Shown here piece by piece: positions 1 through 64,000 of a DNA stretch of 64,000 nucleotides. The notes beneath the pieces are model-generated. The model had not been told where the DNA came from. It worked only from the letters and a program-made list of their open reading frames with translations, and made no database searches. A program made the translations under genes and the position numbers. The stretch comes from Halalkalibacter krulwichiae (GTDB lineage Bacteria; Bacillota; Bacilli; Bacillales; Bacillaceae_D), in contig NZ_CP020814.1 in the NCBI RefSeq assembly GCF_002109385.1, positions 1,261,001-1,325,000 of the forward strand, read 5' to 3'. Every line of letters starts with the position of its first letter. Position 1 is the stretch's first letter.

Positions 1-27
1 AACTTTGGCTGTCTTTGGAATTTTCAA
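1..27 (-). CDS. N-terminus of a gene running off the left edge
   Basis: A TTG start at 27-25 on the minus strand follows an AAGGAGAGG ribosome site at about 33-41. Only nine codons (MKIPKTAKV) are inside the window, so no function can be assigned. The good Shine-Dalgarno spacing is the only support for this being a real gene. Confidence 0.45.
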
Positions 28-391
28 AATTAACCTCTCCTTGATTATTTTATGTATGGATTGAGTTGTATTTAATCATAATCCTGTAGTAATGATACAG
101 TATATGCACAGAGAATCACTTAGGTGTTTTGTTAAGAAAGAAGCATCAATAATCAATCAGCCTACTGTCTAGATGAACAAGAGTTTGCCTGACCCACGAA
201 AAATATGGAACATTAATTCCTGCTGCTCATACATATGGTCTCGCATTTGGAAAATTTCTTAGATTTAAAATAAATCATCTGATTCAATGAAATGTAATGC
301 CTATCATCACCTATTTTTATATGTACCTCAGACGAATTCCTATACCTCCGTTACTCTTCGATCATATTGTATTTGTACGAGGTGGTGTAAA

Positions 392-1090
392 ATGTTTAAA
401 TTATATTTAGATCCTGGTCACGGGGGAGTGGACCCAGGAGCTATTGGCAATGGGATGCAGGAAAAAGAAATTACCTTAAATATTTCCCATAGCATCCGAA
501 ATCTCTTGGAAAACCATTATGAAGGCCTGCAAATTAAAATGAGTAGAACAGCAGATATTACGCGCAGCTTGAAAGAACGTACAGATGATGCGAATGCTTG
601 GGGTGCAGATTATTTTCTATCCATCCACGTTAATGCATTTAACGGTTCAGCTCATGGGTATGAAGATTATATTCATAACAGTTTGTCTGATTCATCGAGA
701 ACAGCGTTAATTCGGGACATTATGCATGAAGAAATTGTCAAAGTAAATAACTTGCATAACCGTGGTAAAAAAAAGGCCGATTTCCATGTACTGCGAGAAA
801 CCAGAATGCCCGCTTTATTAACGGAGAACGGATTTATTGATCATGCAAGCGATGCCCAAAAATTAAGAGACCCGAATTGGCGGCAAGCGGTTGCCCAAGG
901 GCATGTTAATGGGTTAGCACGCGCGTTTAATTTGAAGAGAAAATCGACTAATCTGAAAAGCAATATGGCTATTAAACGTGTAATTGTTGACGGTGTGCAA
1001 GTAGGTGCTTACGCAGAAGAAGAAAATGTGTTGAGAACTGTAAAACGCAACCTGAGAACAGCACAAAGGATTATTATTGAAAATGTGTAG
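392..1090 (+). CDS. N-acetylmuramoyl-L-alanine amidase (Amidase_3 family)
   Basis: This is a zinc amidase that cleaves the bond between MurNAc and L-Ala in peptidoglycan. I chose ATG 392, preceded by GAGGTGG, over an upstream ATG at 287 because the fold starts at once with YLDPGHGGVDPGAIG. Zinc-ligand motifs are DPGHGG (residues about 5-10), the Glu in QEKEI (about 24), SIHVNAF (about 74-80) and the catalytic Glu in LLTENGF (about 145). The last 45 residues (RVIVDGVQVGAYAEEENV...) resemble the short wall-binding tail of Bacillus endolysins (Amidase02_C type). There is no signal peptide, as in CwlC or phage lysins that act from inside. It sits upstream of ger and spoVA genes, a place where spoVA2mob transposons also carry an amidase, so a role in spores is plausible but inferred. 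Confidence 0.88.
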   Translation: MFKLYLDPGHGGVDPGAIGNGMQEKEITLNISHSIRNLLENHYEGLQIKMSRTADITRSLKERTDDANAWGADYFLSIHVNAFNGSAHGYEDYIHNSLSDSSRTALIRDIMHEEIVKVNNLHNRGKKKADFHVLRETRMPALLTENGFIDHASDAQKLRDPNWRQAVAQGHVNGLARAFNLKRKSTNLKSNMAIKRVIVDGVQVGAYAEEENVLRTVKRNLRTAQRIIIENV

Positions 1091-1173
1091 TTTCGTTGGG
1101 AAAACGGTTGCTTGACTGCGAGCACGTTAAAGTTTTATCAAAATGGATAACTAGGCTGGATGAACAAAATATA

Positions 1174-1211
1174 CGCTAAGCCTTTGATGTGACGGGCTTA
1201 GCATTTTTTTC
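1174..1211 (+). terminator. Rho-independent terminator of the amidase gene
   Basis: GCTAAGCC at 1175-1182 pairs with GGGCTTAGC at 1194-1202 and is followed by a run of seven T. Confidence 0.75.
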
Positions 1212-1338
1212 TTGCTCTAAGTTAGTCCGGCCGATATAAGCCAGGACTAGCTTAATATCAGATGAATAGAACGAAGTTGTTGAGGGAATTATAGCTCATG
1301 ATGTTTCTATTTCCAATTGTTGGATTTGAGGTGAGTTT

Positions 1339-2411
1339 TTGCCTAAGATTACTCCTATTCAGTCATACATGATTATTATGCTTTCGGTTGGATTAATGAA
1401 CCACGTGATTATTATCCCTTTACTACTCGAAGCATCAAAGCGAGATGCCTGGCTCGTAGTGCTTCTTGTTTTTGTCGCTTCACCTGTTTGGATTGGTGCT
1501 TGAACTACATCATTCAAAACACGAACAATCAACACATGAAAAAGTGGCTAGATCAGCACTTTGGAAAGTTTTTATCTGCAATCTTAGTAATTATTTATAG
1601 TTTGTTATTATGGCTCATGGGCTTTATTTCCTTAAAAGATACTCTAACATGGACAATCGCATCTTACTTGCCGCAAACACCGATACTAGTTCTTGCGGGA
1701 ACCACACTTGTTGCATGCTTCTTTGCTGCTTTTCAAGGACTCCGTACAATTGCAATTGTGAGCGGAATATTGTTGCCATTTGTTGTTATTCTAGGTCATC
1801 TTGTGGCGATTGCCAATTTTCAGTTTAAAGATTATACCCTGCTTTTTCCTTTGTTAGAAAACGGGACAACTCCATTATGGAAAGGTGTTCCTTACGTTGC
1901 CGGGGGATTGCTGGAGTTGTCTTTCTTGATGTTGCTGATTCAGCACAAATTAACAAAAAAAACAGGATTTAAAAGCTTGATGTTGATGTGCTTCATCCTT
2001 ACAGGACTTACGTTAGGACCATTAATGGGATCGATTGCTATATTTGGCCCTGATGAAGCGGCTAACCAAAGATACCCCGCTTACGCTCAATGGAGAATCG
2101 TGAGACTGGGAGAAGATGTGAAGCATGTCGATTTTTTTTCGATTTATCAGTGGCTATCCGGTACATTTATTCGTGTGTCCCTTTCTATCTATCTCTTGGG
2201 AGAATTGTGGAATTTACAAAAACGCAGATGGTTACCCGTGTTATTTGGCGCATTGGCCATGCTTGTTGCCATTTTGCTGCCGATGAGCGACATGGCTTTT
2301 CTAGACTCGTTAGGAAGATTTTATTTTCCTTCATTTTGTATCTTTACAGCAGGGACCTTGATCCTGTATATCGGTCGAATAATCATCTCAAGAATTAGCC
2401 AAAAGGAGTGA
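1339..2411 (+). pseudogene. GerB-family germinant receptor permease, frameshifted
   Basis: This encodes a spore germination permease (Spore_permease, APC superfamily) of about 358 residues in two frames. The first frame starts at TTG 1339 after GAGGTGAG and gives PKITPIQSYMIIML... with two membrane helices, ending in VWIGA then TGA at about 1501. The second frame picks up at LNYIIQNTNNQ and runs to 2411, with the expected helices and the FYFPSFCIF region near the C-terminus. Adding one base at GCTTGAAC would rejoin the frames, so the gene is one event from intact. It heads a decayed gerB-gerA-gerC set and is 9 bp from the next fragment. In an active receptor this subunit would sit in the spore inner membrane. 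Confidence 0.82.
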
Positions 2412-2420
2412 CTAGCTAGG

Positions 2421-2774
2421 ATGAATAAACTATTCCGACGAATGATAAGATTATTTGGAAATCAGGGGGCAGAAAGCAAGAGGCCAACGCCTAATACAGA
2501 GGCAACCGTCTTGCAACCACTTAATGAACAATCACTCATCCAACACTTTAAAATGTGTCAAGATGTTAAGCACCATGTTTACAAATTAAACCCTAATGAT
2601 GAACAATCGAGAATCCTGTTGCTTTATTATGAGGGTTTAAGTGACAACCAAACGTTCATTCATGAAACTGCGCTTCCTCATTTGACCCGATTTTATGAAA
2701 ACAATGGTTTTCATCATCAGGAGGAAATAGCCGATTCGAGTCAATTACAATTAGAACTCAAGTGCTGGAATTGA
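2421..2774 (+). pseudogene. GerA-family receptor subunit, N-terminal fragment
   Basis: About 115 residues match the start of GerA-type proteins: a basic leader, then LIQHFKMCQDVKHHVYKL and LLYYEGLSDNQTFIHETALPHL, which correspond to the DGLVD-like region of the N-terminal soluble domain. The rest of the protein (about 350 residues, all membrane helices) is missing. The reading frame runs directly into gerC sequence near 2760, so an internal deletion has removed most of gerA and the 5' part of gerC. No functional receptor can be made from it. Confidence 0.75.
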
Positions 2775-3576
2775 TCAACCGTTATCGTGAAATAAGATAC
2801 TTGGCCTGGCTGTTTAGTATAAGAGAGCCTCTTGAAGAAATCTTGCTGGCAACTCCATTTTTTAGATTATCGCCAAAGGCATCCATTCTTCACAATCCCG
2901 AGCAAAGTTTCAGACAGTTCTCTATCCTTGCTCCGGTCCGCCTGCAACAATTTGTACTGGACTCAAACGAAAAGGCTAGAACCAGTTATATACCGGAATT
3001 ATCGCTTCGCAAAGGTCAATGGCAGGAAAGTAATAAACCAAAAGAGCTGCTTAGATATTCAGGCGTACAAGTATATGATCTAAACAATTATTATGGACGA
3101 ATGGATCTTAAGGATTTGTCGGGAATGCCCTGGCTAAGTACTCACACGATCCGAGTACTCTTGATTTGTTTACCGAAGAGAAGCTTGCGGCTGTTCTTGT
3201 CGCAGAAAAACCCAAATATGAAGTGACTCCTATTGTGAAATTGAACAAGGCGTATTTCGATATTTCAGTAAAAGTGAAGGCGGGGATCAATGAATTGCAT
3301 ACGGACCTTACCGAAAAGGAACTCACACAAATGGCTCAGGAAAAAATAGAGGAGCAAATCCGCAAAACGTATCAAACTGCTTTTAAAGAGGGTATAGATA
3401 TTTACAATTTGGGCGAATCTTTGTATCGCAAACATCCACATCAATGGAAGAGCATTGCCACAGGAAAACAGCAACTCGTTTTAAACCAAGATTCCCTGCG
3501 CCATGTAAAGGTTGAGGTGAATATTGTTTACCCTGGAAGATATAAATTACATGAACATGGTGAATCCACCTCGTGA
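2762..3576 (+). pseudogene. Ger(x)C-family germination lipoprotein, 3' part, frameshifted
   Basis: The sequence REIRYLAWLFSIREPLEEIL ... SILHNP ... SGVQVYDLNNYYGRMDLKDLSGMPWL is typical of the middle of GerC lipoproteins. The C-terminal domain continues in another frame from about 3150 (DPSTLDLFTEEKLAAVLV...) to the stop at 3576. The lipoprotein signal and the first 80 or so residues are deleted. The last 60 bases lie inside a 181-bp repeat also found inverted at 11317-11495, so this gene end has been copied together with a transposon terminus. Confidence 0.78.
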
Positions 3577-3696
3577 TTCTGGCAAGTGAAATTATTAACT
3601 CACCTTGCTTCTTCTGCTTAGCGTTGGGGAAGCAAGGTTTTTGTTTCCCAAAAAATAGTTTAACGTTGTAAATCCGCATTTTCCTGACGGAACCCC
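3516..3696. repeat. Long inverted repeat, copy 1: gerC 3' end plus Tn3-type terminal repeat
   Basis: This 181-bp stretch occurs as its reverse complement at 11317-11495 with roughly ten differences. It contains the last codons of gerC, a short spacer, and a 38-bp Tn3-family end at 3659-3696 whose outer edge is GGGGTTCCGTCAGG read on the minus strand. The outer edge points right, so the transposon body lies to the left. Confidence 0.8.
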
Positions 3697-4440
3697 TTAG
3701 AGAAATATGTATGGTTCTTTAGTGCGTACTTAAAGACCATGAGCTATTAAATTAAGATCTTACTTAAAAAGGAACAGAGTAAATATAATCTGTTCTTTTT
3801 TAGTGTGTTAAGCAAAAAAACAAGAACCTTCCTCGTAATAAATCGAACAAATTTATAGAAACCTTACCTTCTTATTCACTGTCGACTCTTCCGTTTTATT
3901 CATAAAAGTGAGATTGTTATGTTTAATTCTACTGCAATGATTATCGGTAAATTTGGATGATCAGGATTTATGTTTAAATCTTTAGGTGTTAAAGCACGTA
4001 TATAATTTTAGGGATTACACATAGTTGACCATTTAGTTCTAAGATAGCATATTCTATACCTTTAATATCTGGATAACCCAAAGAACAAATGCTCGATAAT
4101 AATTCCGTTATAGAATAGCGAATTTGTTTTCAAGTTTTTTTGAACAATCTCTCCATTTTTTATTTAAATGGTCGGCTCCCCAAGGATCAAGCGAGATAGT
4201 GCTTCACATAGACTTAACCTAGATAGCATTATATAAAAAAATAACATAACCTTAATTGGAAAGTTTTTCATTTTTTCTCCTTTTGTAAAATCATTTCTGT
4301 ATTTTATCTCGTTTCAAATAATAATATTCATAAATTTTTTTATAATAATTTGCTACAAATATCACCAATATAATCTCATCAATATAAATTGAAGTTATCA
4401 CACTTCAAAATTCGTATTGAACCCCAAGGAGGATTTCCAA
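3697..4440. other. Non-coding spacer upstream of the spoVA operon
   Basis: About 740 bases of AT-rich DNA with no convincing gene. It holds one hairpin terminator near 3766. I looked for a sigma-G promoter (GHATR, 17-18 bp, CATNNTA) in the last 200 bases and did not find a clear one. Short open stretches near 4000-4170 look like decayed sequence. Confidence 0.5.
3766..3801 (+). terminator. Hairpin terminator
   Basis: GGAACAGA at 3771-3778 pairs with ATCTGTTCT followed by a T run. It would stop transcription arriving from the ger remnant before the spoVA operon. Confidence 0.55.
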
Positions 4441-4647
4441 ATGACAGTAGCAGCAAAAGTAAAACAAACATTAGCTGGATTAAAGAGCGCTCAGGCAAGC
4501 CTAGAAACGTTTGCACTTGAAACAGAAAATGAACAGGCAAAACAGCTTTTCCAACAAGCCGCCCAACAAACACAAGGAGTCGTTGATGGCTTGGAGCCTC
4601 GTCTTCAGCAAATTGAAGAAGAAGAGCCTCAATATAAACAAGAATAA
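4441..4647 (+). CDS. DUF1657 protein, first gene of the spoVA2mob operon
   Basis: This 68-residue helical protein starts at ATG 4441, seven bases after AAGGAGG. The residues TVAAKVKQTLAGLKSAQASLE at the start and EEEPQYKQE at the end are the family signature of DUF1657. The domain also appears as a separate gene at 7087 and as the C-terminal part of the DUF421 protein at 7311. It is the first gene of the mobile spoVA operon in the B. subtilis group. Its biochemical role is unknown. Confidence 0.85.
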   Translation: MTVAAKVKQTLAGLKSAQASLETFALETENEQAKQLFQQAAQQTQGVVDGLEPRLQQIEEEEPQYKQE

Positions 4648-4779
4648 GTTATTAGGGTGACTCAAACAAAAAAGGTCTGGTCGCATTTTTTTACAATAGT
4701 GAGCGTTATGCACAATTGTGTGTGGGCAGACTCTTTAGAGTCACCCTTTGTTATACATAACTATTATGAGAGGAGAAAA

Positions 4780-5217
4780 ATGATGAAAGGGATAATCAAC
4801 GGAATAATTGTGGTAAGCTTGTTAGCCGGTTGTCAAACATTAACAGGGACTGGATATGATGTAAGGCCAATCCAGTTATCAGAAACAGTCATTATTGATC
4901 AAGAACGCGCTGATGAAGCAAAGATAATTGTCCTCTCAATGGAAGAAGTAGTCGAAATTAAAGGTGTTTCAGATGAAGACAATATTTATTTGGCCCCAAA
5001 AGTAAAGCACTTTGACCGTTTCAGGTTAAAAAAAATTCGCAAACAAAGTCATGATGCTGTAAAAAAACGTTATCCACAGGCAACCGTTCATGTATCAACG
5101 GATCAAAAGATATTCATGGAACTTGAAAAACTAGAACAAGAGCTACAAAAAAGAACGATAAGTGAAAAACGATTAAAACAAAAATTAAAAAAGCTTGATG
5201 AAATGATGAAAGGATAA
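4780..5217 (+). CDS. YhcN/YlaJ-family sporulation lipoprotein
   Basis: I chose ATG 4780 (AGAGGAG just upstream), which gives a 145-residue lipoprotein with a short hydrophobic leader and the lipobox LLAGC, Cys at about residue 18. The C-terminal third is charged and helical (LEKLEQELQKR...KLKQKLKKLDEMM). A longer frame opens at 4657 but would bury the signal peptide. It is the second gene of the spoVA2mob-type operon, 14 bp from spoVAC. Proteins of this family are made in the forespore and placed at the inner spore membrane; the precise task is not known. Confidence 0.85.
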   Translation: MMKGIINGIIVVSLLAGCQTLTGTGYDVRPIQLSETVIIDQERADEAKIIVLSMEEVVEIKGVSDEDNIYLAPKVKHFDRFRLKKIRKQSHDAVKKRYPQATVHVSTDQKIFMELEKLEQELQKRTISEKRLKQKLKKLDEMMKG

Positions 5218-5231
5218 TGAGGTGAACATAG

Positions 5232-5711
5232 ATGTCTTCGAGTAAAAAGAAAAATGTAACTCCTGCTCAAGAAAAGTATCAGAAATTAGCGAGTAACTAC
5301 GAAAAAAAACGTCCAGTTGTTCAAAACTGTATTCGAGCTTTTTTTATTGGTGGCCTTATTTGTTTAATCGGACAAGGCTTTCATGTGTTTTATTACACTT
5401 TCTTTGATTTCACTCAACGAACTGCAGGCGATCCAACAGTAGCAACGCTAATCTTAATTTCCGTTTTATTAACTGGATTTGGAGTATATGATCGATATGC
5501 GCAATTTGCTGGTGCTGGTACGGCAGTGCCTGTCACAGGATTTGCCAATTCAATTGCATCGGCTGCTATTGAACATCGAACAGAAGGTTATGTCCTTGGT
5601 GTAGGTGGAAAAATGTTTAAACTCGCTGGATCCGTTATTGTGTTTGGTACAGTGGCAGCCTTTTTTATTGCTATTATAAAGACGATTCTCATTCAATGGG
5701 GAGGGTTGTAG
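5232..5711 (+). CDS. spoVAC: SpoVAC, dipicolinate channel subunit (mobile spoVA copy)
   Basis: This 159-residue membrane protein belongs to the SpoVAC/SpoVAEb family, which moves Ca-dipicolinate into the forespore and releases it at germination. It has a soluble head (SSSKKKNVTPAQEKYQKLASNYEKK), a helix with AFFIGGLICLIGQGF, then TLILISVLLTGFGVYDRYAQFAGAGTAVPVTGFANSIASAAIEHRTEGYVLGVGGKMFKLAGSVI, the conserved core. RBS is GAGGTG. It is followed one base later by spoVAD. Length is as in chromosomal SpoVAC (about 150). Confidence 0.95.
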   Translation: MSSSKKKNVTPAQEKYQKLASNYEKKRPVVQNCIRAFFIGGLICLIGQGFHVFYYTFFDFTQRTAGDPTVATLILISVLLTGFGVYDRYAQFAGAGTAVPVTGFANSIASAAIEHRTEGYVLGVGGKMFKLAGSVIVFGTVAAFFIAIIKTILIQWGGL

Positions 5712-5712
5712 G

Positions 5713-6729
5713 ATGCTAAGAGGCCATCAAACATGGGAATTCGAGAACCAACCAGTTATACTTTCAACCGGTACTGTTGGTGGTCCTTTTGAAGCCAAAG
5801 GTGAATTAGCCGACGATTTTGATTTATTACATGAGGATTTATGGCTTAAACAAGATTCTTATGAAAAGGCCCAAAAAGTTTTAATTGAAAAATCTATTTC
5901 GCGTGCCATTGAAAAGTCTGAATTACGAAATGAAGATATTCAATTTATGTTTGCTGGGGATTTAATTAATCAGATAACCCCTTCTAGCTTTGCCAGCAGA
6001 ACTCTCGCTATTCCTTATTTGGGTCTATTTGGTGCTTGTTCAACATCGATGGAAGGGTTAGCACTAGCGGCTTTTCTCGTGAATGCTAAAGGTGCTGAAA
6101 GAGTGGTTACGGCTGCTTCCAGTCACAATGCAGCTACCGAAAAGCAATTTCGATATCCAACTGAATATGGAGGACAGAAACCCCCTACTTCACAATGGAC
6201 CGTAACGGCTTCTGGTGCTGCTATTATTTCTAATGTTGGAGATGGTCCCGTTGTAACATCAGCTACGATAGGAAAAGTCATAGACATGGGTTTGTCAGAT
6301 CCATTTAATATGGGCGGAGCAATGGCGCCTGCTGCAGCAGATACCATCGTTGCTCATTTTAGAGATCGAAACCTTCCACCAGACCATTACGATCTTGTTG
6401 CTTCTGGGGATTTAGGTGAAATTGGCCTTCCCATTGCAAAAGACCTTCTGAAGCAGAAAGGGTTGGATTTACCAGAAGATACGTTCCAAGACTGTGGTTT
6501 GATGATTTATCGTGAAGGACAACCGGTCCTTGCTGGAGGTAGCGGTGCTGGATGTTCAGCGGCAGTAACATATGGCCATTTATTAAATCGGATGAAAAGA
6601 GGCGAACTAAATCGAATATTAATTGTAGCAACAGGAGCATTATTGTCACCTCTATCCTATCAGCAACAGGAGACGATTCCTTGTATCGCTCATGCTGTTT
6701 CAATTGAGGCAGGAGGTGGAATGACGTGA
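5713..6729 (+). CDS. spoVAD: SpoVAD, dipicolinate-binding protein
   Basis: SpoVAD is a thiolase-fold protein on the inner spore membrane that binds dipicolinic acid and works with SpoVAC and SpoVAEb. The 338-residue product has the family length. The thiolase-like nucleophile region [23 protein letters not shown] lies around residues 98-120, and [32 protein letters not shown] is the conserved second half. Its stop codon overlaps the start of the next gene (GTGA), so the two are translationally coupled. No frameshift is seen. Confidence 0.95.
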
Positions 6730-7076
6730 TTTTTATAACGGCATTTGTTGTTGGTGGCCTTATTTGTGTCATCGGACAAATCTTAATGGATGTATTTAAA
6801 CTAACACCAGCTCATACGATGAGTGCGCTCGTTGTATCAGGTGCTATTTTGGATGGCTTTGGATTATATGAACCATTAATCGATTTTGCTGGTGCAGGTG
6901 CGACTGTACCTATTACAAGCTTTGGTAATTCACTTGTACATGGGGCCATGGCTGAAGCGGAAGCTAATGGCTTAGTAGGTGTAATTACAGGGATTTTTGA
7001 AGTGACAAGCGCTGGGATTTCCGCAGCGATCATTTTTGGATTTATTGCTTCACTTATATTTAAACCAAAAGGATAA
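6726..7076 (+). CDS. spoVAE: SpoVAEb, channel subunit paralogous to SpoVAC
   Basis: This 116-residue integral membrane protein starts at a GTG overlapping the spoVAD stop by 4 bases; AGGAGGTGG lies seven bases before it inside spoVAD. It carries the same core as Spo[16 protein letters not shown], then [30 protein letters not shown]. Four membrane segments fit the sequence. It completes the SpoVAC-AD-AEb dipicolinate transport unit. Confidence 0.94.
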
Positions 7077-7086
7077 AGGAGTTGAA

Positions 7087-7296
7087 ATGATGACAGTAGG
7101 AAGTCAGGTTCAAGGATTACTTATTTCATTACAATCAATTGATGCGATCCTTTCATCACTAGCGATAAAAACGAAGGAACGTGAAGCAAGTGAAGCTTTT
7201 CATCAAGGTGCATTAAAAACCCGAAAAGTCATACAAGAAATCCAAAAAAGAAAGGGTCAAATTGAATTTGAGGAGCCACAATATCAACAAACGTAA
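7087..7296 (+). CDS. DUF1657 protein, second copy
   Basis: This 69-residue protein starts at ATG 7087 or 7090 after AAGGAG. It begins MTVGSQVQGLLISLQSIDAILSSL and ends EEPQYQQT, the same N- and C-terminal signature as the protein at 4441. It lies 10 bp after spoVAEb and 14 bp before the DUF421 gene, so it belongs to the same operon. Confidence 0.85.
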   Translation: MMTVGSQVQGLLISLQSIDAILSSLAIKTKEREASEAFHQGALKTRKVIQEIQKRKGQIEFEEPQYQQT

Positions 7297-7310
7297 AAGG
7301 AGGGATTAAC

Positions 7311-8170
7311 ATGCAAGGTTGGATTGAGGTTGCACTTCGAAGTTTCGTTGGTTTTATATTGTTAATTGCCATAGGTAGAATTTTTGTCAGAAAGCCCATT
7401 GGAGAAACATCGCAACTAGAATTTGGTCTAATTGCTGCGGTATCTATTATTTTAGCAATCGGTTCAATCCAGCTAGCGATACCGATCTCATACTTATTAG
7501 TTGCGTTACTCATTTGGGCCGGGGGACGATTGGAATTGCATTTTTCAGTCTTAAAAATGCCTCTTTCCGTTCAACCATTTTTGGGAAAGGTATTCCTATT
7601 ATGAAAGATGGAAAAATTCTTGAGGATAACATGAAAAAGCATCAGTTAACTACTGACGAATTACTCCGAAAACTTAGAGCAAAACAAGTGTTTCAGGTGG
7701 CGGATGTTGAATTTGCTGTTCTAGAAGGGAATGGTGAGTTAAATGTTCTTGTTAAAAAAGAACAACAGCCCCTTACTGCGAAAATGTTGCATCATCATGT
7801 ACCACCCGTTAAGGAACCTGAAACGGTTATTATGGATGGGAAAATCCTTCATGAACCATTGGCTACAAGAGGATTAAGTCAGGAATGGTTAAAAACGGAG
7901 TTAAAGAACATGGATGCCATTGTTGAAAATGTCTTCATGGCACAAATAGATGAATATGGTCAGTTAACAATTGATTTATTTGATGATATTCTTCAAGTAC
8001 CACAGCCAACTGAATTACCATTGCTTGAAGCAAGCATCAAAAAAGTAAATGCCGATATGGAATTGTTTGCCCTTGATACAGAAAATGTACAGGCTAAAAA
8101 AACATATAAATGGTGTGCTGAACAAATGAAACAAGTTCACGATATGGTTTCTCCCTTTATAAAATCGTAG
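7311..8170 (+). pseudogene. DUF421-DUF1657 fusion ('2Duf', YetF-like), frameshifted
   Basis: The gene encodes a protein of about 286 residues: three membrane helices (from MQGWIEVALRSFVGFILLIAIGR), the DUF421 soluble domain (GKGIPIMKDGKILEDNMKKH...LLRKLRAKQVFQVADVEFAVLE) and a C-terminal DUF1657 part (LLEASIKKVNADMELFALDTEN). In B. subtilis-group spores the equivalent 2Duf protein is the main heat-resistance factor of spoVA2mob. Here the frame changes at the G run 7521-7525; adding one G gives a continuous protein (WAGGTIGIAFFSLKNASFRS). It is either a sequencing under-call or a real knock-out. RBS is GGAGGG and the start is ATG 7311. Confidence 0.85.
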
Positions 8171-8214
8171 GTTATTATGTTGGGTTAGTAGAAGGATATA
8201 TTTCACCTTTTCGT

Positions 8215-8699
8215 GTGACGTTGGAATATGTGATTTCGTTTATTAAAGCGCTAGGTATGTTTATTGTTGGGCTTACAGCTTTCCGTTTAATGGGCAGTCA
8301 AGCCGTTGGCAGATTAACTGATTTTGATCTAGTAGTAGCAATTGCTATTGGTGCGTTAATCGCTAAACCACTATCAGACCCGGATTTAAATCTGTGGATT
8401 TCAGTGGTTGCTATTTTAGCACTCGTTATCGCCCAGATCGTTTTTAGTTGGCTCTCCCTTAAAAGTATAGCCTTTGAAAGAATCGTCGCAGGAAAGCCTA
8501 TCAAGGTGATTGAAAATGGTTCCATCATTATGAAAGGGTTACATAAAGCAAGATTAAGCAAAAATGAATTGAACGAAGAATTACGAGTAAAAGGATTTAA
8601 ATCCCCTCAGAAGTCCAACAGGTATTTTTGGAACCCAATGGTAAGATCAGTGTGTTCGAGAAATCAAACCAGGAGCTGTCAAGCAAAGATCATGTTTAA
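8215..8699 (+). pseudogene. Second DUF421 (YetF-like) membrane protein, frameshifted near the end
   Basis: A GTG start at 8215 gives three N-terminal helices (YVISFIKALGMFIVGLTAFRLMG...LVVAIAIGALIAKPL) and the DUF421 domain (GKPIKVIENGSIIMKGLHKARLSKNEL). At CCCC 8603-8606 the frame breaks; adding one C yields SEVQQVFLEPNGKISVFEKSNQELSSKDHV and a stop at 8697-8699, a normal family ending. The ribosome site is weak: AGAAGG lies about 19 bases upstream. It is the last large gene of the spoVA2mob-type operon. Confidence 0.8.
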
Positions 8700-8789
8700 T
8701 ACCTTTGCAATTCTGTATAAAATACAAAAAAACCGAAGAAAATAGGATTCTATTCTATTTACAAATTTTGATTTGGAGGAACTAGCAAC

Positions 8790-8948
8790 ATGTTAACGAA
8801 TTATGAATTCTTTGTACCTGTACGAGTAAGACATAAGCAAAAGGAATTTGATGTGGAGCAGCTTTTTAACAACCCATTGATTCATCGACAAATTAAAGGC
8901 GATAAGGTCTATATACCTTTAGATACAAAGAGATTATGGGGATATTAA
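8790..8948 (+). CDS. Small protein of unknown function (52 aa)
   Basis: ATG 8790 follows TTGGAGGA at good distance. The product MLTNYEFFVPVRVRHKQKEF... is soluble and slightly basic, with no recognisable domain. It lies 90 bp after the DUF421 gene and before the operon terminator, so it is probably co-transcribed with the spoVA operon. Confidence 0.55.
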   Translation: MLTNYEFFVPVRVRHKQKEFDVEQLFNNPLIHRQIKGDKVYIPLDTKRLWGY

Positions 8949-9007
8949 TTTTAAAAAGAGCTTTAAATAATATATTTAGGATAGATAGGTGAAATACTAG
9001 AAAATAA

Positions 9008-9049
9008 AAGGACCACACATTTTAGGATAGTCTAATATGTGTGGTCCTT
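9008..9049. terminator. Terminator of the spoVA operon
   Basis: AAGGACCACACAT (9008-9020) pairs perfectly with ATGTGTGGTCCTT (9037-9049). The T-rich tail allows it to act on the plus strand. Confidence 0.8.
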
Positions 9050-9256
9050 AATTTAATTTCTTATTGAACTAACGCGCCCTATTCTGGAATAAACAAAAAT
9101 TATTATTCGTCATATTGTATCAAACCTGTCCTTTACTATGCCAAAACCAGTTAATACGGAAAGAGGTTTTTCTAAATAAAAAACCATTATCCATATATGA
9201 TAAAAAACAAAGCAAATTAAAGACAACTTCAAAGTAGTAATACCCCTATTGTAATA

Positions 9257-9707
9257 CTATTTTTGGATACAGATACAGCTATTAATATAAATTTGTGTCA
9301 TCATGTCTTGCTTCCAATCTTTATCACAAGAATTATCTAGACGATATTTATAAGAGTCAAAACTGTTTTTCGATATATCCCCAAAAAATATTGGAAGGGG
9401 AAACCATTTGAGATTGGTGATACTTTTTTGAGTTTATTTTAGCCTTTAAACCATTCTGAAAAAACCATAATGATGTTACTAATAAGGCAACAGTTACACC
9501 AAAGAGTAAAAAAATAAGTGATTCATTCCAAAACATTAAAGTTTTTAAATGTTTCTTTAATGTTTTTCCTAGGTCCTGATTTGACAAAACGAATCCTAAT
9601 AATACGCCTGAAGCGCCTAAGGCGACAGAAATTTTTGTATCCAAATTATTTATCCAAAATGAAATTTTTTGATATTCCTGTTCCAATTCTTCTTTTAAAA
9701 CAAGCAA
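9257..9707 (-). pseudogene. Two-helix membrane protein like Pycsar-type 2TM effectors, frameshifted
   Basis: The first frame (116 residues, ATG 9707) has a coiled N-terminus with WINNLDTKISVALGASGVLLGFVL as helix 1 and LIFLLFGVTVALLVTSLWFF as helix 2, then SPSNIFWGYIE. Reading on in the +1 frame from about 9362 gives SYKYRLDNSCDKDWKQDMMTQIYINSC, which fits the tail of the 2TM proteins (DxK helix, 'FxG' turn, QIYINS) found beside nucleotide cyclases in anti-phage systems. Removing one A from a run of five would join the frames. No cyclase gene is nearby. The family match is from memory of motifs only. Confidence 0.5.
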
Positions 9708-9786
9708 ACTAAGTATTCAAGAAAAAATAAAATGGTTGGACTTTAGATCTAATATTGATTATTTCACTTTACTTAGTTGTAAAATC

Positions 9787-10344
9787 TTAAGGTTTAGATA
9801 AAGAGGCTAGTTTTAGTATGAAAGCACGAGTTACAATTCCAACAATGATGTAATACATGAATGAATATCTGTATCTCCACTCTACATAATTAACAAGATT
9901 GAACCACTCACAAAAAGGTTCACCAATAAAGGCATATGTTAGTGCCATAATAACCTGGGCTAAAATATAAAATTTCCATGTTCTAAAATATTGATATAAC
10001 AACATGTAAGCTACAGGTACCATTTCAAAAGGAAAGGCCCAAGGAATAATCGGTAGGAATGCAATGGGGTAATCCCAAAAACTATATTGTGCACCAACTA
10101 CATCTAATAAGGTTGTTATCATCATAATTATGGTACCAAATAATAAAATTTCTAAAATAATGTTCCGTTTAACAAGTTTAACCCATATAACCCAAGGCAC
10201 AATTAAAAAACCAACTAACATCCACCATTCCCAAGTTAAAAACTCATTTTTTAGCCAACCATTTAACTCTAAATGATACAGCTTATCTTCTAATAAACGG
10301 ATTTCTTTAAGATTTTCAACTATATTATCTATTGATATCACCAC
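9787..10344 (-). CDS. CBO0543-like multi-helix membrane protein
   Basis: A 185-residue protein with five or six hydrophobic helices. The motif series LLDVVGAQYSFWDYPIAFLPIIPWAFPFE, YMLLYQYF, FIGEPFCEWFNLVNYVEWRYRYSFMYYIIVGI matches the CBO0543 family of uncharacterised membrane proteins in spore-forming Firmicutes. The start at 10344 is preceded by a weak ribosome site. No function is known. Confidence 0.7.
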   Translation of the reverse strand: MVISIDNIVENLKEIRLLEDKLYHLELNGWLKNEFLTWEWWMLVGFLIVPWVIWVKLVKRNIILEILLFGTIIMMITTLLDVVGAQYSFWDYPIAFLPIIPWAFPFEMVPVAYMLLYQYFRTWKFYILAQVIMALTYAFIGEPFCEWFNLVNYVEWRYRYSFMYYIIVGIVTRAFILKLASLSKP

Positions 10345-10430
10345 TATATTTTAATGAAAATTCATTACATTCCTAGCTCCGTTATAGTATGCCCTTTTTT
10401 TGTCATGTCTTTTCTTCTTAAATAAAAATT

Positions 10431-10457
10431 CCGTGCTAAAAGTTCTTTTAACACGGG
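10431..10457 (-). terminator. Possible terminator hairpin
   Basis: CCGTGCTAAAAG and CTTTTAACACGG form a 12-bp stem with one mismatch. A T-rich run follows on the minus strand, so it could end leftward transcription from the Tn3 remnant before the CBO0543-like gene. Confidence 0.4.
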
Positions 10458-10545
10458 TTTACTCCTTTTTAAAATGTTAAAAATCTAGATTTAAGATATA
10501 TTAATTTATAATAATGGAGAAAGAAGGCGAGCACCTTGCTCAATA

Positions 10546-10583
10546 GGGGTCCTGCCGACAAAACGCGGATATTATACGGTAAG
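10546..10583. repeat. Tn3-family terminal inverted repeat (38 bp)
   Basis: It starts GGGGTCCTGCCGAC and ends TATACGGTAAG, the pattern of Tn3-family ends. The body lies to the right and holds the 3' end of a tnpA gene read leftwards towards this end, the usual geometry. The sequence differs from the ends at 3696 and 11317, so it belongs to a different element. Confidence 0.75.
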
Positions 10584-10601
10584 ACATTTTATGGAAGTTA
10601 A

Positions 10602-10644
10602 AACCTTGATTTTTCTCCTTAGCGTAGAAAAATCAAGGTTTTAT
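10602..10644. terminator. Bidirectional terminator at the tnpA 3' end
   Basis: AACCTTGATTTTT pairs with AAAAATCAAGGTT around a 13-base loop; A and T runs on both sides allow function in both directions. Confidence 0.7.
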
Positions 10645-11316
10645 TTATATTCTAAGTGGGCGCAGGGAATGGACAGAGTTTGAAATCTCAGGTTTAAATG
10701 AATATTCACCTAAGAAGTTAATGTATTCCCATCCCAAAGGAGATATATGAGGAAGTAATTCCTCTTTATATTTTCCTGTTGTTTTCAAATGTTAAATTTC
10801 TTGTGATAGATACACGGTATTCCAAGTACTAATAGCATTTATAATGAGGTTTAAGGCGCTGGCACGTTGTAATTGATCTTGTAATGCTCTTTCTCTAAGT
10901 TCCCCATGTTTCCCAAAGAAAATAGCTCGTGCCAAGGCATTCATTGCTTCACCCTTATTTAATCCACGTTGGATTCGCCGACGTAATGTTTCGCTAGAAA
11001 TATAATCTAAGATAAACAAGGTTTTATCTATACGTCCCATCTCCCTTAAAGTTGTTGCAAGGCTATTTTGACGAGAATAAGAACCTAGTTTTCCCATGAT
11101 GAGAGAAGCAGAGATCCATCTTCAAAATTAACCCCATCTAATTCTGTAATATTAGCTTTAATCCATTCAAGCCGATTATGTAATGCATCCATTTTCTCTT
11201 CCAAGTATTCATCAACAGAAGGAGGTGCGATAAGTTCATTAAGATGCTTGTTTTGCTCCCATGTTTCTTTTGCCACTAAATAATTATCAAAATCTTGGTG
11301 TTGACGACTTCCTTTA
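10645..11316 (-). pseudogene. tnpA: Tn3 transposase remnant with internal deletion
   Basis: Read from 11316 leftwards, the frame gives SRQHQDFDNYLVAKETWEQNKHL...ALHNRLEWIKANITELDGVNFEDG, the middle of a Tn3 TnpA. It then jumps at about 11110 to MGKLGSYSRQNSLATTLREMGRIDKTLFILDYISSETLRRRIQRGLNKGEAMNALARAIFFG, the C-terminal catalytic part with the last acidic residue region. About 300 residues are missing between them. The final stretch (SPLGWEYINFLGEYSFKPE...SLRPLRI, stop 10645) is in yet another frame. The 5' half was cut off exactly where the terminal repeat at 11317 begins, so another Tn3 element landed inside this gene. Confidence 0.85.
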
Positions 11317-11495
11317 GGGGTTCCGTCAGGAAAATGCGGATTTACAACGTTAAACTATTTTTTGGAAACAAAAACCTGCTTCTCCAACTCTAAGCAGAAG
11401 AAGCAAGGTGAGGTAATATTTTCACTTGCCATAATCACGAGGTGGATTCACCATGTTCATGTAATTTATATCTTCCAGGGTAAACAATATTCACC
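11317..11495. repeat. Long inverted repeat, copy 2: Tn3-type end plus gerC 3' remnant
   Basis: This is the reverse complement of 3516-3696. It starts with a 38-bp Tn3 terminal repeat (GGGGTTCCGTCAGG..., 11317-11354) whose body lies to the right, and ends with 20 codons' worth of the gerC 3' end in antisense. The 5 bases before it are CTTTA; no matching duplication was found at 3697 (TTAGA) or 17341 (AAGGT). Confidence 0.8.
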
Positions 11496-11498
11496 AAC

Positions 11499-12025
11499 AT
11501 GTGGGAAGCGGTGCAGCTTGAAATGGAAAGAAAAAAAACTTTGCAGAAAAACATGGCATTTCAAAGATTGATTATGCAACAGTAGACAACCCATTTGCAG
11601 GAAAAGTTATTTGTGGGCATTGTGGTAGCCCATTTGGAAGAAAGGTATGGAACTCTACCGATGAAAGGCTTAGAAGAATTGTCTGGAGATGTAATGGAAA
11701 ATACAGTGTCAAAGGTGAAAAAAGCTGTCAGAACAAACATATTGACGATAAAGTCTTATACCAAGCTTTTATTAACACGTTTAATGCCATCATAGAGAAC
11801 AAAGATTATTTTTTAGAAAAATGGCAGCAGAACATAGATAGTGAAGATTATTTACAAAAATATAGAGTAAGACAGTTTATTGAGCTCATTGAAAAAGCAG
11901 AGCCAATAACAGAGTTTGATTTGGAGTTATATTTTACATTGATTAGAAAGTTTACTGTATTTGAAGGGGAAAGAATTGTTGTGAGTTTGTTAGATGAAAC
12001 GGAAATAGAATGTGAGATTGAGTAG
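11499..12025 (+). pseudogene. Large serine recombinase, C-terminal fragment
   Basis: The fragment MWEAVQLEMERKK opens in one frame and, across an A8 run at 11531-11538, continues as NFAEKHGISKIDYATVDNPFAGKVICGHCGSPFGRK...RIVWRCNGKY...CQNKHI to TAG 12023-12025. The paired CxxC and C...C form the zinc ribbon of large serine integrases, followed by the usual helical tail. About 300 N-terminal residues with the catalytic Ser domain are absent. One extra A would restore the frame. It directly abuts the repeat ending at 11495, so the join was made by a transposon-related rearrangement. Confidence 0.8.
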
Positions 12026-12215
12026 ATTATTATTGGTCTTGAAGGGTTTGTATTCTGCTATTTGGGTTGATTCTATGGAAGTTGTGTTAAAAGAAACACT
12101 CTAAAAATTGGTACAGATACGAATCCATTTGTACAGAACGTAAAGTAAAGGATTTATGAATAAACGTATACAAAATGGGAATAATATCTTTGAAAATAAA
12201 CAAGGAGGATTGAAT

Positions 12216-12653
12216 ATGTCATTAGTACCTTATGATCCATTTAGACAATTATCAAATATGAGAAGAGAATTCGATCGTTTCTTTTCGGAATTACCAATTT
12301 CGTTTGACAATGAACATGGTATAGGTGGGATTCGAGTAGATGTTCATGAAACTGAGAATGAGGTTGTGGCAACATGTGATTTACCTGGTCTTGAAAAGAA
12401 AGAAGATGTAGATATTGATATACAAAATAACAGATTAAGCATTAGTGGTTCTATCAAGCGTACCAATGAAATAAAAGAAGAAAATATGTTAAAAAAGGAA
12501 CGCTATACAGGTCGTTTTCAACGTATGATAACACTTCCAAGCCCCGTTTCACATGATGGGGTTAAAGCTACCTACAAAAATGGAATACTTGAAATAACAA
12601 TGCCAAAAGTGGCGAAGGACGTAAAAAAGAAGATAGATGTAAGTTTCCAGTAA
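12216..12653 (+). CDS. Hsp20/alpha-crystallin small heat-shock protein
   Basis: This 145-residue ATP-independent holdase starts at ATG 12216, after CAAGGAGGA. The alpha-crystallin domain spans about residues 38-145: IRVDVHETENEVVATCDLPGLEKKEDVDIDIQNNRLSISG..., and the second-last strand has YKNGILEITMPK. The N-terminus (SLVPYDPFRQLSNMRREFDRFF) is typical of spore-former Hsp18 proteins. It is tightly followed by a 57-codon gene (one base apart). Its location between Tn3 ends with ger and cwlJ genes suggests it travels with a spore module. Confidence 0.9.
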   Translation: MSLVPYDPFRQLSNMRREFDRFFSELPISFDNEHGIGGIRVDVHETENEVVATCDLPGLEKKEDVDIDIQNNRLSISGSIKRTNEIKEENMLKKERYTGRFQRMITLPSPVSHDGVKATYKNGILEITMPKVAKDVKKKIDVSFQ

Positions 12654-12654
12654 C

Positions 12655-12828
12655 ATGAGTAAATTGCTACCGGTCATGAAAGATTTCGGGTATGACTACA
12701 TGCAGGAATTAGCTAAAGAAAGTCCTGATTTGGTGGATTTGATAATTTTAACTATTCATTCACCTGAACAACAAAAGAAAAAGGTCATTTCTGAGTTAAC
12801 AGATAATATTAAGAAAAACTTTTTATAA
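12655..12828 (+). CDS. Small protein coupled to Hsp20 (57 aa)
   Basis: ATG 12655 lies one base after the hsp20 stop, so translation is probably by re-initiation. The product (MSKLLPVMKDFGYDYMQELA...) is soluble, with mixed charge and no known motif. A terminator follows at 12908. The coupling is the main reason to call it a gene. Confidence 0.5.
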   Translation: MSKLLPVMKDFGYDYMQELAKESPDLVDLIILTIHSPEQQKKKVISELTDNIKKNFL

Positions 12829-12907
12829 ATCTGATAAGGATCATAGGCTTTATATAAGCTAATAAATAATCATTATAGTACCTAAATTGTAATTAATTCA
12901 TCGAAAG

Positions 12908-12938
12908 AGAAAGACAGGTTAAATAACTTGTCTTTTTT
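12908..12938 (+). terminator. Terminator after the hsp20 operon
   Basis: AAAGACAGGTT and AACTTGTCTTT form a stem followed by a T run. Confidence 0.7.
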
Positions 12939-13013
12939 GTTTTACAATTAACAAAAGATTATTTGGTCAATTTTTGTAATAACATGTTTTCTATAACCAA
13001 CATAAATAATTAT

Positions 13014-13043
13014 GAATAACAATACCATAATTTTGTAATGCTA
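13014..13043 (+). promoter_or_regulatory. Putative sigma-G promoter of the ger operon
   Basis: GAATA at 13014-13018 fits the sigma-F/G -35 GHATR. After 18 bases AATGCTA (13037-13043) differs from CATNNTA only at the first position. It lies 30 bp before the gerA start, and ger operons are forespore genes in B. subtilis. Confidence 0.45.
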
Positions 13044-13072
13044 ACTGTAAACTAACATTTTGAGAGGATATT

Positions 13073-14437
13073 ATGTACATAAATAAAAACTTATCTGTAC
13101 ATGTCAAAGATCGATTAGATTATTGTGATGACTTAGTAATTAGGACATTTCCAGAGTTGAAAATTGAGGTATTATATTTTGGTCATCTAGTAGGGGAAGA
13201 AGAGTTGAAAAATAACATTTTACAACCTTTTTCAAATACAAATGATGAGGAAGTAAAAATTATATTAAGAAGAAAACAATATCAACAAGAAGAAGATATT
13301 AATTTAATGGTTAAGGGAGTACTTGAAGGAAAAGCATTAATAATATACCAAAATTCACTTGCGTATGTAGTGGATATTTATGTTCCTAAAACAAGAAGTG
13401 TCACTCCAGCAGAAATGGAAACAGTAATTGTAGGATCGAAAGAAGCCTTTATAGAAGATATTGGAACTAACTTGTCTATGATTAGGAGAAGGGTTAAATC
13501 AGACTATTTAAAAGTTATTAGTTATAACATAGGTACCATCACACAAACGAAAATGTATTTGTTATATATTGAGGGGATCACTTCTCCTATATTAGTTAAA
13601 GGATTGCAAGAAAAGATCAAAAACATTGATATAAAAGGAGTTAATGACTTAAATCAAGTGATACAGTATTTAGACAAGAAGCCGTTATCTGTTTTTCCGC
13701 AGTATTTTACGACGGAGAGACCAGATGTCTCGACATCTAAGTTACTTGAGGGCAGAGTTCTTTGTTTAATGGATGGCAGTCCCTACTCATTATCAACCCC
13801 AACAAATTTCTTTGAATTCTTTCAATCGCCAGATGATTATAATCAACGGTGGTTACTTGGTACTTTATCTAGGTTATTAAGATTTGCTGCACTATTTATA
13901 ACATTATTCGCTTCCGCTTTTTATGTAGCAGTGTCAATGTTTCATTATGAGATTATCCCTGTTCAATTACTTCATGAGTTTATTCGATCAAGAAGTAAAG
14001 TACCATTTAATCCAGTAATTGAGGCATTAATTATTGAAGGTATTATTGAATTGTTAAGAGAAGCAGGAGCAAGACTGCCTTCTAAAATTGGACAAACAAT
14101 TGGCATAGTTGGGGGAATAGTAATTGGTACCGCGGCAGTAGATGCTGGTTTTTCAAGCAATGTTCTAATTATTGTAGTTTCTATATCTGCCATGTCATCT
14201 TTTGTAGTACCACATATCATAATGACAGCATCTTTAAGAATTACTCGATTTTACTTTATTATTCTTGCATCCATTTTTGGTTTTTTTGGGATCATTTTTG
14301 GATTTACTATTTTAGTGATTCACCTCTGCAGGTTAAAGAATTTAGGGGAGTATTATTTAAAGCCTATATCCCCACTATCTTTGAAGGATATAAAAGATAC
14401 CATCATTCGTGCTCCTTATCAGTTTTTTAAGAAATAG
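13073..14437 (+). CDS. gerA: GerA-family germinant receptor A subunit
   Basis: This 454-residue subunit of a spore nutrient receptor (family label only, ligand unknown) starts at ATG 13073 after GAGAGGA. The N-terminal soluble domain (1 to about 230) includes VVDIYVPKTRSVTPAEMETVIVGSKEAFIEDIGTNLSMIRRR, the conserved 'EP..E..i+GpreaF.E.l.tN..liR+R' block; here the usual EP is TP. PQYFTTERPDVSTSKLLEGRVLCLMDGSP precedes the membrane half with helices and FNPVIEALIIEGIIELLREAGARLPSKIGQTIGIVGGIVIG. It is shorter at the N-terminus than most GerA proteins (about 480-500). It forms an operon with gerB (19 bp) and gerC (overlap). Confidence 0.92.
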   Translation: MYINKNLSVHVKDRLDYCDDLVIRTFPELKIEVLYFGHLVGEEELKNNILQPFSNTNDEEVKIILRRKQYQQEEDINLMVKGVLEGKALIIYQNSLAYVVDIYVPKTRSVTPAEMETVIVGSKEAFIEDIGTNLSMIRRRVKSDYLKVISYNIGTITQTKMYLLYIEGITSPILVKGLQEKIKNIDIKGVNDLNQVIQYLDKKPLSVFPQYFTTERPDVSTSKLLEGRVLCLMDGSPYSLSTPTNFFEFFQSPDDYNQRWLLGTLSRLLRFAALFITLFASAFYVAVSMFHYEIIPVQLLHEFIRSRSKVPFNPVIEALIIEGIIELLREAGARLPSKIGQTIGIVGGIVIGTAAVDAGFSSNVLIIVVSISAMSSFVVPHIIMTASLRITRFYFIILASIFGFFGIIFGFTILVIHLCRLKNLGEYYLKPISPLSLKDIKDTIIRAPYQFFKK

Positions 14438-14456
14438 GTTAAGGAGGGAGCCTTAT

Positions 14457-15539
14457 ATGCAAACTGAAAAATTGAAACCGTTCTATCTCTTTTTTATTAC
14501 TTATATGACTCAAACGGGTATAGTGCTCTTTATGTTACCTAACATGATAGCCAATTATTTTGGATATAATGGTTGGTTAATGATTATACCCATTTCAGTT
14601 TTTGCTATGATTCAAATTGGATTAATTGCTGGAATTTATTATTTTAATAAAGGAAGTTCAATTTTTCAAACAATCGAGACTTCTTTTTCAAAGGTGAATA
14701 TTATTGCCAAACCTTTGTATCTTTGTTTGAGTATATTTTGGTCCGTTTTTTCCATTACAGTTGCAAAACAATATGTACATGTTATGAAGTTTTTATACTT
14801 TCCACAAACAAATATACAATGGTTTTTACTGTTAACATTAATTCTTACGTATTACCTTGTGACAAGTGGAATCGTAACAATTGCTCACGTCTCTACATTG
14901 TTTTTCTTCTTATCAGCACCAATTATATTGCTTTTAATTTATTTTGTTCCCGATTTCTCTTTTTTGCGATTTTCTACCTTTGTTTTTAATGAACATAATG
15001 ACTTTTATGGAGGCATGATAGAGGTATATACAGCATTTCTAGGGTTTGAAGTAACACTATTCCTGTTTCCTTACATAAAAAAAGAGAAAAAGATTTTTAA
15101 ATACGTGTTTTTGGGGCACCTGTATACGACATTACTATATTTGAGTTTAACGATTTTTTGTTACGGGTTTAATAGTTTCCAACAATTAAATTATCAAGTT
15201 TATCCCGTAATAAATTTATTGCAGTATATAGAATTTGACTTTATTGAACGATTGGACTCCGCATTTTTTATATTATTTTATTTGAAGTTAATAATTACTA
15301 TAACGATGTATATATGGATTAGTTTAGTTACGTTTAAAAGAGTTGTTATGTGGAGTGCTCAACGTAGTGCTTTTGTATTATTGGTAGTTGGATACTTAGT
15401 GACATTACCATTTGTCACCAAAAATGAACTTACTTCTTTGTTATCTTTATTAGCAAAAGTTCAAATACTAATATCCATTTTCTTACCACTGTTAGTATTG
15501 ACAATTATATTTTTAAAAAGAAGGAGAAAACATGTCTAG
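14457..15539 (+). CDS. gerB: GerB-family germinant receptor permease subunit
   Basis: ATG 14457 follows AAGGAGGG at ideal distance; an upstream TTG at 14409 overlaps gerA and is not needed. The 360-residue product has about ten membrane helices from FYLFFITYMTQTGIVLFMLPNMIANYFGYNGWL, the typical GerB start, and belongs to the amino acid permease superfamily. In GerA-type receptors this subunit binds the germinant. The stop at 15539 overlaps the gerC start by 8 bases. Confidence 0.92.
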   Translation: MQTEKLKPFYLFFITYMTQTGIVLFMLPNMIANYFGYNGWLMIIPISVFAMIQIGLIAGIYYFNKGSSIFQTIETSFSKVNIIAKPLYLCLSIFWSVFSITVAKQYVHVMKFLYFPQTNIQWFLLLTLILTYYLVTSGIVTIAHVSTLFFFLSAPIILLLIYFVPDFSFLRFSTFVFNEHNDFYGGMIEVYTAFLGFEVTLFLFPYIKKEKKIFKYVFLGHLYTTLLYLSLTIFCYGFNSFQQLNYQVYPVINLLQYIEFDFIERLDSAFFILFYLKLIITITMYIWISLVTFKRVVMWSAQRSAFVLLVVGYLVTLPFVTKNELTSLLSLLAKVQILISIFLPLLVLTIIFLKRRRKHV

Positions 15540-16614
15540 AATCTTACTAATTATTCTAATATTGTTGGTACTACCGGGATGTAGGGACCAAAAAATTGTA
15601 GAAGAGTTAGGGTTTATTCATACAATAGGTTATGAGTTAATTGAAGAAGGAGAAAATTCAGGGAAACTTGAAGTGACAATATCTCTACCAGTAGCAGAAA
15701 CCTTAAAACAAAAGACAATCACTACAGTGGTTGAAACTCCGAAGGAATCTCCTATATTTTTAAATAAAAAAACAGCTAAAAATTTAGTTTCCGGGCAAGT
15801 TCGAAGTATTTTAATTGGAGAGAAACTAGCAGAAAAGGGAGTATGGGATTTAATTGACACATTTTATCGAGACCCTGTTTCAAGACCTACAGTAAAACTG
15901 TCAATAGTAAAAAGCAATCCAAAACAATTATTATCAAAGGACTATTCAGAATATCAAATGGTTGACATTGTAATCGAAAATATTCTAAAAAAAGAAGCAA
16001 GGTTAAATACAATTCCTGAAATGGATATACATAAATTTGCAAAAGATTACCTAGACGATGCTATTGATCCTATTGCTCCTATTATTTTACAATCGGAAGA
16101 CGGAATAATGTCGGACGGAATAGGGTTATTTAGTGGTGACCAGTTAAAAACAACCATACCAGCCATACAAGCAAGAATCTTTTTTTTACTAACTGGAGAG
16201 TTTAAAGAAGGTGATTTATTAATTAAAAACGAAGAAGAAAAAGTATTATTTAGTTTTATAACGAATAAAAGAAGTATAGATGTTACACTAGGAGATAAAG
16301 AAGAAATAGATGTGAAGTTGTCAATTGATTTTAAAGGCTTCTTACTGGAATACCAAGGAAATAAAGACATCACTAATGAAAAAGAAATAGAAGCATTAGA
16401 GAATTACATTCAAGAAAATATTGAAAATCAAATACGAGATATATTGGAAACTATGAAGGAACATCAAATAGATAACCTCGGTTTAGGAAAGTATATAAAA
16501 CAAAAAATGGATTATCAAACATGGAAAAACTTGGACTGGCCCAAGACAATTGACAGGTTGAATGTTACCCCTAGTGTTACCGTTAAAATAATTGATACCG
16601 GGATGGTTAAATAA
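15532..16614 (+). CDS. gerC: Ger(x)C-family germination lipoprotein
   Basis: This 360-residue lipoprotein has signal MSRILLIILILLVLPGC with the lipobox Cys at residue 17. The body includes RDQKIVEELGFIHTIGYELIEEG at the start and IQENIENQIRDILETMKEHQIDNLGLGKYIKQ near the end, a conserved GerC C-terminal motif. It overlaps gerB, so the three subunits are translated together. It anchors to the spore inner membrane. The lipid attachment site looks intact. Confidence 0.92.
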   Translation: MSRILLIILILLVLPGCRDQKIVEELGFIHTIGYELIEEGENSGKLEVTISLPVAETLKQKTITTVVETPKESPIFLNKKTAKNLVSGQVRSILIGEKLAEKGVWDLIDTFYRDPVSRPTVKLSIVKSNPKQLLSKDYSEYQMVDIVIENILKKEARLNTIPEMDIHKFAKDYLDDAIDPIAPIILQSEDGIMSDGIGLFSGDQLKTTIPAIQARIFFLLTGEFKEGDLLIKNEEEKVLFSFITNKRSIDVTLGDKEEIDVKLSIDFKGFLLEYQGNKDITNEKEIEALENYIQENIENQIRDILETMKEHQIDNLGLGKYIKQKMDYQTWKNLDWPKTIDRLNVTPSVTVKIIDTGMVK

Positions 16615-16691
16615 AAAAATTTGCTGAGTATTTATCATGGCTTTAATGAATAGTATTTAAGTACGACTTAGTTTATGCAAAGGAGGGCATC

Positions 16692-17123
16692 ATGGCTGTA
16701 ATAAAGGCAAGTTATAATGATAAAAGACTTCTAGCAAGACTTATCCGTGCGGAAGCAGAAGGTGAAGGGGAGCAAGGAATGTTATTAGTCGCCAATGTTT
16801 GTGTAAATAGAGTACGAGTAAGGTGTTTAGATTTTGTTGATATTAATTCTGTAGAACGAATGGTTTGGCAGTCCCCTGGAGGATTTGAAGCCGTACACCA
16901 TCCATACTTTTATCAAAGGGCAAGAGAAAAAGAAATCAGATTAGCAGAACGAATAATTAATGGTGAAAGGCATCATCCAGCAGAACGAGCACTATGGTTT
17001 TTTAGACCGAATGGCACTTGCCCTGCCCAGTGGTGGAATCAGTGGAACAGTGGCCGATATAAACTTCATTGCTTCTACTCACCTGTTGAATCCGAATGTC
17101 CAGATGTATATAGGGTTTATTGA
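16692..17123 (+). CDS. cwlJ: CwlJ-type spore cortex-lytic hydrolase, copy 1
   Basis: This 143-residue Hydrolase_2 protein degrades cortex peptidoglycan on germination and is triggered by Ca-dipicolinate in B. subtilis. The family core is LLARLIRAEAEGEGEQGMLLVANVCVNRV (catalytic Glu within AEAEGE), WQSPGGFEAV and ALWFFRPNGTCPAQWW near the C-terminus. ATG 16692 follows AAAGGAGGGC. There is no signal peptide, as in CwlJ, which is placed in the coat layer from the mother cell. It follows gerABC by 77 bp. Another copy at 34663 is about 85% identical by eye. The usual partner gerQ is not present. Confidence 0.92.
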   Translation: MAVIKASYNDKRLLARLIRAEAEGEGEQGMLLVANVCVNRVRVRCLDFVDINSVERMVWQSPGGFEAVHHPYFYQRAREKEIRLAERIINGERHHPAERALWFFRPNGTCPAQWWNQWNSGRYKLHCFYSPVESECPDVYRVY

Positions 17124-17191
17124 ATATAACAATAATCTCTAAGAAAATTGTAAAGAAAAATAAACAAAAGAAACTTAAGCAAGCTTAAGTC

Positions 17192-17239
17192 AGACTGTAG
17201 ACAAACTCATGAAAATTGAGTTTGCTTACAGTCTTTTTT
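17192..17239 (+). terminator. Terminator of cwlJ
   Basis: AGACTGTAGACAAACTCA (17192-17209) pairs with TGAGTTTGCTTACAGTCT and is followed by six T. Confidence 0.85.
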
Positions 17240-17280
17240 GATTTAAACTTGTATTAAGAAAATCTTGAGGTGATAAATAT

Positions 17281-17340
17281 GGGGTACCGTCAGGAAAATA
17301 GGCTTAGCGTTGTAAATCCGCATTTTCCTGACGGTACCCC
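17281..17340. repeat. Two Tn3-type terminal repeats back to back
   Basis: The 60-bp block begins GGGGTACCGTCAGGAAAAT and ends with the exact reverse complement of those 19 bases. The right part (17303-17340) is a full 38-bp end of the same type as 3659-3696 and 11317-11354; the left part is a truncated end. No internal transposon sequence is left between them. The block closes the segment starting with the repeat at 11317. Confidence 0.85.
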
Positions 17341-17383
17341 AAGGTTGAAAAAACACAACATTTAATAAAAGAATCAGTTACTA

Positions 17384-17430
17384 AAAAGCCAAGGGCAGCG
17401 AATCTTGTATAATCGCTGTCCTTGGCTTTT
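17384..17430. terminator. Hairpin terminator
   Basis: AAAAGCCAAGGGCAGCGA pairs with TCGCTGTCCTTGGCTTTT with one mismatch. It is a strong stem that can work in both directions. Confidence 0.75.
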
Positions 17431-17682
17431 CACGCTTGGTATTGGATTCAAGTTTATAGTATTATTTTTAACACTATGTTATACGAATGTATCTATATGT
17501 TAATAAAGTGCGTACTTTCAAAAGTATAACATACGTAATATACTGATTTTGCTCAAGTAATAGCGAGCTTAAAAAATACTACCAAACCTTAAGGGAATAC
17601 TGCTACAAGTATGGTGAGATGAAGTGAAACTTCATTTAATAATTTATACATGTTGTTGCTTTTTACGAAAGGAGAGGTCCGC

Positions 17683-17847
17683 ATGGGAAAGTTCAAAACT
17701 AAGCAGCGAAAAGTTTGTGAAAGATGTCTAACCATCACCATAAATAATGAAACCTGTCCAAAATGTGGACATTCTCAATTAAGAGATATCATTATTACCG
17801 GACAAGCTGGGAGAAATAAACGAATCTTACATCCAAAAGTAGGATAA
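17683..17847 (+). CDS. Small zinc-ribbon protein (54 aa)
   Basis: ATG 17683 follows GGAGAGG. The product has CERC at residues 12-15 and CPKCGH at about 29-34, a four-cysteine zinc ribbon, with a basic tail. No function is known. It precedes zwf by about 100 bp and may be transcribed with it. Confidence 0.65.
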   Translation: MGKFKTKQRKVCERCLTITINNETCPKCGHSQLRDIIITGQAGRNKRILHPKVG

Positions 17848-17943
17848 CGCAATAGCGAAAATCCCTGTTGTTTTGTAGGGAAAACGAAGAAAATCAGGCA
17901 TTTTTCCATTTAAAAATGCTTTGAAAAAGTGGAGGAATGAAAA

Positions 17944-19446
17944 GTGGATTCTATGACGTTTGTCTTATTTGGGGCAACTGGGGATTTAGCTAAGCGAAAA
18001 ATCTACCCTGCCTTGTTTAATTTATATTTGAATCAAAAATTACCAGATTCTTTTTTGATCATTGGTGTAGGAATAGACGAAATGTCTGATGTTGATTTTC
18101 AAAACCATGTAACAGACTCGCTATACACTTTTTCTAGACACTTGATAAATGATAAATCCGAAAAACAAGAGTTTGTAAAGGCATTTCGTTATTGCCAATT
18201 AGATTTCACGAATGCTGAAGGGTATAAGAAGTTAGTTGAAGTCGTTCAACAAAATGAAAAAGACCAGAGTATTGAAGAGAATCGAATGTTTTATCTTTCT
18301 GTTGCTCCTGAATTCTTTGATGTAATTGCTTTAAACATAAAGAAGAGTGGCTTAGGTTCGACAAAGGGATGGAAACGATTGATTATCGAAAAACCATTTG
18401 GGTATGACTTAAAATCTGCTGAAGATTTAAACGAAAAATTAAGCAAAGCTTTTGAAGAAGACGAAATTTTTCGGATTGACCATTATCTCGGAAAACCAAT
18501 GGTTCAAAACCTTGAAGCCTTGGAATTTGCCAATCCTGTACTGCAATCACTTTGGAACAATCGGTTTATTGCCAATGTGCAAATTACGGCTAGTGAAACG
18601 GTTGGTGTAGAAGAGAGGGCTGGTTATTATGACCAAGCAGGCGCTATTCGTGATATGGTTCAAAATCATATGCTACAGCTGTTGATGATGACAGCCATGC
18701 ATCTCCCAAAACAGATTAGTGCAAAAGATATCCGTAATGAGAAAAGAAAAGTTATGGAATCTCTGCGACCATTACAGAAAAATACTGTAGGTATCCACGT
18801 CGTTCGTGGCCAATATGGATCAGGTGAAATAAACGGTACACCAGTAGTCAGATACTTAGAAGAACCTGGCGTTGATGCTTCTTCTAAAAACGATACATTC
18901 GTCGCTGCTCGTCTATGGATTGATAATTCCTTCTGGGACGGGGTCCCATTCTATATCCGGACAGGAAAAAGAATGACGGAAAAATTAACGCGGATTGTGA
19001 TTGAATTCAAAAACCCATTAAAGAATTTGTATACCAATGAAATCCAAAATGCTGAACCCAATCTATTAGTTATTAATGTAAGTCCTAATGAAGGTGTTTC
19101 GTTGCAGTTAAATAGTAAAAACCCGATAAATGGAAAATTAGAACCTATTGTTGTTGATTTTTCAGCGAGTAAAAAAGACGTGCCCGAAGCATATGAACTC
19201 TTAATATTTGATGCTCTGCGTGGGGACTCTACCTTCTTTGCTCATTGGGACGAAGTTGAATTATCTTGGAAATGGGTACAGCCCGTTTTAGAGGCGTTTG
19301 AGGAAAATGCCCTTCCACTCCACCTATATCAAGCCGGTTCGATGGGGCCACAAGCTGCTTCGCAATTATTGGAGGAGGATGGTTTTAAATGGTGGGAAAC
19401 TAGGGGGGAGTTTAATCCGCACCTCCCTGGAAGGCTATTGGTATGA
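17944..19446 (+). CDS. zwf: Glucose-6-phosphate 1-dehydrogenase
   Basis: This enzyme makes 6-phosphogluconolactone with NADP+, the first step of the oxidative pentose phosphate pathway. The 500-residue product has the normal family length. The nucleotide-binding motif FGATGDLAKRK is at residues 8-18, the substrate-binding and catalytic motif FRIDHYLGKP is near residue 180, and FYIRTGKRM lies further on. The start is a GTG with GGAGGAATG about 10 bases before it. It is followed by the 6-phosphogluconate dehydrogenase gene, so the two oxidative steps are grouped. Confidence 0.96.
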   Translation: MDSMTFVLFGATGDLAKRKIYPALFNLYLNQKLPDSFLIIGVGIDEMSDVDFQNHVTDSLYTFSRHLINDKSEKQEFVKAFRYCQLDFTNAEGYKKLVEVVQQNEKDQSIEENRMFYLSVAPEFFDVIALNIKKSGLGSTKGWKRLIIEKPFGYDLKSAEDLNEKLSKAFEEDEIFRIDHYLGKPMVQNLEALEFANPVLQSLWNNRFIANVQITASETVGVEERAGYYDQAGAIRDMVQNHMLQLLMMTAMHLPKQISAKDIRNEKRKVMESLRPLQKNTVGIHVVRGQYGSGEINGTPVVRYLEEPGVDASSKNDTFVAARLWIDNSFWDGVPFYIRTGKRMTEKLTRIVIEFKNPLKNLYTNEIQNAEPNLLVINVSPNEGVSLQLNSKNPINGKLEPIVVDFSASKKDVPEAYELLIFDALRGDSTFFAHWDEVELSWKWVQPVLEAFEENALPLHLYQAGSMGPQAASQLLEEDGFKWWETRGEFNPHLPGRLLV

Positions 19447-19613
19447 AGAGAGCAAACCGAGGTTGGATTTGACAGATAATTGTTACGCGATTTACCCAAG
19501 GAACTTAAAGTATTTGTTGAATCCTTATGGTTCCATAAGGAGACCATGAAGAACAACAAATGGGTAGCATAATAATACAGGCTATTTTTTGTAATTTAAA
19601 GGAGGAAACTCAA

Positions 19614-20507
19614 GTGAAAGTAGGATTAATTGGATTAGGGAAAATGGGTATGAACTTAGGAAAAAACTTAATTGACAATAAACACCGTGTAATGGCGTTT
19701 GATCTAAATACAAATACTATTGAAGAAATTAAAAAATACGGAGTTGAAGGAGCATCCAGTTTACAAGATCTTGTTCAATCATTAGAAAAGCCACGAGTTG
19801 TTTGGATAATGGTCCCACACTCAGTCGTTGATTCAGTTATTAGTGAAATCACACCATTTCTAAGTGAAGGAGATATCGTCATTGAAGCTGGTAATTCGCA
19901 TTATAAGGAATCCATTCGTCGTTACGAACAGTTGAAGAAAGTTGGAGTGAGCTTTATGGATGCCGGTACTTCTGGGGGGATGGAAGGTGCTCGCTATGGT
20001 GCTTGTTATATGATTGGTGGAGATCCTGAAGCATGGAGCATTGTCGAGCCGATTTTTAGAGATACAGCTGTAGATAATGGGTATTTATATGCTGGGAAAT
20101 CTGGTAGTGGCCACTTCTTAAAAATGGTCCACAATGGAATAGAATACGGAATGATGGCCGCCATTGGTGAAGGATTCGAAGTCCTGGAAAAAAGCGATTT
20201 CGATTTTGACTATGAAAAAGTGGCACGGGTGTGGAATAACGGTTCTGTCATCCGCTCATGGCTCATGGAATTGACAGAACGCGCATTTTCTAAAGATGCA
20301 AAATTAGATGAAATTAAGGGCATTATGCATTCTTCTGGGGAAGGGAAATGGACAGTTGAAACCGCTTTGGATCTTCAAACAGCTACCCCTGTTATCGCTA
20401 TGTCTTTACTAATGCGTTACCGTTCATTAGACAATGATACATTTACAGGTAAAGTGGTAGCTTCCCTTCGTAATGAATTTGGCGGACATGCTGTGGAAAA
20501 ATCATAA
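19614..20507 (+). CDS. yqeC: 6-phosphogluconate dehydrogenase, short (YqeC/GntZ-type)
   Basis: I chose GTG 19614 (AAAGGAGGA before it) because the Rossmann motif GLIGLGKMGMN starts at residue 4. The 297-residue product matches the short 6PGDH class rather than the 470-residue enzyme. Substrate motifs are DAGTSGG and SGSGHFLKMVHNGIEYGMM with the catalytic Lys and the following His-Asn. Short forms are mostly NAD+-dependent. It oxidatively decarboxylates 6-phosphogluconate to ribulose 5-phosphate. It follows zwf with a gap of 167 bp. Confidence 0.93.
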   Translation: MKVGLIGLGKMGMNLGKNLIDNKHRVMAFDLNTNTIEEIKKYGVEGASSLQDLVQSLEKPRVVWIMVPHSVVDSVISEITPFLSEGDIVIEAGNSHYKESIRRYEQLKKVGVSFMDAGTSGGMEGARYGACYMIGGDPEAWSIVEPIFRDTAVDNGYLYAGKSGSGHFLKMVHNGIEYGMMAAIGEGFEVLEKSDFDFDYEKVARVWNNGSVIRSWLMELTERAFSKDAKLDEIKGIMHSSGEGKWTVETALDLQTATPVIAMSLLMRYRSLDNDTFTGKVVASLRNEFGGHAVEKS

Positions 20508-20627
20508 AGTCATCTGCTGTATATGTCTTTCGTTAAAATGAGCCGGAAATTCATTGGATTTTTAGTTTGGTATATCCCAAAAATTGGTATATTTACTTAA
20601 GTCGTTGATAGTGCTAACTATGTTGAT

Positions 20628-20810
20628 TGAAGCGGAAGGAGCGAGACTCCTCGAAAATGCATTCACATTTTCTCGTGCGGTGCCTATTCACGGATGATGA
20701 TTCAACGTCCTGCGGGAAAAACATGACAAGGGAGACCCGCAGCCGCACAGCGCCGAGGAGGCTCCCGGCTCGCCCGCGGAAAGCGAGCACCTGGAGCCAA
20801 CAGACAAGTT
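20628..20810. repeat. GC-rich interspersed Bacillaceae repeat with an insertion
   Basis: GAAGCGGAAGGAGCGAGACT at the left and CCCGCGGAAAGCGAGCACCT at the right are the ends of a GC-rich, partly palindromic repeat widespread in Bacillus genomes, as I recall. The middle has CCTGCGGGA, GAGACCCGCAG and GCGCCGAGGAGGCTC. About 55 bases around 20648-20705, including GAAAATG CATTCA CATTTTC, do not fit the usual element and look inserted. Base composition is far above the surroundings. Confidence 0.65.
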
Positions 20811-20852
20811 TAACAGAGCCAAAAAAATAAAACAATATTGAGGTGTGACATC

Positions 20853-21191
20853 ATGAACGTATTGGATGCAAAAATCATTAACACACAATATGGTTTAGAA
20901 ACCTATTTAGACATGGTGAAGAATATCGAAGTAAAAGAACTCCATTCTCCATCAGATAATGAGCCCTTTTATGAAATAGTATTAGGGATAGAGTATTTTC
21001 TTCTAAGGGACGGAAAATATTATGATAGTGAAAGGAATTATTTTCGGATTCAAATGAGCGAAGATTTTAATTCAATCACGTTAAGAGAGACAGATACCGA
21101 AAGTTTATTTGCTGTCAAAACCGAACACGAGAGAGACTCAACTAAGCTACTGGTTGGAGAATGGCTTATAAAAACCAATGGTTTTTGGTAA
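20853..21191 (+). CDS. Hypothetical protein (112 aa)
   Basis: ATG 20853 follows TTGAGGTG; a TTG at 20838 overlaps that ribosome site and is less likely. The product (MNVLDAKIINTQYGLETYLDMVKNIEV...) is soluble and acidic with predicted beta strands, and ends EWLIKTNGFW. I do not recognise a family. It points towards pgi, whose stop is 37 bp away on the other strand. Confidence 0.7.
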   Translation: MNVLDAKIINTQYGLETYLDMVKNIEVKELHSPSDNEPFYEIVLGIEYFLLRDGKYYDSERNYFRIQMSEDFNSITLRETDTESLFAVKTEHERDSTKLLVGEWLIKTNGFW

Positions 21192-21227
21192 CAATCTTTT
21201 TATTAATACAAAACCAATCAGATATAA

Positions 21228-22565
21228 TTATTTTGATAAACGCTCCATGAGAGTAGCTTTTTCTGCTTCAAAACCAGGTTTGTCAAGTAAAGCAAACATA
21301 TTCTTCTTGTATGCTTCGACTCCAGGCTGGTCAAATGGGTTAACTCCTAATAGATGGCCACTAATCCCACATGCCTTCTCAAAAAAGTAAACCATCTCAC
21401 CGTAAGTGTATTCATTCATTTCATCCAGTTCAATCACGAGATTAGGTACTTCTCCATCTATATGGGCCATAAGGGTACCCTGAAATGCACTTTTGTTGAC
21501 TTCATCCATCGTCTTACCTGCCAGGAAGTTTAATCCATCAATATTTTCTGGATCCTCCTGAATAGTCACTTCAATTCGAGGTTTCTTAATCTGTAAAACC
21601 GTTTCTAAAAGGTTTCGTCGACCTTCTTGTACATATTGCCCCATGGAATGCAAATCCGTTGAAAAATCAACGGAAGCAGGGAATAGCCCCTTTTGATCTT
21701 TTCCTTCACTTTCCCCAAACAGCTGCTTCCACCATTCCGATACGTAGTGAAGGGAGGGCTCATAGTTAACAAGCACTTCAATTGCTTTTCCCTTATTGTA
21801 GAGTACATTTCGGACCGCAGCATACTGATAGCTCTCATTTGTCAATAAATCAGGATTGTTGTATTTACGGGCTGCTGCTGCTGCCCCTTCCATCATATGA
21901 TCAATATCAAGTCCTGCTACGGCAATTGGTAAGAGACCAACTGCTGTTAGCACAGAATACCTTCCACCTACATCATCCGGAATAACAAACGTTTCATATC
22001 CTTCTTTGTCCGCAAGCTTTTTTAATACGCCTTTTTCCTGATCTGTAGTGGCAAAAATACGTTTTCTCGCCTCTTCTTTTCCGTATTTTTTCTCCATATA
22101 GTCACGAAAAATACGGAAAGCAAGGGCTGGCTCTGTCGTTGTTCCTGATTTGGAAATGACGTTAACAGAGATATCTTTCCCCTCTAATAGTTCAAATAAA
22201 TGAGATATATAAGTAGAACTGATATTGTGACCGGCAAAATACACTTTTGTCTTATCGTTCATTTGGTTATGAAAGCTATGGGACAAAGCTTCTATAGCTG
22301 ATCTTGCACCCAAATACGAACCACCAATACCAATTACAACCATTGCGTCTGAATGTTTCTTGATTCTTTCAGCAGCTTGTTTAATTCTTTCAAATTCACT
22401 CTTATCATAGTTTAGTGGCAAATCGACCCAACCAAGATAATCAGAGCCGGGGCCTGTTTTTTCATGTAGCATTTTATGAGCCACTTTTACAAATTCACTT
22501 AGATTATCTACTTCACTCTTTTTCATAAATGCTAATGCATTGGAGTAATCAAACGAAATAGTCAT
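21228..22565 (-). CDS. pgi: Glucose-6-phosphate isomerase
   Basis: This enzyme interconverts glucose 6-phosphate and fructose 6-phosphate. The 445-residue product is the short bacterial form (about 450). Motifs include [12 protein letters not shown] (about 77-88), [12 protein letters not shown] (phosphate binding), [16 protein letters not shown] with the catalytic Glu, and the C-terminal [16 protein letters not shown] with the catalytic Lys. ATG 22565 follows AAAGGGGAAG. With zwf and the 6PGDH gene it forms a hexose-phosphate cluster, though on the other strand. Confidence 0.96.
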
Positions 22566-22660
22566 ACATTACTTCCCCTTTCAATCAAATTTAGCTTAGC
22601 TGCTTCAATCGGAGATCCTTCTCCGTAAAAAAGATCTCTCGGCATAGTAAAACGTTTCAT
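22562..22660 (-). CDS. Short leader-like ORF, relic of an iron alcohol dehydrogenase N-terminus
   Basis: ATG 22660 follows AGGAGAA and encodes 32 residues beginning [19 protein letters not shown], the usual start of iron-containing alcohol dehydrogenases. The TGA stop overlaps the pgi ATG by four bases (ATGA). It is probably the remnant of a gene deleted between here and pgi, now acting, if at all, as a coupled upstream ORF for pgi. Confidence 0.45.
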
Positions 22661-23126
22661 GTTAGTGCATTCTCCTTTTCTACAGTATATAAGGGAAGTT
22701 TTTAAAAACACATTTAAACTCCCCCTTTTCAATTTTGAAAAATCCTTAGTGGGACCGTGTAATTATCAATAGCGTACATTAAAAGATAGTTAGTATTAAG
22801 AAAACTCAATGGTCCCTCTCTACATCGGCACTTAGTATGTCTTCTGTTTTGATTTCAAGTAATATTTCCAAGAATCTTATCGTTCCTAATACTTTTCGAG
22901 TGTCTCCCTCATTTTGAACATTCTCCATTTTCTTTTGTTGGATCAGTTCACTTATTACTTGCTTGAAAGCATATTTTTTGTAACAATATTTATGAGAAAT
23001 ACTGATGCTTGATTTTACTAATTATATAGGTTACCAAAAATAATTACCAAAAGTTTTACCAAATACTTTTACAAAAATGATGTCTCTTGTACAATTAGAT
23101 TATTAAATTGTGCAGGAGGCTTCTTT
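22661..23126. other. Spacer with likely res site of the downstream resolvase
   Basis: No gene is visible. Just before tnpR, TTGTACAATTAG and TTAAATTGTGCAGG form an imperfect inverted repeat of the kind bound by Tn3 resolvases (subsite of a res site), at about 23089-23117. Earlier short repeats (TTACCAAAAATAATTACCAAAAG, 23031-23056) may be other subsites. Confidence 0.4.
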
Positions 23127-23693
23127 ATGATAATCGGTTATGCTCGAGTTTCGACAGTTGACCAAAATTTAGACCGACAAATTATATTACTTTCTGAGTA
23201 CGGCTGTGAAAAAATGGTTCAAGAGAAATTTACTGGGACTACAAAGGATAGAGATGGACTTAACTCATTGCTAGATGTAATAAGGAAAGGTGATACCGTT
23301 GTAGTAGAAAGTATTTCACGCTTAGGGAGAAAAACACTTGATATTCTTTCTATTATTCAGCAATTCGAGGATACTGGTGTAAAGTTCGTTTCTATTAAGG
23401 AGAACATGGATACAAGAACATCAACGGGAAAAGCCATGTTTCAAATGATGTGTGTCATCGCAGAGTTAGAAAGAAATTTAATTGTAGAAAGAGTTAAAGA
23501 AGGGTTAGAAGCGAGTAAAAGAAGAGGAAAAAAACTAGGAAGGCCTAAAGTGGATCAAGGGAAAATTGAAATAGCCTTGAGGATGTATGACAGTAAAGAA
23601 TACTCGGTAAAAGAAATTGTAGAAGGTACAGGACTTTCACAGGGATCATTATATCGAGCGATTAATAAAAGAAAACTAGTAGAAGCAAATTAA
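23127..23693 (+). CDS. tnpR: Tn3-type serine resolvase
   Basis: This 188-residue small serine recombinase resolves transposition cointegrates. The catalytic motif is IGYARVSTVDQN with the active Ser at residue 9. The conserved SISRLGRKTLDILSIIQ and MMCVIAELERNLIVERVKEGLEASKRRGKKLGRP follow, and a helix-turn-helix lies at about 150-185 (YSVKEIVEGTGLSQGSLYRAI). It looks intact. It is in the same direction as the damaged tnpA that follows. Confidence 0.93.
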   Translation: MIIGYARVSTVDQNLDRQIILLSEYGCEKMVQEKFTGTTKDRDGLNSLLDVIRKGDTVVVESISRLGRKTLDILSIIQQFEDTGVKFVSIKENMDTRTSTGKAMFQMMCVIAELERNLIVERVKEGLEASKRRGKKLGRPKVDQGKIEIALRMYDSKEYSVKEIVEGTGLSQGSLYRAINKRKLVEAN

Positions 23694-23782
23694 TAATCTC
23701 TTATATTTTTAGGGAATTATGTGACGGACTAGGGCAGCTACTCTGTCACCACCCCCAACTTAATTTGAATGGAGTTGGTAAT

Positions 23783-26717
23783 TTGTCATCTATGAGAACG
23801 TACGGCTTATCCAAGATTTAAAAAACGTCCTACTTCAAAAGAACTTCGTGATGTTTACTCCCCTACACCTGAAGAAAACCAATTTGCGCATAAAGTTGCT
23901 AGAGGACCTGTTTCAGTTCTAAGTCTATTAGTTATGTTAAAGTCTTTCCAACGACTTGGTTACTTTCCTCCACCGAAAGATATTCCTGTAGAGATCATGA
24001 TTCATATTCGGACCTGTTTGAATCTCTCTGCTAGTGTTGAACCGAATTACAATAGTAAATCAATTTACCGACATCAAAAAGCAATTAGAGATTACCTCAA
24101 TGTACGTCCTTATGGAAAAGAAGCCTTACATATTGCAACTACTTCAATTTATAAGGCTACACAGGTAATGGACAATCCAGCCGATCTTATCAACGTATCC
24201 ATTGAAATATTAATAAAAGAAAGGTGTGAATTACCTGCTTTTAGTACATTAGATCGATTGGCTCGTCGTATAAGAACATTAGTGAATCACCAGTTATTTA
24301 ATTCAGTATTTTCAAAATTGACTCCTTAAATTGAGCGAAAATTAGATCAATTACTAGTTACTAAAAATGATAATCGGACTTCTGAATATAACTTATTAAA
24401 AGAAATTCCAAAAAGCGCAACACTTTCGCATATGAAAGAAATACAAAATAGGTTACTTCTGTTAACTGATTTTATAGAAGAAATTGATAGCTTACTAGAG
24501 GATATTCCAAATTTAAAAATTAAACACTTCGCTTTAGAAGCAAAAGCGCTTGATGCATCAGAATTAAAAGACTTTAATTTAGCTAAAAGATATATGCTGC
24601 TACTTTGTATGATTTATCGCTCAAAAATTTCAGCTATAGATAGTTTGGTAGAGATGTTTCTCAAAAGAGTCAGAACTATACATAACAAAGGCAAAGAGGA
24701 GCTAGAACTTCTTCGAGAAAAACATAGATCAAAAACTGAAAATCTTATATCTGTTTTGGCGGAAGTCTTAAATGCCACAAGTATAAATGAGAACGATACC
24801 TTGACTGGTCAGAAAATAAGGGAGTTATTAGGGAGAAGAGGTGGTATCGACGCATTAAAAGAAGATTGTGAATCAATTTCATCATATAATGGCAATAACT
24901 ACCTTCCTCTTTAAAGCCACAGGAAAACTCTTTTTAGATTGATTAGTATGATTGAAATTAATTCAACCACACAGGATCAATCACTTTTAGAAGCTTTACA
25001 ATTTTTACGTGATAATGAGAACCGAAAAATTGTAAAGCTACAAATAGATTTGGATCTTTCATTTGCTAGTGAACAGTGGAAAAAAACGATTTATGTACCT
25101 AAAGAAAATAACTTAATCCATCGTAAACACCTTGAAATCTGTATTTTTTCCTATCTTGCAAGCGATTTAAAAACGGGAGACCTTTGTGTAAAAGGATCAG
25201 AGAATTTTGCTGATTACCGTGAACAGCTCCTTTCTTGGGATGAGTGTAAACCTATGGTAGATGAATACTGTAAGGAACTTGGCTTTTCTTCAAATTCAGG
25301 GGATTTTGTTCAACAATTAAAGCTCTGGCTAGGAGATACTGCACAAAAAGTAGATTTAAACTACCCTGATAACGGCCAGGTAATCATTAATGAAAATGGA
25401 GAACCAACGTTGAGAAAAATAATGAGAAAAGAACAACCTCAGACAAGTAAGGCGTTAGAGGTAGTTATTTCTCAACGGTTACCTGAACGAAATGTCTTAG
25501 ATATTCTTTGTAATGTAGAACATTGGACAAATTGGACACGGCATTTTGGACCATTATCTGGTTCAGATCCTAAGCTTGAAAATGCAATGGAACGTTATAT
25601 CATTACTTCTTTTGGATACGGATGTAATTTAGGACCAACACAGACTTCTAAGCACATGAAAAAAGCAGTAACCCCACACATGATTTCATTTGTAAATCGG
25701 CGACATATTAATGCATCTAAAATAGACGAAGCTATTCGTAATATTTTAAATCAATACAATCAATTTAGTTTGCCTAGACTATGGGGTGATGGAAAAACGG
25801 CTGCTGCAGATGGAACAAAATTTGATCTCTACGAAGAAAACTTAATCTCTGAATACCACATTCGATACGGAGGTTATGGGGGGATTGCATATCATCATGT
25901 TTCAGATACTTATATTGCACTCTTTAGTCACTTCATTCCATGTGGAGTTTGGGAAGCAGTTTATATTATTGATGGTTTGCTGAAAAATAAATCAGACATT
26001 CAGCCCGATACGTTACATGCTGATACGCAAGGTCAATCAACGCCTGTTTTTGCACTTGCACATTTATTGGGGATTAATTTAATGCCTCGTATTCGAAATT
26101 GGAAGGATTTAAAATTTTACAGGGCTGATAAGGACACAAAATATCACCACATTGATCAGTTGTTTAGTGATACCGTTGACTGGGACCTAATTGAAACACA
26201 CTGGCAAGATCTGCTCCAAGTGGTTCTTTCTATAAAAGCTGGTAAAATATTACCCTCTACACTACTTAGAAAACTAAGTAACTATAGTAGAAAAAACCGA
26301 TTATATCAAGCTTTTAGGGAATTAGGAAGGATTGTAAGAACTGTATTTTTGCTTAAATATATTTCTGATATAAAACTAAGAGAGCAAATTGGTGCTAGTA
26401 CAAACAAAGTCGAAGCATATAACGGCTTTTCCAAATGGCTATTTTTTGGTGGCGATGGGATCATTTCAGAAAATGATCCAGAAGAACAAGAAAAGCGAAT
26501 TAAATATAATGATTTAGTTGCCAACGCAGTAATATTCCAAAATGTATGTGATATAACACTTATTTTGTGGGAACTTTCTAAAGAAGGCTATGTATTTTCA
26601 AAAGAAGATATTGTCATGCTTAGCCCTTATCTGACTAGGCATATAAAACGTTTCGGAGACTATATGATCGATTTAGAAAATATTCCACAACCAATCGAGG
26701 AAGATATTCCTGTATAG
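23783..26717 (+). pseudogene. tnpA: Tn3-family transposase with two in-frame stops
   Basis: One continuous frame from about 23796 encodes ERTAYPRFKKRPTSKEL...ARGPVSVLSLLVMLKSFQRLGYF (N-terminal DUF4158-type domain). It is stopped by TAA at 24327-24329 (after KLTP) and TAA at 24912-24914 (after NYLPL). It then continues SHRKTLFRLI... to the catalytic DDE domain with LWGDGKTAAADGTKFDLY (first Asp), DTQGQSTPVFALAHLLGINLMPRIR (second) and TNKVEAYNGFSKWLFFGG (Glu). The start codon is also lost by a frame change. Total is about 975 codons, the normal size. Since the stops are nonsense changes and not homopolymer slips, this element is truly dead. Confidence 0.88.
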
Positions 26718-26739
26718 TATATAAGAAAGTAAAGAGCAA

Positions 26740-26786
26740 GAAAGGGTTATAAATGGTAAACAATACCATACTATGACCCTTTTTTA
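26740..26786 (+). terminator. Terminator after tnpA
   Basis: AAGGGTTATAAATGGT pairs with ACCATACTATGACCCTT with small bulges and is followed by T residues. Confidence 0.6.
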
Positions 26787-26807
26787 CATGTATCTCGGTC
26801 GTACCCC
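26770..26807. repeat. Tn3-type terminal repeat, right end of the dead element
   Basis: Read on the minus strand it starts GGGGTACGACCGAGATACAT. The GGGGTAC start and its place 90 bp after tnpA suggest a Tn3 end. I could not find the matching left end upstream of the resolvase. Confidence 0.5.
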
Positions 26808-26902
26808 AATATAGCATTATTTTGTAAGTACACACTTTACTTTTACATAGTGATAAAAAGTATACTATTGGTTATAATACAATCTGGAAGTGTATAGTAA
26901 GA

Positions 26903-28042
26903 TTAGGGTTGAAGAATGACTTTGACACACTCATCTTCGTGATCATTAAAGATTTGATAGGCTTCGCTCGCCTGGTCTAGACGCATTTTATGAGAGACGA
27001 TTTCTGTTGGGTCCAACTCTCCCGACGTAATCATTTTAAAGAGCATTGGCATGTAATGTATGACAGGTGCTTGGCCCATTTTTATTTGTACATTTCTTTC
27101 AAATATATTCCCTAAAGGGAACTGGTTATATTTGGACCCGTAGACCCCAGTCAGCTGCAACGTTCCAAATTTTCTCACAGCATTCATACCGATTTTGATC
27201 GGGCTAATTGTTCCACCAATAAGCTTCATCTTTTGTTCGGCAGCTTCGAGGGGTGTTTTTTTACCATCCATCCCTACGCAGTCAATGACTGCGTCTACAC
27301 CGCCATTTGTGATTTCTTTAATATGGGAACCCATATCATCAAATTCATCAAAATTATAAATTTCAACATTGTTCATTTTTTTGGCACGTTCAAGCCTATA
27401 TGGAAGATTATCGACCGCAATGACTCTTTTTGCGCCTTTCATCCATGCAAACTTTTGCGCCATTAACCCAACCGGTCCACAGCCGAGTACGGCAACTGTA
27501 TCCCCTTTTTTTACCCCTGCACTTTCAATGCTCCAATAAGCAGTTGGTAGTACATCAGACATAAACAGTAATGCTTCATCTTCAAGTTCAACAGATTCAG
27601 GAATTACAAAAGGCATAAAATTCCCATAAGGAACACGCAAATATTCAGCTTGTCCACCTGGATGATTACCGTAACGCTCCGTAAATCCAAAATATCCGCC
27701 TGTATCAATTTCTGGATTTGGATTAGAATTATCGCATTGGCTCTCCAAATCATGCTGACAATAGAAACAGCTGCCACACGAAATATTAAACGGTATGACA
27801 ACTCTGTCCCCTTTCTTCACTTTTGTTACCTCTGGCCCTACTTCTTCTACAATACCCATAGGCTCGTGGCCAACTACGTAATCTTTTTCAGCTGGCAGGG
27901 CACCTTGATAAATATGTAAGTCAGATCCGCATATCGCTGTTGATGTAATGCGCACGACAATATCGTCTTTTTGTTGAAGCTTCGCATCTGGAACTTCTTT
28001 CACTTGCATATCCTTGGAACCTTGAAAAGTAACTGCTTTCAC
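26903..28042 (-). CDS. Zinc-dependent alcohol dehydrogenase, AdhB-like copy 1
   Basis: A 379-residue medium-chain dehydrogenase, GTG 28042 with AGGAGG upstream. Catalytic zinc ligands are in [13 protein letters not shown] (Cys about 38) and GHEPMG; the structural zinc loop is [15 protein letters not shown]; the NAD motif is [15 protein letters not shown]. It resembles the formaldehyde dehydrogenase-like AdhB of B. subtilis. A second copy at 35337 shares most of these motifs word for word. The gene's upstream region is interrupted 157 bp away by the Tn3 end at 28199. Confidence 0.92.
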
Positions 28043-28198
28043 AAGTAAAACCTCCTACTATAAATTGATATAACTTGTATATAATATACCCATTGAAGAA
28101 ATTTATATGTTTTTTTATTTATTTTTAGTTCTATTTGACTAAATAGGGCGTTTGCTTCAGTTCGACTCCCGCTTTGACATTAAAAATGAGATGGAAAA

Positions 28199-28236
28199 GG
28201 GGTACAGCCAACATTTCGGAAATTTTGTACGCTAAG
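28199..28236. repeat. Left terminal inverted repeat of the Tn3 transposon
   Basis: It begins GGGGTACAGCCAACATTTCG and ends TTGTACGCTAAG, matching the right end at 37 of 38 positions. Confidence 0.92.
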
Positions 28237-28359
28237 CCTTTAAAAAGCCGATTTCCATTAATTGAAGGAATCGACTTTTTATTTTGTCTTACTCTACTAA
28301 ATGCATTCATTAAGGACCAAGTTACTATACATATACCTTTTCTTACTTTCCATTAATCA

Positions 28360-29682
28360 TTAAAAATCTATTTTTGTACCGTCAATATTAATTGATTCAA
28401 TTTTTGAAATATCTAAAGGCAAAGAAGATAAGAATTTTGCTTTAACCTTTTTGTTCTCACTAAAACTGGTCATAGAATCCAATGTTTGAACACTACCATC
28501 ATTCATTTTTGCACTTACTACGATTTTATTTGAATTATTAAAATCACCGTTTCCATATAAAGTTATTCCCAATGGTGAAACGGTAATTCTATTCGCCCTC
28601 CACGTCCCAAAGTTCTTACTAAAGTCCATTTTTTTTTCTTTATCTACAGATTGTATTTTAAACGTAGTATTCCAATTACCTTTTGTATGATTGCCATTGG
28701 ATACAAAGTCCCCCATTAAATTTAGCCTATTTATGTCTAAATTATCAATGTCAAAGATGTATTCTATATATTCGTTTCCGTAATTTGTATTACCTAATTT
28801 ATCTACCCCGAAATAAATGTTGGAAGCGTGTATTTTATTTCCTGAAGTATCAATTAAATATAAATCTCCATGACTATCTATATCATCCCCTGTCCATTTA
28901 GTTTGGATGTGAAGGCGATTATTAATAAAACCTAAATTTGATATATGCATAAAATTTATTTTTTGAAGGTAGAGCTCAGTTTCATCTGGCTTTAAAACTT
29001 GGACTGTTCCCTGTTCCTTTAAATCTCCAAAAGTTTTTCCTCCACCACCTGAGATATTATTCATATCCAATGGTATTGTTTTGGGAATATTGTCTTTTAT
29101 CTTCATAAGATCGGCATCAACCTTGATTTCTTCAAATTTGTGTTTATGACTTAGGAAAGAACTGATATGAAAGTTTATTTTTTTATTGTTAAGGGCCTTT
29201 CCTCCATTGGCTTGAATTCGTAAGGTAGCAGTATTAGTGGTTTCATCGTAATCTACAATTTGACTATTAAACATATGACCTTCAGTCAATGAGTAATCAT
29301 AAAGATCAAGAGTTTTATCTATTCTATTACCTGTCAAATCTTGCATTGTAACATAAATGACTGCCATTTCATCATCATTCATTGCAGCGACCACTTCCAT
29401 TTTAATACCATCATCTTCACTACTAGTTTCAATAGGTTGGAGAAATAAAGCAGTTTGGGGACTAACAATAGATAATAAATTATTAAAACTTGGAATAGTA
29501 GCTGCCCCTACCCCAACTGAAAATACAAGAAATAAAGATGCTACCAATGGAATTGTAACTGTTTTTTTGAATCTTCTTTTTGGCTGTTCCGATTTCGCCC
29601 TTTTTACCCCTAGTTTCGCCCTCATGTGTAATTCTTTTGGAATTTCAATCCTTTCTAATTCTTGTTTTACTTTATTATTCAC
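28360..29682 (-). CDS. ECF anti-sigma factor with DUF4179 ectodomain
   Basis: This 440-residue protein is encoded next to the sigma gene and overlaps its end by 8 bases. It has a short cytoplasmic N-terminus (residues 1-43, MNNKVKQELERIEIPKEL... with many basic residues), one membrane helix at about 44-62 (VTIPLVASLFLVFSVGVGAA), and a large external beta-rich domain starting with the DUF4179-type region (DGIKMEVVAAMNDDEMAVIYVTMQD). The layout is that of a membrane anti-sigma factor that holds its sigma until an external signal releases it. It is transposon cargo. No zinc anti-sigma motif is seen. Confidence 0.82.
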   Translation of the reverse strand: MNNKVKQELERIEIPKELHMRAKLGVKRAKSEQPKRRFKKTVTIPLVASLFLVFSVGVGAATIPSFNNLLSIVSPQTALFLQPIETSSEDDGIKMEVVAAMNDDEMAVIYVTMQDLTGNRIDKTLDLYDYSLTEGHMFNSQIVDYDETTNTATLRIQANGGKALNNKKINFHISSFLSHKHKFEEIKVDADLMKIKDNIPKTIPLDMNNISGGGGKTFGDLKEQGTVQVLKPDETELYLQKINFMHISNLGFINNRLHIQTKWTGDDIDSHGDLYLIDTSGNKIHASNIYFGVDKLGNTNYGNEYIEYIFDIDNLDINRLNLMGDFVSNGNHTKGNWNTTFKIQSVDKEKKMDFSKNFGTWRANRITVSPLGITLYGNGDFNNSNKIVVSAKMNDGSVQTLDSMTSFSENKKVKAKFLSSLPLDISKIESINIDGTKIDF

Positions 29683-30199
29683 AAATATCAGCCCCCTTAG
29701 CTTGTTTTCGAAGTTTATCTAACGCACGATATAATATTGATTTTGATGTCCCTAATGGAATATTTAACAACTCAGCTATTTCTTTAAATGAATACCCCTC
29801 ATAAAATTTTAAAATAACGATACTTTTTTCATTTTCATTTAACTCATCTAATAATTGATGAAGTGATAATGAAAGGGGGATATCTTCAACATCTGAACTA
29901 ATAATCTCTTCATATTCTGGTTTTAGTTGAACCACCTTTTTGTTTTTTCTTAAACAATCAATAGCACAACTAATGGTGATTTTGATTAACCATGTTTTAA
30001 AATACTCTGGTTTTTTTAATGTATCTATTTTTTTAAATGAACGATATGCTACTTCTTGAACGATATCTAATGTATCATCTTTGTTTTTGACATATACATA
30101 AGCCATTCGATAAATATCTTGTTCATATTTTTGGAAAAGCTTTAAAAAGGCTTTATCGTCACCCTTTTGGGCTTTTTTTACTAATCTAATAATCGAAAT
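29675..30199 (-). CDS. ECF RNA polymerase sigma factor, probable ATT start
   Basis: Region 2 (LVKKAQKGDDKAFLKLFQKYEQDIYRMAYVYVKNKDDTLDIVQEVAYRSFKKID...FKTWLIKI) and region 4 (LNENEKSIVILKFYEGYSFKEIAELLNIPLGTSKSILYRALDKLRK) are both complete. The first ATG in frame is at 30106, but conserved sigma-2 residues continue 31 codons upstream to 30199, where only an ATT codon follows GAGAGG. There is no ATG, GTG or TTG in frame between. The protein would have 174 residues. It would direct RNA polymerase to a small regulon, held back by the downstream anti-sigma. Confidence 0.88.
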   Translation of the reverse strand: MSIIRLVKKAQKGDDKAFLKLFQKYEQDIYRMAYVYVKNKDDTLDIVQEVAYRSFKKIDTLKKPEYFKTWLIKITISCAIDCLRKNKKVVQLKPEYEEIISSDVEDIPLSLSLHQLLDELNENEKSIVILKFYEGYSFKEIAELLNIPLGTSKSILYRALDKLRKQAKGADICE

Positions 30200-30511
30200 T
30201 CATCCTCTCTACTTTTTTCCCTTATACCTATTAGACAAAGTAGTTTAGTATTTGGCTTAAATTAAATGAAATTTTTATAAAAAAAATGAGGGATATCCCC
30301 TGTTTCATAATATCATTCCTCTTGAACTATCTTCATAAATACTGTTCCACAAACGACCGTTTATGGTACTGATAAATATTTTAAAAAAAACAACCTATTT
30401 CTATTAATCTATAGAACCAAAACTCATTCCCAAAATCAAAGTAACATTTTTAATATCTAATGCCTTTTTTGGTGCTAATATAGGGTTATAAATTACTTTT
30501 GCAGGTGATGA

Positions 30512-31066
30512 ATGATGATATTTGGTTATGCACGAGTAAGTACGGAGGAGCAAAACTTGGATATGCAAGTTGATGCCCTTACAAAATTTGGAGTAGAAAA
30601 AATTTATAAAGAGAAATTGACCGGAACTAGAAAAGATAGACCCCAACTAGAAGAACTCCTTAAAGTCTTACGCAGTGGCGACAAAATTGTTGTATATAAA
30701 CTGGATCGTATTTCACGTTCTACAAAACATCTAATTGAACTTAGTGAATCATTCAATGATATGGGCGTAGATTTTGTCTCTATTAATGACAGTATTGATA
30801 CTTCAACTGCAATGGGGAAGTTTTTCTTTCGTACAATGGCAAATATTGCAGAGTTAGAACGAGATATTATTAGCGAAAGGACAAAGTCAGGGCTTCAAGC
30901 AGCAAGATCCAGAGGAAGGAAAGGTGGCAGACCATCGAAGAAAAAGGACAAAGTTGAAATGGCAATAAAAATGTATAAAAGTAAGGATTATACAATCAAC
31001 GAAATTACAGAAGCAACAGGAATCAGTAAAACCTCACTGTACAGATACTTAGACAAATTAAATTAG
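30512..31066 (+). CDS. tnpR: Tn3-type serine resolvase
   Basis: The 184-residue product starts MMIFGYARVSTEEQNLDMQ with the catalytic Ser in ARVST, then YKLDRISRSTKHLIELSESF, TMANIAELERDIISERTKSGLQAARSRGRKGGRP and a C-terminal helix-turn-helix (YTINEITEATGISKTSLYRYLDKL). It is divergent from the sigma operon; the 300-bp gap should contain the res site and both promoters. It is intact, and 31 bp from tnpA. Confidence 0.94.
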   Translation: MMIFGYARVSTEEQNLDMQVDALTKFGVEKIYKEKLTGTRKDRPQLEELLKVLRSGDKIVVYKLDRISRSTKHLIELSESFNDMGVDFVSINDSIDTSTAMGKFFFRTMANIAELERDIISERTKSGLQAARSRGRKGGRPSKKKDKVEMAIKMYKSKDYTINEITEATGISKTSLYRYLDKLN

Positions 31067-31097
31067 TCTCAAAATTAATTATAAGGATTGATATAAC

Positions 31098-34046
31098 TTG
31101 AGTGTGAAAGAACTACTGACACAAGAACAGCGCAAGGAAATTTTAAACCTTAATAATTTATCAGAATTTGAAGTTACTTCTTATTACAGTCTATCTGACT
31201 ATGATATTGATGTTATAAACCGTCATAGAAGAGATCATAATCGCTTAGGGTTCGCACTCCAATTATGCATTCTTAGAAACCCCGGTTGTTCTTTAATAAA
31301 TATGTTAGAAATACCCGAAAACCTTATTAAATATGTCGCAAATCAAATTAATGTAGATCCAGAGGTTTACTCTTCATATGCTCAACGTGATACAACTAGA
31401 CGTGAACATTTAGAAGAAATACGTCAAGTTTATGGATATAGAAACTTTAATAACAGTGATTATCGTACGATTTCTAATGTTCTTTTAAAATCCGCATTGG
31501 AAAATGGAAATTCGATGTATCTAGTACGCACAGCAATTGATTTATTAAGAAAGGAAAAAATAATCCTTCCTGCCATACCAACAATCGAAAGGATGGTTTG
31601 GCTGGCAAGAACGCGTGCAGAGAAAAAAATATATGCCATACTAACAAGTAATCTTTCCGAAAGACATAAGCGTGAACTAGAAAAGTTAATCGATTTAACG
31701 GTAAACAATAATAAAACCCAATTAGCTTGGCTTCGAGAAATTCCCGGACAGTCGTCACCAGATTCTTTTTTAAAGGTCATAAAAAGATTAAAGTACATTA
31801 AAGAAATGAATATTGCAGCCAATACGGCATTAATACACCCCAATAGACTTTTACAATTGGCACGAATTGGGGCAAGATATGAACCCCATTCTTTTAGAAG
31901 ATTTAACGAAGATAAAAGATATGCATTATTAGTCTCTCACTTAATCACTCTTTCCCAAGACTTAACTGACCATGCCATTGAAATTCATGATAGACAAATG
32001 ATGGTGTTACAAGCGAAAGGCAGAAAAACTCAAGAAGAGATGCAAAAACAAAATGGAAAGTCAGTAAATGAAAAAGTTGTGCATTACGCAGATATAGGAA
32101 CGGCTTTAATTAAAGCCAAAGAGGAAGGGATCGATCCCTATGTGGCACTAGAGCAAGTAATGCCGTGGGATAAAATTGTAGAATCGATTGAGGAAGCTAA
32201 ATTATTATCAAGACCAATGGATTATGATTACCTTGATTTAATAAAAACTCGATATAACTATTTAAGGAAATATACTCCAAATCTGTTGGATTCTTTAGTG
32301 TTCAAATCTACTAAATCAGCAGAGCCTTTATTGAAAGCATTAGATACCATACGTGAATTAAATGATTCTGGAAAAAGGAAAATCCCTGATGGCTCACCTT
32401 TGAGTTTTGTTCCTAAACGTTGGCAAAAACATGTTTTTGATGATGAGGGTAATATTAACCGTCAATATTATGAAATGGCTGCCTTAACAGAACTCAAAAA
32501 CTATATCCGTTCTGGTGATGTTTGGGTTGAAGGTAGTCGATTACATAAGTATTTTGAAGAATATTTAGTATCAAAAGATGATTGGGGAAAAGCAAAGAAT
32601 AAAGGGACTAATATAGCTGTTAATGTAAGTTTTGAACAGTATATACAGGAAAGATGTGAAACTTTAAATACTAAACTTCAATGGATTTCCAAAAATATTG
32701 ATAAAGTTGAAAGTATCAACATTGAAAAACAAAAGATACATATTGAGAGACTTCAAGCTGATACTCCTGAAGAAGCTAGAAATTTCAGCTTATCGCTTTA
32801 TAATATGCTTCCTAGAGTTAAACTTACTGATTTATTAATGGAGGTAGCTGAATGGACTGGATTTGAAGAATCATTTGTTCACGCTTCTTCAAATCAACCG
32901 CCTAAAGGTGAGGAAAAGTCTATTGTGATGGCTTCATTAATGGCGATGGGGACAAATATTGGATTAACTAAAATGGCAGAAGCAACTCCTGATATTTCAT
33001 ATCGCCAGATGGCCAATGTTATGCAATGGAGATTACATGAAGATGCGATGACTCGCGCTCAAGCTACACTTGTAAATTATCAGCACCGTTTATCTTTAGC
33101 TACATATTGGGGAGATGGGACAACATCTTCTTCAGATGGTATGCGTGTCCCTGTTGGAGTATCATCATTACACGCAGATGCAAATCCGCATTATGGAACT
33201 GGGAAAGGTACGACCATTTATCGTTTTACAAGTGATCAGTTTTCTTCCTTTTATGCAAAAGTTATTAATACAAATGCAAGGGATGCCGTACATGTGATAG
33301 ATGGATTATTACATCATGAATCTGATCTTTCAATTGAAGAGCATTACACTGATACGGCTGGTTACACGGATCAAGTTTTCGGATTAAGCCATTTGTTAGG
33401 GTTCCGTTTCGCACCAAGACTAAGAGATATAAGTGACGCAAAATTATATACTATTTCTTCCCCTACTGATTTTCCAAACATTAAAGGCATACTTCGGGGT
33501 AAAATTAACACAAACGTTATTAAAGAAAATTTTGATGATGTACTAAGGTTGGCACATTCGATTCGAGAAGGAAGAGTTTCTGGATCATTAATCATGGGGA
33601 AATTAGGTTCATATGCAAGACAAAATAAAATAGCTACAGCTCTTCGAGAGATTGGGAGAATTGAAAAGACAATCTTTAGTCTTGACTATATAACAAATGA
33701 AACGTTAAGAAGAAGGATACATCGTGGGCTAAATAAAGGAGAAGCCATGAATGGATTGGCTAGAGCTTTATTTTTTGGTAAACGTGGTGAATTTAGAGAG
33801 CGTGGCATACAAGATCAACTACAGAGAGCCAGTGCATTAAATATATTGATCAATGCAATTAGCGTATGGAATACTGTGTATTTAAGTGAAGTAACAAAGG
33901 AGTTTAAGAAAAATAATGTTCTAAGAGAAGAATTGCTTCCGCATATTTCACCTTTAGGATGGGAACATATTAATTTTCTTGGAGAATATAAATTTGATTC
34001 AAATAGATTACCAGCTAATTCGCTAAGGCCCTTAAATAAAAACTAA
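31098..34046 (+). CDS. tnpA: Tn3-family transposase
   Basis: This intact 982-residue TnpA (TTG start, AAGGATTG upstream) has the N-terminal DUF4158 domain (NRHRRDHNRLGFALQLCILRNPGCSL), a helical middle, and the DDE_Tnp_Tn3 catalytic domain with YWGDGTTSSSDGMRVPV (Asp), YTDTAGYTDQVFGLSHLLGFRFAPRLRD (Asp) and LNKGEAMNGLARALFFG (Glu). The length is normal for the family (about 970-1000). It should be able to move this element. The C-terminal region also matches the tnpA remnant at 10645 closely. Confidence 0.95.
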   Translation: MSVKELLTQEQRKEILNLNNLSEFEVTSYYSLSDYDIDVINRHRRDHNRLGFALQLCILRNPGCSLINMLEIPENLIKYVANQINVDPEVYSSYAQRDTTRREHLEEIRQVYGYRNFNNSDYRTISNVLLKSALENGNSMYLVRTAIDLLRKEKIILPAIPTIERMVWLARTRAEKKIYAILTSNLSERHKRELEKLIDLTVNNNKTQLAWLREIPGQSSPDSFLKVIKRLKYIKEMNIAANTALIHPNRLLQLARIGARYEPHSFRRFNEDKRYALLVSHLITLSQDLTDHAIEIHDRQMMVLQAKGRKTQEEMQKQNGKSVNEKVVHYADIGTALIKAKEEGIDPYVALEQVMPWDKIVESIEEAKLLSRPMDYDYLDLIKTRYNYLRKYTPNLLDSLVFKSTKSAEPLLKALDTIRELNDSGKRKIPDGSPLSFVPKRWQKHVFDDEGNINRQYYEMAALTELKNYIRSGDVWVEGSRLHKYFEEYLVSKDDWGKAKNKGTNIAVNVSFEQYIQERCETLNTKLQWISKNIDKVESINIEKQKIHIERLQADTPEEARNFSLSLYNMLPRVKLTDLLMEVAEWTGFEESFVHASSNQPPKGEEKSIVMASLMAMGTNIGLTKMAEATPDISYRQMANVMQWRLHEDAMTRAQATLVNYQHRLSLATYWGDGTTSSSDGMRVPVGVSSLHADANPHYGTGKGTTIYRFTSDQFSSFYAKVINTNARDAVHVIDGLLHHESDLSIEEHYTDTAGYTDQVFGLSHLLGFRFAPRLRDISDAKLYTISSPTDFPNIKGILRGKINTNVIKENFDDVLRLAHSIREGRVSGSLIMGKLGSYARQNKIATALREIGRIEKTIFSLDYITNETLRRRIHRGLNKGEAMNGLARALFFGKRGEFRERGIQDQLQRASALNILINAISVWNTVYLSEVTKEFKKNNVLREELLPHISPLGWEHINFLGEYKFDSNRLPANSLRPLNKN

Positions 34047-34056
34047 TCCATAACAT

Positions 34057-34097
34057 AAGCCAAATCCCTTAGCGTACAGGTATTTGGCTTTTTTCGT
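34057..34097 (+). terminator. Terminator after tnpA
   Basis: AAGCCAAAT pairs with ATTTGGCTT around a loop containing the transposon-type TTAGCGTAC sequence; six T follow. Confidence 0.7.
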
Positions 34098-34108
34098 GTC
34101 GAATTTTG

Positions 34109-34146
34109 CTTACCGTACAAAATTTCCGAAATGTTGGCTGTACCCC
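34109..34146. repeat. Right terminal inverted repeat of the Tn3 transposon
   Basis: On the minus strand it begins GGGGTACAGCCAACATTTCG and ends TTGTACGGTAAG. Confidence 0.92.
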
Positions 34147-34150
34147 GACT

Positions 34151-34560
34151 ATGGCTAAATTCACTGAATTAGAGAAAGAAAGTATTAGAAAGGAATTACT
34201 AGAAGTAGCATATCGTTTTTTCATTGAAAAGGGTTTTAAGAGTTACTTCTCTTGAGAATATTACTTCATCAGTCGGCATTGCAAAGAGTACTTTTTATGT
34301 ATTTTTCAAATCGAAAGAAATGCTGTATATGGAATTGTTAGCAAATGAAGGAGAGCAAATTGAAATGCAGGTTGGCCCAAGGTTATGGCTACTGAGGATA
34401 TATGTTCAGCTATAAAAATATACCTAAATATGATGGCTTCGGAACTGGAAACGAAGATTTTAACTTAAAGGCTGGTTTACGACCTTGAAGAGTACAAACT
34501 TGTATCTAGAAAGCTAGTACATTTTTCAACTACAAGCAAGATAAATTAGGTTATCAACAT
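34151..34560 (+). pseudogene. TetR-family regulator relic
   Basis: ATG 34151 opens MAKFTELEKESIRKELLEVAYRFFIEKGF, then a frame change at TTTTAAGAG moves to VTSLENITSSVGIAKSTFYVFFKSKEMLYMELL, the helix-turn-helix of TetR proteins. After about residue 75 the frame breaks again (MATEDICSAIKIYLNMMASELETKIL is still recognisable in another frame). The ligand-binding half is largely gone. The Tn3 end lies 4 bp upstream, so its promoter has been replaced. Confidence 0.75.
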
Positions 34561-34598
34561 CATATTAAATTTCCCACTTGAAACAATCCGAAATGTTT

Positions 34599-34628
34599 AA
34601 GTATTAAAATTATATTTCGACATATAAT
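34599..34628 (+). promoter_or_regulatory. Putative sigma-E promoter of cwlJ copy 2
   Basis: AAGTATT at 34599-34605 and CATATAAT at 34621-34628 with a 15-bp spacer are close to the sigma-E consensus (KMATATT, CATACAAT). cwlJ is a mother-cell gene in B. subtilis. Confidence 0.4.
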
Positions 34629-34662
34629 TTTATAAATTTCTCAAATCAAGGAGGAAATTTAT

Positions 34663-35094
34663 TTGGCCGTCATAAAAACTAATGCAAATGACCGGAAATT
34701 GCTCGCAAGATTAATTAGAGCAGAAGCTGAAGGTGAAGGTGAATTAGGCATGTTGCTTGTAGCAAATGTTTGTGTTAACAGGGTTCGAGTAGGTTGTTTG
34801 GATTTTGTTGACATTAATTCAATTGAAAGAATGGTTTGGCAATCTCCAGGAGGATTTGAAGCTGTTCATTTTCCTTATTTTTATCAGCGGGCAAGAGAAA
34901 AGGAAATTCGATTAGCTGAGAGAGCTATCAACGGAGAGAGACATAGGCCAGCTGAATTTGCTTTATGGTTTTTTCGGCCAGAAGGTCCGTGTCCAGAACA
35001 ATGGTGGGGCCAATGGAATTCCGGGCGTTATAAGGAGCATTGTTTTTATATCCCAATTGAATCTGATTGTCCCGATGTATATGGTGTTTATTAA
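34663..35094 (+). CDS. cwlJ: CwlJ-type spore cortex-lytic hydrolase, copy 2
   Basis: This 143-residue protein has a TTG start after AAGGAGG. It differs from copy 1 (16692) at about 20 residues while keeping every motif: ARLIRAEAEGEGELGMLLVANVCVNRV, WQSPGGFEAVHFPYFYQRAREKE, ALWFFRPEGPCPEQWW. It acts as a lytic enzyme for spore cortex. Copy 1 lies within a Tn3-bounded segment while this one stands beside the yra-type coat cluster, so this may be the native gene. Confidence 0.92.
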   Translation: MAVIKTNANDRKLLARLIRAEAEGEGELGMLLVANVCVNRVRVGCLDFVDINSIERMVWQSPGGFEAVHFPYFYQRAREKEIRLAERAINGERHRPAEFALWFFRPEGPCPEQWWGQWNSGRYKEHCFYIPIESDCPDVYGVY

Positions 35095-35127
35095 AATTGA
35101 AAAATTGTAGCGAAGTTCAAATAAAGA

Positions 35128-35170
35128 AGGGGAGTATAGACGAGGTATTCACCATCGTCTTTTTACTCCC
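35128..35170. terminator. Terminator between cwlJ and the small minus-strand gene
   Basis: GGGGAGTATAGACGA and TCGTCTTTTTACTCCC form a bulged stem. Confidence 0.55.
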
Positions 35171-35308
35171 TTAATTATTGAATTTATTTTTATAATAAAG
35201 AAAATCAACCCTTTGTTTAGTGTTCATTAACAGTGTAGTTAATATTGCTGTATAAACACTTGTTAAGAGTATTGCGAATATTCCTAATGAATTGTTTTTT
35301 CGGGTCAT
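35171..35308 (-). CDS. Small single-helix membrane protein (45 aa)
   Basis: ATG 35308 follows AGAGAGG. The product has a basic start (MTRKNNS) and one helix (LGIFAILLTSVYTAILTTLLM), then a basic tail. It lies downstream of the AdhB-like gene's neighbourhood on the opposite strand to cwlJ, only 28 bp from adhB's stop. Small membrane proteins like this are common in sporulation, but I recognise no family. Confidence 0.5.
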   Translation of the reverse strand: MTRKNNSLGIFAILLTSVYTAILTTLLMNTKQRVDFLYYKNKFNN

Positions 35309-35336
35309 GACGGAACCTCTCTTTTACATAATACTT

Positions 35337-36473
35337 TTATGGTTTTAAGACAACTTTAATACAATTATCCATTTTCGTGTCAAAAATCTCATACCCATGC
35401 TTCGCCTGATCTAGAGGCAAAATATGTGTAACAACATCCCCGGGGTCTACTTTCCCGGATGCAATTAAGTCATGTAAATATGGCATATAGTGAATTACAG
35501 GTGCTTGACCTGTTCTAATATTTACATTGCGTTGGAAAATATCTCCTAATGGAAAACCGTTATACCTAGATGAGTAAACACCTGTGATTTGAATGTTTCC
35601 ACCTTTTCGTACAGCTTGACTCGCCATGACCAGTCCACTCATTGCACCACCGTGCAGCTTTAACCCTGAGGCTAAAAATTCAATGTCGGTCATCTTTCCA
35701 CTCATTCCAACACAATCGATGACTACATCTGCTCCACCATTAGTTAAATCGTGTAAATAGGAACCGACGTTTTCGTAATCCTCAAAATTGACCACTTCAA
35801 CATTATTCGTACGCTTAGCGTGTTCTAAACGATAGCCTACGTAATCAACGGCAATAACTCGCTTTGCCCCTTTTAACCAAGCAAACTTTTGGGCCAAAAG
35901 TCCAACTGGTCCGCAGCCGAGAATGATTACGGTGTCTCCTTCTTTCATCCCGGAATTATCAACACTCCAATATGCCGTTGAACCAGCATCAGCAAGTAAC
36001 ACTAATTTCTCATCTTCTACTTCACTATCCTCAGGAATCTTAAATGGGGTAAAATTTCCATATGGTACACGCATATATTCTGCTTGTCCCCCAGGATAAC
36101 CCCCTGTTGTTCCTGAATAGCCAAAATAAGCTCCCATCTCACCATTATCGTTAGCAGTGTCACATTGGCTTTCTAGCTCATGCTCACAGAACCAGCATTT
36201 ACCGCAGCTTACATTAAACGGGATAATAACACGGTCACCTTTCTTTAGCTTTGTAACTTCAGGACCGACTTCTTCCACAATCCCCATTGGCTCATGTCCA
36301 ATAATATAATCTTCTTGTAAATTCGGTATCATTCCATGTATTAAGTGCAAATCAGATCCACAAATGGCTGTATGCGTTAATTTGACGATTATATCATCAG
36401 GTTTTTGGATACTTGGTGCCTTTACATCTTTAACGATAATATTTTTAACACCTTGAAAGGTAACTGCTTTCAT
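35337..36473 (-). CDS. adhB: Zinc-dependent alcohol dehydrogenase AdhB
   Basis: I chose ATG 36473 (GGAGGATT before it), giving 378 residues, the length of B. subtilis AdhB. Motifs are [18 protein letters not shown], the structural zinc loop CGKCWFCEHELESQC and the NAD site [15 protein letters not shown]. It lies in a cluster with coat F-like genes in the arrangement yraG-yraF-adhB. In B. subtilis that cluster is linked to sporulation, so a role in aldehyde or alcohol metabolism in the sporulating cell is inferred. Close paralogue of the gene at 26903. Confidence 0.92.
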   Translation of the reverse strand: MKAVTFQGVKNIIVKDVKAPSIQKPDDIIVKLTHTAICGSDLHLIHGMIPNLQEDYIIGHEPMGIVEEVGPEVTKLKKGDRVIIPFNVSCGKCWFCEHELESQCDTANDNGEMGAYFGYSGTTGGYPGGQAEYMRVPYGNFTPFKIPEDSEVEDEKLVLLADAGSTAYWSVDNSGMKEGDTVIILGCGPVGLLAQKFAWLKGAKRVIAVDYVGYRLEHAKRTNNVEVVNFEDYENVGSYLHDLTNGGADVVIDCVGMSGKMTDIEFLASGLKLHGGAMSGLVMASQAVRKGGNIQITGVYSSRYNGFPLGDIFQRNVNIRTGQAPVIHYMPYLHDLIASGKVDPGDVVTHILPLDQAKHGYEIFDTKMDNCIKVVLKP

Positions 36474-36498
36474 GAATAATCCTCCAATATTTTCATAA

Positions 36499-36858
36499 TC
36501 ACTGTGGCGGGGTAGGGAATAATCCTTTACGATTTGTATTACCTGGGAAGAGATTAAGACCGGCAATATCCACTGCTGTTTGGGCGGCCTGAAGGTCCAA
36601 TTTCTTTTGTTCAGATATGTTATAAGGATGGAACCACTTTTTCTTCATCATCAGTTTCGATACTTCTTCGTGGTAATCAATCGCTAATTCCATTTGATTA
36701 CGTAATGTCAATCTAAGCTCTGGGCTCGCAGCTTCCGTCAAGGCAATAGCATAATTTCTAACTGCTTCTTTTGCTGTTAATAATAAATCAAGCGCGATTC
36801 CTGAATCCGCTTGCTCGGGCATCCCAACCGAGTTAATTGGATCTAAATAATCATTCAC
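36499..36858 (-). CDS. yraF: Coat F-domain spore protein, YraF-like
   Basis: This 119-residue protein has the coat F-like helical core ALDLLLTAKEAVRNYAIALTEAASPELRLTLRNQMELAIDYHEEVSKLMMKKKWFHPYN, ferritin-like in pattern. B. subtilis YraF has similar length (about 120) and place next to adhB. The stop is 25 bp from the adhB start; they are probably one transcript. The first residues MNDYLDPINSVGMPEQADSG are polar. Location in the spore coat is inferred from the family. Confidence 0.82.
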   Translation of the reverse strand: MNDYLDPINSVGMPEQADSGIALDLLLTAKEAVRNYAIALTEAASPELRLTLRNQMELAIDYHEEVSKLMMKKKWFHPYNISEQKKLDLQAAQTAVDIAGLNLFPGNTNRKGLFPTPPQ

Positions 36859-36873
36859 TTTCTATCACCTCAC

Positions 36874-37080
36874 TTAATGAGTTTTTGCCAGTTGATAAAG
36901 GGCTTGGAGTTCTTGTATATCTTTTATTGATTGTTGAACGTTTTTTTCCATCATCGCTTTGAGATCTTGATCAAATACGATCCCTTGCATCATTTTAGAT
37001 TTAAGTAAGCCAACGGTTTTAAAATTTAATAGCTCGTGTGTCTCCATTGTTTCGTGGTATGCAAGATTTCCTGGTTGCAT
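36874..37080 (-). CDS. yraG: Small coat-associated protein, YraG-like
   Basis: ATG 37080 follows GGAGGTG and gives 68 residues: MQPGNLAYHETMETHELLNFKTVGLLKSKMMQ...DIQELQALYQLAKTH. The HETLE/HETMEtHELLnFK motif is shared with the divergent gene at 37254. It is 15 bp upstream of yraF-like and so starts the yraG-yraF-adhB operon. Confidence 0.8.
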   Translation of the reverse strand: MQPGNLAYHETMETHELLNFKTVGLLKSKMMQGIVFDQDLKAMMEKNVQQSIKDIQELQALYQLAKTH

Positions 37081-37253
37081 GATTTCACCTCCTGTCTTGA
37101 CAAAGTATATTTTATCTCTAAATGTTTGGGAGTATCCGGATAAAGTTATATGGAAATTTCCTGTCACCATATGTCGACCTAAATTTTTGAATAATAAAAA
37201 TAAAAATACGTAACATAATCGAGCATAAACCTTTTAACATTAGGAGTGAGAAG

Positions 37254-37460
37254 ATGACTACAAAGTATGCGCTTCATGAAACTTTAGAATTACATGAATT
37301 ACTAACCTTTAAGAACCTTTGTTTGACGAAGTCGTCAACGATGAGTAGTTTGGTTAAGTGTGAAGAATTAAAAGCCATTTTAACAATGGATGTCACAACA
37401 GGAAAGCAACATATACAACAATTACAAGAATTACTACAAAATGGGGGTTCTAATCTATGA
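37254..37460 (+). CDS. yraE: Small coat-associated protein, YraE-like
   Basis: This 68-residue protein (MTTKYALHETLELHELLTFKNLCLTKSSTM...) is a paralogue of the divergent yraG-like gene. Its stop overlaps the next start by 4 bases, so the pair is co-translated. B. subtilis YraE is 65 residues and sits before YraD in the same way. The AGGAGTGAGAAG ribosome site supports ATG 37254. Confidence 0.8.
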   Translation: MTTKYALHETLELHELLTFKNLCLTKSSTMSSLVKCEELKAILTMDVTTGKQHIQQLQELLQNGGSNL

Positions 37461-37753
37461 CGAATTTGCTGCAAAATATGGCTGGAATGGCTGCAATGAC
37501 GGATCAAGTGATTGCTACCGATTTCTTAATTTCTGCAAAAGCAGGGGTCAGAAATACAACGTTTGCTTTAACGGAAGCAACCACCCCGGAAATAAGAACG
37601 GCATTGCGTCAACAATTAAACGACGCGATTGAGGCACATGAAAAAATATATCAATACTTGATATCTAAAGGATATTATCATCCTAGTGATTTAAAAGAGC
37701 AGTTAAAGGTGGACCTAAATGCTTCTGAGATTGCAATGAATTTATTAAATTAA
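37457..37753 (+). CDS. yraD: Coat F-domain spore protein, YraD-like
   Basis: The 98-residue product has the coat F core TDFLISAKAGVRNTTFALTEATTPEIRTALRQQLNDAIEAHEKIYQYLISKGYYHP, paralogous to the yraF-like protein at 36499. B. subtilis YraD has 99 residues. It ends the short operon; a terminator follows 9 bp later. Confidence 0.84.
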   Translation: MTNLLQNMAGMAAMTDQVIATDFLISAKAGVRNTTFALTEATTPEIRTALRQQLNDAIEAHEKIYQYLISKGYYHPSDLKEQLKVDLNASEIAMNLLN

Positions 37754-37761
37754 TGTTGTAT

Positions 37762-37787
37762 GGAGAACTTAAATGGTTCTCCTTTTT
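37762..37787 (+). terminator. Terminator of the yraE-yraD operon
   Basis: GGAGAAC pairs with GGTTCTCC and a T run follows. Confidence 0.75.
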
Positions 37788-38626
37788 GGTATTATAAGAA
37801 GGCCACTTATAACAGCCTTATCTTAGTTACATAACAGGTTGATTCGGAAGAAATTAATCTTGAGCAGCGTATGGATGAGGTTAGAGGCAAAGTTTGGTGT
37901 AGGTGGGAATTTATGAAACAGATGGCAAAAATGGATTAATGATGATGAAATGTGGCCTAAAGTAGTATCAACAAATTTTTAGAATTGGGCACCAAACTTG
38001 GCACCAGTTTATCAACTATAAATATGACTAGAAGTTCTAAGTAATTTTACAAATCAAAAGCTCAAATTATTGGAGAGTTGTTTCGAAAAAAATGCGAGGA
38101 CTATTATAATGTCTTATTCAGTAGCAAAGTCTAAAACAAAAGTATAGATAAATGCTTCAAAAAATTTGAGGATGATTTCTCAAGTGAGGTGAGCTGTCAC
38201 CGCAAACGGAACGTTCTTTAGATTGCATAATAAATTCGGGTAGGAGCTTTTGGTAGTCTGAACTAACCAGGTAGAATAGTCCTTCACGATTTACTTTTAT
38301 GTATTGCCCTAGTATTGCTAACGTAATTGGAAATAAGATTGTTCTAATTGGAAACTACAATTGAAAAACTTAACGTTATGCAATAATTTGGCGCTTTCCT
38401 ATGCTAAGGATAGCGTCTTTTTTGTCTAGTCATAATTGTGGAATAACTCTTGTAGTACGTATTAGACTCATACTGCGCAACAAAGTTCTTCATTTTTAAA
38501 GGACTTTGTGAAAGAATATACTTAAGCTAACGAGCAGGTTTGTTGAATAAGAACAGTAAAAAAGGTTAACATTACCACTTTTTTCGTGGTACTATTAATG
38601 TAATCTTTTAGAAGAGGTGAGTTTAG
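37788..38626. other. Gene-free stretch with decayed sequence
   Basis: No intact gene was seen. Short open pieces (for example LEQRMDEVRGKVWCRWEFMKQMAKMD near 37860-37940) look like remnants but I cannot name them. TAACGT occurs at about 38319 and a hairpin terminator at 38390; both resemble the repeated elements found after the next four genes. Confidence 0.5.
38390..38423 (+). terminator. Hairpin terminator
   Basis: GGCGCTTTCCT pairs with AGGATAGCGTC (9 of 11) and is followed by six T. Confidence 0.6.
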
Positions 38627-39331
38627 TTGAGTAAAGTTGAGCAGAGTACAAAGTTAGATTTAGAGCGAATTGTTTTTATTGGGAGAACCTTTGGAGAGTA
38701 TTTTGATATGTTCTCGCTTTCAGAAGAAGAACTAGAAGGAAAGAAAATACTCGATTGTCCAGCAGGAGCTTGTTCATTTACTGCTGTTGGTAACAAATCA
38801 GGTTTAGACGTAACAGCTTGCGATATTGCCTATTATCATTCGGGTGAAGACTTAAAAAATAAAGGTCTCCAGGATATTGAACACGCGATGAAGCATATGC
38901 AAAAAGCCCAAAACAATTATAAATGGGATTATTTTAAAGATATAGAAGGTCTTAGAAACCATCGTTTAAGTGCCTTACAAGATTGTGCCAAAGATATGAA
39001 GGAATCTAGCGAAAGATACATTCCTGTTACATTACCTTCTTTACCGTTTAAGAATGAAGAATTTGATATTCTTCTCTCTGCACATTTTCTATTTATGTAT
39101 GCGGATAGATTAGATTATCAATTTCACATAGAAACGCTAAATGAGTTATTGAGGGTTACGAAAGAGGAAGTTCGTATTTTTCCTTTAGTTGATTTAGAGG
39201 GGAAAAGATATGAACATTTAGATAAATTAATAAGTTATCTGGCTGACAATGGCTGTACAGTTGAAGAATTGAAAGTTCCGTATGAATTTCAGGCAAATGC
39301 TAACTCGATGTTAAAAATAAAAAAAGGGTAG
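38627..39331 (+). CDS. SAM-dependent methyltransferase
   Basis: This 234-residue protein has motif I as KKILDCPAGACSFTA (residues 34-48), an acidic strand end DVTACDIAYY for ribose binding, and FDILLSAHFLFMYADRLDYQFHIETLNELLRVTKEEVRIFPLVDLEG as motifs IV-VI. The class I Rossmann fold is clear but the substrate is not. The TTG start follows GAGGTGAG. It is the first of four small genes each followed by a TAACG-hairpin element. Confidence 0.8.
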   Translation: MSKVEQSTKLDLERIVFIGRTFGEYFDMFSLSEEELEGKKILDCPAGACSFTAVGNKSGLDVTACDIAYYHSGEDLKNKGLQDIEHAMKHMQKAQNNYKWDYFKDIEGLRNHRLSALQDCAKDMKESSERYIPVTLPSLPFKNEEFDILLSAHFLFMYADRLDYQFHIETLNELLRVTKEEVRIFPLVDLEGKRYEHLDKLISYLADNGCTVEELKVPYEFQANANSMLKIKKG

Positions 39332-39373
39332 TAATGAAATGGGTAACGTAGAGACGTTGCCCATTTTATTGTA

Positions 39374-39440
39374 CTAACGGGTGGCGATTACCCGCAAGGG
39401 TATTCGCCTTTCTTTGTTGAGGTAACGGGCAGGATAGCAC
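39374..39440. repeat. TAACGGG element with hairpin, copy 1
   Basis: TAACGGGTGG at 39375 leads into GGCGATTACCC GCAA GGGTATTCGCC, a strong hairpin, and a second TAACGGGC at 39423. It starts 43 bp after the methyltransferase stop. Confidence 0.6.
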
Positions 39441-39491
39441 AACAAGAGAAACTAAGTTTAAATCATATAACTCAGTTGGAGGGGATTAATT

Positions 39492-39848
39492 TTGAGAAAC
39501 ATTTTTTACGGATTGGTTATTTCAATAGGAATTTATATACTTATCGGTTTGATAACATTTTTAATTACTCGTGAATTCCCCCTCGAAATAATAAAGATGA
39601 TAGCGTTTGGAGTAGCGATAGTGTTGTTTATTTCTGCTTTCCCATTATATAAAACACTTTATCACGGTAGCAGGGTAGCCAATCCAACTTACACAGCGTA
39701 TACACCTCCAGATGAGCATCATCAGCAAAAAATCCAGAATGACTACGAGTCTTATCTAAAGAAAACAAAAAGCACCCTTGGAGGAATATTCATTTGGGCT
39801 GCCACGTTAATTATAATATTCACAATGCTTTTGACGGTACTCTTTTGA
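39492..39848 (+). CDS. Small membrane protein, DUF3899-like
   Basis: A 118-residue protein with helices at about 5-27 and 34-54 and a third near the C-terminus (GGIFIWAATLIIIFTMLLTVLF). The loop carries polar residues. The organisation recalls DUF3899 proteins of Bacillus, with unknown function. TTG start after GGAGGGGATT. Confidence 0.6.
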   Translation: MRNIFYGLVISIGIYILIGLITFLITREFPLEIIKMIAFGVAIVLFISAFPLYKTLYHGSRVANPTYTAYTPPDEHHQQKIQNDYESYLKKTKSTLGGIFIWAATLIIIFTMLLTVLF

Positions 39849-39883
39849 CTTTTTACTTGTTTACCATCAATTTTTTGTTGAAG

Positions 39884-39925
39884 TAACGCAGGCGATTGTG
39901 GAACAAGCAGTCGCTTCTTGTGCTT
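39884..39925. repeat. TAACGCA element with hairpin, copy 2
   Basis: TAACGCA is followed by GCGATTG...CAGTCGC as a short stem. It starts 36 bp after the preceding stop. Confidence 0.5.
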
Positions 39926-39968
39926 TGAAGTAGAAGAGTTGATGTAAATATATTACAAAGGAGGGCTT

Positions 39969-40397
39969 ATGCACCCAACAGAAGTAATAGAGTTTATGAT
40001 TGTAGGTATTGTTATTGCAATAATCATAATTATTTCATTTATTTTAAAAGGTAATTGGAGAATGTTTGGATTGGTATTTGCCACAGTCATTCTTGTGGCA
40101 TATAGCGTATTTTTTACAGCTCACCCCTATTGGATTGATGTACACATTGAGAAAAAAGTTGAAATGTTAGAACCATATTTAGAACAACAGTATCCGAATG
40201 AAGAATGGATGATTACAACGGTTCCTCATAGAGAAGATGGTTTTAAGCACCTTAATCCCTATTACATTGGGGTGGTTTTCGAAGACGAGCCAGAAGTAAC
40301 ATATCATTATTGGGTAGAGAAGAATAACATTTACCAAGTCAGCTTTACGACTAAAAAAGAAAATTTAGACGAGTTAAAGTATAAAGAAAGCGAATAA
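39969..40397 (+). CDS. Membrane-anchored hypothetical protein (142 aa)
   Basis: Two N-terminal helices (FMIVGIVIAIIIIISFIL and MFGLVFATVILVAYSVFFTA) are followed by an external domain of about 90 residues (VEKKVEMLEPYLEQQYPNEEWMITTVPHRED...) rich in charged residues and beta strands. The arrangement is like small DUF3139-type or PepSY-like surface proteins, but I cannot place it. AAAGGAGG lies before ATG 39969. Confidence 0.65.
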   Translation: MHPTEVIEFMIVGIVIAIIIIISFILKGNWRMFGLVFATVILVAYSVFFTAHPYWIDVHIEKKVEMLEPYLEQQYPNEEWMITTVPHREDGFKHLNPYYIGVVFEDEPEVTYHYWVEKNNIYQVSFTTKKENLDELKYKESE

Positions 40398-40440
40398 GCT
40401 AATGTTTTAACAACATTGTGCGGATTAACCTATGTTTCAC

Positions 40441-40495
40441 TAACGGGTGCAAGAGTTGAAGGTCCGACTTGGACGGCAGCTCTTTTTAATAGCGA
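40441..40495. repeat. TAACGGGTGC element with hairpin, copy 3
   Basis: TAACGGGTGC at 40441-40450 leads into AAGAGTTGAAGGTCC GACTT GGACGGCAGCTCTT and a T run, a terminator-like hairpin 44 bp after the preceding gene. Confidence 0.6.
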
Positions 40496-40562
40496 AAAGA
40501 AGCAGGTTTACAATAATTAAATCCTGTATGTTTGGAAATGGTAATAATTACGAGGTGAAAGA

Positions 40563-40754
40563 ATGACATTTAAAAAAGAGATATTAAAGTTCTTACTTTA
40601 CATTATAATTTTTACTGTCAGTAATTTCATTCTAAAAACAATTCTTATCCCCGATGATTTGAGTGCTTTTGATATAGTTTCTACCATAATAACGGCAGGT
40701 ATAATCTCTATTGGTATTTTCTGGGTTGAATATTCAATGAAAAGGAAAAGTTAA
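40563..40754 (+). CDS. Small two-helix membrane protein (63 aa)
   Basis: ATG 40563 follows GAGGTG. Two helices (FLLYIIIFTVSNFILKTIL and VSTIITAGIISIGIFWVEY) are joined by an acidic loop. No known family. Confidence 0.6.
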   Translation: MTFKKEILKFLLYIIIFTVSNFILKTILIPDDLSAFDIVSTIITAGIISIGIFWVEYSMKRKS

Positions 40755-40770
40755 TTACTTTTTATTAAGC

Positions 40771-40850
40771 TAACGGGTGCTTTAACACAATAAGCAAAAT
40801 GAAAAAGTCGGTTCTTAAAGGATCGACTTTTTCATATTCCTAACGCAAAA
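40771..40850. repeat. TAACGGGTGC element with hairpin, copy 4
   Basis: TAACGGGTGC at 40771-40780, then GAAAAAGTCGGTTC TTAAA GGATCGACTTTTTC as a perfect-looking hairpin, then TAACGCA at 40841. It starts 17 bp after the preceding gene. Confidence 0.65.
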
Positions 40851-41009
40851 TAGCGATTAAAACGAGTGCAAAATAACATCTAAAGTGACATGCTGATAAT
40901 AGCACTCTAGCAAATCGGTGTCAATTCTTTTAAGTAATGATTCCGAAAGCGGTGAATTCTGGTCTTTATTTTTCTTCTTTAGTACTAATGCTTGCTATAA
41001 CCATTTCTA

Positions 41010-41123
41010 TGACTTATAACTGGTGGAAATCAGGGGAGATACAGCTGTAAGTGCTATGCAAGAATTGGAGTAAAAAGACCACCTTTTATAAGCTAGTTAA
41101 GGAGTATGACAAATCATTATAAA
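41010..41123 (+). pseudogene. Relic of a serine recombinase 3' end
   Basis: The stretch AACTGGTGGAAATCAGGGG ... TATAAGCTAGTTAAGGAGTATGA is about 85% like 48051-48150, the end of the recombinase split by the IS21 element. Only the C-terminal DNA-binding part (RWKSGEITAVSAMQEIGVKK-like) is left. It is in the same orientation as the other copy. Confidence 0.7.
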
Positions 41124-41542
41124 AATAGCTATATATACTATAGAAGAAACACGAAAAAAAGTGAGCAATTGCCTTATTATCTTCCCTTTATAGTAGCTTT
41201 AGCTACTGTTTTTGTTTTGAGAAAAAGCTGTTTATCAAGTTGTTTAACATTTTTAGGACGATTAAGAATTCGTTCTTTTTCTATTTACTAAATAGGGGTA
41301 CGGCAACATAAGCATGCGTATACGTTGATTCATCAACGATCTATAAAGGATATTTAGTAGATTGAAAGAAAAATTGTGTCTTTTCGTCTAGACAATATAA
41401 TAAAAATATGAATTTCTAGTTGAAAATTACTATAAAAGCCTAACTCTTTTAGTCTATAATTTGGGTAGTTATAAAACAATTACCAAATATTGAAGGTAAA
41501 AGGCTTATATGTGATCCAAATTGTAAAGGAGCAAGTCAAGAA

Positions 41543-43213
41543 ATGATGAAATGGTTGTTTACCGCACTCGCTTTTCTTATGCCAATAGTTATAGGTATTG
41601 AAGCAAATAGTAAATTAAAAGATGAATGGTATTACCTACAGAATTTAACTACTTTTTGGATTGGCATAGCTCTCCTTATCTGCTATGGAATCTATATCAT
41701 AGTTAAAGTTATCATTGAATTTTTAGATAAAAACAAAAAAGAATTTCAAAGGTTACATGATGAATTAGCTAAAGTTAATGATACAAGCCTAGATAAAACT
41801 ATACTGGAGGAGAAGAATGAACAATTACAGACTAACAAGGTTGATAAGGAAGATAATGAACATAAAAGTGAAATAATAGAAGATAAAGTCGAAGAAGATA
41901 AGTTAAGTAAGCTCCTTAATGCCTGGACTGACAATGATAAAGACAGAATGACAATGGCTTATGAGGAATTACAAAATGAAGAGACAGTTAGTAGTAAAAA
42001 AATTAGGAACGAATCGTTATATTACAGTTTACTTTATCAAATAGGAGAAGACTCAACCCGTAATTTTGAAACTATTGAAAACAAGGCTGAAGGCACTGAG
42101 GTATTTGGGGATGTAATGAACATAATTGCTAAAGCTTATGAATCAACTCACAATTATGAGATTGCCAAATCATATTATGAAAAAGGGTTGAAATTTGAAA
42201 ATAATAATGACACAAACGGATATTTAAAAAGGGGATTAGCTAATTCTAATTTTATGTCTGGTAATAAAAAAGAGGCCTATAGATTGCTAATATCAGCTTT
42301 AAACTCTACAAAAAATTCAGAAGAAAGATTTGAGTATTTAAAGAGACTAGCAGAACACTATAATAAGGATAACAACATAGATTCTCAAATCTCTGCGTTA
42401 GAAAAAGCTTTAGAAATTAAACCAAATGATAAAAGTTTACTATTTGATATAGCTTATGCTTATTCAAAGAATAAGCAAGATAAATTAGCTATATTATATT
42501 ATAAAAGCCTAGTAAATATTGAGCCAACTCATAAAGATGCATTAAACAACTTAGGAGTTTCTTATGGAAGATTAAATTTGCATTTTAACGAAGTGAAAAA
42601 TTATAAACTAGCTTTTGAGTTAGATAACACATTAGCTGCTTCAAACTTAGCGAAACAATATACAAGAGCTGGCTTTGAAGGAGAAGCCAGGAGCATCCTA
42701 GAACAGGCTAACTCTCAAAAAGAAGGCGTTCATGAGTTAGTTGGACAAACTCTTGTAGACCTACAGGAAACATTAAAACAAGAAAAAGAAGAAGAACAGA
42801 AAAAACTTAAAGAAGCTAAAGTTGAACGAATGTTTCAAAGGAATTTAGCATCAGCTGAATTTGATTTAATATCAGATATAGAACTATCGATTCTAATCGG
42901 AAAATGGATATTGGACGCAAAACATGAGTCCGAGATCGAGATTCAAGATAACATTGTAGTAATTAATTGGACTAAGTTTTCTAAGAAGTATAAATTTGAA
43001 GGGGAAATTCGTAATCGCTTTCTATCCCTAAATTATTACGAGATGGATTATAAGTATCCAAATCTTTCGAAAGAAGAACAAGGCTTTAAAAATAAAGGAA
43101 TGGCAATAGGATATATTGAGGAGGATTCCAAAATACAGATCAGGATAAAAGATCAGGATAAATTAGATTATTACGAATTTCTAAGAGTAAAGGAAGAAAA
43201 GGATAATAAATAA
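41543..43213 (+). CDS. Membrane-anchored TPR-repeat protein
   Basis: This 556-residue protein begins with two helices (WLFTALAFLMPIVIGI and LTTFWIGIALLICYGIYIIVKVII), then a charged coiled stretch (about 65-130). TPR-like repeats at about 170-400 include VFGDVMNIIAKAYESTHNYEIAKSYYEKGL, QISALEKALEIKPNDKSLLFDIAYAYSKNKQDKLAILYYKSL and KDALNNLGVSYGRLN. The C-terminal 110 residues (ELSILIGKWILDAKHESEIEIQDNIVVINW) look beta-rich, lipocalin-like. The gene is AT-rich and sits with the next gene in a recombinase-flanked block. Function unknown; sensing or scaffolding at the membrane is a guess. GGAGC lies upstream of ATG 41543. Confidence 0.75.
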   Translation: MMKWLFTALAFLMPIVIGIEANSKLKDEWYYLQNLTTFWIGIALLICYGIYIIVKVIIEFLDKNKKEFQRLHDELAKVNDTSLDKTILEEKNEQLQTNKVDKEDNEHKSEIIEDKVEEDKLSKLLNAWTDNDKDRMTMAYEELQNEETVSSKKIRNESLYYSLLYQIGEDSTRNFETIENKAEGTEVFGDVMNIIAKAYESTHNYEIAKSYYEKGLKFENNNDTNGYLKRGLANSNFMSGNKKEAYRLLISALNSTKNSEERFEYLKRLAEHYNKDNNIDSQISALEKALEIKPNDKSLLFDIAYAYSKNKQDKLAILYYKSLVNIEPTHKDALNNLGVSYGRLNLHFNEVKNYKLAFELDNTLAASNLAKQYTRAGFEGEARSILEQANSQKEGVHELVGQTLVDLQETLKQEKEEEQKKLKEAKVERMFQRNLASAEFDLISDIELSILIGKWILDAKHESEIEIQDNIVVINWTKFSKKYKFEGEIRNRFLSLNYYEMDYKYPNLSKEEQGFKNKGMAIGYIEEDSKIQIRIKDQDKLDYYEFLRVKEEKDNK

Positions 43214-43372
43214 TTTTGGGAGTTTTACATGAAAATCCTTGAAATCCGTTCCCTAAATCCTTCCCTAAATGATCCATGAATTTTTGAATCTTTACAGACA
43301 TTAACCATTCACGTAAGTAAGTGATAATTAGGTTTTTTTCAATTTTAACAAATAAGGGGAATCAGGGATATT

Positions 43373-44587
43373 ATGATCTGGCCAAGAGAGAAAGCAAATT
43401 TTGAATTTGTGGAGAAAAATAGTTTACATATATTAAAAGTGAAAAACTCCGATGATATCCAAAAGGAATTTTACTTATACTCTGAGAATTTTTTATCATC
43501 CGCAAACTTATTAATAAATCATGCTTTGAATACAAATGAAAATAGAAAAAAAGATTTTTGGCTCTTCGGAATAGTTTACTTATACAGGCAAAGCTTAGAA
43601 CTTTTATTGAAATCCATAGCCTTTAAATACCTAACTGAAGTGGATGATAAAAAAGAATTTATCGGTAATGTTAGACATAATTTAAAGGATGCATATGCAT
43701 ATGATGAAATAAGTGTATTGTTACAAGAAGATGATATTACTTTGAGTGACAATGAGGGTAAATGGTTAGATGAATATTTAACAGATATTTCGGAGCTTGA
43801 TGAACAGTCTGATATGTTTAGGTATCCATTTAATTTTAAAATGGCAAGATTTTTTAAAGTGCAAACACATATCAACTTACGCGCGCTGGGTACCAACATG
43901 AATTCAGCTTATAAAATGTTAACGGGTATGTTATATCAAGTTAAGGAAGGTAAGCAGGATGAATTAATAGTATACAAACCTAAATTTCTTATTGAAGATG
44001 GTAGCTATTATGACCAAGGTGTGATCTGGAAGGGTTTTAGTAATGATTTTTATCCTTATATTGAGGGCTATATGGAAGGTGCTAATTATTTGTGTAAAAT
44101 GATAATGGAAAACAAAAAAGATTATCTTTTTCTTCCAATGTGTTATATGTATAGAAATGGAATTGAATTAGCGTTAAAACGAATTTTGGTTGAAGATTGT
44201 CAATTTGATTTCAAAACCGTTTCCAAAAAATTGAAAAATAGAAAACATAGCATAGAAGGTCTTTGGAATGTAATAAAAGATCATATTGGATTACGAGCAA
44301 ATGCTCCAGATGACGATACAACTCTAATTATTGTTGAGCTTTATATTAAACAATTGCACAATATAGATACTACATCAAGCAAATTTAGATATCCGATTGA
44401 TAAGTATTTAAAATTACATTTCAAAAAAGAAAAGAAGTATGATGTAGTCAATATATCTTTATGCTTCAATGAACTATTTAGATTTTTAGATGCTGTAGAT
44501 GGTATGTTAACTTCTCAAAACGAAGCTTTAACAGAAATGGCGTTGGAAGCACAACAAGCAAGTGAATGGGATTATAATCCTTATTGA
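43373..44587 (+). CDS. Protein with two HEPN-like repeated halves
   Basis: The 404-residue product holds two copies of one domain. Half 1 has YRQSLELLLK (71-80), H102 in RHNLKDAY and FRYP (149-152). Half 2 has YRNGIELALK (260-269), H292 in RKHSIEGLW and FRYP (338-341). The distance from the Arg to FRYP is 77 residues in both. The pattern of a helix with R..E..LK followed by a conserved His resembles HEPN domains, which often act as RNases or as partners in defence systems. No classical RxxxxH was seen, so catalysis is uncertain. It follows the TPR gene by 160 bp in the same direction. Confidence 0.6.
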   Translation: MIWPREKANFEFVEKNSLHILKVKNSDDIQKEFYLYSENFLSSANLLINHALNTNENRKKDFWLFGIVYLYRQSLELLLKSIAFKYLTEVDDKKEFIGNVRHNLKDAYAYDEISVLLQEDDITLSDNEGKWLDEYLTDISELDEQSDMFRYPFNFKMARFFKVQTHINLRALGTNMNSAYKMLTGMLYQVKEGKQDELIVYKPKFLIEDGSYYDQGVIWKGFSNDFYPYIEGYMEGANYLCKMIMENKKDYLFLPMCYMYRNGIELALKRILVEDCQFDFKTVSKKLKNRKHSIEGLWNVIKDHIGLRANAPDDDTTLIIVELYIKQLHNIDTTSSKFRYPIDKYLKLHFKKEKKYDVVNISLCFNELFRFLDAVDGMLTSQNEALTEMALEAQQASEWDYNPY

Positions 44588-44626
44588 TATCATATATTCT
44601 GTACTAAGGAAATACATACAAGAACC

Positions 44627-44660
44627 CCCCGTTCGTAAAAGTACACTTTTACGAACGGGG
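44627..44660. terminator. Perfect 16-bp palindrome, terminator or recombinase site
   Basis: CCCCGTTCGTAAAAGT, a two-base loop, and its exact complement. It is followed by ATTATTTATTT on the plus strand. The half-site CGTTCGTaaAAGT recurs at 44721-44752, so it may also be bound by the recombinase encoded just downstream. Confidence 0.65.
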
Positions 44661-44710
44661 ATTATTTATTTAAAATAGGTTATATATAACGTTCATAAAA
44701 GTCCTTAAGT

Positions 44711-44756
44711 TATTTACGGACGTTCGTCGTTTTGTATATACTTTTACGGACGGTTT
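44711..44756. promoter_or_regulatory. Probable recombinase-binding (res-like) site
   Basis: CGTTCGTCGTTTTG...TATACTTTTACGGACG is an imperfect inverted repeat sharing its arms with the palindrome at 44627. It lies 40 bp before the recombinase start, the usual place for a res site and for self-repression. Confidence 0.45.
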
Positions 44757-44795
44757 TGGTAGAATAATAAAAATAATAGGGAGGAGAGTGAAAAA

Positions 44796-45122
44796 ATGGA
44801 TGTTCGAAAATTTGGATACATACGAGTGAGCAGCAAAGATCAAAATGAAGGTCGACAATTAGATTTTATGAAAAAAATGGGAATGGATCCTCGGGACATT
44901 TTCATCGATAAACAAAGTGGGAAAGACTTTGATCGAGATCAATATCAATTGTTAAAACGTATGATACGAAAAGGAGATGTGCTCTATATTCATTCTCTCG
45001 ATCGTTTCGGTCGTAACAAAGAGGAGATTCTACAGGAGTGGAATGACATCACAAAAAATATTCAGGCAGATATTGTCGTTTTAGATATGCCATTATTAGA
45101 TACTACTCAATTTAAGGATAGT
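44796..45122 (+). pseudogene. Serine recombinase, N-terminal part split by IS21
   Basis: MDVRKFGYIRVSSKDQNEGRQ contains the catalytic Ser in RVSS; DIFIDKQSGKDFDRDQY and YIHSLDRFGRNKEEI are conserved resolvase/invertase blocks. The gene is cut after TTTAAGGATAGT, and its 3' part continues at 47878. Joining the two parts across one copy of the 5-bp duplication gives [29 protein letters not shown] without a break, so it was intact before insertion. GGAGGAGAG lies upstream of the start. Confidence 0.92.
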
Positions 45123-45158
45123 TGTGACCGTCAAGTAGAATGAAACAATTTTTGCTCG

Positions 45159-45923
45159 TTATTTTGAAACACTTTGTTCCCCAAATATTGTAGAACGATG
45201 CTTCATACGATAACTATCTTCATTTAAATGAATGATTTCTACTCGGTGAAGAATCCTATCTAGAATTGCTGTTGTTATAGCTTGATCACCCAATAATTCT
45301 CCCCATTCTTTTGGTGCCTTATTAGAGGTCAAGATAATGGAAGACTGATTATACAGGTCGTTAATTAAATGAAAGAACATATTAGCTTCTTGTTGATCCA
45401 TTGCCATAAACATTAAGTCATCTATTATGACTAAATCAGCCTCTCTAATTCTTTTCATTCTTGCTTTTGACTTTCGTGTGATTTCTTCTGTTTTCAGGTT
45501 ATGAATTAAATCTCCCATTGATGTGAATATCGCTTTATACCCTTGGTTAATAGCCTCTATTCCTAGGCCTACGGCCAGGTGAGTTTTACCTACACCTGGT
45601 GGCCCTAATAAAATCAAATTGTACAGCTGTTCTATCCAAGTTAAATCTTTTAATCTATTTAGTTGTTTGTTGCTTAAAGACTTTTGTTCTTTTAAATTAA
45701 ACTCCTCAAGTGTTTTGCTGAAAGGAAAAGTTGCCCACTTTAATCGGTTGTTTAGTTGCTTTTCTTCTCTTCGAGTTTGCTCATAAGAAGTGACATCTAA
45801 CAGGAATTGAGTAAATGAAAGGTCTTTTTGCTCAGCTTCTCTAATCAAATGGGGGAGATGCTTGGCAGTTTCAACGAGCCTTAATCCTTTCATTATGTCT
45901 TGTAATTGTTGGATTTGGCTCAT
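45159..45923 (-). CDS. istB: IstB, IS21 ATPase helper
   Basis: The 254-residue AAA+ protein helps the IstA transposase. Walker A is LLGPPGVGKTHLAVGLG (about 105-121), Walker B LVIIDDLMFM, and SIILTSNKAPKEW (sensor 1) is also present. It ends just inside the left end of the element. It looks intact. Confidence 0.94.
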   Translation of the reverse strand: MSQIQQLQDIMKGLRLVETAKHLPHLIREAEQKDLSFTQFLLDVTSYEQTRREEKQLNNRLKWATFPFSKTLEEFNLKEQKSLSNKQLNRLKDLTWIEQLYNLILLGPPGVGKTHLAVGLGIEAINQGYKAIFTSMGDLIHNLKTEEITRKSKARMKRIREADLVIIDDLMFMAMDQQEANMFFHLINDLYNQSSIILTSNKAPKEWGELLGDQAITTAILDRILHRVEIIHLNEDSYRMKHRSTIFGEQSVSK

Positions 45924-46184
45924 CGCTATTCAACCTCCATTAAAACCGTGTAAGTATCTACTTTTCTTTTGTATGCTTCTGTTTCTAAAACCCATTCCGA
46001 TAGCCTGTTCAAAGTCTTAACTTCTTTCTTTTTATCAATAACTGTTTCATGTACCTGGCGCTGACGTTTCACATATGCAATGATTGTTTATGGCATTTAA
46101 TAAATGTGTCTTTTGGCAATTAAGCGTATGCACCAATTTATGAATAAGCGCAGCTTTACACGGAGAGGTGGTCATGATAGGCTA

Positions 46185-47741
46185 CTATGCCTGGCAAGCT
46201 ACAAGCTTGCCGTGTTGCCAAATTTCATGGCCATAGAGGCTCCGTGTCAAGCTCATCGCGTATGGATAAAGATACGGATTTTCGTATTCCCTTAATTGCC
46301 ATTTCATACAAAAGTTAATTGCCAAATACACAATGATATCGCCAAAATCAGTTGCACTGTATAAATTCCTTTTTAAACACTCTGCTAACGCTTTAGTCAG
46401 TACTTCGTTATCGCTACCTTTTGTTTCGCGCAAGATGATTTGCAACTGGTCTTTAATGTAACGAGGATTTTTTTCCCTAACCATCTCTAAATATTTAAAG
46501 GCTAGCTCTTTATCTTCAAATCTCTCAGCCACTGTATTAATGAATGCTCCAACACCTTTTGTACGATCCCTACTATGTTTTTTATCTTTTATTAACAGCC
46601 CTTTCCCTTCGGGAATTGAATGTTTTGCAATGATTTCGCCAGTATCAGGTATATAAATAACTAATTCTTTAGTTTCTGTTTCCTTGATACATACTTTTTC
46701 ATATTTGTTATAAGTTCCAAGTGGAAGAGAGTACCGATTAGATTGGTAACGAATAGTATTGTCCTTATGAACACATCTTGCTATACTTATCTCATAGTTA
46801 TTTTGAATATCTATATTTTTGGAGACCGGTTTTAAGTGTTGCTTTTCCAGGAGGAACACTTCGAATGGTCTCTTTTTTGTTGTATTGTGTATTTTATAGT
46901 TACCCGTTCTGTTCAGCCATTCCCATCCTTGCTCATTCCAAGAGTCGATGTCATGAAACACTCTATGTTTGGCATAGTTTTGTTTGATAAATCCAACTAC
47001 ATTTTCTATTTTTCCCTTACTCTCAGGGTCAGCTTTTCTACAAACCCGAAGGTTTATTCCTCTGGATTCTCTATACTGCTGAAATTCTTTAGTTAAAATT
47101 AGATCTCCACCATTTTCGCTAACAACAATTAAACTATCTTGGTCATAAACGATCTCATTGGTCATTCCTCCATACCATTTAAACGCGTTCTCATGGGCTT
47201 GTATAACATCCCGTGTTGTAAATGGTCTATCCAACCACTCTTTATACTTTTGTCTAGAATGTGATAAGACAAAAGCTATAAAGTTGAGTTTAGCTTCCTT
47301 ATTATCAACAGTTTTTTGTCTCGTATGACCAAAATCTACTTGCATTTGTTCTCCCATTGGTGGATCAGGAATTGCCTCATACATTCGAGGAGATGTTTCC
47401 TTATTTATTTTGTATTCTTCTCTTAATGCTTTTACATATGTCCTTACTGTACTTTCTCCAACAGTTAGATCTTTATATTTCTCTAAAAGCCAATCATAAA
47501 CTTGTGCTGCTGACATATCCGGATGCATCCTCAACCAAGATAAAATCAGTTCTTTATATGGATCTAATTTCTTCTTTTTATACTGAAGAGAATCAACCCA
47601 TTCCGCCATCTCCGAAGGAGATCTCTTTAAGTGCCTGTAAACAGTTGTTCGAGAAACCCCTAACTTTTCAGCTATCTTTGTCTGACTAAATCCTTGCTTT
47701 AATAATTGCTTTATCTCCATGTACATTTCCCACTTATCCAC
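46185..47741 (-). CDS. istA: IstA, IS21 transposase
   Basis: The 518-residue transposase has an N-terminal helix-turn-helix (QGFSQTKIAEKLGVSRTTVYRHLKRSP) and the rve-type catalytic core: QVDFGHTRQ (Asp), VYDQDSLIV (Asp) and DPESKGKIENVVGFIKQNYA (Glu). The protein ends HEIWQHGKLVACQA. Between its stop and istB, about 260 bp contain another open stretch (YVKRQRQVHETVIDKKKEVKTLNRLSEWVLETE..., about 46070-45929) that may be a displaced C-terminus, so a small rearrangement inside the element is possible. Confidence 0.92.
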   Translation of the reverse strand: MDKWEMYMEIKQLLKQGFSQTKIAEKLGVSRTTVYRHLKRSPSEMAEWVDSLQYKKKKLDPYKELILSWLRMHPDMSAAQVYDWLLEKYKDLTVGESTVRTYVKALREEYKINKETSPRMYEAIPDPPMGEQMQVDFGHTRQKTVDNKEAKLNFIAFVLSHSRQKYKEWLDRPFTTRDVIQAHENAFKWYGGMTNEIVYDQDSLIVVSENGGDLILTKEFQQYRESRGINLRVCRKADPESKGKIENVVGFIKQNYAKHRVFHDIDSWNEQGWEWLNRTGNYKIHNTTKKRPFEVFLLEKQHLKPVSKNIDIQNNYEISIARCVHKDNTIRYQSNRYSLPLGTYNKYEKVCIKETETKELVIYIPDTGEIIAKHSIPEGKGLLIKDKKHSRDRTKGVGAFINTVAERFEDKELAFKYLEMVREKNPRYIKDQLQIILRETKGSDNEVLTKALAECLKRNLYSATDFGDIIVYLAINFCMKWQLREYENPYLYPYAMSLTRSLYGHEIWQHGKLVACQA

Positions 47742-47877
47742 CTTCGCTAACCTCCACTGTAAGTATGAACTATGATCATTTTACAGTGATAGGTTGATAT
47801 TTTTTGCTGGTATATTTGGGTAAATAAGCGTTTCATCTTTTCAAGCAAAAACTGTACACTTTATTCTAGCAGTCACA

Positions 47878-48161
47878 ATAGTTTAGGAACCTTCATCGCA
47901 GATCTTGTCCTACAAATACTTTCTTGGATGGCAGAAGAAGAGAGAGAACGAATCCGAAAACGCCAACGAGAAGGAATTGATTTAGCTCTGCAAAAAGGAG
48001 TTGCTTTTGGCCGACCTAAAGTTATGGTTACAGAAGAGTTTAAGAATGCTTATAACCGGTGGAAATCAGGGGAGATAACTGCTGTAAGTGCAATGCAGGA
48101 AATTGGAGTGAAAAAGACGACTTTTTATAAGCTGGTTAGGGAGTATGAAGCAGCGTTATAG
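47878..48161 (+). pseudogene. Serine recombinase, C-terminal part split by IS21
   Basis: This continues the gene starting at 44796: LGTFIADLVLQILSWMAEEERERIRKRQREGIDLALQKGVAFGRPKVMV, then the DNA-binding helix-turn-helix (KSGEITAVSAMQEIGVKKTTFYKLVREY). A partial copy of the same 3' end lies at 41010-41123. Confidence 0.9.
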
Positions 48162-48447
48162 AAATAAATATAATAGAAGAAATGCGGCAAGCACAAGATC
48201 ATTTTCCGTAATGCTTACCTTTGTTTTCATATGCTAAAGTTCGACGTCCTATAGGTTAAAGTAACTTTGTCAAAAAATTCAGAGGAGTTAGCATAGGATT
48301 CAGTTAATATAAGAGCGGAAAACGCGAAGAAGTATTTTTTTGGAATGCGACGTAAGGTTAGTCGATAAGGTTCACATGTTCCCTCTTGTATTTTTTATTT
48401 TTTATGTCAATATTAAGTTAAATAAGAGTTGGAAAGGGGAGGAAGAA

Positions 48448-49140
48448 ATGTTAAGTGACCGTGAATTACACAAGTTAGCGATAGAGGAAGAATTAATAGC
48501 ACCATACAATCCGGAATATTGCGAAGAGGCAACGATAAATTTAACGTTGGATCCGCTTGTTAAACAGTATTCTTCTGATGAACCTATTGTGCTAGGAAAA
48601 GAAGTTAATGATGATGAGCATTATGACAAGATTGATTTAACTAGTGATGAATTCAGCATTCCACCTAAAGGGTCAGTCTTAATTCAAACTCATGAGTTTA
48701 TTAAAGTGCCAAACAATATGACTGCTCGTATTTATGAGCGATTTGGCGTTCAATCGTTAGGTTTAATGATTAGTCCGGGTCATTATATGAATCCTGGTTA
48801 TCGTGGAAAGATTAGTTTAGTTGCATTTAATACTAATTCGGTTCCGTTTAGACTAGTACCAGGAATAAAGATTTGTCAAATGGGTTTATTTGAACTTAAT
48901 ACAGACCCGTTAAAACCTTATGAAAAGCAGGATGCAAGATATATGGATTCTACAGATGTAAGCATATCAAAGCTTCATTTAGACCAGGAAATTCAAGAGT
49001 TTTTAAAAGAAAAGGGAATAGCTAAAGTTTCAGATGAGATGGCTGGGGATTTAGGGAAGCATCTTATGTCACACATTAAATTGGCTGCTAAAGACTTGGC
49101 TGAGTTAGCTATGGAAAAGTTAGATAAAGGTAAGATTTAA
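48448..49140 (+). CDS. dCTP deaminase/dUTPase-fold protein lacking the catalytic Glu
   Basis: I chose ATG 48448 (GGGGAGGAAG before it); 230 residues. It has the dUTPase-fold signature of Dcd proteins: TARIYERFGVQSLGLMISPGHYMNPGYRGKISLVAFN...VPFRLVPGIKICQMGLFEL. In E. coli Dcd the catalytic Glu lies in 'IVLEFYN'; here the same place reads ISLVAFN with Val125. The usual IDPG is MNPG. A C-terminal helical extension of about 55 residues follows. It may bind a nucleotide without deaminating it, so the name dcd would be misleading. It abuts the next gene with no gap. Confidence 0.75.
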   Translation: MLSDRELHKLAIEEELIAPYNPEYCEEATINLTLDPLVKQYSSDEPIVLGKEVNDDEHYDKIDLTSDEFSIPPKGSVLIQTHEFIKVPNNMTARIYERFGVQSLGLMISPGHYMNPGYRGKISLVAFNTNSVPFRLVPGIKICQMGLFELNTDPLKPYEKQDARYMDSTDVSISKLHLDQEIQEFLKEKGIAKVSDEMAGDLGKHLMSHIKLAAKDLAELAMEKLDKGKI

Positions 49141-49494
49141 ATGAGTAATATACGTGATATTGTTAGAAGGCATATTGAATCTGAAACTATAAAAGAACTA
49201 AAAACTAAAGGGATTCCTGATCCAAACATAAGCAGTGTGTTAGAAGTATTAAGAAAAGAAGGGCACATTGATAAAAAAGTAAATGGAGTACTAGATGCTT
49301 TTAGAGATGAAATAGAGAAGGAATCACCAAGAAAAAGAAAACAAAGATGGAATAAAGGTTTTTATGCGATCTTAAACCTAGCATTAACTATCCTTATTGC
49401 TGTTGCAGTTAACAATGAGGTGTGGATTTTTGTTTGGGGATTAGCTGCAATAAATGTGATTGTACATCTTTATTTTACGATATTCACTGAATAA
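49141..49494 (+). CDS. Two-helix membrane protein paired with the Dcd-like gene
   Basis: This 117-residue protein has its ATG immediately after the preceding TAA. The first 75 residues are soluble, charged helices (NIRDIVRRHIESETIKELKTKGIPDPNISSVLEVLRKEGHIDKKVNGVLDAF); two helices end it (FYAILNLALTILIAVAVNN and WIFVWGLAAINVIVHLYFTIF). The tight coupling suggests the two proteins work together. No family recognised. Confidence 0.7.
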   Translation: MSNIRDIVRRHIESETIKELKTKGIPDPNISSVLEVLRKEGHIDKKVNGVLDAFRDEIEKESPRKRKQRWNKGFYAILNLALTILIAVAVNNEVWIFVWGLAAINVIVHLYFTIFTE

Positions 49495-49753
49495 GAAAAC
49501 AGGAGTCTGCACATAGTGTTGGCTCTTTTATTTTATCTGGAAGGAAGAAACTGATTTCGCGAGATTTTGTAAGTGTGTTTTTGGGCCTAAATGAACATTT
49601 ATTGTAATAGACCTTTAGCGACTTGTCTTTTGACGCTAAGTTGCGATACCGCTTTATACCTTGATAACACTCCTCCAGAAAACCTGTGCTAAAAGTGTTA
49701 AGTTATTAAGTTATGACACTAGCATTGTGAAGAAACCTTTAGATAAAAAAATT

Positions 49754-49812
49754 GCCACGTAACCCGCAAACCTTTTATTATCAAGGTTAACAAGGCTATG
49801 TGGCTTTATTTT
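49754..49812 (+). terminator. Hairpin terminator
   Basis: GCCACGTAACC pairs with GGCTATGTGGC around inner stems and is followed by TTTATTTT. The rest of 49495-50063 shows no gene. Confidence 0.45.
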
Positions 49813-50063
49813 GAGGACTTACGGTACCGCCCCTGGGGTAGATTATATTAATCTACTGTAATTTGTCCGTTCATTAAATAAATTTTTCTTAAATATGTTT
49901 ATGAATTCATTCTCTTCAGTAGTAATACTGTAGTTTTACATGCCTTGGTATCTTTTTATTACTGTCATTTTATTGCTCCTGTATTATGCAACTTATTCTC
50001 TATCATATGGGTTTTGAATAATATTATACAGATAGTTTTTCTCATATACAGTTTATGTAAATG

Positions 50064-51090
50064 TTATTTCTCATAATTGTGTATTCTCGAATCAATGTAT
50101 TGCCATTCTTCCTCCGTAATACTCCACATTTCACACAACATTTCATCAGTATACGAGCCTGAATAATTACCCAAGTGTGGTACAAACTTATACTTGTCAC
50201 GAATTACATCTTGTGAAGCAACACATTGCAGTAACAAGAATCTAATCACTTTCGTAAAAAGGTATGTCTTAAATGAAAGCACTTCATCCTTAGAATCTGA
50301 TGCAAATAATACAAGAAAGGATTCTGTACAGCAAGTTCCAGGCGGTACAATACGTATGTTGCCTTCATAGTAAAACCCTACAGGTTTTGTAAAATCCGTT
50401 TGACCTGCGATGGGCGATCGGGGTGCTAATAATTTCCATTTATCCAATAAACCCCAGTTGTCTTTGACATCTTTAGGATCAGCATACTTTAAACCAATTT
50501 TTTGAATAAATTGGCACGGCACTCCTGATTCTTTTGGTATATAAAAAGTCCTTAAACCGAATGGTTTTGATGCTGAAACAACTGTATCCATAAAAGCACC
50601 TTTATGATTGTGCAAAGTTTTTCTTACAATGGATATAGCTTTATTAGAGCGAATAAAAACATCAAATTCATTCAGATATCTTTTTAATGCAATTCTTGTA
50701 TCGTCTGCACAATTTACAACTTCACACTCACCTTGAGTATTCTTATCCCATAAAAAGTAACTTACCCCCCCGCAATATCTACGGTCGGGAATACGTCATT
50801 AGAATTTGGAAAGTCAATCAAGCGTGTAATATGATTATCATTGAGCATAGATGTTCTAAAAGAATCTAGCCCTTTTCCTCCAACATACCATCGTGCTGGT
50901 GTAACCATAGATATATATTTAGGATTTAACGCTTTTGAAGATTCAACAAATTTGTTATATATTGGTGAAGCACTCGTCTTTGTACCTCCATCCATTAGTT
51001 GATAAGGTGGATTCCCGACCACAGCATCAAACTTCATTTCTTTGCCCTCCTTTTTCCAATAGTTTGGCTTTAAAACTCTGTCAACAAACT
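50064..51090 (-). pseudogene. Eco57I-type adenine-specific DNA methylase, truncated, with a G7 frameshift
   Basis: The frame starts within FVDRVLKPNYWKKEGKEMKFDAVVGNPPYQLMDGG, where NPPY is motif IV of N6-adenine methylases, and runs to VFPTVDIAGG. At the G7 run (50765-50771 on the plus strand as C7) it shifts; one more G gives GVSYFLWDKNTQGECEVVNCADD... and the frame goes on to the stop at 50064 (SRIHNYEK). Motif I and everything N-terminal are missing: the sequence changes at about 51090. It is a fragment of a restriction-modification enzyme; the G run could also be a phase switch. Confidence 0.78.
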
Positions 51091-51106
51091 GGACGGAAAT
51101 GAGGAG

Positions 51107-51415
51107 ATGCAAGTTTATCACGTTGAGAATCAAACAGCTGCTTATAGCAGATTAGTGAAAATAGAAGTTGATAGTGGTGTAAAAGAAACAGTCTTGAGTC
51201 ATGCATTTAAAGATTGGAACTATGATTTTGAGATGGTTGAATTTCAATATGATAATCAAATGGATGCTTATAGGCAAATTCAAAGTTTGCAACTTGAAAG
51301 CAGTGAGGAAGAGAAAATCTTAGAAGAAGCGAAAAGGAAGTGGGGATCAGATTTTGAAATGGTTCTGTTTGAGTTTGAAAACGAGTTAGAGGCATATAAT
51401 AAGTACATGAGTTAA
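51107..51415 (+). CDS. Hypothetical protein with a two-fold repeat
   Basis: This 102-residue acidic protein contains two related units: LSHAFKDWNYDFEMVEFQYDNQMDAYRQI (about 30-58) and LEEAKRKWGSDFEMVLFEFENELEAYNKY (about 72-100). A shorter first copy may be at the N-terminus (MQVYHVENQTAAYSRL), so the true start could have been lost at the junction with the methylase fragment. No function known. Confidence 0.5.
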   Translation: MQVYHVENQTAAYSRLVKIEVDSGVKETVLSHAFKDWNYDFEMVEFQYDNQMDAYRQIQSLQLESSEEEKILEEAKRKWGSDFEMVLFEFENELEAYNKYMS

Positions 51416-51420
51416 ATTAT

Positions 51421-51465
51421 GAGGGCGTCTAAGAAAGGTGGTTACTGACCTTTTGAGACGCCCTT
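51421..51465. terminator. Terminator hairpin, family GGGCGTCT
   Basis: AGGGCGTCTAAGAAAGGT pairs with ACCTTTTGAGACGCCCT. It lies between convergent genes and can serve both. Similar hairpins lie at 55713 and 57606. Confidence 0.8.
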
Positions 51466-51472
51466 CTATCCG

Positions 51473-52246
51473 TTACCTAGTCTTCGGATCTATAAAATGA
51501 TTAATAAACGTTTCAATTAGTTTCGGAAGAATGTTATGGCTTCGGAACCGTAATGCTTTACAAAGTTCCTTTCTTTCTTCTTTCGCAAGCTGCCATTCGT
51601 CTGGCATGAGTGAAAGGATTTCTTCTATTAGTAGAGACGGGATCGATTGAATGGTTGTGATTTGTTCTTTAAACAACTGTTTATTATCAATAAATCGTGC
51701 CAACATTTGATGAGTGCAACTTTCTATTAAATTAGTTGAGAGACTATGGAGATCTAAAGCGTTCCAAGAAGTAGAACCAAATGCCTCGGCATGATTAATA
51801 ATATAAAGTTCGTATTTCTGCTTCTTCTGCTTTTCTTTTAATAAGATATTTTTTCGAGTTCTGTCTAGATTAGAGATCCAATAATCAAATGTAATAATCC
51901 CTGGGAGTTGCTCCTTGTTACAAATGCTATCAATCGCAAGAACAGAGGAGGCATTCACATAATGAGCTTTGTAAAGAGAGGCAAAATGATGCTTTGAATA
52001 AGGGATCGGTTGCAATTCGGGAATCGTCTGATAGAAGTCTTTGGAGATTTCAATGATTTGTGATGGTAGTACCGGTAATTGAAGGTACCTTGCAAGGCAA
52101 TAGCCAAGCCATTCATTTACTAACGCTTTTGAATGGTTTGGTAAAGAAAATTTAACCGCATAGTCTTTTCCATCATCGAATGTAATGACGTGAACATTCT
52201 TTTTCTTGCTGTCGAGTCGAGCCTTATAATGCTTAGCAATGATCAT
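51473..52246 (-). CDS. HipA-like kinase-fold protein
   Basis: This 257-residue protein resembles the HipA-like kinase family of Bacillus. YAVKF with Lys32 fits the ATP-binding lysine, and FDYWISNLDRTRKNILL (residues 120-136) is the catalytic loop with N126, D128, R129 and N133. The metal-binding Asp expected next (IDH.G.aF) is Asn here (IINHAEAFG, N151), which may weaken catalysis. It overlaps the glycosyltransferase gene by 4 bases (ATGA). It is not next to a HipB-type antitoxin. Confidence 0.72.
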   Translation of the reverse strand: MIIAKHYKARLDSKKKNVHVITFDDGKDYAVKFSLPNHSKALVNEWLGYCLARYLQLPVLPSQIIEISKDFYQTIPELQPIPYSKHHFASLYKAHYVNASSVLAIDSICNKEQLPGIITFDYWISNLDRTRKNILLKEKQKKQKYELYIINHAEAFGSTSWNALDLHSLSTNLIESCTHQMLARFIDNKQLFKEQITTIQSIPSLLIEEILSLMPDEWQLAKEERKELCKALRFRSHNILPKLIETFINHFIDPKTR

Positions 52247-53324
52247 TCGTTTGCCTCCTTTACAATTGTTTGAATTAACTCCGCATAGTAATCACCACAG
52301 ATCGAAATAGAAAACTGTTCCGTTACTTTCTCTCGCGCAGAGTATGACTTGGTTAAGTAGCTGGTAGTATCGTCTAAAATGCTTGAAATCCCCTTGATCG
52401 CATCTTTACTATTCTCTTCTTCATACAAATAGCCCGTTTTCCGATCTACTATTTCGGGTATAGCTGAATGATGTGGCGCAACTACTGGAACGCCGCACGC
52501 CATTGCTTCGATAAAGGTGTTTCCAAATGACTCTCCTTTTGTTGTTGCAAGCGTACATCCCCAGAGATTCTAATTTTAGAGTAAACTTCTGGCATTTGTT
52601 GATAAGGGATGACGGGAAACCATTTAATATTTTTGGTTAAGTCCAGTGCCTGCCATTGAGCGGTGAATTTCTCTTTTTGTACACTTTTGGCTCCTCCAAT
52701 TAACCAAAATTCAAGATCATCTCGCTCTTTCAAAATTCGTTGTGCAATTTTTAAGAATAGCCTCCAATTTTTTCTTTTATCAACACGTCCAATCCAACCA
52801 ATAACTTTTTTATTTTCAGGTAAAAAAGGTTCTTGTTCAGTTGAGTAGGACGAAAGAGGCTGAAAGAAAGACGTATCAATTCCATTGTTAATCACTTTAA
52901 TTGGGATCTTGTCTATCAAGATCGATACGAGTCTTTTTTGATGTTCGGAAGGGACAACAATCACTTTTGGTTTTACATCATGAATTCTTTCAATATGAGG
53001 CTTCAGTTTAAGAATCTCAGGTGTACGAGCTTCAATAATAATAGGGCCAGTATAGTTTGCTTGTATAATCCATTGGTAAGCATCTTTTGTATCGACAATA
53101 ATAATGGCATCGTAATAATTTGATTGAATAATTTCATTAATTTCCTGTTTATTTTTTGTGAGATAAACGTTTGCAATGTCACTCATAATGTGCAATCCAC
53201 CAAGATCTTTTGAGTATAAAAACTCTGTCTCAATTCCATATTTTTTGAAGTGGATCGCTCGATTTCTCCAACCAGCATTCACCCCGCCTACCGTTAACAA
53301 TCGCCAAATCACTAGTATTTTCAT
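52243..53324 (-). pseudogene. Family 1/4 glycosyltransferase, frameshifted
   Basis: The first frame (ATG 53324) gives MKILVIWRLLTVGGVNAGWRNRAIHF...PSEHQKRLVSILIDKIPIKVINNGIDTSFFQP...VIGWIGRVDKRKNWRLFLKIAQ. It then leaves the frame at about 52567 (GGGG run); in the next frame it reads CTLATTKGESFGNTFIEAMACGVPVVAPHHSAIPEIV, the donor-site ExFG...E motif. One extra G restores a protein of about 360 residues. It would transfer a sugar from a nucleotide donor, perhaps for wall or surface polymers. It ends overlapping the HipA-like gene. Confidence 0.82.
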
Positions 53325-53510
53325 GATAGCCTCCTGCTTTGTTTTAACAATTTTAGTAAATGTCGCATAAGGTTAGATAGTTCCTTAATGTTTTGTTAAG
53401 TACCAAAGGACGATTTTACGAAAAATTTACAATTTATTCACCTAGATTTCATAGTATTTTGATAATTTAATAGGTAATCGTGTCGAATTGTGCAAAGGGG
53501 ATGTAGAATC

Positions 53511-55712
53511 ATGCAAACAACCAAACATACAACGTTAACCGTTAACTTAGACAATCCTTCTCTTTATAATAATCGTGAGTTGAGTTGGCTTGACTTTAAT
53601 AATAGAGTTTTACAAGAAGCTGTTGATGAACGTAATGCATTGCTAGAACGTTTGAAGTTTTTGGCGATTTTCAGTTCGAATTTAGATGAGTTCTTTATGG
53701 TTCGGGTCGCTGGGTTACTTGATCAAGTGAGGGCAGGATTTAATAAACCTGAGAACAAAGCTGGGCTAACACCAAAAGAGCAGCTGAATGCCATTTCAAA
53801 GGTGACACATGAGTTGGTAAAGAAACAGGATGAAGTGTACTTACAAGAGCTTTCCCCTCTTTTAGTGAAAGAAGGTATAAATATACTTGCGATTGATGAT
53901 GTGTCGGATCAAGAATTAGGTTTTCTTGAAGATTTTTTTGATGAACAAGTATTCCCAGTGTTAACACCAATGGCCATTGATGCCTATCGTCCTTTTCCTA
54001 TGCTGTTAAACAAATCTCTTAATCTAGCAGTGATTGTTGAAGAAAAGTCTAAGTTAAGTGGAAATCTAGTTATTGTTCAGGTGCCAGCTGTAATAAACCG
54101 ATTTGTTGAACTAAGGGGAGTGGGGAGAGGTAGAAGGTTCGTTCTATTAGAAGAAGTAATTGCAAAGTTTATTGATAAACTACTTGTTGGTTATCATGTT
54201 AACTCAGTAACGTCCTTTCGAATTACTCGAAATGCTGACTTGACCATTCATGAAGATGAAGCAGAAGATTTATTACACGAAATAGAAGAAGAACTGAAAA
54301 AGAGAAAATGGGGAGCGGCTGTAAGGTTAGAGGTCCAAAAGGAATGTAACCCTCAGATCATTGAGTACTTAACAGCAGAGCTAGAAATTCATAGCAATGA
54401 TGTCTACTTTGTGCAAGCTCCTTTAGATTTAACATTTCTTTTTCCTTATTGCAAAGCAATTCAAAAAACGCATGAATATTTAGCGACTGAATCTTTTATT
54501 CCACAACCACCGAGAGATTTAGAAGGGGGAGGAAGCATCTTTGATAAAATACAAAAAAAAGATGTGTTTCTTCATCATCCATATGAATCTTTTGAACCTA
54601 TTGTGGAATTTATTTCGAAAGCAGCAGATGACGAAGGAGTTCTAGCGATAAAGCAAACGCTTTACCGGGTCAGCGGTGATTCACCAATTATAAAAAGTCT
54701 TAAGCGCGCAGCAGAAAATGGAAAGCAAGTCACGGTTCTAGTTGAATTAAAGGCGCGCTTTGATGAAAAAAATAATGTGCAGTGGGCAAAAGAACTAGAG
54801 AGAGCTGGATGTCATGTCATTTATGGAATGACCCATTTAAAAACACATAGTAAGATCACACTCATTGTTCGTCGTGAAGAAGGGGAGATAAAAAGATACG
54901 TTCATCTAGGTACAGGTAATTATAATGATGCTACAGCTAGAGTATATACAGATATGGGTTTGTTAACAACAAATCAAAAAATTGGGATTGATGCGACCAA
55001 CTTTTTCAATTATTTAAGTGGTTACATGAATAAACCAAATTATCATTATTTACAAGTCTCACCCTTTGGAATAAGAGATCATTTTATTGAGTTAATTGAT
55101 CAAGAAATTGCGTATCACAAGGAATCGGGCAATGGGCAGATTATAGCGAAGATGAATTCTCTGACCGACAAAATTATAATAAAAAAACTCTATGAGGCGT
55201 CAATAGCAGGGGTTGAGATCGAGTTAATTGTTAGGGGGATTTGTTGTTTACGTCCAGGAATTGAAGGTGTAAGTGAAACAATTAAAGTCCGGAGTATAGT
55301 TGGAACATTTTTAGAACATACGAGGATTTTCTATTTTCATCATAAAGGTAAGAAGAAAGTCTTTTTATCGTCAGCTGACTGGATGACAAGAAATATGGAA
55401 AATAGAATTGAGATTTTATTTCCAATTTTGAAAGAACATATTAAACAACGTATTTACGATAGTCTCGTTTTAATGTTGAATGACAACTGTAAAGCACGAA
55501 TCCAAGATGGTCATGGTCGTTATTTCTATGCTAAGAGAGAAGAAGGTCAAGAGGAAATTGAAAGTCAACGCTTATTGTGTCAAGAAGCTTATGAGTTCAA
55601 TATGCTATCTGATAAAGTCAATCGTTCACCGCAAACAATAAAAAATAAACTAACGAAGCTTGGAAACATTTATTTTCATAAACTACGAAAAATGTATACT
55701 GCGATGTTGTAA
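53511..55712 (+). CDS. ppk: Polyphosphate kinase 1
   Basis: I chose ATG 53511 (GGGGATG before it), giving 733 residues; typical Ppk1 is about 700. The N-terminal domain starts LYNNRELSWLDFNNRVLQEA. The catalytic domains include FIPQPPRDLEGGGSIFDKIQKKDVFLHHPYESFEPIVEFI, THLKTHSKITLIVRREEG with the likely phosphorylated His, and HLGTGNYNDATARVYTDMGLLT. It makes polyphosphate from ATP reversibly. The last 45 residues are an extension. No ppx is adjacent. Confidence 0.95.
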   Translation: MQTTKHTTLTVNLDNPSLYNNRELSWLDFNNRVLQEAVDERNALLERLKFLAIFSSNLDEFFMVRVAGLLDQVRAGFNKPENKAGLTPKEQLNAISKVTHELVKKQDEVYLQELSPLLVKEGINILAIDDVSDQELGFLEDFFDEQVFPVLTPMAIDAYRPFPMLLNKSLNLAVIVEEKSKLSGNLVIVQVPAVINRFVELRGVGRGRRFVLLEEVIAKFIDKLLVGYHVNSVTSFRITRNADLTIHEDEAEDLLHEIEEELKKRKWGAAVRLEVQKECNPQIIEYLTAELEIHSNDVYFVQAPLDLTFLFPYCKAIQKTHEYLATESFIPQPPRDLEGGGSIFDKIQKKDVFLHHPYESFEPIVEFISKAADDEGVLAIKQTLYRVSGDSPIIKSLKRAAENGKQVTVLVELKARFDEKNNVQWAKELERAGCHVIYGMTHLKTHSKITLIVRREEGEIKRYVHLGTGNYNDATARVYTDMGLLTTNQKIGIDATNFFNYLSGYMNKPNYHYLQVSPFGIRDHFIELIDQEIAYHKESGNGQIIAKMNSLTDKIIIKKLYEASIAGVEIELIVRGICCLRPGIEGVSETIKVRSIVGTFLEHTRIFYFHHKGKKKVFLSSADWMTRNMENRIEILFPILKEHIKQRIYDSLVLMLNDNCKARIQDGHGRYFYAKREEGQEEIESQRLLCQEAYEFNMLSDKVNRSPQTIKNKLTKLGNIYFHKLRKMYTAML

Positions 55713-55763
55713 AAGAAGGGGAGGCTTAAAAGTTGCTCGTTGACCTTTTGAGCCCCCTTCTTT
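55713..55763. terminator. Terminator of ppk
   Basis: AGAAGGGGAGGCTTAAAAG pairs with CCTTTTGAGCCCCCTTCT; related to the hairpins at 51421 and 57606. Confidence 0.75.
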
Positions 55764-55868
55764 CCTGTGGAAAGGTTTGTTCCAATTAAAAAGTGATATA
55801 AATCACACCCCCTCTGATTATTTCTCCTTATACTAAAGGTAGTTGCATTAGGAAAAGAGGATGGGAAT

Positions 55869-57581
55869 ATGACTACTAAAATAGAATTTGAACAAACATT
55901 AAAAAAGCTGAAAGATATTGAAACTGCTTTAAATGAATCCTCAATTGTAGCGATAACCGATCAGAAAGGGATTATCCAATTCGTTAATAATAAGTTTTGT
56001 GAAATTTCTCAATATCATTATGATGAATTAGTAGGAAATGACCATCGAATTGTCAATTCTGGTTTTCATAGTAAAGAGTTTATGAAAGACTTGTGGAAGA
56101 CGATAGGAAACGGAAAGGTATGGCGAGGGGAATTTAGAAATAAAGCAAAAGATGGTTCTTACTATTGGGTAGATACGACTATCGTTCCATTCTTGAATGA
56201 TCAAGGAAAGCCGTATCAATATATTTCAATTCGTCATGATATTACAATAAGGAAGAATATGGAAGAAGAAATTAAATGGATGGCTTATCGTGACACACTA
56301 ACTTCTTTGCCGAACCGTAATTATTTAAGTCATTGGATTAAAGAAGAACTAAACGACAAGAACAATCATAAACTGGCTGTCCTTTTTTTAGATTTAGATC
56401 GTTTCAAATCAATTAATGATACGTTAGGACATGACGTTGGAGATTTATTGTTGCGAGAAGCGAGCCAACGGTTAAAGAATTGTCTTCGTAAATCAGACTT
56501 TATAGCGCGTCTAGGTGGCGATGAATTTGTTATCGTTCTAAAAGATATTGAAAACCAGAAAGACGTTGTGACTGTCGTCAATAAAATTAAAAAGCAACTG
56601 CACTTGCCGTTTACGATTAATAAGGAAAAATTAGTGATTTCAACAAGTATTGGAATTAGTATGGATATTTTAAGTGGAGATTCAGTAAACTTTAATCGAT
56701 TTATTGAAACATTAATGAAGAAAGCTGATATTGCTATGTACCATGCTAAGCAAAAAGGTGGCAATACTTACTGTTTTAATACGGATAATCAAACAAATGA
56801 GTTAGAGCGCTTTTATCACATTGAGCAAGAAATAACAAAAGCATTGGAACAAAATCAATTTTCTGTTGTTTACCAACCGTTAGTTAACTTGAAAGACTCT
56901 AAGATCGTTGGTATGGAAGCGTTATTACGTTGGTCTACTCCAACCTTAGGGAGTGTTTCTCCAGATGAATTCATCCCGATCCTAGAACAACTTGGGTATA
57001 TTAACGAAGTTGGGAAATGGGTGTTACATGCTGCCTGCAGGCAAATGAAGATATGGCTAGATAATGGGCTTGAACTAGAAAGAATTTCTGTAAATGTATC
57101 TCCTGTTCAATTTAGCTGTGAACACTTCCTTGAAAAGATTAAAGAAACATTGATTGAGACAGGTTTAGAAGCCTGCTTCTTGGAGCTGGAAGTTACGGAA
57201 GGGACAATCTTAAGTATTAAAGAATCTTTAAAAACGTTGAATGAGCTTAAATCAATGGGTGTTAAGATCTCTATTGATGATTTTGGAACAGGATATTCTT
57301 CATTAAGTTATTTGAAAAACCTCCCTATAAGTTCGTTGAAGATCGATAAATCATTTATTAACGACCTGGATATCGACTCAGAAGTCATCGTTAATACAAT
57401 CATAAATCTCGGGAAAAATTTGAATTTCACAGTTATCGCGGAAGGGATTGAAAATCAAGCACAGCTGTCTTACTTGCAACATCAACATTGCCAGTTAGGA
57501 CAAGGATACTATTTTAGTAAACCGGTAAGAGCCGAGGAGATTCCTCGCATCATAAAGGAATACCAAGTTGTATCGCGTTAA
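55869..57581 (+). CDS. PAS-GGDEF-EAL cyclic di-GMP protein
   Basis: This 570-residue protein has a PAS domain (about 15-125, SIVAITDQKGIIQFVNNKFCEISQY...HDITIRK) with a PAC tail and no membrane helix. The GGDEF domain (about 140-300) keeps the active motif ARLGGDEFVIVL. The EAL domain (about 325-565) keeps MEALLRW, NVSPVQF and IDDFGTGYSSLSYL. Both catalytic signatures are intact, so it may make or break cyclic di-GMP under control of the PAS sensor. RBS GAGGATGGG. Confidence 0.94.
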   Translation: MTTKIEFEQTLKKLKDIETALNESSIVAITDQKGIIQFVNNKFCEISQYHYDELVGNDHRIVNSGFHSKEFMKDLWKTIGNGKVWRGEFRNKAKDGSYYWVDTTIVPFLNDQGKPYQYISIRHDITIRKNMEEEIKWMAYRDTLTSLPNRNYLSHWIKEELNDKNNHKLAVLFLDLDRFKSINDTLGHDVGDLLLREASQRLKNCLRKSDFIARLGGDEFVIVLKDIENQKDVVTVVNKIKKQLHLPFTINKEKLVISTSIGISMDILSGDSVNFNRFIETLMKKADIAMYHAKQKGGNTYCFNTDNQTNELERFYHIEQEITKALEQNQFSVVYQPLVNLKDSKIVGMEALLRWSTPTLGSVSPDEFIPILEQLGYINEVGKWVLHAACRQMKIWLDNGLELERISVNVSPVQFSCEHFLEKIKETLIETGLEACFLELEVTEGTILSIKESLKTLNELKSMGVKISIDDFGTGYSSLSYLKNLPISSLKIDKSFINDLDIDSEVIVNTIINLGKNLNFTVIAEGIENQAQLSYLQHQHCQLGQGYYFSKPVRAEEIPRIIKEYQVVSR

Positions 57582-57605
57582 TTGAGGTTTCAGTGAAGGT
57601 AGTTG

Positions 57606-57655
57606 AAAAGGGCGTCTTAAAATGGTCAAAACTAGACCTTTTAAGACGCCCTTTT
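57606..57655. terminator. Terminator hairpin, family GGGCGTCT
   Basis: AAAAGGGCGTCTTAAAATGGTC pairs with GACCTTTTAAGACGCCCTTTT; it serves two convergent genes. Confidence 0.85.
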
Positions 57656-57661
57656 CTTTCG

Positions 57662-57847
57662 CTATTGATTCCGTAGTTGTTCTTCTGCCATCGCAATGAG
57701 ACGCTTAGTCATTTCACCACCAACAGAACCATTCGCACGAGCAGTTGTATCCGGTCCTAGTTCAACTCCTAATTCATTCGCAATTTCTTCTTTCATTTGA
57801 TTTAGAGCATTTTCTACACCTGGAACTAATAATTTATTTCTGGCCAT
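57662..57847 (-). CDS. Alpha/beta-type small acid-soluble spore protein
   Basis: ATG 57847 follows AAGGAGTG; 61 residues. The sequence [57 protein letters not shown] has the GPR protease site (EIA in ..KEEIANELG) and the conserved DNA-binding C-terminal block. It saturates DNA in the dormant spore and protects it from UV and heat. A sigma-G promoter lies upstream. Confidence 0.96.
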
Positions 57848-57905
57848 ATCAAACACTCCTTCTGAATGGATTAAGAATGGTGAACACCGAATCGATGCTC
57901 GTGGA

Positions 57906-57934
57906 TAGAATGCCCAATGAATAGCGAATCATTC
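57906..57934 (-). promoter_or_regulatory. Sigma-G promoter of the SASP gene
   Basis: On the minus strand GAATG (GHATR) is followed after exactly 17 bases by CATTCTA (CATNNTA), about 60 bp upstream of the start. Both boxes fit the forespore consensus without mismatch. Confidence 0.7.
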
Positions 57935-57998
57935 TTCCGTGTTCGATGGTACTGTTATTAGGCGCTTGACATACAGTAGTACAAAGGAGTGATAGGAG

Positions 57999-58589
57999 TT
58001 GTTAAATAATACAAGTGTAAATATATTACACCAAAGGCAAAATTCTTTAACAGATCCTTCGTTGTTAAGTTTGCTTCAGGGAGGAGGGTTGATTTTTTAC
58101 GTTAGGCACGCAGAAGCTACGGTAGGAGAAGATCAACCGTATTTAAATTTTAATGATTGTTTGACACAGAGAAACTTATCAAATTATGGGAGAAGGCAGG
58201 CCTTGATGTACGGTGACGTTTTAAGAAGAAATCAGATCCCTGTCATGTATCCTGTTCATACAAGTCCTTTTTGTAGAAATAGAGAAACGGCTGCTTTGGT
58301 GTTTGGTGAACAAATGAGTCAAGTTGACTCATTTTTGTTTGATATCTACAGACTAAGCTTTCCATTAAGTGTAACAGAGCGAGATAGAATAGTAAGAGAA
58401 TTACAAGCTGTTTTAGAGTTGCCTCCTACTTCTGGTACAAATAAAGTAATTATAGCTCATAGCTTCCCGCAAGGAGTTGGATTTGGACCAATACCAGACA
58501 TGGGGACCGTTGTGATAAGACCTCGAGGTCAAGGGAACGGGTTTGAAGTTGTCGCACAATTAACATTAAATGATTTTATTCGTTTATAA
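57999..58589 (+). CDS. Histidine phosphatase family protein
   Basis: This 196-residue protein has the RHG-type motif as FYVRHAEATVGED with the nucleophile His at about residue 34; YGRRQALMYGDVLRR, TSPFCRNRETAALVFG and the second His in IIAHSFPQGVG follow. It is a cytoplasmic phosphatase of the phosphoglycerate mutase-like superfamily with unknown substrate. TTG start after AGGAG. Confidence 0.83.
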   Translation: MLNNTSVNILHQRQNSLTDPSLLSLLQGGGLIFYVRHAEATVGEDQPYLNFNDCLTQRNLSNYGRRQALMYGDVLRRNQIPVMYPVHTSPFCRNRETAALVFGEQMSQVDSFLFDIYRLSFPLSVTERDRIVRELQAVLELPPTSGTNKVIIAHSFPQGVGFGPIPDMGTVVIRPRGQGNGFEVVAQLTLNDFIRL

Positions 58590-58593
58590 ATAG

Positions 58594-58627
58594 AAAAAAC
58601 ATGAGAGTATTTCTTTCATGTTTTTTT
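58594..58627 (+). terminator. Terminator of the phosphatase gene
   Basis: AAAAAACATGA pairs with TCATGTTTTTT. Confidence 0.75.
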
Positions 58628-58777
58628 GTGTAGAGAAGAAAGGGTTAACTTGCTTATAAATTGCTAGCAGAGGGGAAGGGAGTTATAAGCATTAAAGTTT
58701 TGTTTTGAAGAATAAATTGTTACTATATTAATGTAAGTGTGTGTAATTGTAATTTTATTAGAAAGGACAATGATTAT

Positions 58778-59779
58778 ATGTCTACTATACAAATACCTGT
58801 TTCTGTCCTTAATTTGGCACCAATCCGAAAGGGCCAACAAGCTAAAGAGGCAATTGATTCAATGGTTGATTTAGCTCAAGCAACGGAGGAAATGGGTTAT
58901 AAACGATATTGGATTGCAGAACATCACAACACGCCTACACTTGTTAGTTCTGCAACGGCGATTTTAATTAAACATACATTAGAACATACAAAGAGCATTC
59001 GTGTTGGTTCTGGAGGCATTATGCTCCCAAATCACTCTCCTTTAGTGGTTGCGGAACAATTCGGTACGATGGCTACTATATATCCTGATCGTCTCGACTT
59101 AGGGTTGGGGAGAGCACCGGGGACAGATATGATGACAGCAAATGCGTTACGACGTTCAAAAAATGATTCTGTCTTTACTTTTCCGGATGATGTAAATGCT
59201 CTATTAACTTATTTTGGACCGGAAGATGTCCAAGATTATGTGAAAGCATATCCAGGAGTTGATACGAATATTCCGATTTATATATTAGGATCCTCAACAG
59301 ACTCAGCGTATCTAGCAGCTAAATTAGGGTTGCCTTATGTATTTGCTTCTCATTTTGCACCAAGATATATGGAAGAAGCGATATCGATTTATCGGAATCG
59401 TTTTGAACCATCTGAATACTTAGACTCTCCTTATATGATGGTATGTTTGAATGTTATTGCAGCAGAAAGCAACGAAGAGGCCGAAAGAGAAAGGACAACG
59501 ATGCAGCAATTCTTTTTAAATGTTGTACGAAATACAAGAATGCCGTTAATGCCTCCTGTTGAAAGTATGGATGGAATTTGGACTCCGTCAGAAAAGGAAA
59601 TAGCTACATCGATGTCTAGTGTCACTTTACTTGGCGATAAGGATTCAGTTCGTAAGCAATTGACAAGCTTCCAAGATAAATACGCCGTAGATGAATTAAT
59701 GGCAGTATCATACATTTATGATCCGAATAAACAAAAGCGTTCGTATGAAATCTTAAAAGAAGTGGTTGATGGGTGCTAA
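58778..59779 (+). CDS. LLM class flavin-dependent oxidoreductase, MsnO8/LuxA-like
   Basis: I chose ATG 58778 with GAAAGGA upstream; 333 residues. [45 protein letters not shown] is the typical start of this luciferase-like family, and [44 protein letters not shown] the FMN-binding barrel part. Substrate unknown. A related gene follows 61 bp later in the same direction. Confidence 0.9.
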
Positions 59780-59840
59780 TAAGAGGACTAATTTCTTTTG
59801 CTAAAAACGAAAAAAGAATACATATTTCAGGAGGGTTATG

Positions 59841-60892
59841 ATGGAATTAGGAGTGAGTACTTTTGTTGAGACTACACCCGATGTTAAAACTGGGCAAGTC
59901 GTCAGTCATGCTGAGCGTTTACGTGAAGTAGTAGAGGAAATTGTTTTAGCAGATCAGGTTGGGTTAGATGTCTTTGGTGTCGGAGAACATCACCGTGAAG
60001 ATTTTGCTGCATCTTCCCCTGCTGTTGTACTTGCTGGAGCGGCAACGCTAACGAAAAGAATTCGTTTGACAAGCGCTGTAACGGTGCTTTCTTCTGCTGA
60101 TCCAGTCCGTGTATTTCAAGATTTTGCAACAGTTGATGCACTATCAAATGGACGAGCAGAAATCATGGCAGGGCGTGGTTCATTTATTGAATCATTCCCT
60201 CTGTTTGGCTATGATTTAAAAGACTATAACGAATTATTTGATGAGAAGCTAGAACTGTTATTAAAAATAAGAGATTCAGAGAAGGTTAATTGGAGAGGGG
60301 GCATCGTCCTTCGATTAATAATTTAGGTGTTTATCCACGTCCTGTTCAAGATCCTTTTCCTATTTGGATTGGAAGTGGAGGTAATACAGAATCTGTTATA
60401 CGCGCAGGGTTGCTTGGGTTACCTTTAGTTCTGGCAATTATTGGTGGAAGACCGGTACAATTTGCGCCGCTTGTTGAATTATATAAGAAAGCAGCTAATA
60501 AAGCTGGTCATGATGTTTCAAAGCTTTCGGTAGCTTCTCATTCCCATGGTTTCATTGCTGAAGATTCAGAAGTCGCTGCAAATAAATTCTTTCCTTCTAC
60601 GCAGCAAGTAATGAATAAACTCGGAAAAGAGCGTGGTTGGGGATTATATGAACGGTCCACCTTTGATGCAGCCCGTACTTTAGAAGGTGCGTTATATGTA
60701 GGTGATCCAGCATATGTTGCTGAGAAAATCATTCATCTACGTAAAAATGTCGGCATTACTCGCTTTATGCTCCATGTTCCTGTAGGCTCTATGCCTCATG
60801 ACGAGGTTATGAAAGCAATTGAACTGTTAGGGAAGGAAGTGGCACCGATAGTTCGTGAGGAAATAGCAAAGTGGGAAGCTGAAGGAAACTAA
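59841..60892 (+). pseudogene. Second LLM class flavin-dependent oxidoreductase, frameshifted
   Basis: [19 protein letters not shown]...[38 protein letters not shown] and [39 protein letters not shown] are family blocks. At the G run near 60296-60300 the frame shifts; one more G joins [32 protein letters not shown] and a normal C-terminus to 60892. The joined protein would be about 351 residues. As with 2Duf, this may be a sequencing slip. Confidence 0.87.
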
Positions 60893-60923
60893 TCGAATAG
60901 TCTCTTGAATCTTTTTTATGACG

Positions 60924-60965
60924 AGCCAACTATGATCGCTAATTAAGCTAAGTAGTTGGCTTTCT
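60924..60965 (+). terminator. Terminator of the LLM genes
   Basis: AGCCAACTA pairs with TAGTTGGCT, followed by TTTCTATTT. Confidence 0.75.
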
Positions 60966-61164
60966 ATTTATAAAACAAAAAAGCTGATTAAACGAAAGTA
61001 TTGATTATTAATCTGATCTATGGTAAATTATTAGATCTAGTCACAAAAAACATTTTCGGTTAATTATTGCGTGGAATTGTTTTTGGTGGTATAGTATCAC
61101 TTGTCGCTTTGATTATGACACTCTTAAACAAATAACTCATTCAAAAAACATTTCAAAAAAAGTG

Positions 61165-61193
61165 TTGCGGAGAATAAGTGATTGTGTTAAGAT
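61165..61193 (+). promoter_or_regulatory. rRNA operon promoter
   Basis: TTGCGG at 61165-61170 and TAAGAT at 61188-61193 with a 17-bp spacer, about 160 bp before the 16S gene. A boxA-like antitermination sequence (TTCTTTGAAAACTGAACA) follows at about 61232-61249. Confidence 0.65.
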
Positions 61194-61350
61194 GATAAAT
61201 GTCGCCGCTGATAAGAGCGACAAACGAGTTCTTTGAAAACTGAACAAAAGCCAAGCGAAAGAGATACATGATATCTCGTCAATTTTAAGTGATTTCGTAA
61301 AATCACAATGAAGTATCGTTAGCGATACGATTTGAGCACAAATCAAACAC

Positions 61351-62910
<1,560 letters not shown>

Positions 62911-63309
62911 TGGAGTAATACTCTAGTCGACGAACAACTTCGGTTGTTTGACGCTTGTGCTTTGGTTCAGTTTTGAGAGAATTCGCTCTCAATTTAAGAT
63001 AGAAGAAACTGATTTGATATCAAATAGATCAGTGGCTTTTGGTTCTTTGAAAACTAGATAATGCAAATAGAAATAATGTAAGTTTACCGGAATCTTATTA
63101 TTAAGAGAAGGTCAAACGAGCATGTCAAGAATTCATGACATTTTCTCAAAAATGTCTTAAACGACTTTTTAAAAAGATCGTTTTTGGCAAAGAGCTTCGA
63201 GCAGTTCGAGGAAGCGAGTGGTCGAAAGAATGGAACGTACACCCGTACGTGACATGACTGAGATCCACGAAGCTGACGAAGAAATGCGAAGAAGATCTGC
63301 AGCCAAAAT
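62911..63309. other. 16S-23S spacer without tRNA genes
   Basis: About 400 bp with no tRNA-like cloverleaf. A boxA-like TTCTTTGAAAACTAGA occurs at about 63042-63057, and complementary stretches next to the rRNA ends probably form the processing stems. Confidence 0.8.
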
Positions 63310-64000
63310 GGTTAAGTTAGAAAGGGCGCACGGTGGATGCCTTGGCACTAGGAGCCTAAGAAGGACGCGACGAACGGCGAAACGCCTCGGGGAGCTGTAA
63401 GTAAGCTTTGATCCGAGGATATCCGAATGGGGAAACCCACCATCCGTAATGGGATGGTACCCATACCTGAATACATAGGGTATGAGGAGGCAGACCTGGG
63501 GAACTGAAACATCTAAGTACCCAGAGGAAGAGAAAGCAAATGCGATTTCCCAAGTAGCGGCGAGCGAAACGGAAACAGCCCAAACCAAGAGGCTTGCCTC
63601 TTGGGGTTGTAGGACGTCTCATACGGAGTTACAAAAGACGAGCATAGGTGAAGCGATCTGGAAAGATCTGCAGTATAAGGTAACAGCCCTGTAGCCGAAA
63701 TGCCCGTCTCTCCGAGACGTATCCTGAGTACGGCGGGACACGTGAAACCCCGTCGGAATCCGGGAGGACCATCTCCCAAGGCTAAATACTCCCTAGTGAC
63801 CGATAGTGAACCAGTACCGTGAGGGAAAGGTGAAAAGCACCCCGGAAGGGGAGTGAAAGAGATCCTGAAACCGTGTGCCTACAACTAGTTGGAGCCCATT
63901 TACGGGTGACAGCGTGCCTTTTGTAGAATGAACCGGCGAGTTACGATATGTTGCAAGGTTAAGCTGAATAGGCGGAGCCGCAGCGAAAGCGAGTCTGAAT
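63310..64000 (+). rRNA. rrl: 23S ribosomal RNA, 5' part
   Basis: It starts GGTTAAGTTAGAAAGGGCGC and continues with conserved 5' domain sequence (GGTGGATGCCTTGGCACTAG; CCGATAGTGAACCAGTACCG). It runs off the right edge of the window. Confidence 0.98.

Follow-up and report, generated by a model that had tools for sequence, protein, structure and literature searches.

Structure of the element

In Halalkalibacter krulwichiae, a region of 21,776 bp that begins 4,435 bp to the left of the window (the 64,000-nucleotide stretch of DNA analyzed here) and ends at window position 17340 is most probably a composite Tn3-family transposon, in which two inverted Tn1546-like elements surround a spoVA2 operon of the Halalkalibacter lineage (Table 1). 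An earlier note on this DNA had placed the operon on a Tn1546-like Tn3 element. The terminal repeats and target site duplication (TSD) bear this out, but the element is probably composite, and the operon lies outside the unit transposon.

Table 1. Features of the composite element, in window coordinates
Feature	Position	Strand	Remarks
Unit A, Tn1546-like	4,435 bp left of window..3696 (window part 1..3696)	+	tnpA, tnpR, orf150, amidase, ger relic
N-acetylmuramoyl-L-alanine amidase (Amidase_3, CwlD-like)	392..1090	+	open; ORF may start at 287; E 3e-49
ger permease (B) gene, Spore_permease	1339..2411	+	frame broken near 1500; 357-aa ORF in G294 unit
ger A start and frame-broken ger C (GerAC)	2421..3576	+	adjoin each other
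Right-type Tn1546-like terminal repeat, unit A	3658..3696	-	tip faces right, towards operon; flank TTAGA
spoVA2 block, Halalkalibacter type	4380..8956	+	continuous 87.2% DNA identity over 4,602 nt to A. deserti G004:C11
DUF1657 gene	4441..4647	+	
YhcN/YlaJ lipoprotein gene	4780..5217	+	25.3 bits, slightly below curated cut-off of 26.3
spoVAC	5232..5711	+	
spoVAD	5713..6729	+	E 2e-157
spoVAEb	6726..7076	+	
Second DUF1657 gene	7090..7296	+	
2Duf (DUF421+DUF1657)	7311..8170	+	frame broken: ORFs 7311-7604 and 7514-8170 in different frames
Short DUF421 (yetF-like) gene	8215..8745	+	tail frame-broken
CBO0543-family gene	9787..10344	-	91.5% DNA identity over 599 nt to part of G287 element
Diverged Tn3 element: left end and tnpA 3' remnant	10546..11316	-	abuts repeat at 11317
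Right-type end of second Tn1546-like unit, inverted, with its ger C tail	11317..11495	+	flank CTTTA
Hsp20-ger-hydrolase module	12111..17296	+	98.4% over 5,186 nt to G294 near 375 kb; 97.8% over 4,282 nt to G039
Hsp20 gene	12156-12653	+	followed by 57-aa ORF
ger A	13073-14437	+	open
ger B	14409-15539	+	open
ger C	15532-16614	+	open
Hydrolase_2, cortex-hydrolase-like gene	16692-17123	+	
Outer right terminal repeat	17302..17340	-	followed by AAGGT at 17341-17345

Tn3 ends had been noted on both sides of the operon. They are present, at 3658-3696 and 11317-11355, with 39 of 39 bases identical, and sit inside longer repeats in inverted orientation (138 and 66 nt, 91% identity); however, they point inwards, towards the operon from either side, and therefore are not the boundaries of a single unit that holds it. 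The outermost pair of Tn1546-type tips lies at window positions -4435 and 17340, and both are flanked by AAGGT, a 5-bp TSD common to the outer ends only, the flanks of the inner tips being different. A chance 5-mer match in this DNA is expected at about 0.0016 per pair, or about 1% over at most six tip pairs.

The left unit is whole at both ends; the second flanking unit is known from its two ends alone, of 181 and 70 nt. Its inner end is 96.1% identical to the right end of unit A (181 nt) and 96.2% identical to the right end of a transposon in G294, a genome from another family (183 nt). The outer right repeat is probably left-type, judging from 70 nt that match the left end of unit A at 86%, a call with little behind it because 46 nt also match right-type ends at 91%. 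Next to the inner end, the tnpA remnant shares 72% amino acid identity with unit A tnpA over 156 residues, and positions 11496-12110 look, by eye only, like a serine-recombinase remnant.

The insertion site is the gap between genes read as hxlR and zwf. When the joined flanks were matched against 13 genus genomes, eight (the host's own included) gave some match and none a match crossing the junction; a search by the position of zwf likewise found no empty site, and we saw no replicon in which the two units bracket the operon, as they would in the donor. It is quite improbable that there is no composite and that unit A landed by chance beside a resident spoVA block, the outer AAGGT being coincidental. 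Such a history would accommodate the whole inner repeats, the reduction of the second unit to remnants and the failure to find an empty site, but it needs the roughly 1% coincidence, and the flanks of unit A itself do not match (AAGGT and TTAGA). Moreover, in every one of the 14 loci L040-L053 (12 from genus genomes and 2 from the family), spoVA2 sits between two DUF421 genes, the right one being partial in L045, and both of these genes are missing from the block here.

From the ends, the matching flanks, the identities of the arms and the differing phylogeny of backbone and operon described below, we infer a composite route. In the donor DNA, a spoVA2 operon of the Halalkalibacter lineage would have lain between a Tn1546-like transposon with amidase and ger genes and a second, inverted Tn1546-like element that has since been largely replaced. 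TnpA, working from the outermost pair of ends, would then have moved the whole stretch into the hxlR/zwf gap, duplicating AAGGT.

Backbone and cargo of the two arms

In unit A, tnpA, tnpR and orf150 lie entirely or nearly entirely left of the window. The 988-aa tnpA product (transpos_Tn3 profile, 1014.7 bits) is, among the matches listed, 94.8% identical to Enterococcus plasmid transposases, which we take to be those of Tn1546, and about 95% identical to Bacillus ones. The tnpR product is a serine resolvase of 232 aa, with a longer C-terminal end than the 199-aa ORF of G294. Compared with the B. subtilis-group spoVA2mob transposon, identity in the backbone is 95% for tnpA, 99% for tnpR and 98% for orf150; at the DNA level, 4,686 nt of backbone match B. 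velezensis pDMB05-2 (L056) and G171, which has three copies, at 94.7%.

Unit A matches the free 9,685-bp amidase-ger transposon of G294, with 98.0% and 98.3% DNA identity over 7,201 and 939 nt and with equal ends and gene order. Unlike unit A, the G294 transposon has open ger A, B and C genes (515, 357 and 387 aa) and a frame-broken amidase gene; it carries no spoVA. About 1.55 kb of G294 is absent between ger A and ger C, the window joining G294 positions 10177 and 11733. The amidase is 99% identical in G384 and is open both here and there, and its frame is disrupted in four related copies (G294, G287, G318 and G375). The amidase and ger relic that the earlier note had seen before the operon were thus recovered (Amidase_3, with Spore_permease and GerAC relics), and they correspond to cargo outlined for the published element (PMC5133452). 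Unit A retains both ends, the operon is outside it, and tip orientation rules it out as the operon's carrier.

On the other side, the Hsp20-ger-hydrolase module probably contributes a germinant receptor together with a cortex hydrolase.

Condition of the spoVA2 operon

All genes of the spoVA2mob order recognized earlier are present: DUF1657, YhcN, spoVAC, spoVAD, spoVAEb, DUF1657, DUF421+DUF1657 (2Duf) and DUF421. Judging by the families to which they belong, the products of the open YhcN-like, SpoVAC, SpoVAD and SpoVAEb set most likely provide the forespore membrane with a further DPA transporter of SpoVA2 type, its second; the YhcN/YlaJ counterpart has been named SpoVANJ2, a cap, in work outlined in PMC13059800. 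We compared the region upstream of the first DUF1657 gene with the chromosomal copies and found no clear conservation of a promoter. In SpoVAC, SpoVAD and SpoVAEb, dN is clearly lower than dS (e.g., 0.041/0.34 for SpoVAD), and in both 2Duf pieces it is far lower. Relative to A. deserti, dS is 1.14 in the second DUF1657 gene and 1.92 at the start of 2Duf, versus 0.26 to 0.62 in the other genes, and this mid-operon jump suggests recombination within the block.

2Duf is thought to be the main determinant of heat resistance. Because its frame is broken here, a large gain in wet-heat resistance from the window copy is unlikely, and high heat resistance conferred by it is unsupported. It is improbable, if somewhat less so than a chance landing of unit A, that the element is fully functional and that sequencing errors account for the disrupted frames of 2Duf, yetF and ger. 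Lone frame breaks can come from base calling, and the low dN relative to dS in both 2Duf pieces would agree with this; however, there are several separate breaks, the loss of about 1.55 kb from ger is beyond any base-calling error, and the amidase gene is also frame-broken in four related copies, though open here and in G384.

Phylogenetic origin of the operon

The operon is of another descent than the backbone. Against published-type spoVA2mob (B. velezensis pDMB05-2 and G171), its DNA is 69.6% identical over the 2,041 nt that align, and against the B. subtilis-type operon, protein identity is 70% for SpoVAD, 37 to 38% for YhcN and 53% for 2Duf. We collected 47 sources for a SpoVAC/AD/AEb tree, covering some of 60 relatives and one of the three G171 copies; G045 was omitted (SpoVAC and AEb not found), as was AEb of G042 and G053 (SpoVAC cross-hit), and AC of G005 and G008 was partial. 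The reference locus, L056, has SpoVAC and SpoVAD (WP_013352385.1 and WP_013352386.1) that appear as spoVA2mob in a listing in PMC8005191. The window copy and a second A. deserti copy (G004:C11) are sisters (support 100/98), nested in a 13-row clade whose rows all come from genus genomes (99/97). This clade does not take in all 12 other genus genomes, since G007 and G012 fall outside it, and the published-type transposon copies stand apart (100/100).

A single clade of the window copy and four published-type copies was rejected by the AU test (p-AU 1.5e-70; the G042 copy was counted among the four as a presumed transposon copy). The tree and this test rule out plain transfer of a B. subtilis-type operon. 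It is thus barely credible that the B. subtilis-group spoVA2mob transposon itself was brought in with its cargo, even though gene order and backbone correspond and the amidase and ger genes match operon 1 of B. subtilis B4146 as described in PMC5133452. The operon is just about 70% identical and lies outside unit A, which exists without spoVA in G294; the idea fails for the operon and stands for the backbone. The earlier suggestion that the same cargo moves widely fares likewise, the backbone being shared and the operon nesting among those of the host genus. The same Tn1546-like vehicle seems to bear an independently captured spoVA2 operon that is not of the B. subtilis-group lineage.

The tree against chromosomal spoVA that the earlier note proposed places the operon in the genus lineage, but grouping with the host's own chromosomal copy alone was rejected: the AU test excluded direct sisterhood (p 0.006) and was compatible with one clade of the window, A. 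deserti C11 and own chromosomal copies (p 0.14). As counterevidence, the note had named a genome with no other spoVA operon and a copy of the species' own lineage; this outcome was not fully realized, as the host genome has two further spoVA operons, though the copy is of the genus lineage. That the operon is an ancestral duplicate of the genus's own spoVA2 operon, captured later, and not an operon from another species, is possible but doubtful. Its place within the genus clade and the compatible three-copy grouping would suit a duplicate. Against this stand the rejected sisterhood, the synonymous distance to the host's chromosomal copy (1.05 to 1.98 or saturated) and the finding that, of the 12 other genus genomes examined, G004 alone has another full-length SpoVAD of spoVA2 type, which is interrupted by one in-frame stop. 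The nearest relative of the operon reaches just 87% DNA identity, so the actual donor is not among the genomes sampled. The four phage SpoVAD records were all below 60% identity.

Comparison with known systems

Tn1546-like spoVA2mob transposons occur in B. subtilis B4146, B. amyloliquefaciens DSM7 and B. licheniformis, according to PMC5133452, and in B. velezensis pDMB05-2 (L056). Our element resembles them in tnpA, tnpR and orf150 (L056, G171), in its ends and 5-bp TSD (ATCAT in L056; AAATT, TTCCT and TTGTC in G171; TATTT in the G294 transposon) and in a seven-gene spoVA2-type operon followed by a yetF-like gene. It differs in that the operon, of another clade, lies between two inward-facing right ends, 2Duf is broken and an Hsp20-ger-hydrolase arm is added; among the ORFs scanned, there is no cls or Mn catalase gene. 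It measures 21.8 kb, whereas L056 and each of the three copies in G171 measure 12,645 bp.

Chromosomal spoVA2 loci of the Halalkalibacter group (L008, L040-L051) have the same genes and order, with SpoVA proteins 75 to 93% identical (in L050, spoVAC is in two pieces, the second at 60%). Unlike ours, they lie between two DUF421 genes, and 2Duf is open at 286 to 289 aa in L008, L040, L041 and L043; in the last three, yetF-like homologues of 158 to 165 aa follow it. No Tn1546-type ends were found in these chromosomal stretches. The A. deserti C11 copy (L039), 87% identical in DNA across the block, differs in having an in-frame stop in spoVAD and an open 2Duf; the 54 kb examined around it held no Tn1546-type ends or tnpA.

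The Tn1546-type backbone is likely a recurrent vehicle for spore genes, loaded with spoVA2 at least twice independently. One loading would have drawn on whatever source gave the B. subtilis-group operon, and the other, through a composite of Tn3 type, on the Halalkalibacter lineage. Several families would then have supplied modules (amidase-ger, 98%; Hsp20-ger-hydrolase, 98%; the genus spoVA2 block) that were joined as one mobile spore kit. If so, food bacilli would not owe their mobile spore traits to one stroke of luck but to a repeatable process, and screens that look for the operon sequence only could overlook independent loadings. In titles and abstracts, with few subscription journals covered, we found nothing on spore transposons of this genus or on the composite form. 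The window copy also offers a natural separation of the four-part SpoVA2 transporter from 2Duf, and is thereby relevant to the open question, raised in PMC10126465 and PMC8005191, of where in spoVA2mob the resistance resides.

A spoVA2 operon is also present in spore-gene clusters on plasmids of Priestia megaterium (pBMV_2) and Metabacillus sp. (pB218), accompanied either by genes resembling orf150 and phospholipase D or by genes for amidase, hydrolase, CBO0543 and DUF421 proteins. Unlike in our element, no Tn3 transposase appears in the (incomplete) annotation of these stretches, and their SpoVAD and amidase proteins are 54 to 72% identical to ours. On pBMV_2, zwf, a winged-HTH regulator gene and hxlA lie next to one another.

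Boundaries and probable composite structure of the element

The genome is a single contig of 4.61 Mb. An earlier note had read 392-8948 as a spoVA2mob-type heat-resistance operon with amidase and ger genes on Tn3-family DNA, and all the genes it named were found in the window. The DNA left of the window contains genes for an intact Tn3 transposase (988 aa) and a resolvase, together with a 150-aa ORF (orf150) whose end falls just inside the window. A terminal-repeat scan detected four Tn1546-type ends, among which only the outermost pair has matching 5-bp flanks. Given a chance of approximately 0.0016 for a random 5-mer match in this DNA, such a match is expected by chance in approximately 1% of cases across at most six tip pairs. 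The element is 21,776 bp long, and the first sizeable genes outside it are read from their translations as hxlR on the left and zwf on the right.

Ends and right arm of the element (window coordinates unless stated)
Feature	Position	Tip direction	Flank or content
Outer left end	4565-4603 of L007, the stretch including the left flank (window -4435)		AAGGT precedes
Inner end	3658-3696	rightward	TTAGA
Inner end	11317-11355	leftward	CTTTA
Outer right end	17302-17340	rightward	AAGGT follows
Right arm	12111-17296		Hsp20, open ger A-B-C operon, Hydrolase_2 gene

In G294, a genome from another family, a 9,685-bp transposon shares 98% identity with the left arm, which runs from the outer left end to 3696. 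That transposon has the TSD TATTT and carries tnpA, tnpR, orf150, a frame-broken amidase gene, and open ger B, A, and C genes, with no spoVA. Compared to it, the window copy is missing most of ger A (approximately 1.55 kb), and its ger B and ger C genes are frame-broken. At 11317-11495 another right-type end, in inverted orientation and with the tail of a ger C gene, matches the first at 96.1% over 181 nt. It adjoins what remains of a more distantly related Tn3 tnpA (72% aa identity across 156 residues), which has an end of its own at 10546. The outer right end is probably left-type, given that it aligns to the outer left end over 70 nt (86%) and to the right-type ends over 46 nt (91%). The order of ends would then be left, right, operon, right, left, as in an arrangement where two inverted units enclose a cargo. 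The TTAGA and CTTTA flanks would be leftovers from the first insertions of the two units. The right arm matches loci in G294 (98.4% over 5,186 nt) and in another genome, G039 (97.8% over 4,282 nt); a scan of 19.9 kb around each match revealed no Tn1546-type ends.

The Tn1546-like vehicle in other genomes

Tn1546-like elements that carry amidase, ger, and spoVA2mob genes are already known, and B. amyloliquefaciens DSM7 is reported to have three copies (PMC5133452). The B. velezensis element is a fair spoVA2mob reference, because it has the same SpoVAC and SpoVAD accessions as those given for spoVA2mob in PMC8005191. Our backbone is 94.7% identical at the DNA level over 4,686 nt to that element and to each of three copies in G171, and its tnpR-to-amidase part is 99.3% identical over 2,680 nt to G287; judged by these alignments, it is nearly the published one. 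In those same pairs the operon aligns only in parts, at approximately 70% over 1.9 to 2.0 kb and 65% over a further 0.4 to 0.5 kb.

Among 397 genomes drawn from the order, five, including H. krulwichiae itself, have orf150 at ≥95%. The 5-bp flanks match in all six copies with both ends complete (our own, B. velezensis, three of G171, and G294); outside this count are G318, whose tips are altered, G287 and G384, each with a single end found, and G375, where the contig is short and showed no end. The amidase-ger unit of G318 is 97% identical, but the outermost bases of its two ends are unlike the usual Tn1546-type tip and similar to one another.

Source of the operon

The transposon copy is one of three spoVA operons in the H. 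krulwichiae genome; the others are a canonical one and a spoVA2-type one with a DUF421 gene on either side. Two SpoVAD matches were detected in 10 of 12 other genomes of the genus; in the same set, a second spoVA2-type copy occurs in A. deserti (G004), and the extra SpoVAD match in G008 is a fragment. Two DUF421 genes flank spoVA2 in all 14 of the loci L040-L053 (12 from the genus and two from the family; the right DUF421 is partial in one, L045). The named relatives of the operon (nine loci) are from Halalkalibacter species, Alkalihalobacillus deserti, and Bacillus suaedae.

The block at 4380-8956 matches the second A. deserti copy at 87%, and neither a Tn1546-type end nor tnpA was found within the 54 kb scanned around that copy. 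In a tree of SpoVAC, SpoVAD, and SpoVAEb (46 rows), these two copies are sisters (100/98), nested in a 13-row clade (99/97) whose rows are all from genus genomes; two more genus genomes, G007 and G012, fall outside it, at a point where the branching is not resolved. A separate clade (100/100) unites the copies of B. velezensis pDMB05-2, G171, G287, and G042, and grouping the window copy with them costs 183 log units (p-AU 1.5e-70). Placing the window copy and its own chromosomal copy alone in one group was also rejected (p 0.006). An old duplication within the genus is a possible origin of the operon, since constraining these two copies together with the A. deserti copy was not rejected (p 0.14).

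A third, partial spoVA2-like piece (DUF1657, SpoVAEb remnant, DUF1657) lies in A. deserti approximately 5 kb downstream of the second copy, at 34950-36478 of the reversed 54-kb stretch, and is about 80 to 83% identical in DNA to the window operon. In addition, dS to the A. deserti copy is higher in window 7090-7520 (DUF1657b and the start of 2Duf; 1.14 and 1.92) than elsewhere (0.26 to 0.62), as if this segment had derived from another copy.

Predicted function and classification

In a recent study (PMC13059800), a SpoVA2 transporter of DPA is described as consisting of SpoVAC, SpoVAD, SpoVAEb, and a YhcN-like cap. All four genes are open in the window copy, with dN far below dS compared to relatives (for SpoVAD, 0.041/0.34 to the A. 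deserti copy), which makes a second DPA transporter the likeliest product of the transposon operon. An alignment of the sequence upstream showed no clearly conserved promoter shared with chromosomal copies.

In spoVA2mob strains, extreme wet-heat resistance is attributed mainly to 2Duf (PMC10126465). Two caveats apply: the same paper calls it unclear whether 2Duf is sufficient by itself, and PMC8005191 reports that 2Duf was not detected in resistant spores. The 2Duf gene is frame-broken in the window copy and open (289 aa) in the chromosomal copy. Since dN/dS is low in both pieces, the break is either recent or a sequencing error. Given the broken gene, high heat resistance from the window copy is not supported, though it may still occur.

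Because both its lineage and its 2Duf differ from those of spoVA2mob, we do not retain that label, and we class the operon as one of spoVA2 type that has been mobilised by the transposon family known from spoVA2mob. As far as the listings of the literature search go, the following are new: a spoVA2 operon loaded independently onto this backbone, a probable composite layout, an amidase-ger unit that occurs free and lacks spoVA, and an additional germination arm. Plasmids of Priestia and Metabacillus carry related spore-gene clusters with no annotated Tn3 transposase.

Other observations

A stretch of Priestia megaterium plasmid pBMV_2 has a spoVA2 operon, orf150-like, and phospholipase D-like genes alongside zwf, a winged-HTH regulator gene, and hxlA; the last three look like the host genes flanking the window transposon. 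A plasmid record of the Gram-negative Klebsiella grimontii (CP079755.1) contains a 70% SpoVAD match, perhaps a contamination or misassembly, and an annotated spoVAE gene. Within the window, a second, different Tn3-family transposon (28199-34146) has near-identical ends (37/38), 5-bp flanks that do not match (GAAAA/GACTA), a resolvase (30512-31066), and a 982-aa transposase (31098-34046). Another resolvase and a Tn3 transposase ORF of 592 aa are located at 23127-26717.
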